The notes under the pieces were generated by a model that saw only the letters and a program-made list of their open reading frames with translations, was not told where the DNA came from and did not search any database. The position numbers were made by a program, and so were the translations under genes. Shown in pieces: positions 1-64,000 of a DNA stretch of 64,000 bases (within the stretch, counting starts at the first letter, position 1; each line of letters starts with the position of its first letter). The stretch comes from Verrucomicrobiota bacterium (GTDB taxonomy: Bacteria; Verrucomicrobiota; Verrucomicrobiia; Chthoniobacterales; SZAS-18): the NCBI GenBank assembly GCA_025353105.1, contig JANXRG010000036.1, positions 1 to 64,000 on the forward strand, written 5' to 3'.

Positions 1-409
1 GACTGGCAAAGATTCGGCTCACGCGATCCTGCACGACGGGCATGACATTTTCATGAATGTCCGCATTACCAGACTTGCCCACCTCGTAGAGCAGATGAAA
101 CACGGCGGAGTCCGGTACGCTGTAAGAGATGTTGATGTCGAGGGTGATGATTTGATTGTCGATGGTCGTCACGGAGAATTTCGGAATGTGCAGATTCGTG
201 AGACTGACCTGAGCGCGGTCAACCAAGCTGAAGAAAGGTAGTTTCATATGCAGGCCTGGCTGCAACGGAACCTCGGTGGTGATGCTGCCGAAGCGACGAA
301 CGCCGGCGCGCTCCGTGGGCTTTACCACGAAAAACGAGCCGGCCGCCGCCGCGAAAAGGAAGGCGGCGAGCAGGAGGGAGGCGATGAGGCCAGGGCGGAG
401 GAATTGCAT
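1..409 (-). CDS. SPFH/band-7 (prohibitin/HflC-like) membrane protein, 3' part outside window
   Basis: A minus-strand reading frame opens at an ATG at 409 and stays open to the window edge (136 codons visible). It begins with an N-terminal hydrophobic anchor (about residues 5-25) and continues with the typical SPFH start: VKPTERAGVRRFG, then a stretch ending in PGLHMKLPFF, then TTIDNQIITLDINISYSV. Prohibitin, stomatin and HflC/HflK proteins share this plan. They are membrane-anchored scaffolds that face the periplasm or cytoplasm and often regulate membrane proteases. The rest of the gene, and so the precise subfamily, lies outside the window. It is transcribed away from the peptide-export locus. 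HflC-like is the closest fit because the anchor is short and N-terminal, but this is not certain. Confidence 0.8.
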   Translation of the reverse strand, partial: MQFLRPGLIASLLLAAFLFAAAAGSFFVVKPTERAGVRRFGSITTEVPLQPGLHMKLPFFSLVDRAQVSLTNLHIPKFSVTTIDNQIITLDINISYSVPDSAVFHLLYEVGKSGNADIHENVMPVVQDRVSRIFAS

Positions 410-746
410 AAGGCGTGCGTTTGGGGATCGGAGGACGGGATGAAGGTCAAATTTGCTCACGGTCGGGGGATTTCTGGCTGGACCGTCGTAACGGTACCAA
501 GGAGGCAGAGGAGAGTCGAGGGTCGACGGTCACAGCCGAGAGTGGAGTCGAGGGCCGAGGGTCGAGGGTGGGGGAGAGTGGTGGTCGACCAGCGGCTGTA
601 GACGGTCGACTCGCCTTTCCTGCGAATTGCGTCTTGGCAGGGGGCGTCGCACCAGATACCAAAACGCTGGGGACCAGCCTCGTCCATGGCCGTTTCCGGC
701 GTTTTGCCGTCTTCAAATCATTTTACATGCTTCAGAAGATTTGCCG
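410..746. other. Intergenic region with degenerate GTCGAGG-type repeats
   Basis: No convincing gene lies between the divergent SPFH gene and the export operon. Positions 511-570 hold about five degenerate copies of a GTCGAGG-like motif, and similar words recur before the ECF sigma gene (about 10270-10300). It should contain the promoters of both flanking genes. A TGGCAG...CGCA sequence at 635-650 resembles a sigma54 site but has one base too many between GG and GC. Confidence 0.5.
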
Positions 747-1838
747 ATGGGACAACTCCAGCCAATTCGCCAGCCGACCACGACGGTCTTCTTCTGCGCC
801 GGTCGGGCGTTTTCGATTACCGACGTCATCGACGCCGCGCATTTTCGGGTCGACCTGACACCGGCTTGGCAACGGCTGCTCCACTCCGTCGAGGCGGAGG
901 AGGATGCCGCGGAGCGCGAGCTGGAACCCGACGTCGACGCCCTGCAGCAGATGTCGGATGACTTTCGCTCCGAGCGCGACCTGATCACGGCCGAGGAAAC
1001 GGAACAATGGCTGGCCCAGCGCGATCTGACGCTGGATGATTTCAGCGACCACTTTGTTCGGCGATATTGGGGAGCATCGCTGAATCCGAAGGCGGAAACG
1101 GAGCCTATCGAGTTCATGGCGGCCCCGGCGGAACTGCGCGATCTGTTGCCCGCCGAGCTGGTGCTATTGGGTGCGTTCGACGCGCTGGCGACCGAGCTAA
1201 GCTGGCGCGTGGCCGCGCGCGCGGTCGCGGTCGGCCGCGAGTTGAATCCGGAACTCATCAGCGCGGAGCGTCGCAGTTTTCTGGAGCGGGCCGGGGTCAA
1301 CGAGATTGCGCTGCCGGATTGGCTGGCCGTCCATGGCCGCGACGCCGCGTGGTTGGATGAGATGTTGAGTCTCGAGGCGTACTATCGTCGAGAGCGCGAG
1401 GCCCTCGTCACCGAGGATCGCTGCCGGGCGGAGGTGAGCTCGTCTCGCCTGCAGCTGGCCCGTTTCGATACCGAGACCGTCGAACTCGACTCACTGGATG
1501 CGGCCCGGGAGACGATGCTCTGCGTGCGCAATGACGGATTATCCCTCGAGGAAGTGGCGGCGCAAGGCTCTTATCCCTTTCACCGCGACGTGATCCTGCT
1601 GGAGGATCTGCGGGAATCGGTGCGGGAGCGATTTCTCTGCGCGGTGCCGGGCGAGGTCCTCGGGCCGCTGGAGCGGGGTGATGGATTTCAGGTCTGCCGG
1701 ATTCGCGAAAAGATTGAACCGACGCTCGGTGATGAGGAAATCCGGCGCCGGATTGAGCAGCGACTGTTGCAACGCTTTTTCAATGAGGTGTGCTCGACGC
1801 ACATCCGTTGGTCCATCCCCGCGGGTCTGATCGCATGA
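747..1838 (+). CDS. Parvulin (PpiC)-like protein of the peptide-export operon
   Basis: The protein has about 363 residues. The C-terminal third carries a parvulin-style end: a low-complexity linker, the GEVLGPLERGDGFQVCRI strand-turn-strand typical of PpiC/SurA domains, then a basic helix (EEIRRRIEQRLLQRFF). The N-terminal two thirds are acidic and helical and unrecognised. No signal peptide is seen, so it probably acts in the cytoplasm, perhaps presenting precursors to the exporter. I chose ATG 747 because the residues encoded upstream of it look like untranslated sequence. Its stop overlaps the exporter start in an ATGA, so the two are probably translationally coupled. PpiC-related proteins are known beside peptide maturation and export genes in other bacteria, which fits. 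Catalytic isomerase activity is not established. Confidence 0.7.
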   Translation: MGQLQPIRQPTTTVFFCAGRAFSITDVIDAAHFRVDLTPAWQRLLHSVEAEEDAAERELEPDVDALQQMSDDFRSERDLITAEETEQWLAQRDLTLDDFSDHFVRRYWGASLNPKAETEPIEFMAAPAELRDLLPAELVLLGAFDALATELSWRVAARAVAVGRELNPELISAERRSFLERAGVNEIALPDWLAVHGRDAAWLDEMLSLEAYYRREREALVTEDRCRAEVSSSRLQLARFDTETVELDSLDAARETMLCVRNDGLSLEEVAAQGSYPFHRDVILLEDLRESVRERFLCAVPGEVLGPLERGDGFQVCRIREKIEPTLGDEEIRRRIEQRLLQRFFNEVCSTHIRWSIPAGLIA

Positions 1839-4800
1839 GACCGCCCGGCGACGAAGTAGTCCGACGTTCGCCGTCGTTCCGTTTTTTGCCGGACGAACAT
1901 TTTGAAAAGGTGCGCGGGTTGTTGCGCGAGGAACGCTACGACTTCGGCGATGTCATCGTGCGCGAAGGGGATGAGGCGGACGCCTTTTACGTGCTGATCT
2001 CGGGTCGGGTCCGCGTGTTGAAGACGCGGGAGAAGGGTGATGAAATCGCGCTCGCCACGCTGCGTCCGGGCGACGAATTCGGCGAGGCGGCGCTCGTGGC
2101 GGGCGGGTTGCGGACGGCCTCGGTGCGCTGCAGCACCAGCGCAGAGGTGATGCGCCTGAACCGATCGGATTTTCTCGAGTTGCTGGCGGACCATCCGGAG
2201 ATCAAACACTCGATCGAGTTGACCGTACGGCTGCGGGCGCTGAGCAACTTTCTGTACGAGTACAGCAATTTCGGGCGGTTGCCGCAACGCGCGCTCCACG
2301 CGCTGGTGGAAAAGCTCGAGCCGGTCGAATTTGCCAAGGGCGCGGTGATTCTGCGGGAGGGCGATCCGCCCGGGCCGATGTACGTGGTGGAAGCAGGCCG
2401 CGTGCGGGCTTTCTCCGACAATGGCGGGCGGGCGCGCGACCTGGCGTTTTATCGCAACGGCGATTTTTTCGGGGAACTTTCGATCCTAAACAAGTCGCCG
2501 CGGGCGGCCTCGGCGCAGGCAATGGCGGACACGCGGTTGCTGGCGCTGGCGCCGGCGGCGGTGCGGGAATTGAAAAAGGAGTTTCCGGAATTCCAACGGC
2601 TGCTCGAGGAGCGCCTCGCGCAATACTCGGCCGGCACCGAGGCGCGCGTGCCGCTGGATTTTGCGAGCGAGCTGCTGCCGGCGGAGACACGCACGCACGA
2701 CAAGACCGATGTCGATGCGGAAACCGGCGAGGGCGGGGCCGAGGATCCGTTTGCCGACGAACGCGGGCTCTTTCGCAAGCGCAAGGATCGGATCCGGCGG
2801 ATTCCGCACGTGCAGCAAATCGACGAGATGGATTGCGGCGCCGCGAGCCTGGCGATGGTCTGCCGGCATTACGGCCGCAACGTCAGCCTGCCGCGGATCC
2901 GCGAGCTGTGCCACACTTCGCGCGACGGCACGAGCCTGAAGGCGATCTGCGGGGCCGCCGCCGAGCTTGGGCTCGCCGCGCGCGCGATTAAAGTCTCCCT
3001 GCGCAACCTGCCCCAAGTGCCGCTCCCGGCGATCGTGCATTGGGAGGGGAACCACTGGATGGTCCTCTACGATGTGAGCGAGACGCATGTGCGCGTCAAC
3101 GATCCGGCGCTCGGCGCTCGCCGGATTCCGCGCGCGGAGTATGAGGCGAAATGGTCGGGCTACGCGGCGTTGTTCGATTACACGACCGCCTTCGACCACG
3201 CGCCGCTGACCGTCTCGCCGCTGGCACGGCTCGCGCCGTTTCTGCGCAGCCATCGCACCGTGCTGCTGCAGGTGCTGCTGCTCGCGCTGATCGTGACGTT
3301 CCTCCAACTGCTCTTCCCCATTTTCACGCAGATGGTCGTGGACAAGGTGATCGTGGAAAACAACGTCGGGCTGCTGAAGGTCATCCTCTTTGGCATGGCG
3401 TTCGCGCTCGTGTTCATGCAGGCGGCGAATCTGGTGCAGCAATACCTGCTCAGCTTTGCCGCGGTGCGGATCGACGCGGCGATTCTCGATTATCTGACGC
3501 GCCAGCTCCTGTCGCTGCCGACGACGTATTTCAGCAGCCGCCGCACCGGCGACATCCAGCGGCGCCTCGACGGGGCGCGTCAGGTCCGGCAGTTCGCCGT
3601 GCAATTCGGCATCGGCGGGGCGCTGGCGATCGTGACCCTGGTGGGCGCCATCGGCTTGGTGGCGCTGTACAGCCCGATGCTCGCGGGCGTGTTTCTGATC
3701 ACGACGCCGCTCTACGCCGGGCTGATGATATTTTCGGTGAAGGTTTTGCGGCCGCTGCTGGCCGACATCGAAGAAAGCCAGGGCAAGTATAGTTCGCATC
3801 AGATCGACGCGATCAAGGGCATGGAAGCGGTCAAGGCAGCGTCCGCGGAACTGACCTTTCGCGACGCGATGCTGAACGAGTACCTGGGCGTCGCGAAGAA
3901 GATCTTCCGCAGCAACTTCATCATCATGTCATACGACAGCGTGCTGCAGACGGTCGGCATGATTTCGACGATCCTGTTCTTGTGGGCGGGCGCGAACCAG
4001 GTGATCAAGGGCCAGATCAGCGTGGGCGCGTTCGTCGCGATCAGCTCGCTGACGGCAATGGCGTACGGGGCAATCCTGCGGACGCTTGGCATCTGGGATC
4101 AGGCGCAGTTCGTGGTCGTGTTGTTGCACCGGCTGAGCGACATCTTCGATCCGGAACCGGAACAGGGCCGCGATCGCTCGCAGTTGATCCCGGTGCCAAC
4201 GCTCGAGGGCCACGTGGAATTGCGGAATGTCGGTTTCCGTTACGGCGGGCCGGAGGCGCCGGATATTCTGAAGCACATCAGTCTGGAGTTCGCGCCGGGC
4301 CGCACCATCGCGGTGGTGGGACGCAGCGGGAGCGGCAAGACGACGTTGATCAAGTTGCTGGCCGGCCTCGTGGAGCCGACGGAGGGGACCATCCTCTTCG
4401 ATCGCGTGGATCTAAAGACGCTCAACTACCGGGACGTGCGCCGGCACATCGGCATCGTGCTGCAGGAGAATCACCTCTTCAACGAAACGATTGCCCGCAA
4501 CATCTCGTTTGGCGAACCGGAGCCGGATCTCGACCGCGTGCTGTGGTGCGCGGAGACAGCGAACGCGCACGAGTTCATCATGCGGCTCCCGCTCGGCTAC
4601 GAGACGCGGGTCGGCGAGTCGGGTCTGGGCCTCTCGGGCGGCCAGAAGCAGCGGATTGCCATCGCCCGCGCTCTTTATCTCGATCCGCCGATCCTCATCT
4701 TCGACGAGGCCACGAGCGCCCTGGATACGGAGTCAGAACGCGCGATCCAAGCGAGCCTCGGGCGCCTGATGACGGGGCGGACCTGCATTGTCATCGCCCA

Positions 4801-4939
4801 TCGCCTGAGCACGATTCGCGACGCGCATTCGATCGTGGTCATGGACAAGGGTGAGGTGGTCGAGATGGGAACGCACGACCAATTGATGACCCAGCGCGGC
4901 TTGTATTTCTATCTTTCCAGCCAGCAACTCGGTCTTTGA
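1835..4939 (+). CDS. Peptidase-containing ABC exporter with two cNMP-binding domains
   Basis: This 1034-residue protein combines, in order, two cyclic-nucleotide-binding (Crp-type beta-barrel) domains (about 10-125 and 145-265), a C39 cysteine peptidase (about 320-450), an ABC exporter membrane domain (about 460-760) and an ATPase. The C39 residues are all present: Gln328, Cys334 (EMDCGAAS), His407 (GNHWMVL) and Asp423 (VNDPA). The ATPase has Walker A GRSGSGKTT near 829, signature LSGGQKQR near 935 and Walker B ILIFDEATS near 952. C39 exporters cut leaders after Gly-Gly while transporting the peptide. The expected substrates are the six Gly-Gly peptides encoded about 2.4 kb downstream. The start is ATG 1835, overlapping the preceding stop; a GTG at 1790 is the alternative. 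The paired cNMP domains suggest nucleotide gating or may be structural relics. Confidence 0.93.
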   Translation: MRPPGDEVVRRSPSFRFLPDEHFEKVRGLLREERYDFGDVIVREGDEADAFYVLISGRVRVLKTREKGDEIALATLRPGDEFGEAALVAGGLRTASVRCSTSAEVMRLNRSDFLELLADHPEIKHSIELTVRLRALSNFLYEYSNFGRLPQRALHALVEKLEPVEFAKGAVILREGDPPGPMYVVEAGRVRAFSDNGGRARDLAFYRNGDFFGELSILNKSPRAASAQAMADTRLLALAPAAVRELKKEFPEFQRLLEERLAQYSAGTEARVPLDFASELLPAETRTHDKTDVDAETGEGGAEDPFADERGLFRKRKDRIRRIPHVQQIDEMDCGAASLAMVCRHYGRNVSLPRIRELCHTSRDGTSLKAICGAAAELGLAARAIKVSLRNLPQVPLPAIVHWEGNHWMVLYDVSETHVRVNDPALGARRIPRAEYEAKWSGYAALFDYTTAFDHAPLTVSPLARLAPFLRSHRTVLLQVLLLALIVTFLQLLFPIFTQMVVDKVIVENNVGLLKVILFGMAFALVFMQAANLVQQYLLSFAAVRIDAAILDYLTRQLLSLPTTYFSSRRTGDIQRRLDGARQVRQFAVQFGIGGALAIVTLVGAIGLVALYSPMLAGVFLITTPLYAGLMIFSVKVLRPLLADIEESQGKYSSHQIDAIKGMEAVKAASAELTFRDAMLNEYLGVAKKIFRSNFIIMSYDSVLQTVGMISTILFLWAGANQVIKGQISVGAFVAISSLTAMAYGAILRTLGIWDQAQFVVVLLHRLSDIFDPEPEQGRDRSQLIPVPTLEGHVELRNVGFRYGGPEAPDILKHISLEFAPGRTIAVVGRSGSGKTTLIKLLAGLVEPTEGTILFDRVDLKTLNYRDVRRHIGIVLQENHLFNETIARNISFGEPEPDLDRVLWCAETANAHEFIMRLPLGYETRVGESGLGLSGGQKQRIAIARALYLDPPILIFDEATSALDTESERAIQASLGRLMTGRTCIVIAHRLSTIRDAHSIVVMDKGEVVEMGTHDQLMTQRGLYFYLSSQQLGL

Positions 4940-4942
4940 AGC

Positions 4943-6133
4943 ATGAATCCCACGATTGAAACCAGCCGGCGCGGGACGCTTGAGGAAGCGACGGAGATGT
5001 TGCCAAAGGATATGCCGCCGTGGATCGCGCGCTCGATCGCGTGGTTGCTCATCGCGATGGCAGCAGTCGCTATGCTCGCTTCAGTGGTCGTGCGCGTGCC
5101 GGAGACCGTGCAATGCCGTTTTGTGCTCGTGCCAAAGGACGGGGCCGATCCGATTCAATCACCGAACCTGGCGGTCATCACCGAGGTGCGGGCGACCGAG
5201 GGGGGACAGGTCACCGCTGGCACCGTGCTCTTCGTCCTGCGGTCCGACGAGATCGTCAACTTTCGGACGCAGCTGGGGACGCTGAGCGAAGACTTGCACG
5301 CGCGACAGGAAAACGCGGCGAGGCTGGAGTCGTCGTATCTCGCGCAGTTCGAGATGAAGAACTCGGAGATCGCGCAGATCGAGCGCGAGGTGAAATTTCG
5401 CGAAAAGCACACGGAGACCAATCGTGATTTGATCGCACGCCTCGAGAAGCTCGCCGCGCGGGGCGGATTTTCGCAGATCGAATTGATCAAGCATCAACTG
5501 CAGTTGGCGGAATCGGAGAAGGACCTGAACGTCGCGCAGAAAACCTATGACCAGACGCTGTTGTCGCGCCAACGGATGGAGACGGAGCGCGAACGCCAGC
5601 GGGTCGAGGAGCGGGCGGACCTGGAAAAATTCAACGTCCGCATCGCGGCCCTGCAGTCCCAACTGCAAAACGTCACGGGCAACCTTCTGTCGATTCGGGC
5701 GCCATATGACGCCGTGGTGATCTCACTCGCGCAACGCAACGCCGGCGCCGTCGTTCCGGCGGGGCAGGAACTCTGTCAGCTCGCGCGGATCGATGCCACC
5801 CCGCGCGCCCGGCTGTACCTCAAGGAGCAGGGTCTGCCGCGATTGTCGCTGAGTCAGAGCACGCGGCTTTTCTTCGATGCTTTTCCGTACCAGCGCTATG
5901 GCACGGTCACCGGCGCGCTGGATTGGGTGAGCCCGGCCGCCGTGGGCACGCCGGACGGGCCGCAATTCATCGCGCTCGTCTCTTTGCAGCAAAACCAAAT
6001 CGAGGTGGGCGGCGAGATGCGGCCCCTGCGCGTGGGCATGAAGGGCGAGGCGCGCATCATCGTGGGCAGCCGACTCCTCATCGAATACGCCTTTGAACCC
6101 ATCCGACAGCTTCGCGAAAACACGCGGCGTTGA
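4943..6133 (+). CDS. HlyD-family periplasmic adaptor of the peptide exporter
   Basis: This 396-residue protein has one membrane helix (about 30-51), a split lipoyl/barrel-sandwich domain (VITEVRATEGGQVTAGTVLF, then IRAPYDAVVISLAQRNAGAVV) around a long coiled-coil hairpin (about 110-240), and a C-terminal beta-barrel. Membrane-fusion proteins of this type bridge an inner-membrane ABC exporter to an outer-membrane channel. The gene starts 3 bp after the exporter stop, so the two are certainly co-transcribed. No TolC-like outer-membrane partner is encoded in the window. The pairing with a C39 ABC protein is the standard bacteriocin-type export set of Gram-negative bacteria. Confidence 0.93.
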   Translation: MNPTIETSRRGTLEEATEMLPKDMPPWIARSIAWLLIAMAAVAMLASVVVRVPETVQCRFVLVPKDGADPIQSPNLAVITEVRATEGGQVTAGTVLFVLRSDEIVNFRTQLGTLSEDLHARQENAARLESSYLAQFEMKNSEIAQIEREVKFREKHTETNRDLIARLEKLAARGGFSQIELIKHQLQLAESEKDLNVAQKTYDQTLLSRQRMETERERQRVEERADLEKFNVRIAALQSQLQNVTGNLLSIRAPYDAVVISLAQRNAGAVVPAGQELCQLARIDATPRARLYLKEQGLPRLSLSQSTRLFFDAFPYQRYGTVTGALDWVSPAAVGTPDGPQFIALVSLQQNQIEVGGEMRPLRVGMKGEARIIVGSRLLIEYAFEPIRQLRENTRR

Positions 6134-6145
6134 GGTGGTCTCGCC

Positions 6146-7132
6146 ATGACCGAAATCCCGTCCAGCCTCCGGCTCGAGGACCTGACCTCGACCAACGAGA
6201 AGATGGCGCGTTGCCTGAAACTCGCGTCGCTGGCGGCGAAATCGGAAGTGCCCGTGCTAATTCTTGGGGAAACGGGCACGGGCAAGACCCTTCTGGCGCG
6301 GGCGATCCACAATTCTTCCGCGCGGGCCGGACGGGCGTGCATTTCTTTCAACTCCTCGGCGATGAGCGACACGCTTTTGGAAAGCGAGCTGTTTGGTCAC
6401 GAGCGCGGGGCATTTACCGGCGCGCATAAATCGGTCAAAGGAAAGTTCGAGCTGGCCGACTCAGGGACGTTGTTCCTCGATGAAATTGCCGACATGAGCC
6501 CGCTGGCGCAGGCGAAGATTCTGCGCGCGGTGGAATACGGCGAGTTCGAGCGGCTGGGCGGTGAGCGGATGCTGCACTCCAACGCCCGGGTCATCGCGGC
6601 CACGAATCGGTCGCTGCGCCAGCTGATCGCCGAGGGAAAATTTCGCGAGGATTTGTACCAGCGACTCAACGGCGTGACCCTCCACATTCCGCCGCTGCGC
6701 GAACGAACCGAGGAGTTCACCGCGCTGATGGCGGCGGAGTTGAAGGCGGCCACGCGGGCCGCGGGCAAGAAGATCACGTCAATTCATCCTGCGGCGGTCG
6801 ACAAGCTTCTCGCGCACGACTGGCGCGGAAACCTGCGCGAGTTGAACCACACGATGCGCACGGTCGTGTTGTTTTGTGAGGACGCCGTCGTACTGCCCGA
6901 ACACGTGGTCTTCGAGGAAAATTTCGATGATGGAATGAAACCGGTGATCCGGACACCGGGGGCGCAGACAGATGCGGAGGGCGCCGGGGACGTGCGGCTT
7001 TCGACGGCGATCGACCGTCATATTCAGGCCGTCTATGAGCAGAGCGGGCGCAATCAGCGGCGCGCGGCGCGCGTGCTCGGCATCTCGCGGGCGCGACTAA
7101 CGCGGCATCTGAAGACCATGGGCTCGAAATGA
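6146..7132 (+). CDS. Sigma54-type AAA+ activator lacking a receiver domain
   Basis: This 328-residue protein starts almost directly with the AAA+ domain. Walker A (GETGTGKT) is near residue 42, the sigma54-contact loop GAFTGA lies at 88-93, Walker B is TLFLDEIADM, and the R-finger region and a C-terminal Fis-type helix-turn-helix (NQRRAARVLGISRARLTRHL) follow. No receiver, PAS or GAF domain precedes the ATPase, so it resembles PspF-type activators that are controlled by a partner protein rather than by phosphorylation. It follows hlyD by 12 bp and directly precedes the peptide genes, which makes them its likely targets. A properly placed -24/-12 promoter could not be found before the peptides (see rejected items). 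Confidence 0.9.
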   Translation: MTEIPSSLRLEDLTSTNEKMARCLKLASLAAKSEVPVLILGETGTGKTLLARAIHNSSARAGRACISFNSSAMSDTLLESELFGHERGAFTGAHKSVKGKFELADSGTLFLDEIADMSPLAQAKILRAVEYGEFERLGGERMLHSNARVIAATNRSLRQLIAEGKFREDLYQRLNGVTLHIPPLRERTEEFTALMAAELKAATRAAGKKITSIHPAAVDKLLAHDWRGNLRELNHTMRTVVLFCEDAVVLPEHVVFEENFDDGMKPVIRTPGAQTDAEGAGDVRLSTAIDRHIQAVYEQSGRNQRRAARVLGISRARLTRHLKTMGSK

Positions 7133-7361
7133 GGATCACGCTGTCCGTTTCGAGACCGATCCGGGCTTGAATTGAAACCAGTGCAGCCGGGGTCAAAGTT
7201 CCCGGCAGGTCGTTCCTGAATTTGATTTCGCCGGAGCGAGTCATTTCTAGCCGAACAGAACCAACCGCACGGCAAATGGTTACACCGTATCCAAATCGAG
7301 CGGACGAACGGTTGGTTTGAGGGAAAAACGAGTTTGGTATGGCGTTCGCTAAAGAGGAGGA
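7133..7361. promoter_or_regulatory. Likely promoter region of the Gly-Gly peptide array
   Basis: This is a 229-bp non-coding gap between the activator and the first peptide gene. It ends in a strong ribosome-binding site (AGAGGAGG, 7352-7359) two bases before the ATG at 7362. It is the natural place for an activator-controlled promoter, but no convincing site was recognised. The only good -24/-12 match overlaps the ribosome-binding site. Confidence 0.4.
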
Positions 7362-7544
7362 ATGAACGCGAACAAAAAGAAATCGCGTGAAAGCGGGTCA
7401 GGCGCTGAAAAGCGCACGCGACAAAAAACGCGGCTGATCCGCTTGGATGACCTGCTTCCGAAACGGAATGTTTCCGGTGGCGGAGGCGGGATCGTGTTCG
7501 GATCTACCGACGACAAAGCCGGCGGCCAGAGTCGAACGCAGTAG
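7362..7544 (+). CDS. Gly-Gly leader peptide 1 (glycine-rich tail)
   Basis: The gene encodes 60 residues: a very basic N-terminus, then the family block IRLDDLLPKRNVSGG ending at Gly40, then a tail starting GGGIVFGSTDD and ending in QSRTQ. It is the most divergent member. The usual DxKGG is replaced by NVSGG followed by three more glycines, so the cleavage point is ambiguous. A strong AGAGGAGG lies just upstream of the ATG. It is the first of six tandem peptide genes and is likely an exported C39 substrate. It could instead be a degenerate or specialised leader. Confidence 0.75.
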   Translation: MNANKKKSRESGSGAEKRTRQKTRLIRLDDLLPKRNVSGGGGGIVFGSTDDKAGGQSRTQ

Positions 7545-7582
7545 AACAACCCAAACCAAATAGAAAACAGAGGACAATCGAG

Positions 7583-7774
7583 ATGAGCACCAAATCAAAG
7601 AGCAAAATCAAAGTGAAGGACCTCAAGCCCACGAAGGACGCCCGGGGCGGCTTCGGGCCGAGCCGGCAGCCGCTGGGCGGAGCCAGTGCGTCGGGCGGCG
7701 GCAGCGCCGCGTCCGGTGGCGGAAGCGCCGCGGCGGGTGGCAATTCGGCGGACACCGCCGCTAGTGCCAATTAG
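7583..7774 (+). CDS. Gly-Gly leader peptide 2 (Gly/Ser/Ala-rich tail)
   Basis: The gene encodes 63 residues. The leader ends KVKDLKPTKDARGG at Gly23, followed by about 40 residues starting FGPSRQPLGG and continuing as near-perfect GGGSA repeats. An AGAGGA motif lies 8 bp before the ATG. The leader matches the other family members while the tail is low-complexity, unlike any of them. The tail resembles small glycine-rich microcins or flexible secreted peptides only in composition. No Cys is present, so disulfide or lanthionine chemistry is excluded for this one. Confidence 0.82.
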   Translation: MSTKSKSKIKVKDLKPTKDARGGFGPSRQPLGGASASGGGSAASGGGSAAAGGNSADTAASAN

Positions 7775-7791
7775 GCACTGCTCCAGGTACA

Positions 7792-7820
7792 ACGGTGCGC
7801 GCCTTGATGGCGCGCACCGT
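7792..7820 (+). terminator. Perfect 12-bp stem-loop between peptide genes 2 and 3
   Basis: The arms ACGGTGCGCGCC (7792-7803) and GGCGCGCACCGT (7809-7820) pair perfectly around a 5-nt loop. No T-tract follows, so it is more likely an RNA-processing, stabilising or attenuating element than a strong intrinsic terminator. It would separate expression of peptides 1-2 from the rest. Confidence 0.6.
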
Positions 7821-7927
7821 AGAGGACCGAGGCGTCGCACCGGGTTGCGGCGCTTCGAATGATGAAATCCGAATGCCGAAGGGCGAATGAAGCCCAAATG
7901 ACGAATGCCACGAAAGAGGTGATGACG

Positions 7928-8059
7928 ATGAAAAAAATAAGCAAAGGCAACAAAGCCAGCGAAGCCAAAAAAGCGAAGAAACAGACCATAAAACTGGCCG
8001 ACCTGGAACCGAAAAAAGACCCGAAGGGCGGACCGATATCCTGGCCCGGGCGCAATTAG
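7928..8059 (+). CDS. Gly-Gly leader peptide 3 (predicted product PISWPGRN)
   Basis: The gene encodes 43 residues. A lysine-rich N-terminus is followed by KLADLEPKKDPKGG (ending at Gly35) and the eight-residue tail PISWPGRN. The ATG at 7928 is chosen because GAGG at 7916-7919 sits 8 bp upstream, the same geometry as in the sister genes; ATG 7922 is too close. The gene is nearly identical in its second half to peptide 4, so the pair is a recent or selected duplication. The residue after Gly-Gly is Pro, which is unusual for protease cleavage. Confidence 0.85.
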   Translation: MKKISKGNKASEAKKAKKQTIKLADLEPKKDPKGGPISWPGRN

Positions 8060-8183
8060 TTCCACGTAATTTATCGATTCATTGTCCAAGCCTGACGCCA
8101 TGGCGCGCATCTCGACGGGCGGGCGAATTCCAGAATCAGTTCAGCCATACGATGGCAAGAGCGCAAGACGGAGGAGAATGAAA

Positions 8184-8315
8184 ATGAAAAAAGTAAACAA
8201 AACAAACTCGGCTGACGAAGCCAGCAAAGCGAGGAAACCGGCGATCAAATTGTCCGACCTGGAACCGAAAAAGGACCCGAAGGGCGGACCAATATCCTGG
8301 CCTGGGCGAAATTAG
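8184..8315 (+). CDS. Gly-Gly leader peptide 4 (same predicted product PISWPGRN)
   Basis: The gene encodes 43 residues: leader KLSDLEPKKDPKGG, then the tail PISWPGRN, identical to peptide 3. The N-terminal leader part has diverged (MKKVNKTNSADEASK here, MKKISKGNKASEAKK in peptide 3), yet the last 16 residues are unchanged, which points to selection on the end of the leader and on the product. GGAGG lies at 8170-8174, 9 bp before ATG 8184. The downstream spacer also shares a TCCAAGCCTGAC word with the spacer after peptide 3, so gene and spacer were duplicated together. Confidence 0.85.
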   Translation: MKKVNKTNSADEASKARKPAIKLSDLEPKKDPKGGPISWPGRN

Positions 8316-8449
8316 CTCCGCGACGGCCTCTATTTATCGTCCAAGCCTGACTGCCCGCGCCACGATGGCGCGAATCGTCGACGTACGGACGAGTACCAAA
8401 ATCATTTCAGCAAACGAAAATCAGAAACAGAACAAAGAGGTGAATGAAA

Positions 8450-8563
8450 ATGAAGAAAGCAAACAAAACGAAGAAACCAGTGATTAAGGTGCGTGACCTG
8501 AAGCCCAAGAAGGACGCGAAGGGCGGCGCCGCGAGGATAAAAATAATCGATTTCACTAATTGA
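8450..8563 (+). CDS. Gly-Gly leader peptide 5 (37 residues)
   Basis: The gene encodes 37 residues: a short basic start, KVRDLKPKKDAKGG ending at Gly26, then the tail AARIKIIDFTN. The ribosome-binding site AGAGG (8436-8440) lies 9 bp before ATG 8450, as in the sister genes. The in-frame ATG at 8444 is a possible alternative start. The tail has no similarity to the other tails, whereas the leader is nearly the same as that of peptide 6. Confidence 0.82.
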   Translation: MKKANKTKKPVIKVRDLKPKKDAKGGAARIKIIDFTN

Positions 8564-8593
8564 TAATGTTGAATCAAGCGCGCTCGACGCGCC

Positions 8594-8651
8594 GGCGGCG
8601 CAGGTGGACACGCCTGCGCCGCCACCAGCAAGGTGGCCGCGGTAATTTTTT
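8594..8651 (+). terminator. GC-rich hairpin(s) followed by T6, between peptides 5 and 6
   Basis: The arms GGCGGCGCAGG (8594-8604) and CCTGCGCCGCC (8613-8623) form a perfect 11-bp stem. A second small hairpin (CCACC/GGTGG) follows, and then a run of six T at 8646-8651. The combination looks like an intrinsic terminator or attenuator, and would end most transcripts after peptide 5, leaving peptide 6 weakly or separately expressed. Confidence 0.55.
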
Positions 8652-8722
8652 CGGACCCAAATCAATTTCGAACCGATTCCATCTCGCCAGTAAAGTGAAA
8701 CCCCAGAAATCGAAAGGCCAAA

Positions 8723-8866
8723 ATGAAGAAATCAAGCAAAACCCAGAAACCGCAGATAACCGTCCGCGATCTAAAGCCCAGGAGGGACGCGAAGGGCGGC
8801 TTGGGAAGTGTCAAAGGGAGCAGCAGCATTACAGCGCCGCAGTCGGTTCAGCACTTTCCCAAGTAA
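8723..8866 (+). CDS. Gly-Gly leader peptide 6 (47 residues)
   Basis: The gene encodes 47 residues: start MKKSSKTQKPQ, then TVRDLKPRRDAKGG ending at Gly26, then a 21-residue tail starting LGSVKGSSSIT and ending SVQHFPK. An AAAGG lies 5 bp before ATG 8723. The gene is separated from peptide 5 by 159 bp with a terminator-like hairpin. It is the last member of the array and ends 38 bp before the stop of the convergent methyltransferase gene. Confidence 0.82.
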   Translation: MKKSSKTQKPQITVRDLKPRRDAKGGLGSVKGSSSITAPQSVQHFPK

Positions 8867-8904
8867 CTCGGCTCGCAGCCCCGATGCGGTGGGCAGGAAG
8901 CCAA

Positions 8905-10125
8905 TCAGCATGGTACGATCCCACGATCAGGCCGCGGCGGCAGGAGGTTGAGGACCGCGAATTGATGCAGAACGTAAAGTTGGGACCGCAAAATCTTTCC
9001 CGGCGGTCGCGCCGGGAGCGTGTCGAGGATCTGGCGAAGGGAGTGCTTCCCATTGCTTCGTCTCAAGATTTCCAACTCCCAGCCTGGCACGCGCATTTCC
9101 ACAAGCGTATTGATCGATCCGCTCCGGAACTCCACCCTCGGCAACTGGTTGGATGCGGTCTTTCGCTTCGGCCAGCGATGAACGTAGAGGGGCGTCAGTT
9201 GGGGAAGCCAGTCCATCAATTCGCCTGCCTTGTGCCACGGCGGATTGGACGGCGCGGTCCGTGTGTAGACCAGTCGGAGAAAATACGTCGGACAAAGCCG
9301 ATCCAGCAATTCCGCGACTTCGACGCGGGTACGCGGCATCAACAGTGCGCATGAATTGTCGTTCAGGGCGGGTCGCAGCACGGAGAGCGCTGCGAAGTTG
9401 CCCCGGCAATGCAAACCGGACCGGCGCGCGATTCGGTTCCAATTGGCGAGGGGCAACGCCCGGTTCAGCGCGCCGAAGAGATCCCCCGCCAGAAACGCCG
9501 CATCCTGTTTTGCGATAAATCTCTTACGGTGTCCGACCAGCGCGTCGAAAAGTGCCAGCAACCGGCGGAGACGGATGCCGTCTTCGAAACGATGCAGGTT
9601 ATAGCCAAAGTTGGGAAGGACCCGCCGCCAGGCAACACTAAAGTGCGCGGCGCCATTGACACCGAGGTACAGCGCCCCGTCCGGCGTCAGGCTGCGGGCC
9701 AGGTTGGCGAGCGCCCGCGCGGAATTTGGGATGTAGGACAGGACGCCATGACACGTGATGAAATCGAAGCCGCACCCGATTTTCTTCGCGAAGTGGCGAC
9801 CGGCCAGATCGCCGACCACAAAGCGGATTTTTCGCGCCGGTTCCAAACGTCTTTGTGATGCGAGTGCGAGATCGATCGAGTGCCGACTAAAATCCACGGC
9901 CATGATATCCGCGTTTGGAAATTTGCGCCGGAGGGCGAAGGCCTCCGCCCCCGTTCCGCAGCCCGCGACGAGAACTCGGCTCGGCGCCGGCTTCGCTGGT
10001 TGCCACATCGTGGTGATCCAATCCATCGGCGCAAGTTGCCAGCGGGGCGTGCGCATGGAGCTGCCCTCCAACCGCGGATACGGCAGCCTCTCGTAAATTT
10101 GGCGGATCTGATCCGCGACGTCCAT
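8905..10125 (-). CDS. Class I SAM-dependent methyltransferase with extra C-terminal domain
   Basis: The gene encodes about 406 residues. A Rossmann methyltransferase fold is clear near residues 40-160: VLVAGCGTGAEA (motif I), an acidic strand end AVDFSRHSIDLA (motif II), VVGDLA, and the motif IV/post-IV region ITCHGVLSYI...LTPDGALYLGVNG. The second half is a longer domain that ends in a winged-helix-like segment (LEILRRSNGKHSLRQILDTL), as in methyltransferases with a regulatory or substrate-binding tail. Start ATG 10125 directly precedes DVADQIRQIYERLPYPR, a typical beginning; the open frame upstream looks non-coding. Substrate unknown. It converges on the peptide array, so a role in modifying those peptides is possible but only suggested by position. 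Confidence 0.85.
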   Translation of the reverse strand: MDVADQIRQIYERLPYPRLEGSSMRTPRWQLAPMDWITTMWQPAKPAPSRVLVAGCGTGAEAFALRRKFPNADIMAVDFSRHSIDLALASQRRLEPARKIRFVVGDLAGRHFAKKIGCGFDFITCHGVLSYIPNSARALANLARSLTPDGALYLGVNGAAHFSVAWRRVLPNFGYNLHRFEDGIRLRRLLALFDALVGHRKRFIAKQDAAFLAGDLFGALNRALPLANWNRIARRSGLHCRGNFAALSVLRPALNDNSCALLMPRTRVEVAELLDRLCPTYFLRLVYTRTAPSNPPWHKAGELMDWLPQLTPLYVHRWPKRKTASNQLPRVEFRSGSINTLVEMRVPGWELEILRRSNGKHSLRQILDTLPARPPGKILRSQLYVLHQFAVLNLLPPRPDRGIVPC

Positions 10126-10337
10126 CCGCGAGTAAGCGCGCGGTCGCCCATGGCCGTCAATCGGAAAAGGAGTTCCGGTGGCTTGCACCCCGGTCCGGCG
10201 CGCCTCCGACGCTTCAGCCTTCGACGCCTCTCCAAACTCGGCGCGTCTGTGGCAAATCAGACCGCTGGTCCTCGACCGTCGACTCTCCCTCGATCCGCCT
10301 TGCTTGCGAATTGCCGCGGCGTGTCGTGTCCCGTAGG

Positions 10338-11066
10338 ATGTCGCCCGGCATGTTCTTTCCGACGACCCGCTGGACGGTCCTCGCCGACGCTTCTTTAAAC
10401 GGCGACGGGGAGGGTAGCCGTGCACTCGATGATTTCGTCCGTCGCTACCGCGGGCCAATCCTCGACTTCATCCGCGCGCAGGGGTGGCCGGCGTCAGAGA
10501 TCGAAGACCTTGGCCAGGAGTTTTTCGTGCACGTCATGCGGGAAGGAACGCTGCGCCGCGCCGATGCGTCGCGGGGACGCTTTCGCGCGTTCATTCGCGG
10601 GGCGCTGGCTCGATTTCTGGCGAGGGCGCGAAGGCGGGCGAGCGCGCAAAAGCGCGGGAGCGGCGCGCCGATGGTGAGCCTCGATGCCGGGACGCTGCCC
10701 GAAGATGCGGTGGCGGTGGCGCCGGAGGACGCGGCGCGTTTTGATCGCGACTGGGCGGTGCGCCTGCTGGAGCTTTCCGTCGGGCAGGTCGAGCAGGAAT
10801 TCGCGCTCGCGCGGCGGGCCGCGGATTTCGAGCGTTTGCGCCCGTTCCTTCCCGGTGGATCCGAACCACCAAGTTACGCGGCCGGCGCGGCCGGTCTTGG
10901 ATTGTCGCTCGCGGCGTTCAAGACGGAGGTTCATCGTTTGCGCGGCCGGCTGCGCGCGGTCCTTCGCCAGGAGGTGGCCCTCACCATCGATTCCCCGCAC
11001 GAGGTCGATCTCGAGATGCAATACCTGCAAAGCGCGCTTGCGGGTGAAAACCGGATCGACGCGTGA
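10338..11066 (+). CDS. ECF-family RNA polymerase sigma factor
   Basis: The gene encodes about 242 residues. The beginning FFPTTRWTVLADAS is characteristic of a sigma-factor family common in Verrucomicrobiota and Planctomycetota. Region 2 follows (FVRRYRGPILDFIRAQGW...IEDLGQEFFVHVM, then the basic RFRAFIRGALARFL), and a region-4-like helix-turn-helix (AAGAAGLGLSLAAFKTEVHRLRGRLRAVL) lies near the end. No anti-sigma gene is adjacent. Instead the kinase gene overlaps its stop (GTGA), as in known ECF-STK pairs, where kinase phosphorylation activates the sigma factor. The start could be ATG 10338 or ATG 10350; neither has a clear ribosome-binding site. Confidence 0.88.
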   Translation: MSPGMFFPTTRWTVLADASLNGDGEGSRALDDFVRRYRGPILDFIRAQGWPASEIEDLGQEFFVHVMREGTLRRADASRGRFRAFIRGALARFLARARRRASAQKRGSGAPMVSLDAGTLPEDAVAVAPEDAARFDRDWAVRLLELSVGQVEQEFALARRAADFERLRPFLPGGSEPPSYAAGAAGLGLSLAAFKTEVHRLRGRLRAVLRQEVALTIDSPHEVDLEMQYLQSALAGENRIDA

Positions 11067-14000
11067 CGAGCCCCGATTCTCCCGCGGGAGCGCTCCGGTG
11101 CATGCGCTGCGGCCGGCCCTTGGCGGGAGGCATCCTGGCCGGCGTCTGCCCGGCGTGTGCGTGGGCCGGAATCAATCTTGAGGCCAATGAAGTCGAGGCC
11201 GCCGATCCCGGCGGGCCCGTCCCCACGGTGTTGTTCACGGTGTCGGGGCATGAGGTGCTGGCGGAGATCGCGCGGGGCGGAGCCGGCATCGTGTATCGCG
11301 CCTGCCAGCGTGAGCCGCGGCGCGAGGTCGCATTGAAGATGTTGTTGCCGCAGCAAAGCGGTTCGACCGAGGTGCGGGAGCGCTTTCGACTCGAGTCCGC
11401 CACCATCGCCGCGCTCGACCATCCGGCGATTCTTCCGGTGTATGCGACCGGTGAGCATGACGGGTTGCCGTGGTTCACGATGAAGCTGGCGACCGGCGGG
11501 ACGCTGGCGGATTCGGGGCAATCGCTGCGCGGACGTTGGCGCGCGATTGCGGACCTGCTCGCATCGCTGGCCGATGGCGTGCACTACGCCCACTCGCGCG
11601 GCGTTCTCCACCGGGATCTAAAGCCGGGCAATGTCCTCTTCGACGAAGCGGGCCGCGCACATGTCAGCGATTTTGGACTCGCAAAATTCGCTTCGACTCG
11701 CACCGATCTGACGCGGGCCATGAGCGTGATGGGGACGCCCGCGTACATGGCACCGGAGGTCGCCGCGGGCGGCACGGCTGCCGCGACAATCGCCGCCGAT
11801 GTCTACAGCCTTGGCGCGATGCTATACGAGCTGCTCGCGGGTCGCCCGCCTTTCGAAGGCGATTCGCTTAGTGCGCTGTTCAAGCAGGTGGCCGAGCGCA
11901 CGCCGGACCCGCCGTCGCGGCATGCGGCGGGAGCACCGCGGGAGCTCGAAATCATCGCACTGCATTGCCTCGAGAAGGATCCCGGCCGTCGCTACGCAAG
12001 TGCGGCAGAGCTGGCCGATGATCTTCGACTCTGGCTTGCGGGCCGCAGCATTCGGGCGCGCCCGGCGGGGACGGTCGGGCGAATGTTGCGTTGGGCGCGA
12101 CGAAATCCCGCCCTGGCGTGCGTGGCAGCCGCGCTCGTGCTGACGTTGTTCGTGGGCAGCGCGATGGTGTTTACGGCCAATCGCAAACTTCGTTCGGCGT
12201 TGGCCGAGTCGCTCGTGGCCCAGGCGCGCGCCGTGCGTCAGAGCGGCCGGCAAGGCCAGCGCTTTGAGGCGCTCGCGTTGGTGGCTCGGGCGGCGCGCAT
12301 CGAATCAACACCGATCGCCCGCGACGAGGCGATCGCGGCGCTGGCGCTGCCGGACTGGAAGCCCCAGGAAAGACTTCAGCTCTGGCAGGGAAACACATTT
12401 TCGGTCACGCCATCGGCCGATTTCTCCGCCTACCTGGTCGAGGATTCGGCCCAGCGATTCAGCCTGTATCGACGCGGCGACAGCGCCGCGCGCTGGACCT
12501 GGACTGGGCCCGATCAATCCGCCAGCCAGCCAGTCTTTTCGCGCGACAGCCGCTGGATAGCAATTCGCGCGCGCAACGACGTGGTGGAGGTGCTCGACTG
12601 TGACACTGGTGCATCGGTCCTCCATCTCACCGGACGCCCCTACGCCTTCAAGGATCAGGTGTGGGGCTTTGGACAGGACATGGATTTTACGCCGGACGGT
12701 TCGTTGTTGGCGGTCACACGGCCAGCGGGAGGAGTTTCGTTTCATCGCTTGCCGGAGGGCGGGGACGCGGGCGTCTGGGAAGCGAAGCAATGGGTGACAG
12801 AAATTAAATTTTCGCAGGACGGCGCGAGACTGGCCGTGGGCGGAGGTCACGAGCGCGCGGATTCGATGCTGGCGGTGGTAGACGTTGCAACGGCGCGCAC
12901 GCTCGCGCAGGAAACGCCGGCGAGACGTGTGGAGTTCGTTGAATGGTCAGCGGATGGGCGCTGGATCGCGTGTCGCGTGTCGGGCGGCAACGCCGAGGTG
13001 CGCGCCTCGGCGGACCTGAGCATTCGGGCCACCCTGGGCGATCGCGCGAGCCTGCACGCGCACTTCACGCCAGACGGCGACCGGCTGTTTCTCACGGAGC
13101 AGATTGGAGAAACGCGACTGTGGGAAATCGAGAGCGGCGCGATGTTGCTCGCGCACCAGGATGGCGGACGCCCCGCCAATCATTTTGCGGACGCCCCGAT
13201 CCGGCAGTGGCGCGATTACGCCGCCGGACCCGTGGTGCTCTCGACTTTTGAACCCAGCGCGATTCTCCGGTTATTTTTCTCGGACGAGGAGAATTACACG
13301 GTTCCCCAAGTTGGATCGCCCGCAGAACTCTCGCCCGACCGCCGGCTGCTCGCCGTGGGAGGGTGGGGCGGGGGGATGATTGTGACGCTCGACGGAAGCG
13401 AGCCGAATCTTCCGATCCGAACGGGGTCGCAGAAGAGCGCTGGGACCTTGCGCTTCGATCCGACGGATCAGGCCGTGTGGTCATGCCTGCACGAGGCGGG
13501 ATTGCGCCGTCATCCGCTGGTGAGGCTCGCGTCGGGACGGCTTGAGGCGGGCGCGCCGGAAATCATCGATCAGGATGTGGGATTCTATTTTGCCGCGACG
13601 CATCGTCCATCGGGCCGGTTCGCGCTGGTCAACCGGGACGCGGGGATTGTGAAAATCGTGGATTCGCGCGCGCGTCGCGAGGTGTTTCGATGGTCGCATG
13701 CGGGGGCGTGGACGGCCGAATTTTCGCCCGACGGAACAATTCTGATCGTGAATGGCGACACGGTGCAAACCGGCGATCCGGCTGCCATCCACAGGATTGA
13801 GACGGGCGCGGTCGTCCGCGGACTGACAGCCGCGCCGGGTCGGATGGCCCGGTGGAGTGCTGACGGCGCGTGGGTGCTGGCCGCGGAGGGTCGGGACGCC
13901 ACGCGGCTTTGGCGAACGGCCGGTTGGGAGCCGGGCGCGATCCTCCCGACCGAATTGCAGGGTCCGAACCGCCGCGCGGCATTTTCGCGCGATGGTAGAC

Positions 14001-14233
14001 TACTGGCAGTGCGGACGTCGACTGGCGTCCAACTTCTCTCTACGGTCAGCGGTGCGCCGGTCGCCCATCTCACCCTCCCGTCGGATCCGGGATTCGCCGT
14101 CGATCTTTGCTTCGACGGCAACGAGCGTTTGCTCGGCATTTTTCTGAATGGGCGCGTCTGTGTCTGGGACCTCGTCGCGCTGCGGCGGGAATTGAAGGCG
14201 GTGGGATTGGACTGGGTCGAAGACGATCAGTGA
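11063..14233 (+). CDS. Membrane Ser/Thr kinase with N-terminal zinc ribbon and WD40-like sensor
   Basis: The gene encodes 1056 residues. Residues 13-32 form a Cys4 zinc ribbon (CMRC...CPAC). A PknB-type kinase spans about 68-335 with G-loop RGGAGIVY, the catalytic loop HRDLKPGN (His183, Asp185), DFG and MAPE. One membrane helix (about 350-372) leads to a long C-terminal region of beta-propeller/WD40-like repeats, marked by recurrent FSPDG, FSRDG and WSADG turns. The propeller is presumably the sensor and would sit outside the cytoplasmic membrane if the kinase is inside. The GTG start overlaps the sigma-factor stop by 4 bp, so the pair is translationally coupled. The likely substrate is that sigma factor. 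Confidence 0.92.
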   Translation: MTSPDSPAGALRCMRCGRPLAGGILAGVCPACAWAGINLEANEVEAADPGGPVPTVLFTVSGHEVLAEIARGGAGIVYRACQREPRREVALKMLLPQQSGSTEVRERFRLESATIAALDHPAILPVYATGEHDGLPWFTMKLATGGTLADSGQSLRGRWRAIADLLASLADGVHYAHSRGVLHRDLKPGNVLFDEAGRAHVSDFGLAKFASTRTDLTRAMSVMGTPAYMAPEVAAGGTAAATIAADVYSLGAMLYELLAGRPPFEGDSLSALFKQVAERTPDPPSRHAAGAPRELEIIALHCLEKDPGRRYASAAELADDLRLWLAGRSIRARPAGTVGRMLRWARRNPALACVAAALVLTLFVGSAMVFTANRKLRSALAESLVAQARAVRQSGRQGQRFEALALVARAARIESTPIARDEAIAALALPDWKPQERLQLWQGNTFSVTPSADFSAYLVEDSAQRFSLYRRGDSAARWTWTGPDQSASQPVFSRDSRWIAIRARNDVVEVLDCDTGASVLHLTGRPYAFKDQVWGFGQDMDFTPDGSLLAVTRPAGGVSFHRLPEGGDAGVWEAKQWVTEIKFSQDGARLAVGGGHERADSMLAVVDVATARTLAQETPARRVEFVEWSADGRWIACRVSGGNAEVRASADLSIRATLGDRASLHAHFTPDGDRLFLTEQIGETRLWEIESGAMLLAHQDGGRPANHFADAPIRQWRDYAAGPVVLSTFEPSAILRLFFSDEENYTVPQVGSPAELSPDRRLLAVGGWGGGMIVTLDGSEPNLPIRTGSQKSAGTLRFDPTDQAVWSCLHEAGLRRHPLVRLASGRLEAGAPEIIDQDVGFYFAATHRPSGRFALVNRDAGIVKIVDSRARREVFRWSHAGAWTAEFSPDGTILIVNGDTVQTGDPAAIHRIETGAVVRGLTAAPGRMARWSADGAWVLAAEGRDATRLWRTAGWEPGAILPTELQGPNRRAAFSRDGRLLAVRTSTGVQLLSTVSGAPVAHLTLPSDPGFAVDLCFDGNERLLGIFLNGRVCVWDLVALRRELKAVGLDWVEDDQ

Positions 14234-14234
14234 A

Positions 14235-14272
14235 GAAGTTTTGAAACATTGACTTGGGGATGGGCAGATGAC
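14235..14272 (+). promoter_or_regulatory. Promoter-like block A (TGAAAC - 19 bp - GATGAC)
   Basis: TGAAAC at 14242-14247 and GATGAC at 14267-14272 are 19 bp apart, preceded by GTGAAGAA at the kinase stop. The same words with the same spacing recur at 19039-19079 and a related block lies at 31528-31558 on the minus strand, each just before an exported-protein gene. This would fit an ECF -35/-10 pair, probably for the neighbouring sigma factor; the assignment is inferred. Confidence 0.5.
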
Positions 14273-14352
14273 TGGATACGGGCGGTGCGCCCCGCGCCCA
14301 TTGTTCCATGAGCCCGGGACTTCAGGCCCTCCCGACCGAAACCGTCCCGCCT

Positions 14353-17300
14353 ATGAATGCGAAACTTATCCTCGGGGGCGCGGCCCTCGCTCTTTTCAAC
14401 CTCGTTTTCAGTCCCCGTCCCGTCGAGGCGGCCATGGATAACTACACCGGCCCCGACGGCGGCCTTTGGAGCGCGGCGGCCAACTGGACCGCCGGTGTGA
14501 ATCATCTCGTGCCGGTGAATGGAGATGACGTTTTTCTTGGGACTGCGACGGGCAGCGGCATCACCAGCGTCACCTTCAACATGTCCTACGCGGGGCCAGG
14601 TCTGAACTCGCTCACGATTGACGCCATTACCGCCGCCACTTTTACGCTCAATCAAGGGGCAGGAACCGCCATGATCGCGACAAATGAGACATTCGGGGTG
14701 GCGACGAATGGCGCTGTGTACAATCAGACTGGCGGTACGAACACCGTCGCGGGCACCCTCGCGATCGGATCAGGCACCGGTTCGGTAGCGCAGGGCAACT
14801 ACAAGCTAAGTGGAGGGACGCTTACCGCCACGAACGAGTATATCGGCGTCAACACATCCGGCTCCCTCGGCGGCAACCAATTCAACCAGACCGGTGGCAC
14901 GAACAACGTTACGACTCTTACGGTCGGTGCGGGCACGAGCGGCAGCGGGACCTACAACTTTTCGAACGGTACTCTCAATGTCTCGTCTTTATTCGGAGTG
15001 AGCGGGTCGAGTGGCAGCGGCAGCGGCACGATAAACCAGAACGGCGGCGGGGCCATGACGAATGTCTCATCGGGAACACTCTACATCGGAGGCCTTAACG
15101 CGGGCGCATACAACCTCACTGCCGGCAGCATCGCGATGAACAACTCGGAGATGGACGTCGGTCAGTTCGGAATGGGCACGTTCACCCAGAGCGGCGGAAG
15201 CGTCACGTTTAGCGGTACCAACGGCAATCTCATTGTCGGCCAAAACAACGGCGGCAGCACGGGAAATCTCTATACGCTCAGCAATACCGGAACCATCAGC
15301 GGCGCGGCGAGGGAAAGCATCGGATACCAAGGCACGGGAACCTTCACGCAGACCGGCGGGACGAACACCATCTCCGGCGGAAACAGCCTTATTCTCGGCG
15401 AAACGGCGAGTGGTCGCGGCACCTATAATCTGAGCGCCGCGACCGGGTCAGGTACCCTTAATGCCGATAACATCAGTGTTGGGTTATTTGGCGTCGGCAC
15501 GTTCCTTCAGACCGGAGGTACGGCTAATGTGACGAGCTCGCTTACACTCGGTCAGGGCTCCGGAAGCACGGGCACCTATACTCTCAATGGCGGGAACCTC
15601 AATGTGGGCACCGGTGGAACCGCCACTCTTTACTTGGGTGCGTTCGGCACTGGTACATTCAATCAAGGCGGGGGTGCTTTAACCATCATTGGTGCAAGTA
15701 GCGAGCTCATCATCGCGGGCACATATAATTTAGTCGCCGGGACGGCGAATGCTCCCAGGGAGACGCTAACGGGATCCGGCGCGTTCATTCAGACGGGAGG
15801 AACGAATTCCGTGCCGGGTTCGGGCTCGCTGGTCCTCAACAACACGGGTGCCGGGACCGCGACGTACATGCTGAGCGGAACCGGAGTGCTCGCCGCAGGC
15901 AATGAATTTATTGGGGCAAGTGGAAATGCGGTCGTTTCGCAGGGCATCGGCACTTCGAACACCGCGGTCTCGCTCTATGTCGGTGCGAACGCCAGCACGA
16001 CGGGCACCTACAACCAAACCGGCGGCAACCTGATTGCAACTTCCGAGTACGTTGGCTACGCTGGCCCTGGCATCGTCAACCAAACCGGCGGCAACCAGAT
16101 TGCAACTTCCGAGTACGTTGGCTATACTGGCCCCGGCGTCGTCAATCAAAGCGGGGGAACCAATTCCATCAGCGGAATATTGACCATCGGGCTTACCGGC
16201 GGGGGTGTCGGCACGTACAACCTTTCGAATAATGGCATCCTGAACGTCAACGCAGCCAACGTCGTGCTCACGGTCGGCGCGGCTGGCACGGGCGTCCTCA
16301 ACCAGACCGGCGGCACGTTGAACGCGCGCTTTGTTGCCAGCGCCTTTACCACCGGCCCCACCGGCACGTATCACCTCTCGGGCGGGGTCGAGAACGGCGA
16401 CTTCTTGAATAACGGCATTTTCATTTACGACGGCGGCACGTTCAACGGCCAGTTGAACAACAACGGGACGTTCAATTTAAGCACGGGCTTCACGGCCGGG
16501 AGCGGGGTCTTCAACTATGCCAGCATCACGGTCAATCCGGGCGGCATCCTCGGCTCGGCCATCGGTGGTGGTTTTCCCACGGACAACGAAGGATTTCTTT
16601 TCCTCTCGGGCGGAGCCCTTGGCGGAACCGCGCCCATCGTCAACAACGGCTTTCTCTCCGGCTATGGAACGATCGGCGGGACCGGCAACTTCACGAACAA
16701 CGCGACGCTCACGCAAGGTGGCGGAACGCTGGTCCTCTCGAACTCCGGCTTGAACACGAACAACGGCACGATCACGCTCGCCAGCGGGCGACCGTTTCAA
16801 CTCAGCAACGCGTCGTTGCTCAATTCCGGAACACTCATGCTGAACGGAGCGACGATTAGCACCCTCGGCGCGGGAACCCTCTTCAACGGGACCGCCGGCC
16901 TCATTTCCGGACCGGGCACGATTAGCAGCACGTTCGTGAACTCCGGTATCCTGCAACCGGGCAGCGGCACCCTGAACGTCCTGGGTGGATTCACCAACAA
17001 TGGCATCATCGAACTCACCGGCTTCAGCTCGAATCTGGTGGGTGGCGCGATCGCCAACAACGGCACAGTTCAGGGCGTCGGCAGCGTCGGCAATGCGGTC
17101 ACGAACAACGCCGGCGGCACCATCGAGGCTCTGGGCGGGACGCTCGCTCTCGGGGGCAGCGTGACCAATGCCGTGGGCGGCACGCTGGCCGCCTCGACCG
17201 GCAACAAGCTGGTCTTCAGCGCGGGGCTCTCGAGCAATGCCGGTATCATCAGCCTGACCGGCGGCACGTTCGACAACAACGGTCACGCGCTCACCAACAA

Positions 17301-18102
17301 CGGCCAGATCAGCGGATATGGGACGTTCCGAACGGGTGGCGCGGGATTGACGAACGCGGGCAGCATCACGTTCACCGGCGGCCAGACCACGGTCAACGGC
17401 AACGTGATCAACAACGGCGGACAGACGATTCGCGTCAGTTACAACCCGGCCACGTTTACCGGCAACGTCATCAACAACGGCACCTTCAAAACCACGAGTA
17501 CGACGGTCACCTTCGCCGGCACCTTCACGAACAACGGGGTCTTCAGCAGTGACCCCGCGACGCAACACTTTCAGGATCTTATCATCGGCTCGACCGGCGC
17601 GCTGCAGGGTGGCGTCGGTGACGTGTTTGTGATTAACGGCACTCTCAACAACCAGAGCCGCGCGAACGTCGGTTTTGACATCGCGCACGCGCAGATCACC
17701 CTTGCCACGGGCGCCCACGACTTCACCTGGAGCGCCGCGGATCGCGGTGCGACCGTGGCCGGTTACGACAACAACTTTGTCGTCGGAAACTTTGAGCTGC
17801 AGATCGGCGCGACGCTCAACTTGCTCGGGCTCTTTGCCACGCCCGCAGCCAACGCGCTGTACGTGCACGCCCTCACGCTGGATGGTGGAATGGCCCAGCT
17901 CTCGAGCATCCAGTCCCACGGTTTGAACATCTACTACGATGGCGGCATGGCCGAGAACGCATACCTCGCCTGGGGCACATACGCGCTGGACGGCGGCGGA
18001 CTTCTCATCGCCGTCGCCGGCGTGCCGGAGCCATCGACCTACGCCATGCTCCTCGCCGGTGCGGGCGTCCTCGCGCTCGGATTCCGCTGTCGCCACGCTT
18101 GA
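14353..18102 (+). CDS. Exported repeat-rich beta-strand protein with PEP-CTERM signal
   Basis: The gene encodes about 1249 residues. A signal peptide (MNAKLILGGAALALFNLVF...VEA) is followed by about 30 irregular repeats of the type TFTQTGGTNTVSG / TYNLSGG, typical of autotransporter-associated beta-strand proteins that fold as a long beta-solenoid. The C-terminus is a PEP-CTERM sorting signal: VPEPSTYAMLLAG, a hydrophobic helix and a basic end. PEP-CTERM proteins are thought to be processed by an exosortase, which is not encoded here. Start ATG 14353 is chosen because it begins the signal peptide. About residues 1060-1220 are homologous to the middle of the next gene product. Strand and spacing place it downstream of promoter-like block A. 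Confidence 0.9.
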   Translation: MNAKLILGGAALALFNLVFSPRPVEAAMDNYTGPDGGLWSAAANWTAGVNHLVPVNGDDVFLGTATGSGITSVTFNMSYAGPGLNSLTIDAITAATFTLNQGAGTAMIATNETFGVATNGAVYNQTGGTNTVAGTLAIGSGTGSVAQGNYKLSGGTLTATNEYIGVNTSGSLGGNQFNQTGGTNNVTTLTVGAGTSGSGTYNFSNGTLNVSSLFGVSGSSGSGSGTINQNGGGAMTNVSSGTLYIGGLNAGAYNLTAGSIAMNNSEMDVGQFGMGTFTQSGGSVTFSGTNGNLIVGQNNGGSTGNLYTLSNTGTISGAARESIGYQGTGTFTQTGGTNTISGGNSLILGETASGRGTYNLSAATGSGTLNADNISVGLFGVGTFLQTGGTANVTSSLTLGQGSGSTGTYTLNGGNLNVGTGGTATLYLGAFGTGTFNQGGGALTIIGASSELIIAGTYNLVAGTANAPRETLTGSGAFIQTGGTNSVPGSGSLVLNNTGAGTATYMLSGTGVLAAGNEFIGASGNAVVSQGIGTSNTAVSLYVGANASTTGTYNQTGGNLIATSEYVGYAGPGIVNQTGGNQIATSEYVGYTGPGVVNQSGGTNSISGILTIGLTGGGVGTYNLSNNGILNVNAANVVLTVGAAGTGVLNQTGGTLNARFVASAFTTGPTGTYHLSGGVENGDFLNNGIFIYDGGTFNGQLNNNGTFNLSTGFTAGSGVFNYASITVNPGGILGSAIGGGFPTDNEGFLFLSGGALGGTAPIVNNGFLSGYGTIGGTGNFTNNATLTQGGGTLVLSNSGLNTNNGTITLASGRPFQLSNASLLNSGTLMLNGATISTLGAGTLFNGTAGLISGPGTISSTFVNSGILQPGSGTLNVLGGFTNNGIIELTGFSSNLVGGAIANNGTVQGVGSVGNAVTNNAGGTIEALGGTLALGGSVTNAVGGTLAASTGNKLVFSAGLSSNAGIISLTGGTFDNNGHALTNNGQISGYGTFRTGGAGLTNAGSITFTGGQTTVNGNVINNGGQTIRVSYNPATFTGNVINNGTFKTTSTTVTFAGTFTNNGVFSSDPATQHFQDLIIGSTGALQGGVGDVFVINGTLNNQSRANVGFDIAHAQITLATGAHDFTWSAADRGATVAGYDNNFVVGNFELQIGATLNLLGLFATPAANALYVHALTLDGGMAQLSSIQSHGLNIYYDGGMAENAYLAWGTYALDGGGLLIAVAGVPEPSTYAMLLAGAGVLALGFRCRHA

Positions 18103-18114
18103 CGTCTTCGCGCG

Positions 18115-18948
18115 ATGTTCTCTCCGCGAGCGAGGTTCATGTCCGCGGCCCTCGCGGCGGTGGGTCTCTTCGTGATCATGCCGTCAACGGACGCGCAGCG
18201 GCATCGGTCCGGTCCGCGGCCGGCGCTGGTTGAGCCGGACTCGTCAACCAACATCTTTATTGATCTTACGATTGGTTCAAACGGCTACATCAGCGCCGGC
18301 ACCGGCGACGTCTACGTGGTGACGGGCAATTTTTCCAACGCGAGCACGCAAAGCACGCTCTGGAACACGCTCAACGCTGAAGTCTCTTTCAAGGGTGGCG
18401 CGGGGCCGCATCTTTTCACTTTTGCCGGGGAGGATCTGGGGCCGAGTTACTTTGGCTATGCAAACAATTTTGCCTGGGGCACGCTGCGGCTTGCCGCCGG
18501 ACAGGCGCTCACGCTCAGCGATGGCAACGGCATCCCCGGCGCGGCCTTCTACGCCACGCGTGTCATCCTCGAGGGCGGAATCGCGCAGGTCGCGAACATC
18601 GCGGGAAACGGGGCGAGCGTCTATTACGATCCGACCGATCCGGCGAACATGCCCCTGTTCGCCGGCGCGCCCGGCGGACTCTATCCGCTGTCCGGCGGCG
18701 GAGTGTTGAGTCCGGTGGTCGCAGCTCTGCAAATCGTCAGCGAAGCGCGAATCAGCGCCAGCACGCTCCGGCTCACGTGCATCGGTGTGCCGGGTCGCGT
18801 GAATCGAATCCAAGCCTCGCCCGATCTTGCGACCGGATCCTTCGCGGACATCGGGGGCGTGCTGGTCGATGCGACGGGAAATTTTCTCTTCGACGATCCA
18901 AACGCGAGCGGATTCACGCAGCGTTTTTATCGGGTCGCTTTTCCGTGA
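18115..18948 (+). CDS. Exported protein paralogous to the end of the preceding PEP-CTERM protein
   Basis: The gene encodes 277 residues with a signal peptide (SAALAAVGLFVIMPSTDAQ). Residues 48-200 match the last domain of the upstream gene (DLTIGSNGYISAGTGDVYVV here, DLIIGSTGALQGGVGDVFVI there; FGYANNFAWGTLRL versus AGYDNNFVVGNFEL; ILEGGIAQVANI versus TLDGGMAQLSSI). The C-terminus differs. In place of PEP-CTERM it has a module ending LTCIGVPGRVNRIQASPDL...RFYRVAFP, a tail common on verrucomicrobial exported proteins. It begins 12 bp after the upstream stop, so the two are co-transcribed and arose by partial duplication. Function unknown. Confidence 0.85.
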   Translation: MFSPRARFMSAALAAVGLFVIMPSTDAQRHRSGPRPALVEPDSSTNIFIDLTIGSNGYISAGTGDVYVVTGNFSNASTQSTLWNTLNAEVSFKGGAGPHLFTFAGEDLGPSYFGYANNFAWGTLRLAAGQALTLSDGNGIPGAAFYATRVILEGGIAQVANIAGNGASVYYDPTDPANMPLFAGAPGGLYPLSGGGVLSPVVAALQIVSEARISASTLRLTCIGVPGRVNRIQASPDLATGSFADIGGVLVDATGNFLFDDPNASGFTQRFYRVAFP

Positions 18949-18984
18949 TTCAAATCTAGCCCCATTTAGGCCCGGAGCCCGTCT

Positions 18985-19040
18985 GCGCTGTGCTGGAAGT
19001 TGAACGGGCGGGATTGGGCTGGGTCGAACACAGCCGGTGA
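18985..19040 (+). pseudogene. Relic of a second kinase-gene 3' end
   Basis: The frame ending in TGA at 19038-19040 reads LEVERAGLGWVEHSR, close to the kinase C-terminus LKAVGLDWVEDDQ encoded just before 14233. The DNA that follows is also similar (block B versus block A). No start or upstream kinase sequence remains. This is a remnant of a duplication that carried a kinase gene end plus its downstream promoter. Confidence 0.55.
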
Positions 19041-19079
19041 AGAAAGTCTGAAACAACGGGCCGGGGATTGGCAGATGAC
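19039..19079 (+). promoter_or_regulatory. Promoter-like block B (TGAAAC - 19 bp - GATGAC)
   Basis: TGAAAC at 19049-19054 and GATGAC at 19074-19079 have the same 19-bp spacing as block A, with GTGAAGAA before and GGGGAT...GGCA inside. It lies 36 bp before the S74 fibre gene. The conservation extends beyond the kinase relic into non-coding DNA, which argues for a regulatory role. Confidence 0.5.
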
Positions 19080-19114
19080 GAGTAGGAGTCGTTGTGCCTG
19101 CCTCCGCCCTGGCC

Positions 19115-22100
19115 ATGAATTCATTCACCCGCATCCGCAAATGTTCCCGCGCGCTTGTTGTTTATCCTCGTGCCAGAAAGGACGTCGGGCGTGAAAACAG
19201 ATTCCTCAGAACCCACGCGTGGATCCGAACGGTGTTCTCCGGCGCCTGCCTCGCATTTACCTCGCTTCTCCTGGTGCCCGGTTCCTATTCTCAGGTCCCG
19301 CCGTTGATTAACTATCAGGGTCGCGTGGCGGTGGGTGGGATGAACTTCGACGGGGCAGGGCAATTCAAGTTCGCGCTCGTGGATGGCGGCACGAATACGG
19401 CAACCACCGCAACGGCAGTGGCGGCCATCAGCGGCGGCTCTCTCGCGGCGGTTATCGTCACGTCGGGAGGCACCGGCTACACGGCTGCGCCATCGGTCAG
19501 TGTCGTGGGCGGCGGCGGGTCCGGGGTGGTGCTCACCGCCATCGTCTCGGGCGGGGTGGTGACAAGCTTGACCGTGAACAACGCCGGCAGCGGCTACACC
19601 AGCGCTCCAACCATCGCGATCGCGCCGCCGCCGCCGAACCTGGCGTACGTGACGTATTGGAGCAACGACGGAACGAGCGTGGCCGGTAGCCAGCCGACGG
19701 GTGCGGTGGCATTGACCGTGACAAAGGGACTGTACTCCGCGTTGCTGGGCGACGCCTCGCTGGCGAACATGGCCGCGGTGCCTCCCAGCGTGTTTGGCAA
19801 TGCCAATGTCAGCCTTCGGGTTTGGTTCAATGACGGCGCGCATGGTTCACAATTACTTGCCCCGGACCAGCGCATCGCGGCGGTGGGCTATGCGGTCGTG
19901 GCCGGCGGCGTGCCACCGGGGGCGATCACATCGAACATGATCAGCAGTGGGGCCGTGGGCTCGGTGCAAATTGCGAACAACGCCGTCACATCGACCCAGA
20001 TCGCAGGTGGCTCGGTGGGAAGCGCTCAATTGGCGCCGAATCTCGCCGTCAGCGGTTCGCTTGGCGCGCAGACGTTAAGTATATCCGGCAATCTAATGCT
20101 TTCGGCGACCTCCGGTCCCTCCGCCGGCGTGCTGACCTTGGGGGGCACCGCGTTCCTGCATGCGTATGGCACCAACAATACATTTGTGGGCGTCCAAGCC
20201 GGCAACTTTACCATGACCGGCGACGCCAACACGGCTACCGGCATCAATGCGCTTGCTTCCAACACGGCCGGCTCGCACAACACCGCGATGGGCGGTGCCG
20301 CGCTCGCTTACAACCTGGCGGGCTCGTACAACACCGCGATTGGCGTAAACGCACTTTTTTCCAATCTGGACGGTTCGTACAACACCACCATTGGCGCCAA
20401 CGCGCTTTTATCCAATACCTCCGGCTCTTACAATACGGCGAGCGGCTATCTCGCGCTCACTTCGAACACGTCCGGATCATACAATACAGCCAGTGGCTAT
20501 CACGTGCTCTATTCGAACACGGGTGGCAGCCGAAACACAGCCAGCGGTTACGAGGCGCTCTATTCGAGCACGACCACCGGCGACAACACGGCGAACGGCT
20601 ATCAAGCGCTCTTTTCCAACACGAGCGGCGGCTACAACACGGCGAGCGGCAGTCAGGCGCTGTTTTCCAACACGACCGGCGCCTTTAACACGGCGAGCGG
20701 CAGTCATGCGCTAGTATATAACACGATCGGCAACTACAACACGGCGAGCGGCTATCAGGCGCTCTTTTCCAACACGGTTGGAAACAGCAACACCGCAAGC
20801 GGCAACAATGCGCTCGTTTCCAACACGACCGGTGGCCGAAACACGGCCAGCGGGCATGGGGCGCTCAATTTCAACACGATCGGCAACGACAACATGGCGA
20901 ACGGCTATCAGGCGCTCTATTCCAACACGGACGGCAGCACCAACACGGCTAGTGGCGTGCAGACGCTCTTTTCCAGCACGACCGGTGGTTATAACACGGC
21001 AAGCGGCTATCAGGCGCTCTATTCCAACACGAGCGGGGGCAACAACACGGCGAGCGGCAGTCAGGCGCTGTATTCCAACACGACCGGCGTCTTAAACACG
21101 GCTAGCGGCAATAATGCACTCTTTTCCAACACGGCCGGAAACAGCAACACTGCTAGCGGCAACATAGCACTCGTTTCCAACACGACCGGTGGCAACAACA
21201 CGGCGAGCGGCGATGGGGCTCTCAATTCCAACACAGTCGGCTACTACAACACAGCGGATGGCTATCAGGCGCTCAATTCCAACACGGCCGGCTTCTATAA
21301 CACGGCTAGCGGCTCCCAGGCGCTCCATTCCAACGCGAGCGGCAACTACAACACAGCGAACGGCTACGATGCGCTCTACAAAAACACGCTCGGCAATAAC
21401 AACACGGCGAGCGGCCCCATTGCGCTCTTTAACAACACGCTCGGCAATAACAACACGGCTCTCGGTTTTCAGGCACTCAATTCCAACACGATCGGCTCTG
21501 ACAATATCGCCGTCGGAGATACGGCGGGGGCCAACAACACGACCGGCAGCAACAATATCGACATCGGCAATGCGGGCGCCTCGGGTGACGCAGGGACGAT
21601 CCGGCTTGGCACCTCCCCGACCCATACCAAGACGTTTATAGCTGGAGTATTCGGCGTCACCTCCACGGGCGGCAGCGCGATCTACGCCAACTCCTCGGGC
21701 CAATTGGGGACGCTCACTTCATCGCGTCGTTTCAAGCAGGATATCAAAGACATGGGGCCATCCAGTGACGCGATTTTAGCACTGCGCCCCGTCTCCTTCC
21801 GCTATCGGCCGGAGTACGATCCCGGGGGCGTGCCGCAATTCGGTCTAATCGCGGAAGAAGTCGAGCAGGTCTCTCCTGATTTGGTGGTGCGCGATGCGAA
21901 CAACCAAGTCTACAGCGTCCGCTACGAAGCCGTGAACGCCATGCTGCTCAATGAGTTTCTCAAACAGCACCGGCAAATGGAAAGGCTCGAGAAAACGAGT
22001 TCGCAGCTCCGCGCACGGGTCGAGGAACAGGCAAAGGTCATGGCCGCGCAGCGGACGCAGGGGGATGCTCAAGACCAAATCTTGGCCGAGCAACAAGGGC

Positions 22101-22156
22101 AGATCCAAGCCCTTGCCGCCCGTTTGGACGAACTGACCAGAACAAGCAACCCATGA
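19115..22156 (+). CDS. Exported fibre-like protein with 26 head repeats and C-terminal S74 chaperone domain
   Basis: The gene encodes about 1013 residues. A hydrophobic export segment (VFSGACLAFTSLLLVPGSYSQ) is followed by a beta-rich region with two GTGYTAAPSVSV / GSGYTSAPTIAI repeats and then 26 tandem 17-residue units of the form ALxSNTxGxxNTASGxx. These are YadA/trimeric-adhesin-like head repeats. The C-terminus is a peptidase S74/intramolecular chaperone domain (SSRRFKQDIKDM...ALRPVSFRYRP...FGLIAEEVEQV) and a coiled coil. S74 domains trimerise phage tail fibres and some bacterial surface proteins, then cut themselves off. Start ATG 19115 is the first good one; a GTG at 19094 is in frame. 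Promoter-like block B lies 36 bp upstream. Confidence 0.88.
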   Translation: MNSFTRIRKCSRALVVYPRARKDVGRENRFLRTHAWIRTVFSGACLAFTSLLLVPGSYSQVPPLINYQGRVAVGGMNFDGAGQFKFALVDGGTNTATTATAVAAISGGSLAAVIVTSGGTGYTAAPSVSVVGGGGSGVVLTAIVSGGVVTSLTVNNAGSGYTSAPTIAIAPPPPNLAYVTYWSNDGTSVAGSQPTGAVALTVTKGLYSALLGDASLANMAAVPPSVFGNANVSLRVWFNDGAHGSQLLAPDQRIAAVGYAVVAGGVPPGAITSNMISSGAVGSVQIANNAVTSTQIAGGSVGSAQLAPNLAVSGSLGAQTLSISGNLMLSATSGPSAGVLTLGGTAFLHAYGTNNTFVGVQAGNFTMTGDANTATGINALASNTAGSHNTAMGGAALAYNLAGSYNTAIGVNALFSNLDGSYNTTIGANALLSNTSGSYNTASGYLALTSNTSGSYNTASGYHVLYSNTGGSRNTASGYEALYSSTTTGDNTANGYQALFSNTSGGYNTASGSQALFSNTTGAFNTASGSHALVYNTIGNYNTASGYQALFSNTVGNSNTASGNNALVSNTTGGRNTASGHGALNFNTIGNDNMANGYQALYSNTDGSTNTASGVQTLFSSTTGGYNTASGYQALYSNTSGGNNTASGSQALYSNTTGVLNTASGNNALFSNTAGNSNTASGNIALVSNTTGGNNTASGDGALNSNTVGYYNTADGYQALNSNTAGFYNTASGSQALHSNASGNYNTANGYDALYKNTLGNNNTASGPIALFNNTLGNNNTALGFQALNSNTIGSDNIAVGDTAGANNTTGSNNIDIGNAGASGDAGTIRLGTSPTHTKTFIAGVFGVTSTGGSAIYANSSGQLGTLTSSRRFKQDIKDMGPSSDAILALRPVSFRYRPEYDPGGVPQFGLIAEEVEQVSPDLVVRDANNQVYSVRYEAVNAMLLNEFLKQHRQMERLEKTSSQLRARVEEQAKVMAAQRTQGDAQDQILAEQQGQIQALAARLDELTRTSNP
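20249..21574 (+). repeat. 26 tandem 51-bp units inside the fibre gene
   Basis: The unit encodes 17 residues around SNTxGxxNTASG. Units keep frame throughout. A longer period is also visible: the run of units near 11-13 (GNSNTASG, SNTTGGRNTASG, NTIGNDNMANGYQ) recurs near 18-20 (GNSNTASG, SNTTGGNNTASG, NTVGYYNTADGYQ), so a block of several units was duplicated. Recombination could change copy number. Confidence 0.9.
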
Positions 22157-22551
22157 GCGTCGGCGGGACTCGGTCTCCCTGTCCAACCCGGCTGGATGGC
22201 AGCGTGGTCGAGGTGGAATGAAGTCCGAATGACGAGCAACGGGTTCGCGTTTGTCGCTTTCGACCAGAGCCTTCCTTTGGTGCGCGCTTGCGGCGAATCT
22301 CGCGTTTGAATATTCGGGTCTGTAGCGCCAGCCGGGCGGGCGCGCCCCTGCCAAGCTTGCGAATTACCTCCTGGCGTGAGCATCGTTGAGAGGAGACGGT
22401 TGCTTTCCGCCGTCCGCCGCGTTACCCCTCGCAGGCGAATCGACCCGGCGGATGGAATGTCCGAACGGGTTTCCGCCTCCCACCCCGAGATGTTACGCTG
22501 GCGCCGTACGGCCCATGGCCGCTCTTCCACCCCGTGCCGGGCCTTCCCATT
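22157..22551. other. Intergenic region, no gene seen
   Basis: 395 bp with no supported coding sequence. It holds short degenerate repeat words (TCCGAATGACGA near 22228, CCTGCCAAGCTTGCGAATTA near 22347) similar to those seen at 617-645, 7855-7912 and 10300. No terminator or riboswitch was recognised. Confidence 0.4.
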
Positions 22552-23433
22552 ATGAAATCCTCCCTCCTCGTTCGCTCGCTTTCCGCCGCTTTGGGTGGCG
22601 CCGCACTTGTCCTCGCCGCGATACCCGCACTGGCGCAGGAGAAGTTCACCTTTCCCGCCCCAAGTCCGCACGCGACGTTGAAAGCGCGGGCCGGCCTGAC
22701 CGATATCGAAATCGATTATTCGCGGCCCAGCGTTAGAGGCCGCGAAATTTTTGGCGGCCTCGTGCCATGGGGCCAGGTCTGGCGGACCGGCGCGAATGAA
22801 TCCACCAAGATCAGCTTCAGCACGCCGGTGAATTTTGGCGGCAAGGAGGTGCCGGCCGGCAAGTACGCGCTCTACACGATTCCAAACCAGAGCGAGTGGA
22901 CGGTGATTCTCTCCGGCGACACGACGCTCTGGGGTTCCAACAATTACAAGGAAGACAAGGACGCAATTCGCGTGACGGTCAAGCCGATCGCGCTCACGCA
23001 AAAGGTGGAGACCTTCACGTTCGACGTGGGCGACATCTCGACCGATGCGGCCACCATTCGAATTCTCTGGGACAAGACCGTCGTGCCGGTGCCGCTTGCG
23101 CTGAACACGACGCAAAACGTGCTCGCGGGAATTCAAAAGGCCGTGGCCGACGGCAAACCGATGGCGCCGCAGTTCTACTCCGGAGCGGCCATGTTCTACC
23201 TCGGGCTGAACAAGGATTTGCCGGCGGCGCTGAAATTCATCAATCAGGCGATCGAGATGAATGCCAAGAATTTCCGCGCGATGCGCATCAAAGCCGAGAT
23301 CCAGACGAAGATCGGCGACAAGGCCGGCGCAATGGCGAGCTATGAGAAAGCGAACGAGGTGAACAAGGCATCCACCGAGCCCGACCAGGAAGAAATTCAA
23401 GCCAACCTCAAGGCTATCCAAGCCCTGCGCTGA
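22552..23433 (+). CDS. Exported DUF2911 protein with TPR-like C-terminus
   Basis: The gene encodes 293 residues. The signal peptide is MKSSLLVRSLSAALGGAALVLAAIPALAQ. The DUF2911 core follows (ATLKARAGLTDIEIDYSRPSVRGREIFGGLVPWGQVWRTGANE...FSTPVNFGGKEVPAGKYALY), a family found in Bacteroidota and Verrucomicrobiota with no known reaction. Residues 195-290 form a pair of TPR-like helical repeats (ALKFINQAIEMNAKNFRAMRIKAEIQTKIGD). Start ATG 22552 begins the signal peptide. It precedes the PIG-L gene in the same direction by 87 bp and might share its transcript. Confidence 0.88.
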   Translation: MKSSLLVRSLSAALGGAALVLAAIPALAQEKFTFPAPSPHATLKARAGLTDIEIDYSRPSVRGREIFGGLVPWGQVWRTGANESTKISFSTPVNFGGKEVPAGKYALYTIPNQSEWTVILSGDTTLWGSNNYKEDKDAIRVTVKPIALTQKVETFTFDVGDISTDAATIRILWDKTVVPVPLALNTTQNVLAGIQKAVADGKPMAPQFYSGAAMFYLGLNKDLPAALKFINQAIEMNAKNFRAMRIKAEIQTKIGDKAGAMASYEKANEVNKASTEPDQEEIQANLKAIQALR

Positions 23434-23520
23434 TCGGCGTGCGTTGTTTCTGCTTCAGCGATTCCGCAGTTGAAGCAGGACCGAACCACCGGAGTTTTTC
23501 ATCCCCGTTTGCCTGACTCA

Positions 23521-26034
23521 ATGCCTCGCGTCCTTTGCGGAAAGAAATTCACCACGCTCGCGGCCTGCCTGGTCGCCGCCACCACGCTGCAGGCCGCACC
23601 CGAACCGCCGCCGCGGTTGCCGGAGTCGATGAACGCGGCGGAGACGCTGCTGGCCCTGCAAAAGCTCAACGTGCTCGGCCGCGCGCTGTACGTCGCGGCG
23701 CATCCCGATGACGAAAACAGCACGCTGATCGCTTACTGGGCCAACGGCGCGCTGTTTGATGCCGCGTACCTGTCGGTGACGCGCGGCGACGGTGGACAAA
23801 ATCTGATCGGCGCGGAACTGCGCGAGACGCTCGGCGTGATCCGCACAAACGAGCTGATGGCGGCACGCCGGATCGATCACGGGACGCAGTTTTTCACGGG
23901 CGCGGTGGATTTTGGTTTTTCAAAGAATCCCGAGGAGACGCTGGGGTTCTGGGACCGCGAGAAAATCCTGGCCGACGTGGTGTGGGTGATCCGGCGCTTT
24001 CAGCCAGACGTCATCGTCACACGCTTTTCGCCCGCCGACCGCGTCACGCACGGGCACCATTCGGCGTCGGCCATGCTCGCGCAGGAGGCGTTCCGCGCGG
24101 CGGCTGACCCGGCGCGCTTTCCGGAGCAACTCGCATACGTCAAGGTCTGGCAGGCGACGCGCATCCTTTGGAACACCTCGAGTTTCTTTTTCACGGCGCG
24201 CAATCAGCCATTCGACCCGACCGGGCTGGCGACGACAGACGTTGGCGGGTTCAGTCCGTTGCTCGGAAAATCCTACACGGAAATTGCGGCGGCGAGCCGG
24301 AGCATGCACAAGAGCCAGGGCTTCGGCGTGCAGGCGCAACGCGGCGTGCGGAAGGAATATTTCAAATTCCTCGACGGCGAACCATTCCAAAGCGGCCCGT
24401 TTGACGGCATCGACACGACGTGGGCGCGGGTCCCGGGTGGTGCGGCGGTCGGCGCAAAGATTACCGAAGCCATCGCTACGTTCCGCCCGGCGGATCCCGC
24501 GGCTTCGGTGCCTGCGCTCTTGCAGGTACGCCAAGCGCTCGCGCAGCTGCCGGAGAATCCGTGGGTGGTCGAAAAGCGAGTGGCGCTCGACCAGGTCATC
24601 GCGGCCAGTCTCGGCTTGCACATCGAGGCCGTGGCCGCAAGGCCGTCGGCCTCGCCCGGCCAGACTCTCTCCCTGCAGCTCGAGGCGATCAATCCGTCGA
24701 ATGTGGACGTGAAATTCCGCGCGCTGACTTTCCCGGCGTCGGGCGAGACGATCTCCGTGGCTGCCGCGTTGCCGGCGAATCAACCGTTCAAGAAGACGGT
24801 GATGCCGAAATTGCCCGACACGCTGCCATACTCGCAACCGTACTGGCTGCGCCAGCCCGGAACGATAGGACGATTCGACGTCGCGGATCAAACCCTGATC
24901 GGGCTTCCGGAAAATCCACCGGCTTTTCCGGTGGATGTGATGCTCGAGATCGACGGCCAGGAAATTCGATTTGCCATCGACCCGCAGCATCGAAAGGTGG
25001 ACCCCGTGGAGGGTGAAGTACACCAGCCGCTCGTGATCGCACCGCCGGTGTTCGCAAATTTCGCGAATCACGTTTTAGTCTTCGGCGATAGCCGCGTGAA
25101 ATCCATCCCGGTGCGCGTGACCGCCAACGCGGATGCGTTCAAAGGGCAGCTCTCCTTGGAAGCGCCGGGCGGCTGGCAGGTCGAGCCAGCGACGATCGCG
25201 GTCGATTTGAAAAAGATTGGCGATGAGATGACCGGCATGTTCACCGTGAAGCCGCCCGCCGCGAGCGGCGAGGGGACCTTGCGTGCGGTGGTGTCTTCCG
25301 ACGGCAAACGCTATTCGCTGGCACGACAGCGCGTTTCCTATCCGCATCTCGGACAAATTACCCTGATGCCCGCCGCCGAGGTGAAGGTGGTGCGCGCCGA
25401 CATTCGCCACAAGGGCGAGCTGGTCGGTTATCTGCCGGGCGCGGGCGATGACATCCCCGCAAGCCTTGAGCAAATCGGTTACACCGTGAAGACGCTGACG
25501 GACGCCGACCTGAAGGCGGAAAGCCTCGCGCGTTTTGCGGCCGTCGTGATCGGCGTGCGCGCCTACAACATGCAGGACCGGATGGGAGTGTGGCTGCCCG
25601 AGCTGCTCGCGTACGTGAAGCAGGGCGGCGTGGTGATCGCGCAATACAACACCAGCGGCGACCTCAAGGTGGAGAATGTCGGACCGTTTCCGCTGCATAT
25701 CTCGCGTGAGCGCGTGACGGATGAGTTGGCCGAGATGCGAATTCTCGCGCCGCAGCATCCGCTCGTCACGACGCCGAACCGGATCGAGAAGGCGGACTTC
25801 GGCGGCTGGGTGCAGGAGCGGGGATTGTATTTTGCCGACACTTGGGATCCGGCGTGGACGCCGATTTTCTCCGCGAACGATCCTGGGGAGAAGCCGCTCG
25901 ATGGCGGGCTGCTCGTCGCGCGCCACGGCAAGGGCTACTTCGTCTACACCGGCTACGCGTGGTTCCGCCAGTTGCCGGCGGGGGTGCCCGGGGCGTACCG
26001 CATTTTTGCCAACATGATCTCGCTGGGGAAGTGA
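23521..26034 (+). CDS. Exported PIG-L (LmbE-type) deacetylase, large form
   Basis: The gene encodes about 837 residues. A signal peptide (KKFTTLAACLVAATTLQAA) precedes a PIG-L domain with the zinc motif AAHPDDE (near residue 60), a second His site in HGHH (near 180) and the SVTRGDGGQNLIG turn. PIG-L enzymes remove N-acetyl groups from amino sugars; BshB of bacillithiol synthesis is one. The C-terminal 500 residues hold beta-sandwich and flavodoxin-like segments found in large Bacteroidota and Verrucomicrobiota versions. Because it appears to be exported, it is unlikely to be the cytosolic BshB itself and more likely acts on periplasmic glycans. It heads a co-directional run with the symporter, the BshC-like gene and bshA. 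Confidence 0.87.
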   Translation: MPRVLCGKKFTTLAACLVAATTLQAAPEPPPRLPESMNAAETLLALQKLNVLGRALYVAAHPDDENSTLIAYWANGALFDAAYLSVTRGDGGQNLIGAELRETLGVIRTNELMAARRIDHGTQFFTGAVDFGFSKNPEETLGFWDREKILADVVWVIRRFQPDVIVTRFSPADRVTHGHHSASAMLAQEAFRAAADPARFPEQLAYVKVWQATRILWNTSSFFFTARNQPFDPTGLATTDVGGFSPLLGKSYTEIAAASRSMHKSQGFGVQAQRGVRKEYFKFLDGEPFQSGPFDGIDTTWARVPGGAAVGAKITEAIATFRPADPAASVPALLQVRQALAQLPENPWVVEKRVALDQVIAASLGLHIEAVAARPSASPGQTLSLQLEAINPSNVDVKFRALTFPASGETISVAAALPANQPFKKTVMPKLPDTLPYSQPYWLRQPGTIGRFDVADQTLIGLPENPPAFPVDVMLEIDGQEIRFAIDPQHRKVDPVEGEVHQPLVIAPPVFANFANHVLVFGDSRVKSIPVRVTANADAFKGQLSLEAPGGWQVEPATIAVDLKKIGDEMTGMFTVKPPAASGEGTLRAVVSSDGKRYSLARQRVSYPHLGQITLMPAAEVKVVRADIRHKGELVGYLPGAGDDIPASLEQIGYTVKTLTDADLKAESLARFAAVVIGVRAYNMQDRMGVWLPELLAYVKQGGVVIAQYNTSGDLKVENVGPFPLHISRERVTDELAEMRILAPQHPLVTTPNRIEKADFGGWVQERGLYFADTWDPAWTPIFSANDPGEKPLDGGLLVARHGKGYFVYTGYAWFRQLPAGVPGAYRIFANMISLGK

Positions 26035-26070
26035 CCGCCGCGTGATCATTCGCGGGAGACCGGCCAACGC

Positions 26071-26232
26071 ATGACTCGAATCGACCAGACGAAGGATGAG
26101 GGTGGCCCGGACAAACCGGCGGCGGAGGTCGTGCCGCTGTTTGGAAGCTGGCGCCGCGCGTACGCGGTGGCGATCGCGCTTTTTGGCGTCGAGATCGCGC
26201 TGCTCTACCTCTTCACGCATCATTTTTCGTGA
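26071..26232 (+). CDS. Tiny single-helix membrane protein upstream of the symporter
   Basis: The gene encodes 53 residues. An acidic, proline-containing start (DEGGPDKPAAEVVP) leads to one hydrophobic helix (AYAVAIALFGVEIALLYLF) ending HHFS. The start ATG 26071 lies 36 bp after the deacetylase stop. The stop TGA overlaps the GTG start of the symporter (GTGA), a strong sign that it is translated and coupled. It may be an accessory subunit of the symporter, like small partners known for some sodium:solute symporters; no family was recognised. Confidence 0.78.
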   Translation: MTRIDQTKDEGGPDKPAAEVVPLFGSWRRAYAVAIALFGVEIALLYLFTHHFS

Positions 26233-27944
26233 ACGGGCTTGATTACATCGTATTGCTTGGCGCGCTGCTCGCGATTCCGATCTACGGATTGTGGAAGACC
26301 CGCCACGGCGGAAGCCTTGAGCAATACCTCAAGGGCGACGCGAGCATCAAGTGGGGGACGATCGGCCTTTCCGTCATGGCCACGCAGGCGGGTCCAATCA
26401 CCTTTCTCTCGATGCCGGGCCAGGCGTACGAGAACGGCATGGCGTTCGTGCAAAATTATTTCGGCCAGCCCTTCGCGCTGATCGCGGTGTGCGCGATCTT
26501 CGTGCCGATTTACCACCGCCTCAAGGTTTACACGGCGTACGAATACCTTGGACAGCGCTTTGACCAGAAGACGCGGTTGCTCGGGGCGTTTCTGTTTTTG
26601 ATCCAGCGCGGTCTGGCGGCGGGGATCACGATTTACGCGCCCGCCATCATCATCTCCGCGCTGCTCGGCTGGCAGTTGAACGTGACCATCTGTCTCGCGG
26701 GCGGTCTGGTGGTCGTCTATACAATGCTGGGCGGCACCAAGATTGTGAGCATCACGCAGCAGTACCAGATGGGGGTCATTTTCGTCGGCATGGCGGCTGC
26801 ATTCGCGATGGCCATTTACCGGCTGCCGGCCGACGTCTCGTTCACGCAGGCCCTGTCGATCGCGGGCAGCATGGACAAACTCGAGGCGGTGGATTTCTCG
26901 TTTGATTTCCACAAACGTTACACGTTTTGGTCGGGTGCCCTCGGCGGCTTCTTTCTTGCGCTCTCGTACTTCGGCGCGGACCAATCGCAGGTCGGGCGCT
27001 ACCTCGCGGGTGAGTCGCCCACCGCCAGCCGGTTTGGCTTGATGTTCAATGCGGTGGTCAAAGTGCCGATGCAATTCGCCGTGCTGCTGGTCGGCGTGAT
27101 GGTGTTCGTCGTCTATCAATTTGAGAAACCGCCGATCTTCTTCAATCAGCCCGCGGTGGCGCTCGCGGTCGAGCGCGGGTTCGGCGCGCCGCTGGCGGCC
27201 TTCGACGAAAAATACACCGCAGTCTTTGAGGAGAAGAAGCTCGCCGTCACGGCTTTCGTGAAAGCCCGCGCCGCCGGGGTGGAATCCGAGGTGTCGGCCG
27301 CCCGCGCGACGGTGCAGCGACTGGACGGGCGCCTGCAGGAGATTCGCGGCGAGGCGCGCAGGGTCCTGGTGCAGGCGGATCCGAATTTGAAGAGCAAGGA
27401 CTCCGATTACGTTTTCATCACTTTTGTGCTGAATCATCTGCCGCACGGACTGGTGGGTTTGCTCGTGGCCGTGATTTTCTCCGCCGCCCTGTCGGCGACG
27501 GCCGCAACCCTGAACGCGCTTGGTTCAACGACCACGGTGGATTTTTATCGTCCGCTGATCCGCACGATCGCCACTGACGGTCACTACCTTTTCATGACGA
27601 AGCTGCTCACGGCGGGCTGGGGACTGATCGCGATTGGCGTGGCGCTGTTTGCGAATTTCGTCGAAAGCCTCATCGAAGCGGGAAATATTCTCGGTTCGCT
27701 TTTTTACGGCAGCATCCTCGGACTGTTTCTCGTCGCGTTCTTCTTCGGCTCCGTGCGTGGTACCGCGGTCTTTGTCGCGGCGCTCGTCTCGCAGGGGCTG
27801 GTCCTGGTGCTCTTCTTCACCACGGGGATTGGTTATCTGTGGTACAACCTCATCGGCTGCGCCGGCGTGGTTCTTTTCGGCGTCATTCTGCAAATGACCG
27901 TCTTTCGCGCGCCGCCCTCTGATCCATCGCCCACCCCCGCCTGA
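26229..27944 (+). CDS. Sodium:solute symporter (SSS family)
   Basis: The gene encodes 571 residues with about 13 membrane helices. The family core is clear: the first helix NGLDYIVLLGALLAIPIYGLW, then GLSVMATQAGPITFLSMPGQAY, RFDQKTRLLGAFLFLIQR, and LSYFGADQSQVGRYLAGES (the conserved sodium-site helix). A soluble loop of about 80 residues (310-390) has a coiled-coil look. SSS carriers import sugars, amino acids, vitamins or similar solutes with sodium; the substrate cannot be read here. The position between a PIG-L deacetylase and BshC/BshA-like genes matches an arrangement seen in Bacteroidota. The GTG start overlaps the stop of the tiny membrane protein. Confidence 0.92.
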   Translation: MNGLDYIVLLGALLAIPIYGLWKTRHGGSLEQYLKGDASIKWGTIGLSVMATQAGPITFLSMPGQAYENGMAFVQNYFGQPFALIAVCAIFVPIYHRLKVYTAYEYLGQRFDQKTRLLGAFLFLIQRGLAAGITIYAPAIIISALLGWQLNVTICLAGGLVVVYTMLGGTKIVSITQQYQMGVIFVGMAAAFAMAIYRLPADVSFTQALSIAGSMDKLEAVDFSFDFHKRYTFWSGALGGFFLALSYFGADQSQVGRYLAGESPTASRFGLMFNAVVKVPMQFAVLLVGVMVFVVYQFEKPPIFFNQPAVALAVERGFGAPLAAFDEKYTAVFEEKKLAVTAFVKARAAGVESEVSAARATVQRLDGRLQEIRGEARRVLVQADPNLKSKDSDYVFITFVLNHLPHGLVGLLVAVIFSAALSATAATLNALGSTTTVDFYRPLIRTIATDGHYLFMTKLLTAGWGLIAIGVALFANFVESLIEAGNILGSLFYGSILGLFLVAFFFGSVRGTAVFVAALVSQGLVLVLFFTTGIGYLWYNLIGCAGVVLFGVILQMTVFRAPPSDPSPTPA

Positions 27945-27952
27945 CTGACGCC

Positions 27953-28723
27953 GTGCCGAACCCCGTCATCTGCTTTGGTCAACAACCCTGCGGCATTTTC
28001 CCGCGACGGTTCCTCTATGCGAAGATCGTCACGGCACGACGATGGCAGCAGGAACTCGGCGGTGAAATCGTGTTCTTCCTGCACGACAGCGACCACGATC
28101 CGCGGGAGACCGCGACCATCCTGAGGAACTGCCGCACGGGTCGCGAAGACACGCTTAACTTCGAATACGCGAACAAGCGGCAGCGCCATTTTTCGCCGCT
28201 CTTCGCCAAGCGCGTCTTGCCCGAATGGAAGGTGAAGACCGCGCGCCAACTTCCATGCTACGTCGGGCCGAAGGCTGTCGCGCATTTCAAGGGGACCGGC
28301 GCGGCGAACGCGGCGGATTTCTGTCTCGAGATGTATCGCCGCATGGGACTCATGGACGGCATTCGCGTCGAGCGATCGGGTGACCTGGAATTTCGCCGGC
28401 GGGCGATCGTGGTAGAGGATTATTTCGTGGACGTCCGGTACGAGGGGGAACTCGTGCGCGCGCGCGCGCGCGACGGAAAATTGCTCCTGCACAAGGGCGG
28501 CGACTCGTACATCGAGCTTCCGGCGCAGGAATACGACGCCAGCCAGATTAGCCCGGCGCGCGACTCGCGCCTGCGCTGGATGCAGTCGGTGATTCGATGT
28601 ACCCACTACATCGCCGGGGCGGGGGAGATGAAGTATCTCCATCAGGAGGAGGCGCCGAACGTGGCGTTCGTCCCGCGCGACTTCATCAAGGATTCGGATC
28701 GCGCATATGTCCCACCGGAATAG
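27953..28723 (+). CDS. Short BshC-like protein (putative bacillithiol cysteine-adding enzyme relative)
   Basis: The gene encodes 256 residues. The start CFGQQPCGIFPRRFLYAKIVTARRW resembles the BshC opening (GQQPGLFTGPLYTIYK), and IVFFLHDSDHDPRET resembles the BshC EDHDF site, which belongs to its nucleotidyl-transferase-like core. Full BshC has about 530 residues, so this is half length and lacks the coiled-coil and second domain. The GTG start lies 8 bp after the symporter stop and the end overlaps bshA by 17 bp. Its place directly before bshA supports a bacillithiol role. Similarity is visible only over the first 60 residues, so another function remains possible. A (CG)n run sits inside the gene. 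Confidence 0.55.
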   Translation: MPNPVICFGQQPCGIFPRRFLYAKIVTARRWQQELGGEIVFFLHDSDHDPRETATILRNCRTGREDTLNFEYANKRQRHFSPLFAKRVLPEWKVKTARQLPCYVGPKAVAHFKGTGAANAADFCLEMYRRMGLMDGIRVERSGDLEFRRRAIVVEDYFVDVRYEGELVRARARDGKLLLHKGGDSYIELPAQEYDASQISPARDSRLRWMQSVIRCTHYIAGAGEMKYLHQEEAPNVAFVPRDFIKDSDRAYVPPE

Positions 28724-29840
28724 CCCTCGCAGACGGAAGATTGGTATCGCCTGCTACCCGCTGATCGGTGGGAGTGGGATTCTCGCGAGTTCGCTGGGCG
28801 CGGAGCTCGCACGGCGCGGGCACGAGGTCCATTTTTTCTCGTACGCGCGCCCGGTGCGCCTGGACCTCACGGCGCCGCGCGTGTATTACCACGAGGTCGC
28901 GGTCGGCGGGAGCAGTGTTTTTCGTCATCCCGAATACGCGCTGCCGCTGGCCGCGAAAATGGCGGCGGTGACCCGGACGGAGGGACTGGAGCTGCTGCAC
29001 GTGCATTACGCGGTGCCGCATGCGACCGCCGCTTGCCTCGCCGCCGAGATGCTGGGCACGGCGGCGCCGAGGATTGTCACCACGCTGCACGGCACGGACA
29101 TCACGCTGATGGACAATGACCCGGAGTACCGCGGGACGATTGAGCACGCCCTGGCCAATTCGGACGCGATCACGGCCGTGTCCGAGAGCCTCCGGACGCA
29201 GACGTTGGCGGCATTGCGTGTCGATGGCGAAATCGACGTCATCCCAAACTTCTTCCACCCGGCGGCGCAGACCGTGACACGCGCAGACGTGCGGCGGGAG
29301 CTTGGCCTCACGGACGAGTTCCTGGTTGTGCACATGTCGAATCTTCGCCCGGTGAAGCGCATCGACCTGCTGCTGCGCGTCATGGTTGAGGCCCGCCTGC
29401 GACCGCGCATGAAGTTGCTTGTTCTCGCGGGCGGCGATTTCGAGCCGTACCGCGCGCTGGTCGACGAGCTTGGCTTGGGCAATCACGTCATCATCAGAAA
29501 AGACGTCGCTGAGATTGAGCGATATCTCCTGGCCGCCGACGCCGGGCTCTACACATCAGAGAAGGAGAGTTTTGGCCTGAGCATCTTGGAAACGCTTTTT
29601 CACGGGAAGCCGGTCGTCGCCTTTGATGTGGGCGGAATTCCCGAGGTGGTCGGCGACATCGGTCTCCTGCAACCTTTTGGGGATGTCGCGGCCCTGGCCA
29701 GATCGCTGGATTCGCTCGTCGATACACCCGAGCTCGCGCAGTCGCTCGGCGAACAGGGACGCGGGCGGGCGGAGGCGCAGTTTTCCGCGGCGAGAATTGT
29801 GCCGATGTACGAGTCGGTGTACGAACGGGTGTTGAAGTGA
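28707..29840 (+). CDS. bshA: BshA: N-acetylglucosaminyl L-malate synthase
   Basis: The gene encodes 377 residues. It is a GT4 retaining glycosyltransferase with the BshA fingerprint: IGIACYPLIGGSGILASSLGAELARRGHEVHFF at the start, then YYHEVAV, HVHYAVPHA, TTLHGTDITLMD, a nucleotide-sugar site (NLRPVKRID, VLAGGD) and the C-terminal SEKESFGLSILETL with the EX7E arrangement. BshA joins GlcNAc to L-malate, the first step of bacillithiol synthesis in the cytoplasm. It overlaps the BshC-like gene upstream. The next BshB step would need a cytosolic deacetylase, which is not evident in the window. Confidence 0.9.
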   Translation: MSHRNSPRRRKIGIACYPLIGGSGILASSLGAELARRGHEVHFFSYARPVRLDLTAPRVYYHEVAVGGSSVFRHPEYALPLAAKMAAVTRTEGLELLHVHYAVPHATAACLAAEMLGTAAPRIVTTLHGTDITLMDNDPEYRGTIEHALANSDAITAVSESLRTQTLAALRVDGEIDVIPNFFHPAAQTVTRADVRRELGLTDEFLVVHMSNLRPVKRIDLLLRVMVEARLRPRMKLLVLAGGDFEPYRALVDELGLGNHVIIRKDVAEIERYLLAADAGLYTSEKESFGLSILETLFHGKPVVAFDVGGIPEVVGDIGLLQPFGDVAALARSLDSLVDTPELAQSLGEQGRGRAEAQFSAARIVPMYESVYERVLK

Positions 29841-29873
29841 CGCGGGGATCCGCGTCCATTCCAGCGTTCACCC

Positions 29874-30284
29874 GTGTCCGCTTCCCTCGAATATCAATTC
29901 ACCGTGCCCGCGGCCGCGATCGATGGCAACGGGCACGCAAACAACGTGGAATATGTGCGCTGGATGCAAGACGCGGCGAAGGCCCACGCCGAAGCGTGCG
30001 GCGGCGCCGGGGTGGTCCGCGCGATGGGCGCAGCGTGGGTCGTGCGCAGCCATCACATTGAATATTTGAAACCGCTGGTCGAAGGCGACGTTGTCAGCAT
30101 CCGGACGTGGGTCGAACGATTCGATCGCGCGAGTTCGCTGCGGAGTTACGAGCTGAACCTCGTAGCCTCCGGCTCGCTCGTGGCGCGCGGAGAGACGAAA
30201 TGGGTGCTGATCGACGTGAAGAGCGGCCGCCCGCGGGCGGTGACCCCGCAAGTCGCGGCGTGCTTTGGCGGCCTGCCGCCGTGA
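29874..30284 (+). CDS. Hotdog-fold acyl-CoA thioesterase (4HBT type)
   Basis: The gene encodes 136 residues. The 4HBT signature is present: an early Asp in AAAIDGNGHANNVEYVRWMQDAA (D17, then HANN), followed by the beta-sheet YLKPLVEGDVVSIRTWVE and the closing ETKWVLIDVKSGRPRAV. Such enzymes hydrolyse acyl-CoA or acyl-ACP thioesters in the cytoplasm. The start is GTG 29874. It is the last gene in the bshA-containing run, 33 bp downstream of bshA, and is followed by a strong hairpin. Confidence 0.88.
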   Translation: MSASLEYQFTVPAAAIDGNGHANNVEYVRWMQDAAKAHAEACGGAGVVRAMGAAWVVRSHHIEYLKPLVEGDVVSIRTWVERFDRASSLRSYELNLVASGSLVARGETKWVLIDVKSGRPRAVTPQVAACFGGLPP

Positions 30285-30312
30285 GCTGATTCTGCGACCT
30301 GATTTCCGGGCA

Positions 30313-30347
30313 AACAAAAGCGGGGGCAGCCTTTCAGCCACCCCCGC
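30313..30347 (-). terminator. Intrinsic terminator of the minus-strand exported-protein gene
   Basis: Arms GCGGGGG (30320-30326) and CCCCCGC (30341-30347) enclose a 14-nt loop. Read on the minus strand the stem is followed by TTTTGTTTG, so it terminates the gene ending at 30395. Read on the plus strand it has no T-tract but may still hinder readthrough from the thioesterase gene. Confidence 0.75.
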
Positions 30348-30394
30348 CGCGATGAAGCCTTTGAGATTCCGGGGACCAACCGCCCGTGGGCGGA

Positions 30395-31489
30395 TTATTC
30401 CCAGGAGGCTTCGTAGACTTCGACCAGCGCAATGCCCGTACTCGTGCCGTCGGCGCTCGTCACGACGGACGTGTACGGCCCGGGCTCAAGCGACACCAAC
30501 AAGGCGGAATCGTTGTCCACCAGCGTCGCCGTGAACGCCATGTTCAACAGGCTCGGCAAATTCGTGTTGTTCTTCCAGCCAGCATTCGAGCCGATGACGA
30601 TCGGGCCGCTGTACAACGTGATCTTGGGATTCGGTAGAACGGGCGAGACCCCGAAGGCCGTCAGCGAGGGACCGCGCGCAATAATGAGGACCTGCTTCGT
30701 GCCGCCCTTGATGACGAATCCGCCGATGAGCTGGCCTTGTCCCGTGTTCACAAATCCGCGGGTCGAGATGTTGACCAGGCGGCTCACGAGGCGGGACTTG
30801 AATGCAGTGAACGCGTACGTGTCGGCGCCCAGCGTGTAAGTCCCGGCGATGGTTCCACCGGTCAGCGTGAACGTGCCGGTGACAGACGCCACGACCGCGG
30901 TGGGCGGACTCAAGCTGAAACTGTAAGTGGGAGGCGAGACCTGGGTTTGCGTAATCGTGCCGACCGCGCCCACGATCGTCGCGCTCGCGCCCGACCCCGT
31001 CTTTTGGATGAACGTGACGTTTGCAGCCGGATCAATGGTGAACGTGACCGTGGCGGCCGCCGCGGTGGTGCTTGTTGCCGGCCCAGTGTAGATGCCCGCC
31101 GCCTGCGAGCCCTGCGAAGTGGGCTGGATGCGGGTCGCGGTATAAGGCTGGGCAGACGTCCCGCTGGTGAAGGTGCCGGTGATCATGCTGCCATCGCTCG
31201 AAACGGTCCCCGCGATCGAAATGCTGTTTCCAGTGGTGAGCGAAAACGTCCGGTCGGTCGTCAGCCTGCCTTCGGCTTCGCCGGCCGTTCTCGCTGCCGG
31301 ATCAACAAAATGCACCTCAATTTCGTTCCTTTCCTCGATCGAGAAGATCAGAATCGGACCACCATTCGCAACCGTGCCCTTGTAGACACCGCTGAGGCTG
31401 ACTTGCGCGCTTGCGGTGGATGAGAATGCCGTGGCAGCGCTGAGAATCGCGAGGAATCGCGGGAAGGATTTGAGCGTTTTCATGTTCAT
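30395..31489 (-). CDS. Exported beta-rich protein with a verrucomicrobial C-terminal module
   Basis: The gene encodes about 364 residues. The signal peptide is MKTLKSFPRFLAILSAATAFSSTASAQ. Beta-rich repeats follow with GTYTGP/GTFTLTGGTIAGTYTL character. The last 130 residues form a module recurrent on exported proteins of this phylum: RLVNISTRGFVNTGQGQLIGGFVI, QVLIIARGPSL, TLYSG, GWKNN and LEPGPYTSVV...GIALVEVYE. Function unknown; the module is probably a surface or adhesion domain. The start is ATG 31489 (ATG 31483 is also possible). A block resembling promoter-like blocks A and B lies 39-69 bp upstream. Confidence 0.82.
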   Translation of the reverse strand: MNMKTLKSFPRFLAILSAATAFSSTASAQVSLSGVYKGTVANGGPILIFSIEERNEIEVHFVDPAARTAGEAEGRLTTDRTFSLTTGNSISIAGTVSSDGSMITGTFTSGTSAQPYTATRIQPTSQGSQAAGIYTGPATSTTAAAATVTFTIDPAANVTFIQKTGSGASATIVGAVGTITQTQVSPPTYSFSLSPPTAVVASVTGTFTLTGGTIAGTYTLGADTYAFTAFKSRLVSRLVNISTRGFVNTGQGQLIGGFVIKGGTKQVLIIARGPSLTAFGVSPVLPNPKITLYSGPIVIGSNAGWKNNTNLPSLLNMAFTATLVDNDSALLVSLEPGPYTSVVTSADGTSTGIALVEVYEASWE

Positions 31490-31850
31490 TGGGGTAGAGT
31501 TCTTCAGAGTTGAGAGAACGGAAGGGTAACCGATGCCAACCCCGAACCAATGGTCCATCGATCGGCCGACCTCCCTATTGGCGAGGAGATCATCAACGGA
31601 GCATTTTTTGCGCCAAAATACAGAGAGTTACCGAAATTATTTCCCCAGAATCAGTGTGCTGGAGGCACGCCGGGAGGAAATCAATTTCGATCCAGGACGG
31701 ATGACAGCCGACGGCCGCCTTCCTCTCGCAAGAGTGAGATTCGAGGATTGGAAATCCATCGCAAAGTCGCAAATCCGCAAAAATGGAAATGACTCCGTCC
31801 GGCCAAATTATCCATTTTTCGCCACCCGATCGTTAACGGAGGGTTTGGCC
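31490..31850. other. Intergenic region, no gene seen apart from promoter block C
   Basis: 361 bp between the starts/ends of two minus-strand genes. Apart from promoter-like block C (31528-31558) I see no supported coding sequence, and no terminator for terC was recognised. Confidence 0.4.
31528..31558 (-). promoter_or_regulatory. Promoter-like block C (diverged)
   Basis: On the minus strand TGGACC (31558-31553), a 19-bp spacer ATTGGTTCGGGGTTGGCAT, then CGGTTA (31533-31528). The spacer closely matches that of block A (ATTGACTTGGGGATGGGCA). Spacing is the same, the -35/-10-like ends have diverged. It lies 39 bp before the start of an exported-protein gene. Confidence 0.4.
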
Positions 31851-32591
31851 CTAGACTTTCTTGCGCAACTCGATGGGAGGCGTGGCCTTGCCGCGCAGTT
31901 TCAGATTCAGGAGTTCGACGCCAAAGGAAAAAGCCATCGCGAAGTAGATGTAGCCCTTCGAGATGTGCTGGCCGAGTCCGTCGGCGACGAGCACCACGCC
32001 GATCAACAGCAGGAAACTCAAGGCCAGCATCTTGATGGTGGGACGGTGGTTGACGAAGTCGGCGATGCTCTTCGCCGCGACCAGCATCACGATCATCGCG
32101 ACCACCACGGCGGTGATCATCACCCCGATGTGCTGCGCCATGCCCACCGCGGTGATGACGGAGTCGAGCGAGAAGACGATGTCGATCAGGATGATTTGCG
32201 TGACGACGGCGCCGAAGGTGGCTCTGACCTTCGACGAGACCTCGTGATCCTCGCCCTCGAGGCTGCCGTGGATTTCATGCGTGCTTTTCCAAATGAGGAA
32301 CAAGCCGCCGAGAATGAGCACGAGGTCCTTGCCGGAGACGCCGTGGCCGATCATGGGCATGACGAAGAGCGGCTTGGTCATTTTCGTGAGCAGGAAGATT
32401 GAGCATAGCAACAGGATGCGCGTGATGAGCGCGAGCAGGAGGCCCACCGTGCGCGCCCGGCCCTGCTGCTCCGGCAGGAGCTTGCCCGACAACACGGAAA
32501 TGAAGATGATGTTGTCGACGCCGAGCACAATCTCGAGCAGCGTAAGCGTGAGCAGGCTCAGCCAGGCGTTGGGGTCGTTGAGCCAGTCCAT
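31851..32591 (-). CDS. TerC-family membrane protein
   Basis: The gene encodes 246 residues with about seven membrane helices. TerC signatures are LLEIVLGVDNIIFISVLSGKLLP at the start and ILIDIVFSLDSVITAVGMAQH in the middle, each carrying the acidic metal-binding Asp. TerC/Alx proteins act in the inner membrane, and several export manganese or load metals onto secreted enzymes. The 86-bp upstream gap shows no clear yybP-ykoY manganese riboswitch. It follows the SDR gene on the same strand and may be co-transcribed with it. Confidence 0.93.
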   Translation of the reverse strand: MDWLNDPNAWLSLLTLTLLEIVLGVDNIIFISVLSGKLLPEQQGRARTVGLLLALITRILLLCSIFLLTKMTKPLFVMPMIGHGVSGKDLVLILGGLFLIWKSTHEIHGSLEGEDHEVSSKVRATFGAVVTQIILIDIVFSLDSVITAVGMAQHIGVMITAVVVAMIVMLVAAKSIADFVNHRPTIKMLALSFLLLIGVVLVADGLGQHISKGYIYFAMAFSFGVELLNLKLRGKATPPIELRKKV

Positions 32592-32677
32592 GCTGCGACC
32601 GCTTGTAGGCGAAATTGTTCAGTTGGGCAAACCGGATTGAAGCCCCCGACCCCGGCGACGCTGGACCCTTGCCACGG

Positions 32678-33682
32678 TCACAGTTTGTGCGTGCGGATCC
32701 ACGCGAGCGTGTCCCGCACGCTCTCGTCAAAGCGGCGCGGCTCCCAGCCGAGGTCGCGACGGATGCGCGCGGTGGAGATGTAGGCCGCGCCGGACGCGTA
32801 TTCGGTCACCGATTCAGAGGTCATCAGGCGCGTGGTGCCGAAGAATTTTGTCTGCAGCCAATCCAGCGGCGGCAGGAATGGGAGGAAGATGCGCGGAAGA
32901 TCGAAACGCGGGATTTTGATCGTCGGATCGATGCGGTGCAGGTATTCAAAAACCGTGCGCATCGTGACCGTGACGTTACCGCACAGGTAGCGGCCGTTCG
33001 CCTCCGGTCGCTCGAACGCGAGACGATGCGCGCTGGCGACATCGCGCACGTCGACAAACGTGAAGGCCAACGGCGGGAGCACCGGCAGCAGCCCGCGGAT
33101 GGCGTTCTCGAAGAGTTGCGTCGACGGGGTGTGATGCGGAAAACCTGGTCCGACAATGAGCGTGGGATTCACGCACACGAGGTCGAGTCCTGATGCGTCG
33201 GCGAACTCCCGCGATCGCCGCTCCGCGAGCGTCTTGGCCTTTGCGTAGGGCTCGGTGGCCGCGTCGTTCCAGTTCGATTCGTCGAGCGGATGCTCCGGGG
33301 TGCTGAGATTTCCCATCGCGACGAGGCTCGAGGTCAACACGACGCGCCGCACGCCCGCGAGTTTCGACGCGCGCAGCACGTTGAGCGCCCCAGTGACCGC
33401 CGGATCGATGATGTCGCGCTGCGGATCGGCGGCGTGCATCGTGTACACGGCAGCGACTTGGAAGACGCCCTCGCAACCGGCCACCGCGCGCGTGACGGCG
33501 TCGGTGTCGCGGATGTCGCCGGCGACAACCTCCACGAACGGATGTCGCAGGATCTCGATGGCGCGCTTCGCGTCGTCAGGCCTGCGCACCATGGCGCGGA
33601 CGTGATAGCCGTGTTCCACGAGATGGGCGGCGAGCTGATTGCCGACATGGCCGTTGGCGCCGGTGACGAGAACGAGAGGCAT
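32678..33682 (-). CDS. NAD(P)-dependent epimerase/dehydratase (extended SDR)
   Basis: The gene encodes about 334 residues. Start ATG 33682 begins directly with the cofactor motif (LVLVTGANGHVGNQ). The SDR plan follows: GDIRD, a Thr-Ser-Ser segment (VVLTSSLVAMG), the YxxxK pair in PYAKAKTLAE and NPTLIVGPG. This layout is typical of dihydroflavonol-4-reductase-like extended SDRs that reduce or epimerise sugars, sterol-like or acyl substrates. The substrate is not inferable. A longer frame upstream of 33682 reads into non-coding sequence and was not used. Confidence 0.88.
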   Translation of the reverse strand: MPLVLVTGANGHVGNQLAAHLVEHGYHVRAMVRRPDDAKRAIEILRHPFVEVVAGDIRDTDAVTRAVAGCEGVFQVAAVYTMHAADPQRDIIDPAVTGALNVLRASKLAGVRRVVLTSSLVAMGNLSTPEHPLDESNWNDAATEPYAKAKTLAERRSREFADASGLDLVCVNPTLIVGPGFPHHTPSTQLFENAIRGLLPVLPPLAFTFVDVRDVASAHRLAFERPEANGRYLCGNVTVTMRTVFEYLHRIDPTIKIPRFDLPRIFLPFLPPLDWLQTKFFGTTRLMTSESVTEYASGAAYISTARIRRDLGWEPRRFDESVRDTLAWIRTHKL

Positions 33683-34005
33683 GAGCAGAGAATGTAGAAG
33701 TTCGAATGCCAAATGCCGAATGAAGAATGCCGGAGAATCGTTACGCGGTCCAGCGGGCGTGGTGACGAAGGCCTTCGAGGGGCAGGCAGGTCTTGCCGAG
33801 GTCGGGAGTCGCCGTGTAACCGACGGGCACAACGAGGATGGGCTCGGGTTCGGGCGCAAGGCGGGGACCTTCGCGACGAGGCGCGTCCACAATGCGACAA
33901 AACTTTTTACTTGGGGTGGGTTTCTTCGGGATGGCGGTGCGGGTCGGTTGCGGGAGAAGAAGGACGGAGACTCGCGCCCGACCCAGATCGACCGTAGTCT
34001 TTCAC
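33683..34005. other. Intergenic region with degenerate repeats and a possible gene relic
   Basis: About 323 bp. Positions 33700-33733 hold a repeat word (CGAATGCCAAATGCCGAATG) also seen in diverged form near 7855-7912. The minus strand at 33741-33886 holds a possible nitroreductase remnant. No intact gene is supported. Confidence 0.45.
33741..33886 (-). pseudogene. Possible nitroreductase 3' remnant
   Basis: A minus-strand frame ending at TAA (33741-33743) reads EPILVVPVGYTATPD, then LPLEGLRHHARW. Nitroreductases often end with a VPVGYP segment followed by a basic PLEEVV...W tail, so this looks like a decayed end of such a gene. The sequence upstream of it is not nitroreductase-like, and no start is visible. 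The call rests on about 25 residues. Confidence 0.3.
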
Positions 34006-35670
34006 ATGGTGTCTCCGTCGGGCGATCGGCGAAGTCGAGTTGGGCGCGGATCCCGTCCCGTCAAGCGTGGCAGCGGTCGGTCGCTCCTGGAGTTTTTGCT
34101 CGACCCCGCGTCCTACGCGCACCGGCCCCGCTCCATTCATTTGGTCCAGACGCACGCGTCGCTGGTGGTTCTCGCGTCGCCTTTCGTATTCAAGATCAAG
34201 AAGCCCGTCGACTTCGGGTTTCTTAATTTCTCGACTCTCGCGAAGCGTCACGCCGCCTGCCTGACCGAGGTGGAGCTGAACCGGCGGCTCACGAGCGGCG
34301 TTTATCTGGGCGTCGTCGCCATCGTCCGCGACGGCGGACGCCTGCGCTTTGCGAAAACGGGTGAGCGGAGCCGGGTCGTCGAGTACGCGGTGCAGATGCG
34401 CCGGCTTTCATCCCGCTATTTCCTCGATCACCGGTTGCGGCGGCGCGCGGTGGGACGGCGCGAGATCATGCGCATCGTCGCATTCCTCGCCCGCTTTTAT
34501 CGCGCGCAGCGCCCGACGAAAGAGGTTTCGCAATGGGGCACGGTGGCGCATTTGCGCTTCAACACCGACGAAAATTTCACCCAGGCAGAACGGCATGCGG
34601 GCGGGACGATTTCTCGTGAATCTCTCGCGGCCATCCGCGCGTACACGAATGGTTTCCTCCGGCGTCACGGGAAATTTTTCACGCGCCGCGTGCGGGAGGG
34701 ATGGATCCGTGACTGCCACGGGGATCTGCATGCCGAGCACATTCACATCACGCCCCGGGCGGTGAACATCTATGACTGCATCGAGTTCAATGATCGGATT
34801 CGATACGGCGATGTCGCGTCTGATGTCGCCTTTCTGGCGATGGATTTGGATTTCGAGGGCCGGGCGGATCTGGCGTCGGAGTTCGTCGCGAAAATGGCGC
34901 GCGCGCTCCGCGATGATGATCTGTCGAGGTTGATGGATTTCTACAAATGCTACCGCGCGTTCGTGCGGGGCAAGGTCGAGAGCTTGCACAGCGTGGCCGC
35001 GCAGGCGCCGGCCGTCGAACGCTTGGCCGCCGCCGATCGGGCCCGGCGATATTTTCAATTGGCGTTGCGCTACGCGACCATCGGATCGGCGCCCGCGGCG
35101 CTCGTCGTGATGGGTGGGACTGGTTCCGGCAAGAGTCGGATCGCCCAGGCGCTCGCGAGCGAATTCGGTTGCGACGTTTTTTCGTCCGACCGAATTCGCA
35201 AGGCGCTCGCCGGACGGCCGCTCTACGAACGGACTCCATCGAAGGAGCGCGCCGGACTGTACAACGCAAGCATGACGGCGCGGACCTACGGGGCGCTGCT
35301 CGATCACGCGCTGGGGGCGGTGCGTCGCGGTGAGGGTGTGGTGCTCGACGCCACCTTTGGAAATCGCGTGCACCGACGCGCGTTTCGGCGCGCACTTTCC
35401 GCCGCGGGTGCAAACGCGATCTTCGTCGAGGCGCACGCGCCGGCTGCGGTTGTTCGCAAACGACTGGCGAGGCGCGAGCACGAGCGCAGGGAGGTGTCGG
35501 ATGCGCGGCTCGGGGATTACGCCGAACTGACGCGCCGTTACGAGGGTCCCGTCGAGTTGCCTCGGTCGCAGCGAATTCGCGTGAGCACGACCGCAACCCC
35601 GCCGGCGACACTCGCGCATCTGCTCAAGCAGCTGGCTGGTCTTCGATTGGCGAGCCAGGCGGTGACGTGA
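34006..35670 (+). CDS. Fused kinase-like (APH-type) and P-loop ATPase protein
   Basis: The gene encodes about 554 residues. The N-terminal half has an aminoglycoside-phosphotransferase-like fold: VFKIKKPVDFGFLNF (ATP-binding Lys), catalytic CHGDLHAEHIHI and a DxD-like metal site IYDCIEFNDR. The C-terminal half (about 365-554) is a zeta-toxin-like/AAA_33 P-loop domain: VVMGGTGSGKSRIAQALASEFG, SSDRIRK, LDATFGNRVHRR. This two-domain architecture is widespread as a putative bifunctional phosphotransferase of unknown substrate. ATG 34006 is preferred; ATG 33892 would add a non-conserved segment. Both kinase sites look intact. Confidence 0.85.
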   Translation: MVSPSGDRRSRVGRGSRPVKRGSGRSLLEFLLDPASYAHRPRSIHLVQTHASLVVLASPFVFKIKKPVDFGFLNFSTLAKRHAACLTEVELNRRLTSGVYLGVVAIVRDGGRLRFAKTGERSRVVEYAVQMRRLSSRYFLDHRLRRRAVGRREIMRIVAFLARFYRAQRPTKEVSQWGTVAHLRFNTDENFTQAERHAGGTISRESLAAIRAYTNGFLRRHGKFFTRRVREGWIRDCHGDLHAEHIHITPRAVNIYDCIEFNDRIRYGDVASDVAFLAMDLDFEGRADLASEFVAKMARALRDDDLSRLMDFYKCYRAFVRGKVESLHSVAAQAPAVERLAAADRARRYFQLALRYATIGSAPAALVVMGGTGSGKSRIAQALASEFGCDVFSSDRIRKALAGRPLYERTPSKERAGLYNASMTARTYGALLDHALGAVRRGEGVVLDATFGNRVHRRAFRRALSAAGANAIFVEAHAPAAVVRKRLARREHERREVSDARLGDYAELTRRYEGPVELPRSQRIRVSTTATPPATLAHLLKQLAGLRLASQAVT

Positions 35671-35945
35671 GGTTGGTGCGTTTCGATCGCCCCGAATGGC
35701 GGTGAACACGAGGGAAGAGGGTCCAGCTTGGACGAAAAGCGACACCGCGGTGGGCAAACATCGCCGGGTCACGGTCTCTCAAGCCGCCGGGCACCAGCCG
35801 ATTGCCGGCGTTGCATGCAATCCGGCGCATTGGCACCGCGAATGCTGAGCTATTTGCTCGCATATCGCGGACGAGATGCCGTTCGGCCGGGAGGGTTCCG
35901 GCGGGCGCAAGGCAAGGGCATCAACCACAACCACTCCAATTGCAT

Positions 35946-37259
35946 ATGCATGATTCCGTTTCTGCTTTCCCCCGACCGACCGGGCTCAAGGGCCGCGGCT
36001 GGCAACTCGGCCTTGGCATCGTCGCGATGATGGCCATCTCTAGCCCGCAATATGTCTGGGCTCTTTTCACGAAGCCGCTGCAAACGACGCTGCAGGTGGG
36101 TCTGCCGGCGCTGCAGATAACGTTTTCCATCCTCATCGTCCTGCAGACCGCGCTGTCGCCGCTGCAGGGATTCCTCATTGAGCGCTTCGGTCCGCGCTGG
36201 CTGCTTGGGATTGGCGCACTGCTCACCGGTTTGAGTTGGGTGCTCGCCTCCATGGCGAAGTCCGTCATCGGCCTTTATCTCACGTACGGACTGCTCGGCG
36301 GAATTGGCACGGGCATCATCTACGTGGGGGTGGTCGGCTTAATGGTGAAATGGTTTCCCGATCGCCGGGGGTTTGTCACCGGCATGGTCGCGGCTGGCTA
36401 TGGCTTCGGTGCAATCCTGACCACCTTTCCCATCGACGCGATGCTGAAGACATCCGGGCTGGCGCCCACCCTCCAGATCTTTGGCTGTATTATTGCAGGG
36501 GTGGGAATGGCGGCGGCGCTTGGCTTTCGAACTCCGTCGGTCCACGCCATCGCGCTGGCGACACCGGAAACGAGTTCGGCGGCCGTGCCGAAATCGAAAA
36601 TCAATTTCCGCCCGGGCGAGATGCTCAGGACACCCGTCTTCTGGTTGCTATTCGGGATGATGACGATGATGTCGACCGGCGGGTTGATGGTGATTTCGCA
36701 GATGGGCGCCTTCGCGAAGGATTTCGGCGTGAGCACGGCCGTCGTCTTTGGTCTGGCCGCGCTCCCCCTGGCACTGACGCTGGATCGCGTCACCAACGGC
36801 CTGACGCGCCCCTTCTTCGGTTGGGTGTCGGATCGCGTCGGGCGAGAGAAGACCATGGCCTTCGCCTTCATCCTCGAGGGTTGCGCGGTTTTGCTTTGGC
36901 TCGTGTTTCGGGAGAATGCGCTCGCGTTTGTCCTGTTGTCGGGCCTCGTGTTCTTCGGCTGGGGTGAAATTTTCTCGCTCTTCCCGTCGACGTTGACCGA
37001 CACCTTCGGCCCGCTGAACGCGACGACGAACTACGGCTTCCTTTACATCGCGCAGGGCGTCGGATCCGTGTTGGGTGGGCCGGTCGCCGCCTGGATTCAC
37101 AACTATTTCAGCAGCTGGTTGCCGGTTTTCTATCTCGTCGCCGGTCTCGATATTCTGACGGGCGTGCTCGCAATCTTTGTGCTGCGCCCGATGCGGGGGG
37201 CCTGGCTGGACCGGCCCACGCCGTCCCCGGCCGAGGGGCCGCTGTTGGCGTCGGTCTGA
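35946..37259 (+). CDS. MFS carrier of the oxalate/formate antiporter (OFA) type
   Basis: The gene encodes about 437 residues with 12 predicted helices. OFA-type features are the start RGWQLGLGIVAMMAISSPQYVWALFTKPLQ, the loop ERFGPRWLLGIGALLTG, YGLLGGIGTGIIYVGVVGLMVKWFPDRRG and, in the second half, GWVSDRVGREKTMAFAF and GEIFSLFPSTLTDTFG. Characterised members exchange oxalate for formate, but many relatives move other small carboxylates. Start ATG 35946 lies just before the conserved beginning. The upstream 275 bp has no recognised riboswitch. A 10-bp hairpin terminator follows the gene at 37320-37351. Confidence 0.88.
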   Translation: MHDSVSAFPRPTGLKGRGWQLGLGIVAMMAISSPQYVWALFTKPLQTTLQVGLPALQITFSILIVLQTALSPLQGFLIERFGPRWLLGIGALLTGLSWVLASMAKSVIGLYLTYGLLGGIGTGIIYVGVVGLMVKWFPDRRGFVTGMVAAGYGFGAILTTFPIDAMLKTSGLAPTLQIFGCIIAGVGMAAALGFRTPSVHAIALATPETSSAAVPKSKINFRPGEMLRTPVFWLLFGMMTMMSTGGLMVISQMGAFAKDFGVSTAVVFGLAALPLALTLDRVTNGLTRPFFGWVSDRVGREKTMAFAFILEGCAVLLWLVFRENALAFVLLSGLVFFGWGEIFSLFPSTLTDTFGPLNATTNYGFLYIAQGVGSVLGGPVAAWIHNYFSSWLPVFYLVAGLDILTGVLAIFVLRPMRGAWLDRPTPSPAEGPLLASV

Positions 37260-37319
37260 TCCCCAGTGGGAAGCGGACGATGGCTGCGGTGACACGCGCG
37301 GGGATCGGTGCTGCTTGAC

Positions 37320-37351
37320 CGGCGACGAGGAATGCCCTTTTCTCGTCGCCG
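37320..37351 (+). terminator. Terminator-like hairpin after the OFA-type carrier
   Basis: Arms CGGCGACGAG (37320-37329 region) and CTCGTCGCCG (37342-37351) pair over 10 bp around a 12-nt loop. The sequence after the stem is T-rich (GTCTTGTTCTTTTA). It separates the carrier from the riboswitch-controlled receptor gene. Confidence 0.6.
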
Positions 37352-37370
37352 TAGCAGTCTTGTTCTTTTA

Positions 37371-37594
37371 CATAGCTGCCGGCAGCCCGATCGCGGGATT
37401 GCCGGGGCGGTTCGATGACATGGAATCCCGTGAGATTCGGGAACAGTCGCGCTGCTGTATCTGGATACGACCATCCCTGCGCAAGCAACCAATCCGGGCA
37501 ACCGGGTGAAGGTGGATGGAAGGCGAGCGGAGACGCATCAATGCCATTTGGCACGATTCGGTCCGCCAAAAACCAGGAGTCAGAATACTTGTCC
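37371..37594 (+). ncRNA. Cobalamin (B12) riboswitch
   Basis: The conserved core is present: GGAATCCCGTGAGATTCGGG followed by AACAGTCGCGCTGCTGT (37422-37458), a GGATGGAAGGCGAGCGGA stretch (37514-37531) and a B12-box variant GAGTCAGAATACTTGTCC (37577-37594; usual form GAGTCAGGATACCTGCC). A 5' GCCGGCA/TGCCGGG-type pairing at 37377-37405 closes the element. It lies 147 bp before a BtuB-like receptor gene, the classic target. B12 binding would shut down the receptor. A hairpin-forming region between 37680 and 37730 may be the expression platform. Confidence 0.85.
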
Positions 37595-37740
37595 GAACCG
37601 CGCTCCTCCGGGCCGCCGTATCGTGCGGATGGCTCGATTGTTGTTTCGCCAGAAAACATTGAGGAGAGGTCAGCCGAGCCCGACTCCGCCCGCAGGGGGG
37701 ACGGTTCTGTCGGACCTTTCTTGCCTTCCTAAAAACAAAC

Positions 37741-39618
37741 ATGCTTCTCCGCTTCCGTGGCGGCGCAATCTCCTGCGCCCTTGCCGCTCTCGGTGTGGTC
37801 GCCCTTGCGTCGACCGCCGTCCCCGCTGACGAACCGCTCGTCATCACCGCCACCCGCCTCGCGATTCCGGAATCGGAATCTCCGGCAGCCATCACCGTGA
37901 TCGAAGTTTCGGATTTGGCGGAACGCCAGATCAATCGCGTGGCGGATGCTCTGCGCGAGGTGCCCGGGCTTGACGTCGTCCAGACGGGCGCGCCCGGCCA
38001 GCTCACCAGCGTCTTTACGCGCGGCCTGAAGAGCGAACAGACGCAGGTGTTGATCGACGGCGTTCCGCTCAACCAGGGCCTCGCCGGGTTGTTCAATTTT
38101 GCCGACTTGAATACGACCGGCCTCGATCGCATCGAGGTGCAGCGCGGTCCACAATCCACGCTTTACGGTCCTCGCGCGCTGGGAGGGACGATTCAACTAT
38201 TCACCCGGCGCGGTGAGGGGCCGTTCGCCGCGGCCGTCTCGTTTGACGGCGGGACCTTCGAATCGTTTCGCGAGCGCGCTTCCGGGTCGGGCTCGGTGGG
38301 CGGGTTTGATTACCTCGTGGCGGCGTCGCGGCTCGATACCAACAATGCGCGCCCCAACAATGAATACCGCTCGAGCAATGCGATCGTGAGCCTGGGCTGG
38401 TCGCCGTCTTCCTCGAAAACGCTCCGGTTCGGGCTGCTCGTGACCGCTTCGAATAACGACACCGGAAATCCAGGCCCGGTCACCTTTCCCAAGCCGCGGG
38501 ACAACCTGCTCACCAAGCAGTTTCTGATCGCGCCGAACGTCGCGTATGCACCGTTCGAATGCTGGAAACATCGGCTGGTAGTGAGCTACGATCGCGAAAC
38601 CCAGACGAACGATCCAAACGATGACGGCTTTGTCGGGCCCACCAAGGCGTTCTTCCATCGCACCCAGATCGATTACCAGAACGACCTGGAGCTCGCCAAA
38701 TGGCTGACGCTGACCGGCGGACTATTTTATGCGCGAAACGCCGCATCGCAGGATCGGCCGTTCTTCCCGCCATCGTTCGGTCCGGTGAAAATTTCGGATC
38801 GCACCAACGAGATCGCGGGGTTTGTCCAGGCGTCTCTGCGCCCGGTCACGAATCTGCTGGTCGTGATCGGCGGCCGCGTGGATTCCTTCAGCGATTTCGG
38901 AACGATTGGCACAGGGCGATTGGCCGCAAGCTACCAGTTCAAGTCGACCGGCACGACGCTTCGTTCCAGCTACGCGACGGGTTTCTCGCCGCCGACGATC
39001 CAGGACAAGATTTTCCGGCAGAACGTTGAGACCATCCTGGATCCCGAACGGAGCCGGGGATTCGACGTCGGCGTTGAGCAGGTGCTGTGGGGCAAGCGGT
39101 TGAAGTTTGGGATCAATTATTTTTACAACCGCCTCTCGAACGTGATCGGCTTCGACAACAACTTCAACACGTTCAACCTTGGCCGTGCCCGCACGCAGGG
39201 GGTCGAGGCGTTTGCGCGCTGGGAACCGGTCGACAAGCTCGTCCTGAGCGCGACTTACACCTATCTCGATGCCCGGCGCACGAGCAGTGCAGACATCACG
39301 CAGCCCGACGGAGCGCGATTGCCGCGCCGGGCGCGCAACCAGTTCGCGGCCACGCTCAGTTATCAATGCCTGCGGGATCGACTGACCGCCGGCCTCGAGG
39401 GACGGGCCGTGAACGGGCGCGAGGAAATCAATTTCGGCGGCCCCAACAGCGACATTCCGGATTACGCGGTCGGCCGACTGTGGGCCAACTATCAGATCAG
39501 CGCCCACGTCAAGATTACGGCGCGCGTTGAAAACCTGACAAATCGCTCTTACGAGGAGGTGCCGGGATTTCCGGCGCTGTCGCGCGGATTCTACGGCGGC
39601 TTCGAGTGGAAATTCTGA
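37741..39618 (+). CDS. btuB: BtuB-like TonB-dependent outer-membrane receptor for cobalamin
   Basis: The gene encodes 625 residues. Order: signal peptide (LAALGVVALASTAVPA), TonB box-like DEPLVITATRL, plug domain (about 35-150: AITVIEVSDLAERQINRVADALREVPGLDVVQTG...VLIDGVPLNQ...IEVQRGPQSTLYGPRALGG) and a 22-strand barrel ending in FYGGFEWKF with the terminal Phe. The size and plug match BtuB. The cobalamin riboswitch upstream supports B12 or a related corrinoid as substrate. No btuCDF or cobalamin synthesis genes are nearby. Confidence 0.9.
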   Translation: MLLRFRGGAISCALAALGVVALASTAVPADEPLVITATRLAIPESESPAAITVIEVSDLAERQINRVADALREVPGLDVVQTGAPGQLTSVFTRGLKSEQTQVLIDGVPLNQGLAGLFNFADLNTTGLDRIEVQRGPQSTLYGPRALGGTIQLFTRRGEGPFAAAVSFDGGTFESFRERASGSGSVGGFDYLVAASRLDTNNARPNNEYRSSNAIVSLGWSPSSSKTLRFGLLVTASNNDTGNPGPVTFPKPRDNLLTKQFLIAPNVAYAPFECWKHRLVVSYDRETQTNDPNDDGFVGPTKAFFHRTQIDYQNDLELAKWLTLTGGLFYARNAASQDRPFFPPSFGPVKISDRTNEIAGFVQASLRPVTNLLVVIGGRVDSFSDFGTIGTGRLAASYQFKSTGTTLRSSYATGFSPPTIQDKIFRQNVETILDPERSRGFDVGVEQVLWGKRLKFGINYFYNRLSNVIGFDNNFNTFNLGRARTQGVEAFARWEPVDKLVLSATYTYLDARRTSSADITQPDGARLPRRARNQFAATLSYQCLRDRLTAGLEGRAVNGREEINFGGPNSDIPDYAVGRLWANYQISAHVKITARVENLTNRSYEEVPGFPALSRGFYGGFEWKF

Positions 39619-39665
39619 CGCACCGGCGTTTGCCGCGGTTCCATCCGTCAGCGACATGCGTTTCG

Positions 39666-40247
39666 TTAGAACGGATCGCGCGTCGTCACGGATGACGGTT
39701 CAGCTCTTTCGAAGAGGATGGTACCGCCGCGCAGCACGCGAATCCAGATGCCGCCGAGATCCGCCTTGAAGCGGGTGCGGCTCCCGTCCGGATAGAAATA
39801 AAATCCGCCGCGCTGGGTGCTGCGGGGCACATCGAAGGTGTCTGTCGTGAAGGAAAAGCTCTCGCCCACGCGCAACGTCTCGGGGTTGGCGCTCCCTTCC
39901 TTCCTCTTGATCTCGGGTTCCGAACCGGTTTCGCCGCGGGCCGCACCGGTCATGTAAAAGCGGTATTCGATCCTGGCTCCCACGACGTCGCCGGGGCCGT
40001 TATTCTTGATCGTAACGATGTAGGCCTGGGGCTCGGAAAAGACCGGGTTGTCCTCGGTTGCCAGGGTCGTCTTGACCTCGTAGACCTTCTTCTGGATGGT
40101 CACTTCCAGATTCAATCGGGCTTGCGGGCCCGGGGTTGGGGTTGGGCTCGGGGCGGGCTGGCTTCCGGGTGCCACGAGTGGCGGCGGGGCCTGCCCGAAA
40201 GTGGCAGTGGCGATCAGGACGCTGGCGAAAAAGGCGGGGAGTTTCAT
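39666..40247 (-). CDS. Exported protein of unknown function, Ig-like fold
   Basis: The gene encodes 193 residues. A signal peptide (MKLPAFFASVLIATATFGQ) is followed by a short proline-rich linker (PSPTPTPGP) and one beta-sandwich-like domain: LNLEVTIQKKVYEVKTTLATED, AYIVTIKNNGPGDVVGARIEYRFYMTG, LRVGESFSFTTDTFDVP, GIWIRVLRGGTILFE. It resembles periplasmic proteins with a conserved-repeat/Ig-like domain; no enzymatic motif is visible. Its start is 60 bp from the mqnD end and it lies convergent with btuB. It might be co-transcribed after mqnD. Confidence 0.8.
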   Translation of the reverse strand: MKLPAFFASVLIATATFGQAPPPLVAPGSQPAPSPTPTPGPQARLNLEVTIQKKVYEVKTTLATEDNPVFSEPQAYIVTIKNNGPGDVVGARIEYRFYMTGAARGETGSEPEIKRKEGSANPETLRVGESFSFTTDTFDVPRSTQRGGFYFYPDGSRTRFKADLGGIWIRVLRGGTILFERAEPSSVTTRDPF

Positions 40248-40273
40248 GGCGGATACGGGGGAGTTCAGCAGTT

Positions 40274-41170
40274 TTAGCCGACGAATTCCAGCTCAACTGG
40301 AGCAGGAATGAATCCCATCGCCGCGGCGCGGCCGAGGAATTCGCGGATCGCACGGCGTCCGGCAGCACCGTAATCGCGGGTGTAGTCGTTCACATACATC
40401 CCGATGAATTGGTCCGCGAGTGGCGTGTCCATGCCGCGGGCGAGTGGCATGGCATGCGCCACGCCCGCGGCGCGATGCTGCAGGCCGTACTCGATGCTCT
40501 CGGCGAGAATCTCCGAGAGCTCCTGGCGCAGCGCCGGATCCAAGTCCTTGCGAATGACGTTACCGCCGAGCGGCAGGGGAAGTCCGGTCTCCGCTTTCCA
40601 CCATTCGCCGAGGTCGACAATCTTGCCGAAGCCGTCGCGCTCGTACGTGAGCTGTCCCTCGTGAATGACCAGGCCCGCGTCCGCGTGACCCGACCGCACG
40701 GCGTCGAAGATCTCGTCGAACGGCACGACGACGAAATCAAATCCCTGGTCTCCGCAATAAATCTGCAGCGAGAGAAACGCGCTGGTCAGCTTGCCGGGAA
40801 TGGCGACGCGCTTGCCCTTGAGCCAGGCGAGGATGGCCGCGCGGTCACCGGCTTTCACGCCCGGGGGCAGCGCGTCGGGCGATGATGATACGACCACGGG
40901 GCCGTACCCATCGCCCATGCTCGCGCCACACGAGAGCAGCGCGTATTTGTCGAGCACGTACGCATACGCGTGAATTGAAATCGCGGAGATGTGCAATTCG
41001 CCGCGCGTGGCGCGGTCGTTGAGCGTCTGGATATCCTGCAGGATGTGCTGGAACTTGTGCCCGCGCAGATTGATTTTCGCGGCGGCCATCGCGTAAAACA
41101 TGAACGCATCATCCGGGTCGGGGGAGTGGCCGAGGGTGAATACCTCCGGGGTCGCGAGCGGGTTGGACAT
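40274..41170 (-). CDS. mqnD: MqnD: 1,4-dihydroxy-6-naphthoate synthase (futalosine menaquinone pathway)
   Basis: The gene encodes 298 residues. MqnD features: LGHSPDPDDAFMFYAM at the start, ISIHAYAYVLDKYALLSCGASMGDGYGPVVV, an active-site-like KLTSAFLSL segment, DEIFDAVRSGHADAGLVIHEGQLTY and GLPLPLGGNVIRKDL. It makes 1,4-dihydroxy-6-naphthoate from cyclic dehypoxanthinyl futalosine, so the organism uses the alternative menaquinone route. Start ATG 41170; the open frame continues much further upstream but only as antisense of hisS. Divergent from hisS with a 120-bp gap. Confidence 0.92.
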   Translation of the reverse strand: MSNPLATPEVFTLGHSPDPDDAFMFYAMAAAKINLRGHKFQHILQDIQTLNDRATRGELHISAISIHAYAYVLDKYALLSCGASMGDGYGPVVVSSSPDALPPGVKAGDRAAILAWLKGKRVAIPGKLTSAFLSLQIYCGDQGFDFVVVPFDEIFDAVRSGHADAGLVIHEGQLTYERDGFGKIVDLGEWWKAETGLPLPLGGNVIRKDLDPALRQELSEILAESIEYGLQHRAAGVAHAMPLARGMDTPLADQFIGMYVNDYTRDYGAAGRRAIREFLGRAAAMGFIPAPVELEFVG

Positions 41171-41290
41171 CGCGGGAAGGTAGCGGCCGTCCGGCGCGGG
41201 GCAACTCTGCGCGGGGAAGTCGAAGGCTGACGCTCGACTCTTGCTTCCGGGCTCGCACTGGGGGCCATCCGCAGCTAAGCGTATTGGCCC

Positions 41291-42526
41291 ATGCAGACGC
41301 TTCCCGGATTTCGCGATTTCTACCCGGTCGATTTCGCCGCGCGCCGGTACATCTTCGAGGGTTGGCGCCGCGTCGCACGCTCGTACGGCTTCGTGGAATA
41401 CGAGGGTCCCACGCTGGAAAGCGTCGACCTGTACCGCAAGAAAAGCGGCGGCGAGCTGGTCGGCCAGCTCTTCGATTTCACGGACAAGGGCAAGCGCGAG
41501 GTGGCGCTCCGGCCGGAGATGACACCCACCCTCGCGCGGATGGTGGCGGCGAAGGAGCGCGACTTCAAGAAGCCGATCAAGTGGTTCTCGATGGGTTCGT
41601 TTTATCGCTACGAGAAGCAGCAGGACGGCCGGCTGCGCGAGTTCGCCCAGCTGAACTGCGATCTGTTTGGCGACCACTCGGTCGCGGGTGAAGCCGAAAT
41701 GATCGCGCTGGCGATTGATCTGTTCCGGACGTTTGGCCTGACCGAAAAGGACTTCTACGTGCGGATCAACGATCGCCGCGTCTGGGAGCATTTCCTGTCG
41801 GAGCGCGGCGTCACGACGGAGCGGTCGGAAGAATTTTTGCAGATTATCGACAAACTTGAGCGGGAGCGGGAGGAAGTGAATGTTGCAAAGCTCGCCACCT
41901 TCGGCATCGCGCTGCCGGAACTCCGCGAATTCCTGGCAAGGCCCGCGCCGATTCTGGAGTCGTTGGCCGTCGCGCTCGCCGACCGCGGCTTGCAGGACTT
42001 TGTCCGTTTTGACGCGACCATCGTTCGGGGCCTGGCCTATTACACCGGGGTCGTATTCGAGGTTTTCGCGACCGCGCACGGCCGCGCGCTCGCGGGCGGG
42101 GGCCGGTATGATGACCTGATCAAGACGCTCAGCGATGGGAGCGTGGATCTGCCCGCGCTGGGCTTCGCGGTGGGCGACGTCGTGCTCGAGAAGGTGTTGC
42201 GCGCCACGCCGCACGCGGCGGAGAAACTCGAGGCGGCAATCCGCGCGGACCACGCGCCGCAGGTGTTTGGCGTGATTGCGGACGAAACTCGCCGGGCCGA
42301 GGCGGTGAAGCTGTTTTCCGAGCTGCGCCGCGAAGGTCTGCGCGTGGATTATCCACTGGCAGCGATGAAGGTTGGCAAGCAGTTCCAGCTGGCCGAGCAG
42401 GCTGGGGCGCCCTTTGCGATCGTGGTGGGAGCCGAGTGGCCGCAGGTCAAGGTGAAGACACTGGCGACGCGGGAGGAACGGGTGGTGCCCGGCGAGAGCT
42501 CCGGACTTCTTTCGCTCGTTCGTTGA
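41291..42526 (+). CDS. hisS: Histidyl-tRNA synthetase
   Basis: The gene encodes 411 residues. It is a class II synthetase with motif 1 region FVEYEGPTLESVDLYRKKSGG, HisRS-specific RPEMTPTLARM, motif 2 FSMGSFYRYEKQQDGRLREFAQLNCDLFG, the histidine-binding GLAYYTGVVFEVF and motif 3 LAGGGRYDDLI. The C-terminal anticodon-binding domain follows (about 320-405). Full length compared with the family (about 420). The start ATG immediately gives QTLPGFRDFYP, the normal opening. Confidence 0.96.
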   Translation: MQTLPGFRDFYPVDFAARRYIFEGWRRVARSYGFVEYEGPTLESVDLYRKKSGGELVGQLFDFTDKGKREVALRPEMTPTLARMVAAKERDFKKPIKWFSMGSFYRYEKQQDGRLREFAQLNCDLFGDHSVAGEAEMIALAIDLFRTFGLTEKDFYVRINDRRVWEHFLSERGVTTERSEEFLQIIDKLEREREEVNVAKLATFGIALPELREFLARPAPILESLAVALADRGLQDFVRFDATIVRGLAYYTGVVFEVFATAHGRALAGGGRYDDLIKTLSDGSVDLPALGFAVGDVVLEKVLRATPHAAEKLEAAIRADHAPQVFGVIADETRRAEAVKLFSELRREGLRVDYPLAAMKVGKQFQLAEQAGAPFAIVVGAEWPQVKVKTLATREERVVPGESSGLLSLVR

Positions 42527-43042
42527 AGTAAAGACGTCTGTTGCAGCCGGCATCGCAGGCTGTCGGCGCCGGGAAACTCGAAGGTTCAAACTCGAAACTC
42601 GAAGTAAGCTCAAGGGCGGAAATATAAGAACGTTCGAAGCATCGCCCTTGGAACTTTCACCGCTTCGTTCATTTATTTGACGCTTTCTTTGAGTTTCGAG
42701 TTTTGAATTTCGAATTTCCCTCAGCCGGGCCGACTACAAGATGGACGGTGGAACGCGACCTCCGGGCGCGTTGGCGAGCGCTGGCAGGGACGGCTCGCCG
42801 AGCCGTCCCAAGCTGACGGTTGCGACGATGCTCACGGCGGTGGCGTCGTGTTCGGGCGAAAGCGCGGTCCGCAATACTTGGGACGTTTCGGCGAAACGTG
42901 CCTACCGCTTGCCGTCGTGCTCGGAGAGCCCGATCCACCTCCGCTCCATTCGATTTGAGGGTCCGGTTGAATGTGAGGTGACAGTTCCCGTTGTATTCGG
43001 TCTCGCGAACAGCACGAAACGACGAGACGACAAACTTTGAGC
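42527..43042. repeat. Intergenic region with dispersed palindromic repeats
   Basis: 516 bp without a supported gene. 42571-42610 and 42682-42720 are inverted arms built from CTCGAAACTCGAAGTAAGC and GAGTTTCGAGTTTTGAATTT, and the same element recurs at 60603-60778. A perfect palindrome (arms GGGACGGCTCG and CGAGCCGTCCC, 1-nt centre) sits at 42787-42809, and ACGTTTCG/CGAAACGT at about 42884-42900. These look like REP- or MITE-like non-coding elements. Confidence 0.65.
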
Positions 43043-43336
43043 CTAGCGACGCGGTGGCAGGTCATTTCCACACTGACGGCACTTTGTGGCGCCAGAGCCG
43101 ACCGTGAGGCCGCATCTTATGCATCGCGGATCTACTCTGAAAAACCTCGCAATCAGGAAATAGACAGGAATGGCGACTAGGTTCATTCCACCTGGTATGA
43201 GAACGCCAAACATTGCCGCGGTACTTGAAATCACGATCCCCAAAATCGCTGATACCACGATCGATGCGGTAATGGCCCTTCGCCGTGCGCCGTCAGAAGC
43301 CTGGACGCGATCGGGAGATTTGGGGTCGTCTCCCAT
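43043..43336 (-). CDS. Small membrane protein with C-terminal zinc ribbon
   Basis: The gene encodes 97 residues. Two hydrophobic helices (about 22-45, IVVSAILGIVISSTAAMFGVL, and 50-65) precede a zinc-ribbon tail CIRCGLTVGSGATKCRQCG. Small membrane zinc-ribbon proteins of this kind are common and uncharacterised. It lies alone, divergent from aspS, and its base composition is slightly less GC-rich than its neighbours. The four cysteines and two helices argue for a real gene. Confidence 0.7.
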   Translation of the reverse strand: MGDDPKSPDRVQASDGARRRAITASIVVSAILGIVISSTAAMFGVLIPGGMNLVAIPVYFLIARFFRVDPRCIRCGLTVGSGATKCRQCGNDLPPRR

Positions 43337-43386
43337 AACTTAACGCTGGCGAAACGGGTAGCACGGGATAGCTTTCGCGCCCCTTT

Positions 43387-45177
43387 ATGTCAGCCTACCG
43401 ATCGCATCTCTGTCATCAGCTCCGGCCCGAGGACGCCGGCCAGTCCGTCACGCTCGCCGGCTGGGTGGGTTCACGGCGCGACCACGGCGGCGTCATCTTC
43501 ATCGACTTGCGCGATCGCGAGGGCATCACCCAGGTCGTTTTCCGACCCGAGGAACACGCGGAAATCGCCAAGGCGTCGCATGCGTTGCGCAGCGAGGACG
43601 TCATCATGATCGCCGGCCGCGTGGAAAAGCGCAGCGAGGCGACCGTGAACCCGAATCTCGCCACCGGCGGCGTCGAAGTCGTGGCCACGTCCCTGACCGT
43701 GTTGAACAAGAGCGAGGTGCCGCCGTTCCCGCTCGATGATCCGGCGGTTCACGAGGACCTGCGGTTGCAGTATCGCTACCTCGACCTGCGCACGCCGCAC
43801 ATGCACAAGAATCTTCGCCTGCGCCACCGCGTCACGAAGGCAACGCGCGATTATTTTGACGAACAGGGTTTCCTTGAGATCGAAACCCCGATTTTATCGA
43901 ACCCGACCCCGGAGGGCGCGCGTGATTTCCTCGTGCCGTCGCGGATGCAGGCGGGTTCGTTCTACGCGTTGCCGCAGGCGCCGCAGCAGTACAAGCAGTT
44001 GCTGCAGGTTGGCGGACTCGAGAAATATTTTCAAATCGCGCGCTGCTTCCGCGATGAAGACCTCCGCGCGGATCGCCAGCCGGAGTTCACGCAGATCGAC
44101 GTCGAGGCGTCGTTCGTGGATGACACCGACATCCAGACGCTGACCGAGGGACTGTTGAAGCGGATCTTCAAGGAAGCGCGCGCGGTCGAAATCCCGACGC
44201 CGTTTCCGCGCCTGACGTATCGCGATGCGATGGATCGGTTTGGGTCGGACAAGCCCGACCTGCGTTTCGCGATGGAGCTGGTGGACTTGACCGATATTTT
44301 TCTTGAGTCGCAGTTCAAGGTGTTCCGCTCAATCGTTGATTCGAAGGGCGTCATTCGAGCCTTGAATGCGAAGGGCGCCGCCGCGCTGTTGTCGAAGGAG
44401 CAGCTTAAGAAATGGGAGGAGTGGGTGAAGACGGAGTTCGGGGCCAAGGGTCTCGCCTACATCAAATGGTCGGCGGGCGGCGAGTGGGAGTCGCCGATCG
44501 TGAAATTTTTCAGTGAAGCGGAGAAGCAGGCACTGGCGGAGCGGCTGCAGTTTGCCGAAGGCGACGTGCTGTTCTTCGGCGCGGCGAACTGGCATAACGC
44601 GTGCGAGGTGCTGGGCCGCGTGCGCCTGCGGTGCGCGGACTTGCTTGGACTGATCAACGCCGCGGGCGACGTGCTCAATTTTCTTTGGGTGGTGGATTTT
44701 CCGCTGCTGCAGTTTGCGCCGGAGGAGAACAAGTGGGTGGCGGTGCATCATCCGTTCACGCGACCCAAGGTGGAAGACGTGTCCCTGCTGGAACGAGGTG
44801 AGTACGATCCGGTGCGAGCCGTGGCGTATGACGTGGTGCTCAACGGGGTGGAACTCGGCGGCGGCAGCATCCGCATCCACGAGCGAGAGCTGCAGGCGAA
44901 GATGTTCGAGGCGCTCGGCATCGGGCCCGGGGAGCAGCAGCACAAGTTCGGGCACATTCTCAAGGCGTTCAGCTTTGGCGCGCCACCGCACGGCGGCATC
45001 GCGCTCGGGCTCGACCGTCTCGTCATGCTCATCGCCGGCGCGGAAAGCATCCGTGAGGTGATTGCATTTCCGAAGAATAATCGCGGCGCGGATTTGATGA
45101 GCCATTCGCCGAGCGAGGTGGAGCCAAAGCAGTGGCGCGAGCTGCATTTGCAGCCGCAGGTCATCGTGAAGAAATGA
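43387..45177 (+). CDS. aspS: Aspartyl-tRNA synthetase, bacterial type
   Basis: The gene encodes 596 residues. The OB-fold anticodon domain comes first (GQSVTLAGWVGSRRDHGGVIFIDLRDREGITQVVF), then class II motif 1 (FLEIETPILSNPTPEGARDFLVPSR), motif 2 region (FQIARCFRDEDLRADRQPEFTQIDVE), the bacteria-specific GAD insertion (about 290-420) and motif 3 (GIALGLDRLVMLIAGAESIREVIAFPK). Full length for a bacterial AspRS. It may charge only tRNA-Asp or also tRNA-Asn, depending on whether Asn-tRNA synthetase is present elsewhere. Confidence 0.97.
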   Translation: MSAYRSHLCHQLRPEDAGQSVTLAGWVGSRRDHGGVIFIDLRDREGITQVVFRPEEHAEIAKASHALRSEDVIMIAGRVEKRSEATVNPNLATGGVEVVATSLTVLNKSEVPPFPLDDPAVHEDLRLQYRYLDLRTPHMHKNLRLRHRVTKATRDYFDEQGFLEIETPILSNPTPEGARDFLVPSRMQAGSFYALPQAPQQYKQLLQVGGLEKYFQIARCFRDEDLRADRQPEFTQIDVEASFVDDTDIQTLTEGLLKRIFKEARAVEIPTPFPRLTYRDAMDRFGSDKPDLRFAMELVDLTDIFLESQFKVFRSIVDSKGVIRALNAKGAAALLSKEQLKKWEEWVKTEFGAKGLAYIKWSAGGEWESPIVKFFSEAEKQALAERLQFAEGDVLFFGAANWHNACEVLGRVRLRCADLLGLINAAGDVLNFLWVVDFPLLQFAPEENKWVAVHHPFTRPKVEDVSLLERGEYDPVRAVAYDVVLNGVELGGGSIRIHERELQAKMFEALGIGPGEQQHKFGHILKAFSFGAPPHGGIALGLDRLVMLIAGAESIREVIAFPKNNRGADLMSHSPSEVEPKQWRELHLQPQVIVKK

Positions 45178-45257
45178 TCGCGCGTCCGGCGCCCCGGAAG
45201 AGTACGGGGTGCGCGAACGTTCGCCGTGGTTCATCCTTCGGACTCGACTCGTTGGCC

Positions 45258-46061
45258 ATGCCCTCCCTCGTCCCGCTCAACCGACTCGCGCTGATCGCCC
45301 TCGGCGCGGGGCTGCTGGGCGCGTCGGTCCAGCTGTCTCCCGCGCTGCATGGCCAGCGTCGCGGAGGAACCCGGCCGGAGGCGACGCCCGTGCCGACGCC
45401 GGTCCCGGGGCCGGATGACCCGGTGACCCTCCCGTTTGGATTTTCGTGGGGCGACACACCGGAGATGATCAAGGCGGCGATGCCGCGCGTGAAGGCGAAG
45501 CTGAAGCAGGTGAAGCCACTCGGGGACCGCGGAGAAATCTGGGTGCTGGTGGGCGTGGAGGTTCCGGGTCTGCGCGAATCGCGAGCCATCTTCCAGGAGA
45601 AACAGCTCGTGGGGCTCGATCTCGAGTACGGCGCCCCCGACTGGCCCGTGGAGAAGTTTCGCAGTGCGATGGCAAATCTGCGCCGCAAGCTTGAGGCGGC
45701 CTTTGCCGGACCCGGCACACTCTTGAAACGTGGCCTGGTGGAGGGCACCGAGGAATCGGACGTGGAACAGATTCTCACCGGATACGAATGGCGGCGGTCG
45801 GATTCCATCGTGATGCTCGTGTATTTTTCGGCGGAGAAAAAGGATGTGGCAACGGCCGCGGAAGCGTTTCGATCGATGACGATTCGTTACCGTTATCAAC
45901 CGCCCGTGCCGGCCGGCTCCCCGGGTCCGGACGCAATCCGCGCGACACCAGCGCCATCAGCACCAGGTCGTGACCCGCTCCCAGTGCCGGAAGCGACTCC
46001 GGAACAAGGTGGCGAGTCGACTCCTATTTTGCCCGAGCCGTCGCCGACACCGTCGCCGTAA
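45258..46061 (+). CDS. Exported protein of unknown function
   Basis: The gene encodes about 267 residues. The N-terminus has a signal peptide (NRLALIALGAGLLGASVQLSPALHGQ), then a proline-rich linker, then a domain beginning LPFGFSWGDTPEMIKAAMPRVKAKLKQV, a start seen in periplasmic proteins that measure or bind through a repeated GxSxxE fold. The C-terminus is a low-complexity proline-rich tail ending PEPSPTPSP. No enzymatic motif. An in-frame ATG at 45174 overlaps the aspS stop (ATGA), but the signal peptide starts at 45258, which I prefer. It may be co-transcribed with aspS. Confidence 0.75.
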   Translation: MPSLVPLNRLALIALGAGLLGASVQLSPALHGQRRGGTRPEATPVPTPVPGPDDPVTLPFGFSWGDTPEMIKAAMPRVKAKLKQVKPLGDRGEIWVLVGVEVPGLRESRAIFQEKQLVGLDLEYGAPDWPVEKFRSAMANLRRKLEAAFAGPGTLLKRGLVEGTEESDVEQILTGYEWRRSDSIVMLVYFSAEKKDVATAAEAFRSMTIRYRYQPPVPAGSPGPDAIRATPAPSAPGRDPLPVPEATPEQGGESTPILPEPSPTPSP

Positions 46062-46229
46062 CAGTGGAACGTGATCCGAGCGCGCTGGCGAAACGAATTG
46101 CAGCCCGAGCCCGCGGGCTGTCCAGCCCTTTGCCACCGGATTAGGGACAAGCCGATCCACCTGCGGTCACCGCGTTCGCCTTAACCCTTGATTGCAACGT
46201 GTGATCTTTGTGAATCAAGTTACCAAGAC
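46062..46229. other. Intergenic gap with short palindrome
   Basis: 168 bp between convergent genes. It contains the perfect palindrome AGCCCGCGGGCT (46106-46117) and a GCCGATCCACCTGCG word that also occurs near 42936. No T-tract terminator was recognised. Confidence 0.4.
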
Positions 46230-48506
46230 CTAAGCCAAAGGCACGGGCGCGGTGCCGAGAGCGGCGGCGGCGGCCGTGACCTTCTGCTGGTCCGCGGCAG
46301 GCAGCAGCTCCATGCCGCGGCGGGCGAGGCAGGTGAGAGCCTTCACTGAAAGTTCGGCGTAGGAAAACGGCTTCGCGAGGAAGTCGGTGCCACCGCTGAT
46401 TTTTGATTTCGCGAGCGCGTCAAAGCTGTTCAGCGAGGTGACGAAAATGACGGGTGTCCTCTCGTAGCCCGGCAGGGTGCGCAGGTGCTTGCACAGCTCG
46501 AAGCCATTCATGCCCGGCATTTCCACGTCGAGAAAGATCAGGTCGAATTTGTGCTCCTGCATCAACTTCAGCGCCTCGAGCGCATTGCTCGCCGAATGGT
46601 ACGGCAGGTCGGCCTTCATCAAGGAATGAGCCACGTAACGCCGGCCAATCATCTCGTCGTCCACGACCAAGGCAAGCGCATCCTCCTTTTCGAAATCGCG
46701 CAGCGTGCTCGCGCGGCTGAAGGCCAGGCTGAGATAGTCGATCGCCTGGACGAGGGTGCGCATGCACGAGGCATTCAGCCGCTCCGGCTTTTCGCCGATC
46801 TTGATAAGAAGACCCTCGATCGCGGAGGACAGACGTGAGACCTGGCTGAATCCGGCGAGACCCGAGGTGCCGGCAAGCTTGTGCGTGGTCTTGAATAACT
46901 GGTCCACGAACTGCAGGCGTTCCGGACTGCCGACGGAAGTCTTCATCAGCGCCTTGGCATCGGCCTGGATCATCGCCACGCTCGACGGCGCGTCCTGCAG
47001 GAACGCCTCGCGAATCTCCGCCTCGAAGGCCACGTCGTCCGGCGGCAGGTAATCGACCATCTGATTTCCCGGCGGCGGCTCGACGATGATGGTCGTGATC
47101 TTGCGAATCGTGCTGGCCGACGGGTCCGGGGGCAGAATGGCCGCGGAAATCCGTTGTTCGGCGAAGAGTGACTGCATTGCCTCGACGACCTGCAGCGGCG
47201 TGATGGCGGTCTTGTCGAGCACGCGCACCGCGCCCGCGAGCAGTGCCTCCTCCTGCATGCGAGGATTCAGGGCTGCCGTGCAAAGGATGACCGGCAGCCG
47301 GGCGAGCTGCGGATCGGATCGGATGAGTTGCAACACCTGCAGGCCGTCCATGCGCGGAAGATGGGCGTCGAGCAGGACCGCGTCGGGCGGCGATTGACGG
47401 AGCAGGGCGAGGCCGGTCTCGCCGTCTGCCGCCAAATCCACGGCGTACCCGGCCCGCGTCAGGCGCGCGCGGTAAATCGTCGCGACCATATCCTCATCCT
47501 CGATCAGAAGGATCCGCTTCTGGCCCGGGGTGAAGACGATCGATGATTCGCCGGATGGTCCCATGCTGGAATCTCCGCGGGAGGGGGGCGGTTCCGCGAC
47601 GGCAGACCCTGCCACCGCCGCCTCGGGCAACAGGACGACGGAAGTCGCGCGCGGTGGCAACGCGGGCGCAACCGGTGCGATCGGACCAACGGGGTCGAAA
47701 CCTGGGGAAGTGGGATTGGGCGGAATACCGCGCACGGGCACGGTGGGTGGGCGAAAGCCGGCGGGCACCATCTCCGGCATGGCCATCGGCTTCTCCGCTT
47801 CCGGGGGCAACTGGACGATGCTCGTGCCGAGCTTGATCGTAGCCGTGCCCTTCTGCAGAAAGAGTTGTTTCTTTGGCGTGAACACGCGCTTCCGCAGCGC
47901 GGTCCGCAGCGCGAGAAAGAGATCGTCCTCCGTGGCCGTGCCGCGATCGAACACCCGTGTCGCGCCCGCGGCGAGGGCGTCCGCCTCGCCGAGCGATGAA
48001 TCCGACTCGGCGAGCGCAATGACGGGCAGACGCTTGTGGGCATCGTTCGCGCGCATCCGCTTGATCACCTCGATGCCGTTGAGCTTCGGAAGTTGCAGTC
48101 GGATGATGACCACATCGGGATTCACCTCCAGCACCTTGCGCGCGCCCTCCTCGCCGTCGAACGCGGTCTCCACGAGGAAGCCCTCGCCCTCGATCATCGC
48201 TTTGCAATCCGCGACGGCCAACGCGTCGTTGTCGATGATGAGAATCTGCTTCCGCGTGCCGGCGTGCATCGCCATGTGCTGAAGCTCGGCGCTCGCCGGA
48301 ATCCACAGCGGATCCTGCCAGACGTTCTGCTGCGGCCGTGCGCCCGTGATGCGGCTGAAAATGCCGTTCGAAAGCGGCGCGCTGGGCGAGTGTCTCGTCG
48401 GAATGGGTGCCGCCGACGGCGCAAACAAATCGGACGGGTCGCGGGTCCGCGAAACCTTGGCGTTGGAACGGAAGACCGAGAAAAATTTCGAGAAGAAAGA
48501 GGCCAT
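46230..48506 (-). CDS. Multi-domain response regulator: REC (degenerate) - REC - Hpt - REC
   Basis: The gene encodes 758 residues. The first receiver (about 87-205) has VVIIRLQLPKLNG, where the phospho-acceptor Asp is replaced by Arg. The second (about 330-450) has an intact AVLLDAHLPRMDG. An Hpt domain (about 500-620) has the phospho-His motif KTTHKLAGTSGLAG. The last receiver has LIFLDVEMPGMNG. There is no DNA-binding or output domain, so it is a phosphorelay hub in the cytoplasm. The histidine kinase gene on the same strand, 75 bp upstream, is its likely partner. The first receiver may be a constitutive or docking domain. Confidence 0.9.
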   Translation of the reverse strand: MASFFSKFFSVFRSNAKVSRTRDPSDLFAPSAAPIPTRHSPSAPLSNGIFSRITGARPQQNVWQDPLWIPASAELQHMAMHAGTRKQILIIDNDALAVADCKAMIEGEGFLVETAFDGEEGARKVLEVNPDVVIIRLQLPKLNGIEVIKRMRANDAHKRLPVIALAESDSSLGEADALAAGATRVFDRGTATEDDLFLALRTALRKRVFTPKKQLFLQKGTATIKLGTSIVQLPPEAEKPMAMPEMVPAGFRPPTVPVRGIPPNPTSPGFDPVGPIAPVAPALPPRATSVVLLPEAAVAGSAVAEPPPSRGDSSMGPSGESSIVFTPGQKRILLIEDEDMVATIYRARLTRAGYAVDLAADGETGLALLRQSPPDAVLLDAHLPRMDGLQVLQLIRSDPQLARLPVILCTAALNPRMQEEALLAGAVRVLDKTAITPLQVVEAMQSLFAEQRISAAILPPDPSASTIRKITTIIVEPPPGNQMVDYLPPDDVAFEAEIREAFLQDAPSSVAMIQADAKALMKTSVGSPERLQFVDQLFKTTHKLAGTSGLAGFSQVSRLSSAIEGLLIKIGEKPERLNASCMRTLVQAIDYLSLAFSRASTLRDFEKEDALALVVDDEMIGRRYVAHSLMKADLPYHSASNALEALKLMQEHKFDLIFLDVEMPGMNGFELCKHLRTLPGYERTPVIFVTSLNSFDALAKSKISGGTDFLAKPFSYAELSVKALTCLARRGMELLPAADQQKVTAAAAALGTAPVPLA

Positions 48507-48581
48507 CCGCGTGGAGTTTACATTGACGTGACCGCGTGATGCAAGGCCGGTGAGCCGGTCCCGGGATGGGCGGCCGTGACG

Positions 48582-49754
48582 TTATGAGGCGGCCGATCTC
48601 TCCGAGACCATCGTCTTGGGCAGTTCGATGCGGATCAGGTTGCCAAAGCCGTTCGGACCGGTCCCAAAGTAAATGGTGCCGCCGACCTCTTCGCGCACCA
48701 CCGTGATTAATTCCATGATTTCCGGCAGCGGAGCATCGGTGCCGGCGAGATTCTGCAGCGTGCTCGCACCCGTGACGCCCGCGGGGATTTGGCGGCCGTT
48801 GTCACAGTAGTCCAGGCGAACGGCCGTCGGGGTCGTGGTGATGACCAGCCGGATGCGGGCGTTGGTTCGGTCGGCGACAGACCAGTCGAGCGACAGGAGC
48901 ACCAGCTCGCAAAAAAGTTTCGAAAAGGAACCGGGCCGATGGTTCAGGAAAACCTCGCAGCCCTCGATGCGGACCTGATGACCGTTGTGCCGGTGCGCCA
49001 GTTCGAAAGCGTGCGCGACGGCCTCGAGATATGATTTCAATTCGAAGGAACGGCGACGTCGGTCCGCCTGGTCGGCCGCGAGTTGTTTGAAGCTGGCGAC
49101 CAAGTCGGCGGCGCGGCGAAGATTGGTTTGAACCACTTCGCCGGCCTCCGCGCTCGACCCGAGAAAACGGTCGAATTCCGAACGGGTCAGTTGGTTGGCC
49201 TGATAGAGCGCGGTGAAGCCGGCGATCTTGTCGCGCAGGCTCGAGATCGCGAGGATGGCGGTGCCGAGGCGATTGTTGGTCTCATGCGTGGATGCGTCCA
49301 CCAGTCGCCCGAGCGTGGCGAGCCCCTTGGATTCCGCGAGGGCGCGTTGAAATTGTCGCAGGGCATCATTCGCGGCGCCAAGTTCGTCGAAATTCGCCGG
49401 CAACTCCGCCGCGACCGGCGGACTGTCGTTGTCCGAACCGGGCGCGGGTTCCGGGGCGGGTTCCGAAGGGGGCGGTGCACCGGACGGGGAGGGGACCGGG
49501 GGCGGCGTCGAATCCGTTGTGCGCGAGCGGCCGGGAGACTGCGCGGCCATCAACATCACGGCCATGAACCCGGTGACGGCGGCGAGCTGCAGCGCGATCC
49601 ATCCCACCGTGCGCCAAGGCGCCACGGCGACCAGCGTGAGTCCGACACCCAGCGCGACGACGGTAAAAATTTGGCTCCGCCGCGGCCAGGCACCGAGACG
49701 CGGCCACGTCCAGCGACGGCCAGGCTCGGCTCCAGATACAACATTGATGAGCAT
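48582..49754 (-). CDS. Membrane-anchored sensor histidine kinase
   Basis: The gene encodes about 390 residues. Two membrane helices (about 28-75) are followed by a proline-rich linker, a dimerisation/phospho-His segment (GRLVDASTHETNNRLGTAILAISSLRDKI, the HE-NN box of HisKA-like kinases) and an ATPase domain with N-box region, LDYCDNGRQIPAG (G1) and FGTGPNGFGNLIRIELPK (G2). Length and arrangement are those of simple sensor kinases without a periplasmic domain. The start is ATG 49754; an upstream TTG is unlikely. The neighbouring multi-receiver protein is probably phosphorylated by it. A palindrome at 49799-49810 lies just upstream. Confidence 0.85.
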   Translation of the reverse strand: MLINVVSGAEPGRRWTWPRLGAWPRRSQIFTVVALGVGLTLVAVAPWRTVGWIALQLAAVTGFMAVMLMAAQSPGRSRTTDSTPPPVPSPSGAPPPSEPAPEPAPGSDNDSPPVAAELPANFDELGAANDALRQFQRALAESKGLATLGRLVDASTHETNNRLGTAILAISSLRDKIAGFTALYQANQLTRSEFDRFLGSSAEAGEVVQTNLRRAADLVASFKQLAADQADRRRRSFELKSYLEAVAHAFELAHRHNGHQVRIEGCEVFLNHRPGSFSKLFCELVLLSLDWSVADRTNARIRLVITTTPTAVRLDYCDNGRQIPAGVTGASTLQNLAGTDAPLPEIMELITVVREEVGGTIYFGTGPNGFGNLIRIELPKTMVSERSAAS

Positions 49755-49798
49755 GGGTGAGGGAGGCGACCGGCCATTGGTCAATCCGCCTGTTCTTG

Positions 49799-49810
49799 TT
49801 TTAGCTAAAA
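49799..49810. promoter_or_regulatory. 12-bp palindrome TTTTAGCTAAAA upstream of the kinase
   Basis: A perfect dyad 45 bp before the kinase start codon in an A/T-rich spot of otherwise GC-rich DNA. It could be an operator or part of a promoter. No factor is assigned. Confidence 0.35.
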
Positions 49811-49915
49811 ACGTGCCTGGCTTCGATTACGTCGGAAGAATGCGAAGGAAATACGGGCGAAGAAATCGGCTTGCCGGTTCGTCAACCGCGACTACGTTCG
49901 CGATTCCGGCAGCGA

Positions 49916-49988
49916 GGGTTGTTAGCTCAATTGGTAGAGCAAATGACTCTTAATCATTAGGTTCTGGGTTCGAGTCCCAGACAACCCA
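49916..49988 (+). tRNA. tRNA-Lys (anticodon CTT)
   Basis: 73 nt with a complete cloverleaf. The acceptor GGGTTGT (49916-49922) pairs with ACAACCC (49981-49987); the discriminator is A. The anticodon stem AATGA/TCATT encloses the loop CTCTTAA with anticodon CTT at 49949-49951, which reads AAG (Lys). A T-arm with GGTTCGAGTCC is present. CCA is not encoded. Confidence 0.97.
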
Positions 49989-50090
49989 CGCGCTGACCCG
50001 TTCGAAGGAATTGGATGGAATCACCGGATTGAGCAGGGCAAGGTGCGGGATTGTCTCAAGGATGGGTCATTCCAAGACCGGTTGTACCGC

Positions 50091-51791
50091 ATGAAACCAC
50101 CTCCTTCGTCCAGCCCGAACGATTCCGATCCCTTCGAATCCCCGGGCCGCGGCGAACCGGAGCTGGTCGATCGTCTGGACTTCCTGATCGCGAGCCTCCC
50201 GACCACCGATCCGCTGCGGCGAACGCTCGCGGAATTGCGTCGCGAGATTGTCGATCAACGGGAGATTCTCCAGGACGCGCGCGAGGCGATTGAAAAGCTG
50301 GAAGAGGTCGTGCGCAAGGTCACTGCGCCGGCCAACCGCATCGGCATTTTTCTCGGCGCACCGAACCGCGAGACGGCGCACATCCTCGTGGGCGGCGCGG
50401 ATTACTACTGCAATATCGATCCCCGCATTGGCCCGTCGCGCCTGCGCAAGGGTACGCGGGTGCTGATCAACGAGGCGTATGTGATCGTAGGTGAGCTTGG
50501 GTTCGATCTCGGCGGACCCATCGCGAAGATCACGGAGGTCATCGGAAACGAGCGGCTGCGGCTCGGGCAGGAAAACGGCCTGCAATCCGTGGTGGTGCAG
50601 CGCGGGGCCGAGCTTGCGAAGGCCACCTTGAAGTCGGGCGACGAAGTGCGCGTCGACCCGGGTTTTCGCGTCGCGCTCGAAGTCATGGCCCGGCCGCAGA
50701 GCCGGGATCATTTCCTGGACGACGTGCCGGAGCTGCCGTGGGAACGGGTGGGCGGGCAGGAGGAGGCGATCGCGGCAATCAAGGACGCGATTGAGCTGCC
50801 GTTGTTGCACGCTGATTTGTTTGCGCGTTTCCAGCACACCACGCCGAAGGGGTTCCTGCTCCACGGCCCGCCGGGCTGCGGCAAGACGCTGATCGGCAAG
50901 GCCACCGCCTACAATCTCACCGCGCGGCTCAAAGAGCAGACCGGCGAGAACATGCGCGAGTACTTCATGCACATCAAAGGACCTGAAATCCTCAACATGT
51001 GGGTGGGAGAGAGCGAGCGCATCGTCCGGGAGATTTTCGCCACCGCCCGCGAGAAGCGGGCCGAGGGTTTCCTGCCATTCCTCTTCATCGATGAGGCGGA
51101 GAGCATCCTGGGCACGCGCCGCGCCAGCCGCTATGCGAGCATCCTCTCCACGCTCGTGCCGATGTTCTGCACGGAAATGGACGGCATCGATTCGCTGAAG
51201 GACGTCGTCATCATCCTGGCCAGCAATCGCGCGGACTTGATCGATCCGGCCATCCTCCGACCCGGCCGTATCGACCGAAAGATCAAGGTGCAGCGGCCCT
51301 CGCGTGACGGGGCTCGCGACATTTACCGCATCTATCTCAACGACCGCCTGCCGTTTGATCCCGAGCTGGTGCGCGAGGCCGGCGGCATCGACGGGGCCAT
51401 CGACCGGCTGGTGGACGCGGTGCTCGAGCGCCAGTTTGATCATCGGGACGAAAATCGATTTCTCGAGGTCACGCTGCGCAGCGGGCGAAAGGACGTGCTC
51501 TATCGGGGCGACCTAGTGAGCGGTGCGTTGATTGCGTCGGTGGTCGAGCGCGCCAAGGGCCTGGCGATCAAGCGGGCGCTGGCCAGTGGCGCGGAGGAGG
51601 GCATTTCCTCCCCCGACTTGCTGCGCTCGCTCGATGCGGAGTACGCGGAGAACGATATCTTTCCGCCCACGGACATCACCGAGGACTGGCTCAAGCTCAT
51701 TGATTACGACTCGGAAAACGTCGTCCGCATCGCGCCGGTGCGGCCGGAGGGGGGACGCGGGGGCGCGACCACACGCGGCGCGGTGATCTGA
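50091..51791 (+). CDS. mpa: Proteasomal AAA+ ATPase (Mpa/ARC)
   Basis: The gene encodes 566 residues. The N-terminal coiled coil (about 30-80, TLAELRREIVDQREILQDAREAIEKLEEVVRKV) binds pupylated substrates in the family. Tandem OB folds follow (about 85-200), then the AAA+ domain: PWERVGGQEEAI, Walker A GPPGCGKTL, Walker B FLFIDEAESIL, sensor VIILASNRADLIDPAILRPGRID. This matches Mpa/ARC. The C-terminus ends in TTRGAVI, without the QYL-type tail that docks Mpa to the 20S core. It is followed after 6 bp by dop, so it is a Pup-system operon. Start ATG 50091. Confidence 0.92.
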   Translation: MKPPPSSSPNDSDPFESPGRGEPELVDRLDFLIASLPTTDPLRRTLAELRREIVDQREILQDAREAIEKLEEVVRKVTAPANRIGIFLGAPNRETAHILVGGADYYCNIDPRIGPSRLRKGTRVLINEAYVIVGELGFDLGGPIAKITEVIGNERLRLGQENGLQSVVVQRGAELAKATLKSGDEVRVDPGFRVALEVMARPQSRDHFLDDVPELPWERVGGQEEAIAAIKDAIELPLLHADLFARFQHTTPKGFLLHGPPGCGKTLIGKATAYNLTARLKEQTGENMREYFMHIKGPEILNMWVGESERIVREIFATAREKRAEGFLPFLFIDEAESILGTRRASRYASILSTLVPMFCTEMDGIDSLKDVVIILASNRADLIDPAILRPGRIDRKIKVQRPSRDGARDIYRIYLNDRLPFDPELVREAGGIDGAIDRLVDAVLERQFDHRDENRFLEVTLRSGRKDVLYRGDLVSGALIASVVERAKGLAIKRALASGAEEGISSPDLLRSLDAEYAENDIFPPTDITEDWLKLIDYDSENVVRIAPVRPEGGRGGATTRGAVI

Positions 51792-51797
51792 CCTGAC

Positions 51798-53324
51798 ATG
51801 AACCGCGTCTTCGGCATCGAGACGGAGTTCGGCATCACGGTGGACGGCGTGGAGCACGTCGATGTCGTCGCGGAGTCGATCGAGCTGGTGCGACGCTACA
51901 CCGACCACGGCGCGTTGATGAAATGGACCTACCGGCTGGAGGATCCGCATCGTGACGCGCGGGGTTTCCGCGCGGCTGAATTACTGCAGGACACGGACGA
52001 GGCGGCGTATGTCGAGGTCGACCGCAACCGGCCCTTGAGCTTTGAGGAAATCAAGAGCGACCTCGTCCTGAGCAACGGCGCTCGCTTCTACAACGATCAC
52101 GCGCACCCGGAGTATTCGACGCCGGAATGCACGACCTTGCAGCAGTTGGTCGCGCAGGAGAAGGCGGGCGAGCGCATCCTGGCTGAATGCGTGCGCCGGC
52201 GGAACAAGCGGCTGATTCCCGATGACAAGAAGGTCCGCGTGTACAAGAACAACACGGATTTCGTCGGCCACAGCTACGGCTGCCACGACAACTACCTCAT
52301 GAGCCGGCACGTGCCGTGGGAGCGCGTGGTGTCGGACATTCTGCCGTTTCTCGTCACGCGTCAGATTTTTGCGGGGGCGGGAAAGATGGGCGTCGAAATG
52401 GAGGGTGCGGCGGGACAGCCCGGCATCTACCAAATCTCCCAACGCGCCGATTTCTTTGTGGTCGTGACCAGCATCGACACGATGAACCGGCGTCCGCTGG
52501 TGAACACGCGCGACGAGCCGCACGCGGACAGCACGCGCTTCCGTCGATTTCACGTCATCATCGGCGATGCGAACATGAGCGAATTCGCGTGCGCGTTGAA
52601 AATCGGCACGACGTCCCTGGTGCTCGATTTGATCGAGCAAGGCCGCGCGCCCGCGATCGAGCTGGCGCAGCCGATCGAGGCGACCAAGGCGATCAGCCGC
52701 GATCCGACGCATGCGTGGATCGTCGAGTTGCAGGACGGCCGGAAAATATCCGCCATTGAAATCCAGCGACAGTACCTGGCCGCCGCGCGGCGGCTGCATT
52801 CGCAGCCTGAGGGCGAGACGAAGTGGATTCTTGACGAATGGGAACAGGTGCTGCACGATCTGAACCGCGACGTTTCGTTGTGCCGGGACCGGTGCGATTG
52901 GGTGGCGAAAAAGTACCTGCTCGACACGTTTATGGCGGAGGACGGCGTGACTGCGGACCATCCGTGGATGCAGTCGCTCGATCTGGAGTATCACAACGTC
53001 GACATCGAGGATGGCCTGCATCACGCGCTCGTGCGCGACGGGCACATGCGACGATTTCTCGATGAGGAGACAATCCGCAATGCGATCTTTATGCCTCCCG
53101 AGACGACTCGCGCGTTTTTTCGCGGTCGAGCGGTGGCGCGTTTTCAGCCGGAGATTGCGTCCATTCACTGGGACGAAGTGGTGTTCAACTACCGTGGGGA
53201 ACGGTATCCGGTCTCGTTGAATCAGGCGTTCAACGACGACGAACTGGCGCGCTTGAACGGCCTGATGAGCGAGGCGCAGTCGCTTGGGGAACTGATTCAG
53301 GCGCTTGGTCGGCGGGAGCACTGA
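51798..53324 (+). CDS. dop: Dop: Pup deamidase/depupylase
   Basis: The gene encodes 508 residues of the PafA/Dop (glutamine-synthetase-like) family. The start is FGIETEFGITVDG, and the diagnostic NGARFYNDHAHPEYSTPEC favours Dop over PafA (PafA has a GSHPEYATAE form). Other matches are IYQISQRADFF, RPLVNTRDEPHADSTRFRRFHVIIGDANMSE and WDEVVFNYRGERYP. Dop converts Pup-Gln to Pup-Glu and removes Pup from proteins. It sits directly downstream of the ATPase gene. No pup or pafA is seen in the window, so Pup must be encoded elsewhere or Dop has another role. Confidence 0.9.
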   Translation: MNRVFGIETEFGITVDGVEHVDVVAESIELVRRYTDHGALMKWTYRLEDPHRDARGFRAAELLQDTDEAAYVEVDRNRPLSFEEIKSDLVLSNGARFYNDHAHPEYSTPECTTLQQLVAQEKAGERILAECVRRRNKRLIPDDKKVRVYKNNTDFVGHSYGCHDNYLMSRHVPWERVVSDILPFLVTRQIFAGAGKMGVEMEGAAGQPGIYQISQRADFFVVVTSIDTMNRRPLVNTRDEPHADSTRFRRFHVIIGDANMSEFACALKIGTTSLVLDLIEQGRAPAIELAQPIEATKAISRDPTHAWIVELQDGRKISAIEIQRQYLAAARRLHSQPEGETKWILDEWEQVLHDLNRDVSLCRDRCDWVAKKYLLDTFMAEDGVTADHPWMQSLDLEYHNVDIEDGLHHALVRDGHMRRFLDEETIRNAIFMPPETTRAFFRGRAVARFQPEIASIHWDEVVFNYRGERYPVSLNQAFNDDELARLNGLMSEAQSLGELIQALGRREH

Positions 53325-53332
53325 CCAACAAA

Positions 53333-53358
53333 AAAGCCGGAGCTTTCGCCCGGCTCTT
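53333..53358. terminator. Bidirectional intrinsic terminator between dop and the PEP-CTERM gene
   Basis: Arms AGCCGG (53335-53340) and CCGGCT (53350-53355) form the stem. A run of T (CTTTT) follows on the plus strand, and on the minus strand the stem is followed by TTTTTT. It closes the mpa-dop operon and the convergent gene ending at 53377. Confidence 0.85.
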
Positions 53359-53376
53359 TTGGAAAGGTGAGAGGTC

Positions 53377-54162
53377 TCAGGCCTTGCGGCGGCGGAGGAA
53401 GCCCGCCACGCCAAGGGCGCCAAGTCCCGCGAGGGCCAGGGTCGACGGCTCCGGCACCGAAGTGACCGTGATGTTGTCTAGCAGCAGGGCCGATCCGAGT
53501 TGATTATTGACAACGTCGATCACGCCGAAAGAAATCTGATAATTACCCGCCGTGCCAATGGTGAAGCCGGAGGAGGTCAAATAGTTCGTGCTGGCAGAGA
53601 ATCGGCTGGTCGCATCTCCACCGTTGCCGGGCAGTGGCGTGGTGAGAGCGTTCGCCAGCCGGATAATCGTCGTCGCCTGGGTCGCGGTATTTAGCAGAAC
53701 CGCAAATGCGTAGTCCTGATGCAGGCCGTCGGCCGTCAGAAAGTTGTAGCTGAAGCTGACGACGTCGCCAACGTTCAAGCTTGTTGGTAGCGTGAAGGAA
53801 TACCCCGATCCTTCGATCGCGACCTGACCAGCTGGAGCGGCCGCTTGAACGGTTCCGACCGGCAGTCCAAGCGATGTGTTCAGAGAGACTGCGGTGACAG
53901 CGTTTCCATTAACCCCGCCGCCATCGCTGGCATTGCTGCCAAACGACGTCAGCATCAGTTGACCGCTGCCAGCAAATGCGGCGATCCCAGCGTAGGGGCT
54001 CGTGATTCGGGCAGCATCTCCGAAGATGAAGCCGTTCGGCCCGATGCCGGTCTCGAAGTCCTGGACCACCACCGCTGGCGCGGTGGAGGCCAAAGTAAGT
54101 CCGAGAATAGCGAGCGCCAGATGGAAGCCAGTTTGAGGCGAATGATTTCTCATTTTGGTCAT
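53377..54162 (-). CDS. Exported PEP-CTERM protein
   Basis: The gene encodes 261 residues. A signal peptide (TGFHLALAILGLTLASTAPA) is followed by a beta-rich domain (DFETGIGPNGFIFGD... VGDVVSFSYNFLTADG...AVLLNTATQATTIIRL) and a PEP-CTERM tail: VPEPSTLALAGLGALGV, a hydrophobic segment and RRRKA. The sorting tail suggests processing by an exosortase and display at the cell surface or in exopolysaccharide. Function unknown. It shares the sorting signal type with the large protein at 14353, but not its sequence. Confidence 0.9.
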   Translation of the reverse strand: MTKMRNHSPQTGFHLALAILGLTLASTAPAVVVQDFETGIGPNGFIFGDAARITSPYAGIAAFAGSGQLMLTSFGSNASDGGGVNGNAVTAVSLNTSLGLPVGTVQAAAPAGQVAIEGSGYSFTLPTSLNVGDVVSFSYNFLTADGLHQDYAFAVLLNTATQATTIIRLANALTTPLPGNGGDATSRFSASTNYLTSSGFTIGTAGNYQISFGVIDVVNNQLGSALLLDNITVTSVPEPSTLALAGLGALGVAGFLRRRKA

Positions 54163-54198
54163 ATTGCGAAGTTCGGGTGAAGGATTACGTGTAATTCC

Positions 54199-57100
54199 TT
54201 ACGGTGTCACGACGAATTTCGTCCTACTGGCCGACGCGCCGGCTGCGTTGCTCACGCGGATGTTGCCGGTGACCGCACCTGCGGGGACATTCGCCAGGAT
54301 GGTAGTGCTGGAGATGACGACGACGCCCGTGGCCGGCTTGTTGTTGAAGAACGTGACTGTGGTGCCCGGGCCAAAGTTCGAGCCGGTGATTACGACCTGG
54401 CTGCCAACCTTGCCGCTCGCGGGCGAGAAGCTCGTGATGGTCGGTGAGGCAAACGTCACGACGTCGGTGCGGGCGCCCGTGGCATTGTGCATGTGGGCCA
54501 GCACTAAACCGAGCGAGCCGTTAGCCTGATAATTGGCGCCATTGTAGGTCACCGGAATCGTGGTGGTCGGCAGATCGTTGTAGAAGAACGGATCCAGATT
54601 GCCGCCCTGAGCATCCAGGCCGGGCTTGGCCATGTCATAGAGCAATAGGCCCGTGTCATCCACCACGTTCTGGGTCTGACGGTCAAAGGTGACGACCTCG
54701 TAGAAGAACTGCGTCGGCAGGCCTGCGCCCGCCAGCCCGATGTCCGTTCCGAGGACCGGAATCGTCACCACGCTGTTGTTATAACTGTTCGTGTCGCGGG
54801 TCGCCGGGGAGAGGCCGTTCGTCCGGAAGCGGAAGATCGAGCCGCCCGTCGACTGATTGACGATGACCGGCACATAGACATTACTGCCGGCCGAGCCGTT
54901 CGCCTGGGAACTCAGGAAGAGGGCATAGCCGAAGGTCGCGCCGCCATCAACCGAGATAAAGATCTCCTTGTCCGAGCCATTGAAACTGGGCGTTGAGGCG
55001 TTGGCGAAGCCTTCGAGGAGGAATGTCAGAACGGTGTTCTGTGGGCTCGCGCCACGCTCGAGGTAGTCGCTGGTGATGCCGACATACTTGAAGATGTCCT
55101 TATTGGCCGGCGGATTCGAGGAACCGGCCTGGGCGCTGACATATTGCAGCTCAAATGGCTTTACCAAGCTCACGATGTCCTGCGTGTTGGTGTTGAAGAC
55201 GCTGCCGGTGTTGATCGACGCACCCGTCAGGTTGAGCGTGAACTGGCCGGTGGCTGCGCCGGGAACAATGGCCGTGGGCGACGTGCGCATGGCACTGACC
55301 GGCTTCGGCGAGGCGTAGAGTGCCACGCGGATCGTCGGCTCCGTGCCGCCGGTTGGCGTGAGGACCGCGTAGCCCGTCTTTTCCGTGAGCCACTGGCGCG
55401 AGCTGGGAAGGCTGAGCGGTGCCGAGGCTTCGCGCACGTGTTTGAGCAGATTGCCGGTCGCGGTGAAGTTCACTGGGATCGTCACCGTGCTGCCGGCGGT
55501 TGCCGTCACAGGGGCACCCGAACCTACCGTAAAGGTGGCGCCCGCGACCGGGGTCACGTCGACATAGGTCACGTTATAAGTCACGTCGGCGGCGCCCTTG
55601 TTGGTCACTGCAATGGTCTTGCTCAGCGTGGACGAGGAGTCCACCGGCACCTCGACGATGCCGAACGACATATTGACCAAGCCGCGATCGGTCTGGTTGT
55701 ACGCGACGACACTTGCCGTCGAAGCCTTCGTAATATCAATTCGCCCGGCGCCGACCCGGCCCGTGCCATATTGCGACCCGGTTCCGCTTGGGCCCGTGAA
55801 CTCGTCGTGCGTCGAGGTATTCATGGCGAGCGCCATTAGTTCCTCGACGGACCAGGTTGGGTGAAGCTGGCGGAGCAGGATCATCATGCCCGCGACGTGC
55901 GGCGTGGCCGAGGACGTGCCGTTGAAGCTTTGCACCGCTGAGCCTGTCAGATTATGCGCGACGCCCACCACTTCAGCGGGCGCGGAGATGTCGGGCTTAA
56001 GCATGCTGTCACCCAACCGCGGACCGCGGGAGCTATAGCTGGGCATCGTGTCGGCGGCCGTGGTCGCCAAACTGACAAAGCCGTTATCATTGTTGATCGT
56101 CACGTTCACGCCGGTGCGCGTGACGGGGTCGAGCTGCGCCTTGATGGCGTTGCCTTCATTCAAGCCAATCATCACGGCGGGCTTAACGACAGTCGCGTCC
56201 AACGCCATCGTAATCGGGTTCGGTGTGCCGCTGCCTCCAGCGCTCTGCACAATGACAACACCAATGGCGCCCGCGGCTTGGGCTGCCTGGACTTTCGACA
56301 CAAATGTCACGGCGCCGCGATCAATCATGCAGATGTTTCCTGCGATGGCGGCCGCATTTGTTAAAGCCGACGAGGCGTCCGGCGGATTCGCGTAGACGAT
56401 GTTGCCGGTGAGGCCCCCAGCCGGAACGGCCGGGCTCGGACTGCCATAAATTGAGCTATACTTTTGTCCGGCAATGGCGGCCGGACTGTTGGCCGTCACA
56501 TTGGAGTCAAAGAAGAATCCTCCGGTGTTATTGAAGGTGGCGGCCACGCTCAACGTACCACTCGCAACCGAGGGGCTGCTGACGATGTAGTACGAATCAC
56601 CCGCATTGCCCGCCGCCGAGCAGACGATAATTCCGGCTGCCGCGGCGTTCGTCGCAGCGATGTCGTCCGGATCGTCGGCGTAGCCGCCGTTTGCGCCGAG
56701 CGACATACTGATGACGTCCAGGTGATCAGCGATGTTGCCGTCGCCATTCGGATCGATTGCCCAGTCAATCGCTTGGGTAACCAGATTGGTCGAGCCGGTC
56801 ACGCCAAACACGCGCAGTGGGTAAAGAAACGCCTTGGGTGCAAGACCCGGGCTAATTTTGAGAGAGGCGATGTCGGTCGAATTGTTATAGAGGCCAACAA
56901 AAGTCGCGCCGCTGGCCGTGACGCCCAAGCCGCCGATCAAACTTGCGCAGGAGGTTCCGTGGCCAATCACCGAGTCGTCGAAAGGATTGGCGTCGGGCAC
57001 GGGGTTGTTTGAGCCCGTATATGCGTCGCCGGCGAAATCGAAACCGCCCGGCACCTTGAAGGACGGAAAATACGGATTGGGAGCACCAGTGTCCGTGATG

Positions 57101-57966
57101 CTCGCGTAGGCAGCCGCCGTGCCGGGTCCGCCGAAATTGGTGTGCACATAATCGAGACCGCTATCGATAATCGCAACCTTAACGCCTTCCCCGTGGATGC
57201 CGAAGGGCGCATTAGCGTTGGTCGTCGTCCAAGGCGTGCGGCCCCCGAGGAAATCTATGTCAGTGGGTGCGGTCTGGAATTTGGGAACTTGGATATGCAC
57301 CGCCTTCACGCCGGGGAGCTTTGCCAGCTCAGCCATTTGCCCGCGCGTGGCATAAATCGAGATTCCATTGTAGGCGCTCTTAGTGCGGAAGATGATTTTG
57401 CCGCCCTCCGCCATCGAAGTAACCCTCGGCAGGATGGCTTGATGGGCCGCCTCCAACTTGGAAACTTGGACCTTGGCCTGGCTGACCGCGACCGTCTTGG
57501 CGGAGTCCTGGGCCGCCTTCGACATGGCGGTGAAACTGCCGCCGGCCTGCTTGACCGACGTCTTCAACGACTCAGCGTAGACGAGCGAGGCGGGCTGATC
57601 GACCAATTCAACCATCACCGGCACGACTTCGCGAAAATTGGCGGGCGTCAGCTCGGGCGACCGCGAGGCGGGGGTCGCCGCGGTGGGCGTCCCGGCTTCG
57701 CTGGCAACCTGACTGGCGGGCGAGGTGGGCTGCGCCTTGACCACGGCGGGAGCCTTGGTGGCCGAGCCGCGCGCGGCGGGCATCGTCACGGTTCGCTCGT
57801 CCTGAATCCGGGCGGTGGCCGCGCGAGCCTGGCCTTGGACCGAGGCGGGAAGCAATGCGCTGACGGCGACGGCGGCAACACTCGTGGCCGAAATCAGGAA
57901 GCGACGCGCAAAGGCGTAGCACGTCCGGGTGGGATCGAATTTGGTGGGTAGAGTGGGCTCGTTCAT
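54199..57966 (-). CDS. Exported subtilase (S8 peptidase) with PA and IPT/TIG domains
   Basis: The gene encodes about 1255 residues. A signal peptide (ARRFLISATSVAAVAVSALLPASVQGQ) and a long pro-region precede the S8 domain: Asp268 (VAIIDSGLDYVH), His336 (VIGHGTSCASL) and Ser685 (FNGTSSATPHVAG), all intact. A PA insert lies between about 520 and 630 (GLTGNIVYANPPDASS...MIDRGAVTFVSKVQAAQAAGAIGVVIV). The C-terminal part is beta-rich and ends in an IPT/TIG domain (ITSFSPASGKVGSQVVITGSNFGPG). It is a secreted or surface endopeptidase. Start ATG 57966; the open frame continues 13 codons further. The gene lies 36 bp upstream of the PEP-CTERM gene on the same strand. Confidence 0.93.
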   Translation of the reverse strand: MNEPTLPTKFDPTRTCYAFARRFLISATSVAAVAVSALLPASVQGQARAATARIQDERTVTMPAARGSATKAPAVVKAQPTSPASQVASEAGTPTAATPASRSPELTPANFREVVPVMVELVDQPASLVYAESLKTSVKQAGGSFTAMSKAAQDSAKTVAVSQAKVQVSKLEAAHQAILPRVTSMAEGGKIIFRTKSAYNGISIYATRGQMAELAKLPGVKAVHIQVPKFQTAPTDIDFLGGRTPWTTTNANAPFGIHGEGVKVAIIDSGLDYVHTNFGGPGTAAAYASITDTGAPNPYFPSFKVPGGFDFAGDAYTGSNNPVPDANPFDDSVIGHGTSCASLIGGLGVTASGATFVGLYNNSTDIASLKISPGLAPKAFLYPLRVFGVTGSTNLVTQAIDWAIDPNGDGNIADHLDVISMSLGANGGYADDPDDIAATNAAAAGIIVCSAAGNAGDSYYIVSSPSVASGTLSVAATFNNTGGFFFDSNVTANSPAAIAGQKYSSIYGSPSPAVPAGGLTGNIVYANPPDASSALTNAAAIAGNICMIDRGAVTFVSKVQAAQAAGAIGVVIVQSAGGSGTPNPITMALDATVVKPAVMIGLNEGNAIKAQLDPVTRTGVNVTINNDNGFVSLATTAADTMPSYSSRGPRLGDSMLKPDISAPAEVVGVAHNLTGSAVQSFNGTSSATPHVAGMMILLRQLHPTWSVEELMALAMNTSTHDEFTGPSGTGSQYGTGRVGAGRIDITKASTASVVAYNQTDRGLVNMSFGIVEVPVDSSSTLSKTIAVTNKGAADVTYNVTYVDVTPVAGATFTVGSGAPVTATAGSTVTIPVNFTATGNLLKHVREASAPLSLPSSRQWLTEKTGYAVLTPTGGTEPTIRVALYASPKPVSAMRTSPTAIVPGAATGQFTLNLTGASINTGSVFNTNTQDIVSLVKPFELQYVSAQAGSSNPPANKDIFKYVGITSDYLERGASPQNTVLTFLLEGFANASTPSFNGSDKEIFISVDGGATFGYALFLSSQANGSAGSNVYVPVIVNQSTGGSIFRFRTNGLSPATRDTNSYNNSVVTIPVLGTDIGLAGAGLPTQFFYEVVTFDRQTQNVVDDTGLLLYDMAKPGLDAQGGNLDPFFYNDLPTTTIPVTYNGANYQANGSLGLVLAHMHNATGARTDVVTFASPTITSFSPASGKVGSQVVITGSNFGPGTTVTFFNNKPATGVVVISSTTILANVPAGAVTGNIRVSNAAGASASRTKFVVTP

Positions 57967-58005
57967 GATCACGTTTTGACTGCAGTGGCTGGGATGAGGG
58001 GACAA

Positions 58006-58377
58006 TGGAATTGGTTCGCGTAGATAGCGCTCGCGGCGTCCGGAATAACAACTCGTGCCGTCACCAGTAAATGGACGGGCATTGCGGACGTAGCGATAGG
58101 TGTTCTATCGAGGCCGCAAAATCGTGACAAGCGAATTGTCACAACAATCTGGAAGAAAGATTCTGCTCCAGTAAGGAGCAGAATTCATGCGAGGGCCGGG
58201 CGAAGAATTTGTCCCGCCTTGACGCGAGAAAAATAAGCTTCGAAATCAGCATAACTAATTCTCGTCTAATTACTTATACACGCGTACATGATTCGCGTGA
58301 CGTCAGCGCTGGTCGCGTCTGGCCGGTGGCACCCATCTGCGGCACGCGGGAAAAACGGGGGCGCTGGCGGCACAAGC
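58006..58377. promoter_or_regulatory. Non-coding region with three hairpins upstream of the subtilase
   Basis: 372 bp. It contains three inverted repeats in 91 bp: CGATAG/CTATCG (58094-58110), GTGACAA/TTGTCAC with 5-nt loop (58124-58142) and ATTCTGCTCC/GGAGCAGAAT with 5-nt loop (58160-58184). The last one, read on the minus strand, is followed by a CTTTCTTCC tract and may terminate the peptidase gene upstream. The middle one looks like an operator. Confidence 0.5.
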
Positions 58378-60513
<2,136 letters not shown>

Positions 60514-60602
60514 GCGACGGAATTATGGGCGGCCCGGTCTTCGCGTCAAAGGGACCGGACCCGTGGACCTTGCGAAAATGCCCGCAGGGCCTACGGGCCC
60601 GC

Positions 60603-60778
60603 GGGAAGCTCGAAACTCGAATTTCGAAACTCGAAGTAAGCTTTAAGAATTAAGATGAAACCAAAATTGCGACGGCAGCCATGCGGGTCGAATTTTCCTG
60701 AGTGGTCTCGATGGTTCAAGTTTTGAACCTGGACCTTCGAGTTTTCTTCGAGTTTCGAGTTTCGAACTTCGGGTTTCC
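60603..60778. repeat. Second copy of the long inverted-repeat element
   Basis: Arms 60603-60642 (AAGCTCGAAACTCGAATTTC then GAAACTCGAAGTAAGC) and 60738-60778 (TTCGAGTTTTCTTCGAGTTTCGAG) match the element at 42571-42720. The inner parts differ, the arms are similar. It probably is a dispersed palindromic element in intergenic DNA. Confidence 0.6.
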
Positions 60779-60798
60779 GGCGCGCGTCCGCGCGCAGG

Positions 60799-61293
60799 CT
60801 ATTTCACCGTGAACATCACGCGGGAGGTGACATTCGCGTAAACGATGTTCATGCCGTAGAGCCCGGGCGGGAGCTTCGATTTGTCCATCGTGTCGTCCAG
60901 CCGCGTCTTCGTACCGTGCTGGACCATGATGATCTTCGGCGACTCCGTGCTCGTGACGGAGCCGTTGGGATTCACCTTGAACACATTGATGATGACCATG
61001 GCCGGCACGCCGAGGACCTCGATTTCGGCGTCGGCGCTGACCGACTCCTTCAACTTGGCGAAAATGGCGCTCTGCGGGTTCCCGTCGATGAACGCCAACT
61101 GGCCGCCGACCTTCACCTGGAAAGGATAAATCGGGGAGACCTTCTTCGCCGCAATGAGCTCGCCGTAATCCGGCGGCTTTGCCTTGGCCTGCTCGGCCAC
61201 GGGATCCGAGTTGGTCTTCGCGACATTTTGCGCGGAAACAGTGGAGGCGATTGCGGCGGAGATGATGAGAAATGAAAGCAGCGGGATCTTCAT
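60799..61293 (-). CDS. Exported protein of unknown function
   Basis: The gene encodes 164 residues. A signal peptide (MKIPLLSFLIISAAIASTVSAQ) is followed by an acidic linker and a domain with KVSPIYPFQVKVGGQLAFIDGNPQ, VSADAEIEVLGVPAMVIINVFKV and a C-terminal beta-strand pair (LPPGLYGMNIVYANVTSRVMFTVK). No known family was recognised. Start ATG 61293 begins the signal peptide; the long open frame upstream is not coding. Confidence 0.75.
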   Translation of the reverse strand: MKIPLLSFLIISAAIASTVSAQNVAKTNSDPVAEQAKAKPPDYGELIAAKKVSPIYPFQVKVGGQLAFIDGNPQSAIFAKLKESVSADAEIEVLGVPAMVIINVFKVNPNGSVTSTESPKIIMVQHGTKTRLDDTMDKSKLPPGLYGMNIVYANVTSRVMFTVK

Positions 61294-61602
61294 GGCACCG
61301 CATTCATACCCGAATTCCAGGGCCGATTGCGAGTGACGATCCATCAAGCGGGCAGATTCTTTTTTGGGGAGCGCGCGCGTCTCGTGTGCCTGCGTCGGCG
61401 TCTCGCCGAGGGTTCCTGGCCGTGCTGGATGTTGATGATAAGTGTTTGCGGTCGGTGCGAATGACCGAAAGGACCGGACGGCCGTTCGGCGCGACGCCGA
61501 ACGGAGCATGCGAGACGCACGCGCTCCCCGATCCGCCGAACGGCCTGATCCGATTTGCAGCCCCAAGCGGATGTCGATCACCGTTCCTCGTCGGACGACC
61601 GG

Positions 61603-61755
61603 CTACTTGCCAATCAGGATCAGCACACCTGCCGCAATGGCGAGCACACCCATGACAATGCCGAGGCCGGCAAAAGCCAAGCCGAGGAGATTGACGAGGC
61701 CGCTGATTATCAGCCAGACCGCGAGGAGCATCATTCCGAGATTTCGATTGTTCAT
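61603..61755 (-). CDS. Tiny two-helix membrane protein
   Basis: The gene encodes 50 residues that run MNNRNLGMMLLAVWLIISGL, then a second hydrophobic half GLAFAGLGIVMGVLAIAAGV ending LILIGK. The whole protein is hydrophobic and glycine-rich, with a charged start and end, as in small inner-membrane proteins found in many bacteria. It is too short to be confirmed by length alone, but the clean ATG, stop and composition favour a real gene. Function unknown. Confidence 0.65.
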   Translation of the reverse strand: MNNRNLGMMLLAVWLIISGLVNLLGLAFAGLGIVMGVLAIAAGVLILIGK

Positions 61756-61891
61756 GGAGAAGCGTGCGATTTGGCGGGAGGATTACTCAAGTCCAAAATC
61801 GTCCACGCGTCTGTATTTTCCGGGGAGTGCACGCGTCGCTCCCCAATCGGCCGAGACGTGTAGGCAGGGCGAAGGTGAACCGCTCGAGCCG

Positions 61892-62425
61892 TTAATTCAT
61901 CACATCCGCGGCCTTGCGATCCCAGTTCGACGTCGAGTCATCGACGAGTTGCTGCAGGATCGGGAAATGAATCTCACCGTAGTTGAGCGCGTAGTAGAGC
62001 TTGCCGCCCTTGAAGATCCACGTGGAGGGCAGCCACGTCACCGGGATGTCGAGAAAGCGCTTCAGCTTGTTGTCGCCGCGTCGCGGGCCGGTATCGGCGA
62101 GAATACGGACGTTTTTCTGCGCGCCGACGCCGAACTTTTCAAGCAACGCGCGCCCGTCCTTGCCGTCGTCCCAAACGCTCATGAAGACGATCTGCGTCCC
62201 GGGGTTTGCCTCAACGAATTTCTTCCAGCCGCCTTCCTTGAGTTCAAGGTAGCAGTTCGGGCACCAGGTCGCCCACAGGTGCACGACCGTCACGCCCGGT
62301 TGTTTCACGAGCTCCGCCATGCGGGCCTCGGGGCTGGTGGCGGGATCGGGGGCGGGGACCGGATCGGCTGCCTGCAAAACCGCAGCGAGCGTCAGGCCAG
62401 CAAAGAACAATGAGGCGCGAATCAT
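61892..62425 (-). CDS. Exported thioredoxin-like (TlpA/ResA-type) protein
   Basis: The gene encodes about 177 residues. A signal peptide (MIRASLFFAGLTLAAVLQA) is followed by a thioredoxin fold with the redox motif WATWCPNCYLEL (CPNC), the cis-Pro segment DIPVTWLPSTWIFKGG and a C-terminal helix. Exported CPNC proteins of the TlpA/ResA type reduce or oxidise periplasmic cysteines, often for cytochrome c maturation. Start ATG 62425 begins the signal peptide. It is adjacent to the peptidase gene ending at 62539, possibly in the same transcript. Confidence 0.87.
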   Translation of the reverse strand: MIRASLFFAGLTLAAVLQAADPVPAPDPATSPEARMAELVKQPGVTVVHLWATWCPNCYLELKEGGWKKFVEANPGTQIVFMSVWDDGKDGRALLEKFGVGAQKNVRILADTGPRRGDNKLKRFLDIPVTWLPSTWIFKGGKLYYALNYGEIHFPILQQLVDDSTSNWDRKAADVMN

Positions 62426-62538
62426 GCCGCTCAATGTGGACGATTTCCGTGAAAATCCAATCCCGATTACCTCGACTCCTGCACGAGACGCCGCTCGCGC
62501 GGGCCATGCCATTATTTCAACAGCCTCCTAACGCGCGC

Positions 62539-64000
62539 TCACGGCGCGAGGCCGAGCACCGCCAGGCCAAACGCGTACTCGAAGGCGATTTCCTTCAGGC
62601 GATCATACCGGCCGGACGCGCCGCCGTGGCCGGCGTCGAGGTTAATCTTGAAGATCATCGGGTTCGCGTCCGTGCGCAGGGTCCGCAGTTTCGCGGTGTA
62701 TTTCGCCGGTTCCCAATACGGCACCTGGCTGTCGTTCAGCGAAGTCAGCAACAACATCGCGGGATAATTCTTCGCCGCGAGGTTGTCGTACGGGCTGTAC
62801 GTCTTCATGTAGAGGTACTCGTCCTGGTTGTTCGGGTTGCCCCATTCGATGTACTCGCCCGTCGTGAGCGGCAGCGTGGCGTCGCTCATCGTGTTGAGCA
62901 CGTCGACAAACGGGACCGCGAGCACCGCGGCCTTGCACAGGTCGGGCCGCAGATTCAGCGTCGCGCCGATGAGTAGTCCACCCGCGCTGCCGCCCTCGAT
63001 GACCAGCTTGTCCCGCGAGAGGTATTTCTTCTCCACGAGGTAATCGGCGCAGGCGATAAAGTCGGTGAACGTGTTCATCTTCGTCATCATGCGCGCCTGG
63101 TCGTGCCACGTCTCGCCCATCTCGCCGCCGCCGCGAATGTGGCCGATCGCATAAACGAGCCCGCGGTCGAGCAACGACACGCGGCTCGACGAAAAGGTCG
63201 CATCCATCGGAATGCCGTACGAACCGTAGCCGTACAGCCAGCCCGCGGCCTTGCCGTCCAGGGCGAGGTCCTTCCTCCGAATGACGGTGATCGGGATTTC
63301 CGTGCCGTCTTTCGCCTTGGCCGCGATGCGCTCGACGACGTACTTGGAGGCGTCATAACCGCCCAGGACCTCCTGCTGCTTGACCAGCGCGCGGGTCTGC
63401 TTGCCCATGTCGTAATCAAACGTGGAGGGCGGCGTGATGGGCGATTGATAGCGGAAGCGGACCTGCGCCGTGTCGAATTCCTCGTTTTGCGCCTCGCTCG
63501 CCTGGTAGCTCGGCTCGGGGAAGGTGATGCGGTGCGATTGCTTGGTCTTGAAATCGTAAATCCGGAATTGCGGCAGGCCCTTGTCACGCTCGGTGAGGAA
63601 GAGGAAATCCTTGAACGTCTGGTGCGACGCGATTTTGACGCCCGCCTGTTCAGGGAGGAACGGCTTCCACGAGGCCGCCGCCGTCTGGTCCAGCGAAGTG
63701 GTGACGATCTTGAATTCCTTCGCGCCATCATTGGTGCGGATGTAGAACGTGCCATCGCGCAAATCGGGGAAGTACTTGATCTCGTTGCGACGCTTCGCCA
63801 TCAGCTTGAACTCGCCCTTGGGCTGTTCCGACGGGAGGAACCGAACCTCGCTCGTGCGCGAGCTGCTGCTCACGAGGAAGATGGCCTTGTGATCGGACGA
63901 CCGGCTCACGCCGATCTGGTACAGCTCGTCTTTCTCCTCATAGATCAACTTCGTTTCCGTCTCGCCGAGCGTGTAACGGTAGCAGCGGTACGATCGCTTC
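62539..64000 (-). CDS. Oligopeptidase B-like S9 peptidase, 5' end outside window
   Basis: The gene runs off the window at the 5' side; 487 codons are visible. The frame is open to the edge and reads RCYRYTLGETETKLIYEEKD before the first listed in-frame TTG, so it starts outside. PtrB features are IEGGSAGGLLIGATLNLRPDL (catalytic Ser), LLLTSLNDSQVPYWEP (Asp) and KINLDAGHGGASGRY (His), plus GGEMGETWHDQARMMTKMNTFTDF. It cleaves oligopeptides after basic residues, and this version may be cytoplasmic or exported. Function is clear from the intact triad. Confidence 0.93.
   Translation of the reverse strand, partial: KRSYRCYRYTLGETETKLIYEEKDELYQIGVSRSSDHKAIFLVSSSSRTSEVRFLPSEQPKGEFKLMAKRRNEIKYFPDLRDGTFYIRTNDGAKEFKIVTTSLDQTAAASWKPFLPEQAGVKIASHQTFKDFLFLTERDKGLPQFRIYDFKTKQSHRITFPEPSYQASEAQNEEFDTAQVRFRYQSPITPPSTFDYDMGKQTRALVKQQEVLGGYDASKYVVERIAAKAKDGTEIPITVIRRKDLALDGKAAGWLYGYGSYGIPMDATFSSSRVSLLDRGLVYAIGHIRGGGEMGETWHDQARMMTKMNTFTDFIACADYLVEKKYLSRDKLVIEGGSAGGLLIGATLNLRPDLCKAAVLAVPFVDVLNTMSDATLPLTTGEYIEWGNPNNQDEYLYMKTYSPYDNLAAKNYPAMLLLTSLNDSQVPYWEPAKYTAKLRTLRTDANPMIFKINLDAGHGGASGRYDRLKEIAFEYAFGLAVLGLAP

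Follow-up and report, generated by a model that had tools for sequence, protein, structure and literature searches.

Organization of the locus

The stretch of DNA analysed here (the window) comprises positions 1–64,000 of contig JANXRG010000036.1 in assembly GCA_025353105.1, from a Verrucomicrobiota bacterium of SZAS-18 in the order Chthoniobacterales. Misbinning of the contig was ruled out because the composition of the window fits that of sampled contigs of the same genome (GC 0.61–0.63; distance 0.09–0.16). Genes for a predicted export system and an array of six short peptide genes (p1–p6) follow one another on the plus strand.

The first gene (747–1838, plus strand, start codon uncertain) encodes a SurA/PrsA-like chaperone that is distantly related to TIGR04500 (PpiC_rel_mature)/MirC. 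It was previously described as PpiC-like; it matches TIGR04500 only far under the curated cut-off (46.6 bits, cut-off 180), has no Pfam match, and has a predicted fold like that of SurA and PrsA. The AlphaFold2 model (pLDDT 89.7) has its best PDB matches with SurA (2pv3) and PrsA (6vj6) and resembles them across a large part of its length, although the overall TM-scores are low. No signal peptide is apparent by eye; therefore, the protein is taken to be cytoplasmic.

The exporter gene (1790–4939, plus strand, true start probably ATG 1835) encodes two cNMP_binding domains followed by Peptidase_C39, ABC_membrane, and ABC_tran domains (Pfam). The intact catalytic site noted in the preliminary description is confirmed, since Gln343, Cys349, His422, and Asp438 (numbered from 1790) are kept in all 11 aligned homologues. 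With a C39 domain that carries the catalytic Cys, His, and Asp and is fused to an ABC half-transporter, the protein is a PCAT (PCAT1, 4ry2, E 4.6e-114), and it falls outside the NHLM/NHLP bacteriocin exporter family TIGR03796 (529 bits, cut-off 853). It is followed by an HlyD-type periplasmic adaptor (4943–6133, plus strand; HlyD_3 8.6e-13, TIGR01843 2.5e-36), which shares 54–56% identity with its counterparts in two relatives, and by a receiver-less sigma-54-dependent activator (6146–7132, plus strand). The latter has an AAA+ Sigma54_activat domain (3.4e-62) and a Fis-type HTH_8 match that is weak and just under the cut-off (6e-4); it is 63–64% identical to its relatives. A sigma-54 gene and TolC-type genes are found elsewhere in the genome. 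The proposal that one export system serves several leader-bearing peptides is supported, as is the description of the leaders as near-invariant.

Two other genes lie downstream. The methyltransferase gene at 8905–10458 (minus strand) was rejected as a member of the system because it is absent from syntenic loci. The ORF at 14308–18102 encodes a 1264-aa Gly/Asn/Thr-rich repeat protein with an end that looks PEP-CTERM-like by eye.

The six leader peptides

All six peptide genes are on the plus strand. The first, p1 (7362–7544), encodes 60 aa with a leader ending in LIRLDDLLPKRNVSGG, a predicted cut after 7481, and the core GGGIVFGSTDDKAGGQSRTQ; it represents a constant class. The other five belong to a variable class. 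The p2 peptide (7583–7774, 63 aa) has a leader ending in IKVKDLKPTKDARGG, a predicted cut after 7651, and a core rich in Gly, Ala, and Ser. The core PISWPGRN is predicted for both p3 (7928–8059, 43 aa; leader ending in IKLADLEPKKDPKGG, cut after 8032) and p4 (8184–8315, 43 aa; leader ending in IKLSDLEPKKDPKGG, cut after 8288). The p5 peptide (8450–8563, 37 aa) would be cut after 8527, between a leader ending in IKVRDLKPKKDAKGG and the core AARIKIIDFTN, and p6 (8723–8866, 47 aa) after 8800, between ITVRDLKPRRDAKGG and the core LGSVKGSSSITAPQSVQHFPK. A Shine-Dalgarno-like purine-rich stretch precedes p1–p5 and is weak for p6.

The six peptides align as one leader family, and the leaders of p2–p6 have pN/pS values of 0.27–0.45 within the window. 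The leaders of the array are thus under purifying selection, with pN/pS around 0.3, and the tandem Gly-Gly leader peptides reported earlier are real. The leaders score E 1e-8 to 1e-11 in their own genome, against a profile that was built from the same six. Leader matches at E < 0.02 are rare, being found in only 7 of 388 genomes of the phylum. No Pfam or NCBIfam model gave a meaningful match for the window peptides tested or for the peptides of relatives.

The cores of p3 and p4 are identical in amino acids; at the DNA level, three substitutions separate them, all synonymous. The spacers flanking the two genes also align, which identifies p4 as a tandem duplicate of p3 that includes the surrounding DNA. 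The other tails are unrelated to one another, as stated in the preliminary description. This holds within the window; across genomes, however, the tail of p1 is conserved.

Leader residues and possible recognition by the C39 domain

The leader is basic, and its fixed residues are Ile-15, Val/Leu-13, Asp-11, Leu-10, Pro-8, and the Gly-Gly. The pattern proposed earlier, [IV]x[VL]xDLxPxxDxxGG, describes most of the array: p2–p6 fit I-x-[VL]-x-D-L-x-P-x-x-D-x-x-G-G exactly, but p1 has Asn in place of Asp at -5. The proposed Lys/Arg at -4 and -3 stands for -3 only. Position -4 is Val in p1 and Ala, Pro, or Val in the p2 type, and the other basic sites are -6 and -7.

Canonical double-glycine leaders of C39 peptidases have Gly-Gly, Gly-Ala, or Gly-Ser at -2/-1 and hydrophobic residues at -4, -7, and -12 (PMC6363468). 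In LahT150, hydrophobic contacts are made at -4, -7, and -12, and a Lys or an Asp at either of the first two is harmful (PMC6363468). The present leaders have the Gly-Gly but as a whole depart from this type; -7 is mostly Lys, and at -12 there is usually Arg, Asp, or some other polar residue. Their hydrophobic positions are instead -10 (Leu), -13 (Val/Leu/Ile), and -15 (Ile/Val). Because the leaders lack the hydrophobic residues at -7 and -12 on which canonical C39 domains depend (PMC6363468), cleavage by the C39 domain of the window is uncertain. Either this domain would read the leader in a shifted register, or cleavage would happen otherwise.

Constant and variable members of the array

Judged by its sequence, p1 differs in kind from p2–p6: it is a constant member with a conserved core, a split that the earlier reading overlooked. 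It keeps an [IVLF]FG motif after the Gly-Gly across Chthoniobacterales and in distant families. Between loci, pN/pS is 0.26 for the p1 leader and 0.27 for its FG segment. For the p2 type it is 0.34 for the leader and about 1.03 for the cores, the latter value showing only a lack of mutual constraint because the cores are not homologous. Between relatives, the leaders of p2-type peptides share a mean identity of 0.62 and their cores one of 0.11. The earlier idea of an exported peptide cocktail holds insofar as one system serves several leader peptides; with a conserved p1 core and variable p2–p6, the six do not form one uniform cocktail.

The p2-type cores are Gly-rich (19%), on average positive, and nearly free of Cys; being rich in Gly, Ser, and Thr, they are hydrophilic, with V/I/L/M/F/W/Y making up about 15%. 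Short tandem repeats, for instance (PTGTQ)6 and (QHGP)6, occur in six of them. Other genomes have 1–12 leader matches each, with unrelated cores and many on other contigs. Some of these orphan relatives (L222, L223, L224, L226, L231, L232, L234, L235, L236, L238, and L241) carry a further conserved segment, xxNIxVVRSxWRR, N-terminal to IRDLxPxKDVKGG. The neighbours of orphan p2-type genes have no single common function, but Peptidase_S74 (endosialidase chaperone) proteins recur and flank orphan peptides at 5108–8397 in L230 and 8408–9949 in L240. An ORF similar to Peptidase_S74 proteins by eye also occurs in the window at 19094–22156.

Promoter-like elements and RNA hairpins

A sigma-54-like promoter element, TGGTATGGCGTTCGCT (GG-N10-GC; 7335–7350, plus strand), is located 27 nt before p1. 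In most relatives, the element TTGGCAYGAATACTGRTAATA lies 27–37 nt before p1. The window box scores 13.7 bits on the element profile of the relatives, being itself among the 14 sites from which the profile was built. With this profile, 20 of 25 p1 upstream regions score at least 10 bits (0.016 expected per 300 nt). The count is to some extent circular, since these regions also supplied the sites for the profile; in addition, L101 and L209 represent a single contig. The profile also matches before some p2-type genes away from p1, in L081, L209 (minus strand), L234 (plus strand), L229, and L244. Outside Chthoniobacterales, near-canonical GG-N10-GC (-24/-12) boxes precede four of eight p1 homologues (shuffle P ≤ 0.02), two of the four (L086 and L087) being near-identical copies within one genome; a fifth is borderline. 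A predicted -24/-12 element, an activator, and a sigma-54 gene are thus all present, as in a sigma-54 regulon, and the suggestion that the peptides are under one activator gains support from the box.

This box before p1 is the only one of its kind in the window, and strong hairpins interrupt the array. Two strong RNA hairpins lie directly after p2 (7792–7857, plus strand; MFE -49.9 kcal/mol, z -4.95), where a transcript possibly ends or is processed, and another follows p5 (8594–8623, plus strand; z -2.96). The hairpins possibly segment the array into transcripts, and p3–p6 may have promoters separate from that of p1. A scan of 7100–9000 for sigma-70 promoters found none.

Distribution and co-occurrence

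Among 213 genomes of the order, the chaperone, used as a marker, was found in 50 and p1 in 47, mostly as a single copy per locus; 45 have both. With a permissive threshold, leaders of the p2 type were detected in 51 of the 213, of which three or more are probably spurious. In the more independent phylum sample, the chaperone and p1 each occur in 8 of 388 genomes, with both in 7, and five families are represented. The hypergeometric P-values for co-occurrence (~1e-38 and <1e-32) overstate independence because of shared ancestry, as the carriers in the order are one family plus the genome of the window. All chaperone carriers in the order other than this genome belong to that family, and the same-genus and same-family genomes that were searched do not have the system. 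Therefore, the system either arrived by transfer or was retained here as relatives lost it. A whole-collection scan for the chaperone family, its sensitivity limited by the use of one short pattern, returned 12 loci, all named Chthoniobacterales, Spartobacteria, Verrucomicrobia, or Lentisphaeria/Lentisphaeraceae. A leader search in viral contigs and a chaperone search in plasmids gave no match.

Most intact Chthoniobacterales loci share the order chaperone, exporter, HlyD, activator, p1, p2. Both peptide classes almost always co-occur with the chaperone and the two-cNMP/C39/ABC exporter, and nearly all intact loci have the HlyD adaptor and the receiver-less activator; in L098 and L239, these two genes are seemingly missing next to the exporter. 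Homologues of the leader were expected earlier to accompany C39 exporters, and they occur in genomes that also have the exporter locus; in most Chthoniobacterales loci intact on one contig, p1 directly follows exporter, HlyD, and activator genes. Orphan p2-type peptides and distant p1 homologues are not adjacent to an exporter. Outside Chthoniobacterales, seven of eight p1 homologues adjoin a prepilin-like gene (L082, L083, L084, L086, L087, and L093). In a Lentisphaeraceae genome (G287, L090), a C39 protein whose ABC part has no recognisable Walker motifs (11350–13440) has a chaperone-like gene on one side and, on the other, a sigma-54 activator that shares 52% identity with that of the window.

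Comparison with known export systems

The type of machinery is already known and occurs elsewhere. The HetC-type exporter of Nostoc PCC 7120 has an N-terminal cyclic-nucleotide-binding domain, C39, and ABC, and binds ppGpp in vitro; its substrate is not known, and no leader gene was found beside the hetC locus (PMC10986499). The window exporter resembles HetC in combining these domain types in one chain, in its Gram-negative host, and in possible nucleotide gating. In contrast to hetC, the window encodes likely substrates beside the exporter, as well as an HlyD adaptor, a SurA-like chaperone, and a sigma-54 activator.

The rosaritide system shares a SurA-like, TIGR04500-type partner (MirC), a C39 exporter (the PCAT MirD), and a precursor in which a PCAT cut site is predicted (PMC13097080). 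However, the TIGR04500 match in the window is distant, there is no ATP-grasp synthetase, and there are several precursors; two extra nucleotide-binding domains in the exporter and the predicted sigma-54 control are further differences. Loci on Leptolyngbya boryana pLBY (L274) and a Burkholderia stagnalis plasmid (L273) have a TIGR04500-like PPIase gene with a cyclic-nucleotide-binding/C39/ABC exporter directly after it or one gene on, and HlyD-type genes nearby. A motif scan there found no peptide with the leader of the window, and the annotated Leptolyngbya stretch lists no sigma-54 activator. The prochlorosins (Nif11/ProcA) resemble our peptides in having a constant leader, highly variable cores, and precursors partly away from the machinery, whereas the window locus has no recognised LanM, an unrelated leader, and cores nearly all free of Cys.

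Proposed mechanism and alternatives

Gene content, conservation, selection, co-occurrence, and promoter-like elements are read directly from the sequences. From them we infer how cleavage, export, gating, and the chaperone would operate and what biological role they would serve. We regard it as probable that the locus encodes an exporter that is under sigma-54 control and gated by nucleotides, and that secretes one constant peptide along with several variable ones. The sigma-54 activator would switch on p1 from the -24/-12 element, and probably the peptides behind it too. The cytoplasmic SurA/PrsA-like protein would keep the peptides export-competent or deliver them in that state, the C39 domain of the exporter would cut after the Gly-Gly, and the ABC part would power passage of the core through the inner membrane; HlyD, together with a TolC-like channel whose gene lies elsewhere, would complete the path. 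The two cyclic-nucleotide-binding domains probably gate export. Cleavage and export of the peptides are likely, given the genes at hand. Outside the cell, the variable set p2–p6 may act between microbes in competition or communication, and p1 may be a common companion or signal.

The C39 exporter, HlyD adaptor, and short Gly-Gly-leader peptides also recall class II microcins of the microcin V type. In such a microcin or bacteriocin cluster, the variable cores would be toxins acting on neighbours and p1 an accessory or self-protection peptide; the low identity of p2-type cores between relatives beside well-kept leaders, together with the tandem duplication, would suit it. However, the leader residues differ from those of class II microcins, the set is constant plus variable, and neither an immunity nor a receptor gene was recognised. 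The hydrophilic composition of the cores, some of them pure short repeats, is unlike that of most membrane-active bacteriocins. We consider this explanation rather unlikely; given the lack of a recognised immunity gene and the Gly-rich, hydrophilic cores, the bacteriocin role that the preliminary description named beside signal peptides finds no direct support.

If they were modified in trans before export, for instance dehydrated by a LanKC-like kinase/lyase or macrocyclised by an ATP-grasp enzyme, the peptides would be RiPP precursors. Three related genomes have loci with a peptide sub-class whose leader reads K[LV]SDLTPKKD or a close form, adjoining a gene for a lanthionine-synthetase-like RamC_N plus kinase protein with no cyclase (L101 7186–8631, L234 3724–5127, and L228 6956–8452). 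All eight SDLTPKKD-type peptides detected sit in these loci (L101/L209, one locus under two ids, L234, and L228), and it is possible that the adjoining proteins are their dehydrating enzymes. The same leader type may therefore also serve modified peptides. The kinship of the chaperone with MirC, a partner protein that a graspetide synthetase requires (PMC13097080), points in the same direction. On the other hand, the two families searched genome-wide, RamC_N (PF25816) and the TIGR04187 ATP-grasp, are absent from the genome of the window, which places the locus outside class III/IV lanthipeptides and graspetides, respectively. TIGR04187 is also absent from seven relatives with the locus and gives weak, below-cut-off matches in two distant genomes. 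The conserved locus has no recognised modification enzyme, and most cores are free of Cys. Thus, RiPP modification appears unlikely for the window, where the earlier wording of unmodified or lightly modified peptides remains plausible; it may not hold for the sub-class beside a kinase/lyase.

The prepilin-like genes beside p1 homologues in other families would be expected if the products were exported to the surface or matrix to act alongside pili or envelope proteins, and were not diffusible weapons. The near-canonical sigma-54 boxes before several of these homologues and the low-complexity repeats of some cores fit this explanation. No prepilin gene lies beside the cluster in Chthoniobacterales, and we regard this explanation as improbable. 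Least probable, and in our view quite unlikely, is a role as intracellular regulators, for example in restraining the activator, with the exporter serving something else: p1 is very basic and directly follows an activator that, having no sensory domain, needs a regulating partner, but both classes conserve the Gly-Gly at the same fixed position, the part downstream of it multiplies and diverges, and in five separate families the peptides occur together with the locus of the C39 exporter.

Implications

Among soil bacteria, Chthoniobacterales rank with the most abundant and the least cultivated groups. To our knowledge, little is known about the peptides they secrete. Set against Pfam, NCBIfam, and open-licence papers, the leader, the substrates, and the sigma-54 regulon of the secretion system proposed here appear new. 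The leader provides a searchable signature where Pfam and NCBIfam have no model, the constant peptide marks the system, and the array offers candidate substrates for exporters with cyclic-nucleotide-binding domains, among which HetC has been studied best. A bolder reading, which we hold only tentatively, is that of a new Gly-Gly leader class with shifted C39 contacts, a cyclic-nucleotide-gated exporter, and a phylum-wide sigma-54 regulon, together exporting one invariant and several hypervariable peptides. If it is true, these peptides would be the first clear substrates for HetC-built exporters. One constant peptide with others that are species-specific is an arrangement known from bacterial weapons and signals, and the constant-plus-variable split would offer a clear test of signal versus effector.
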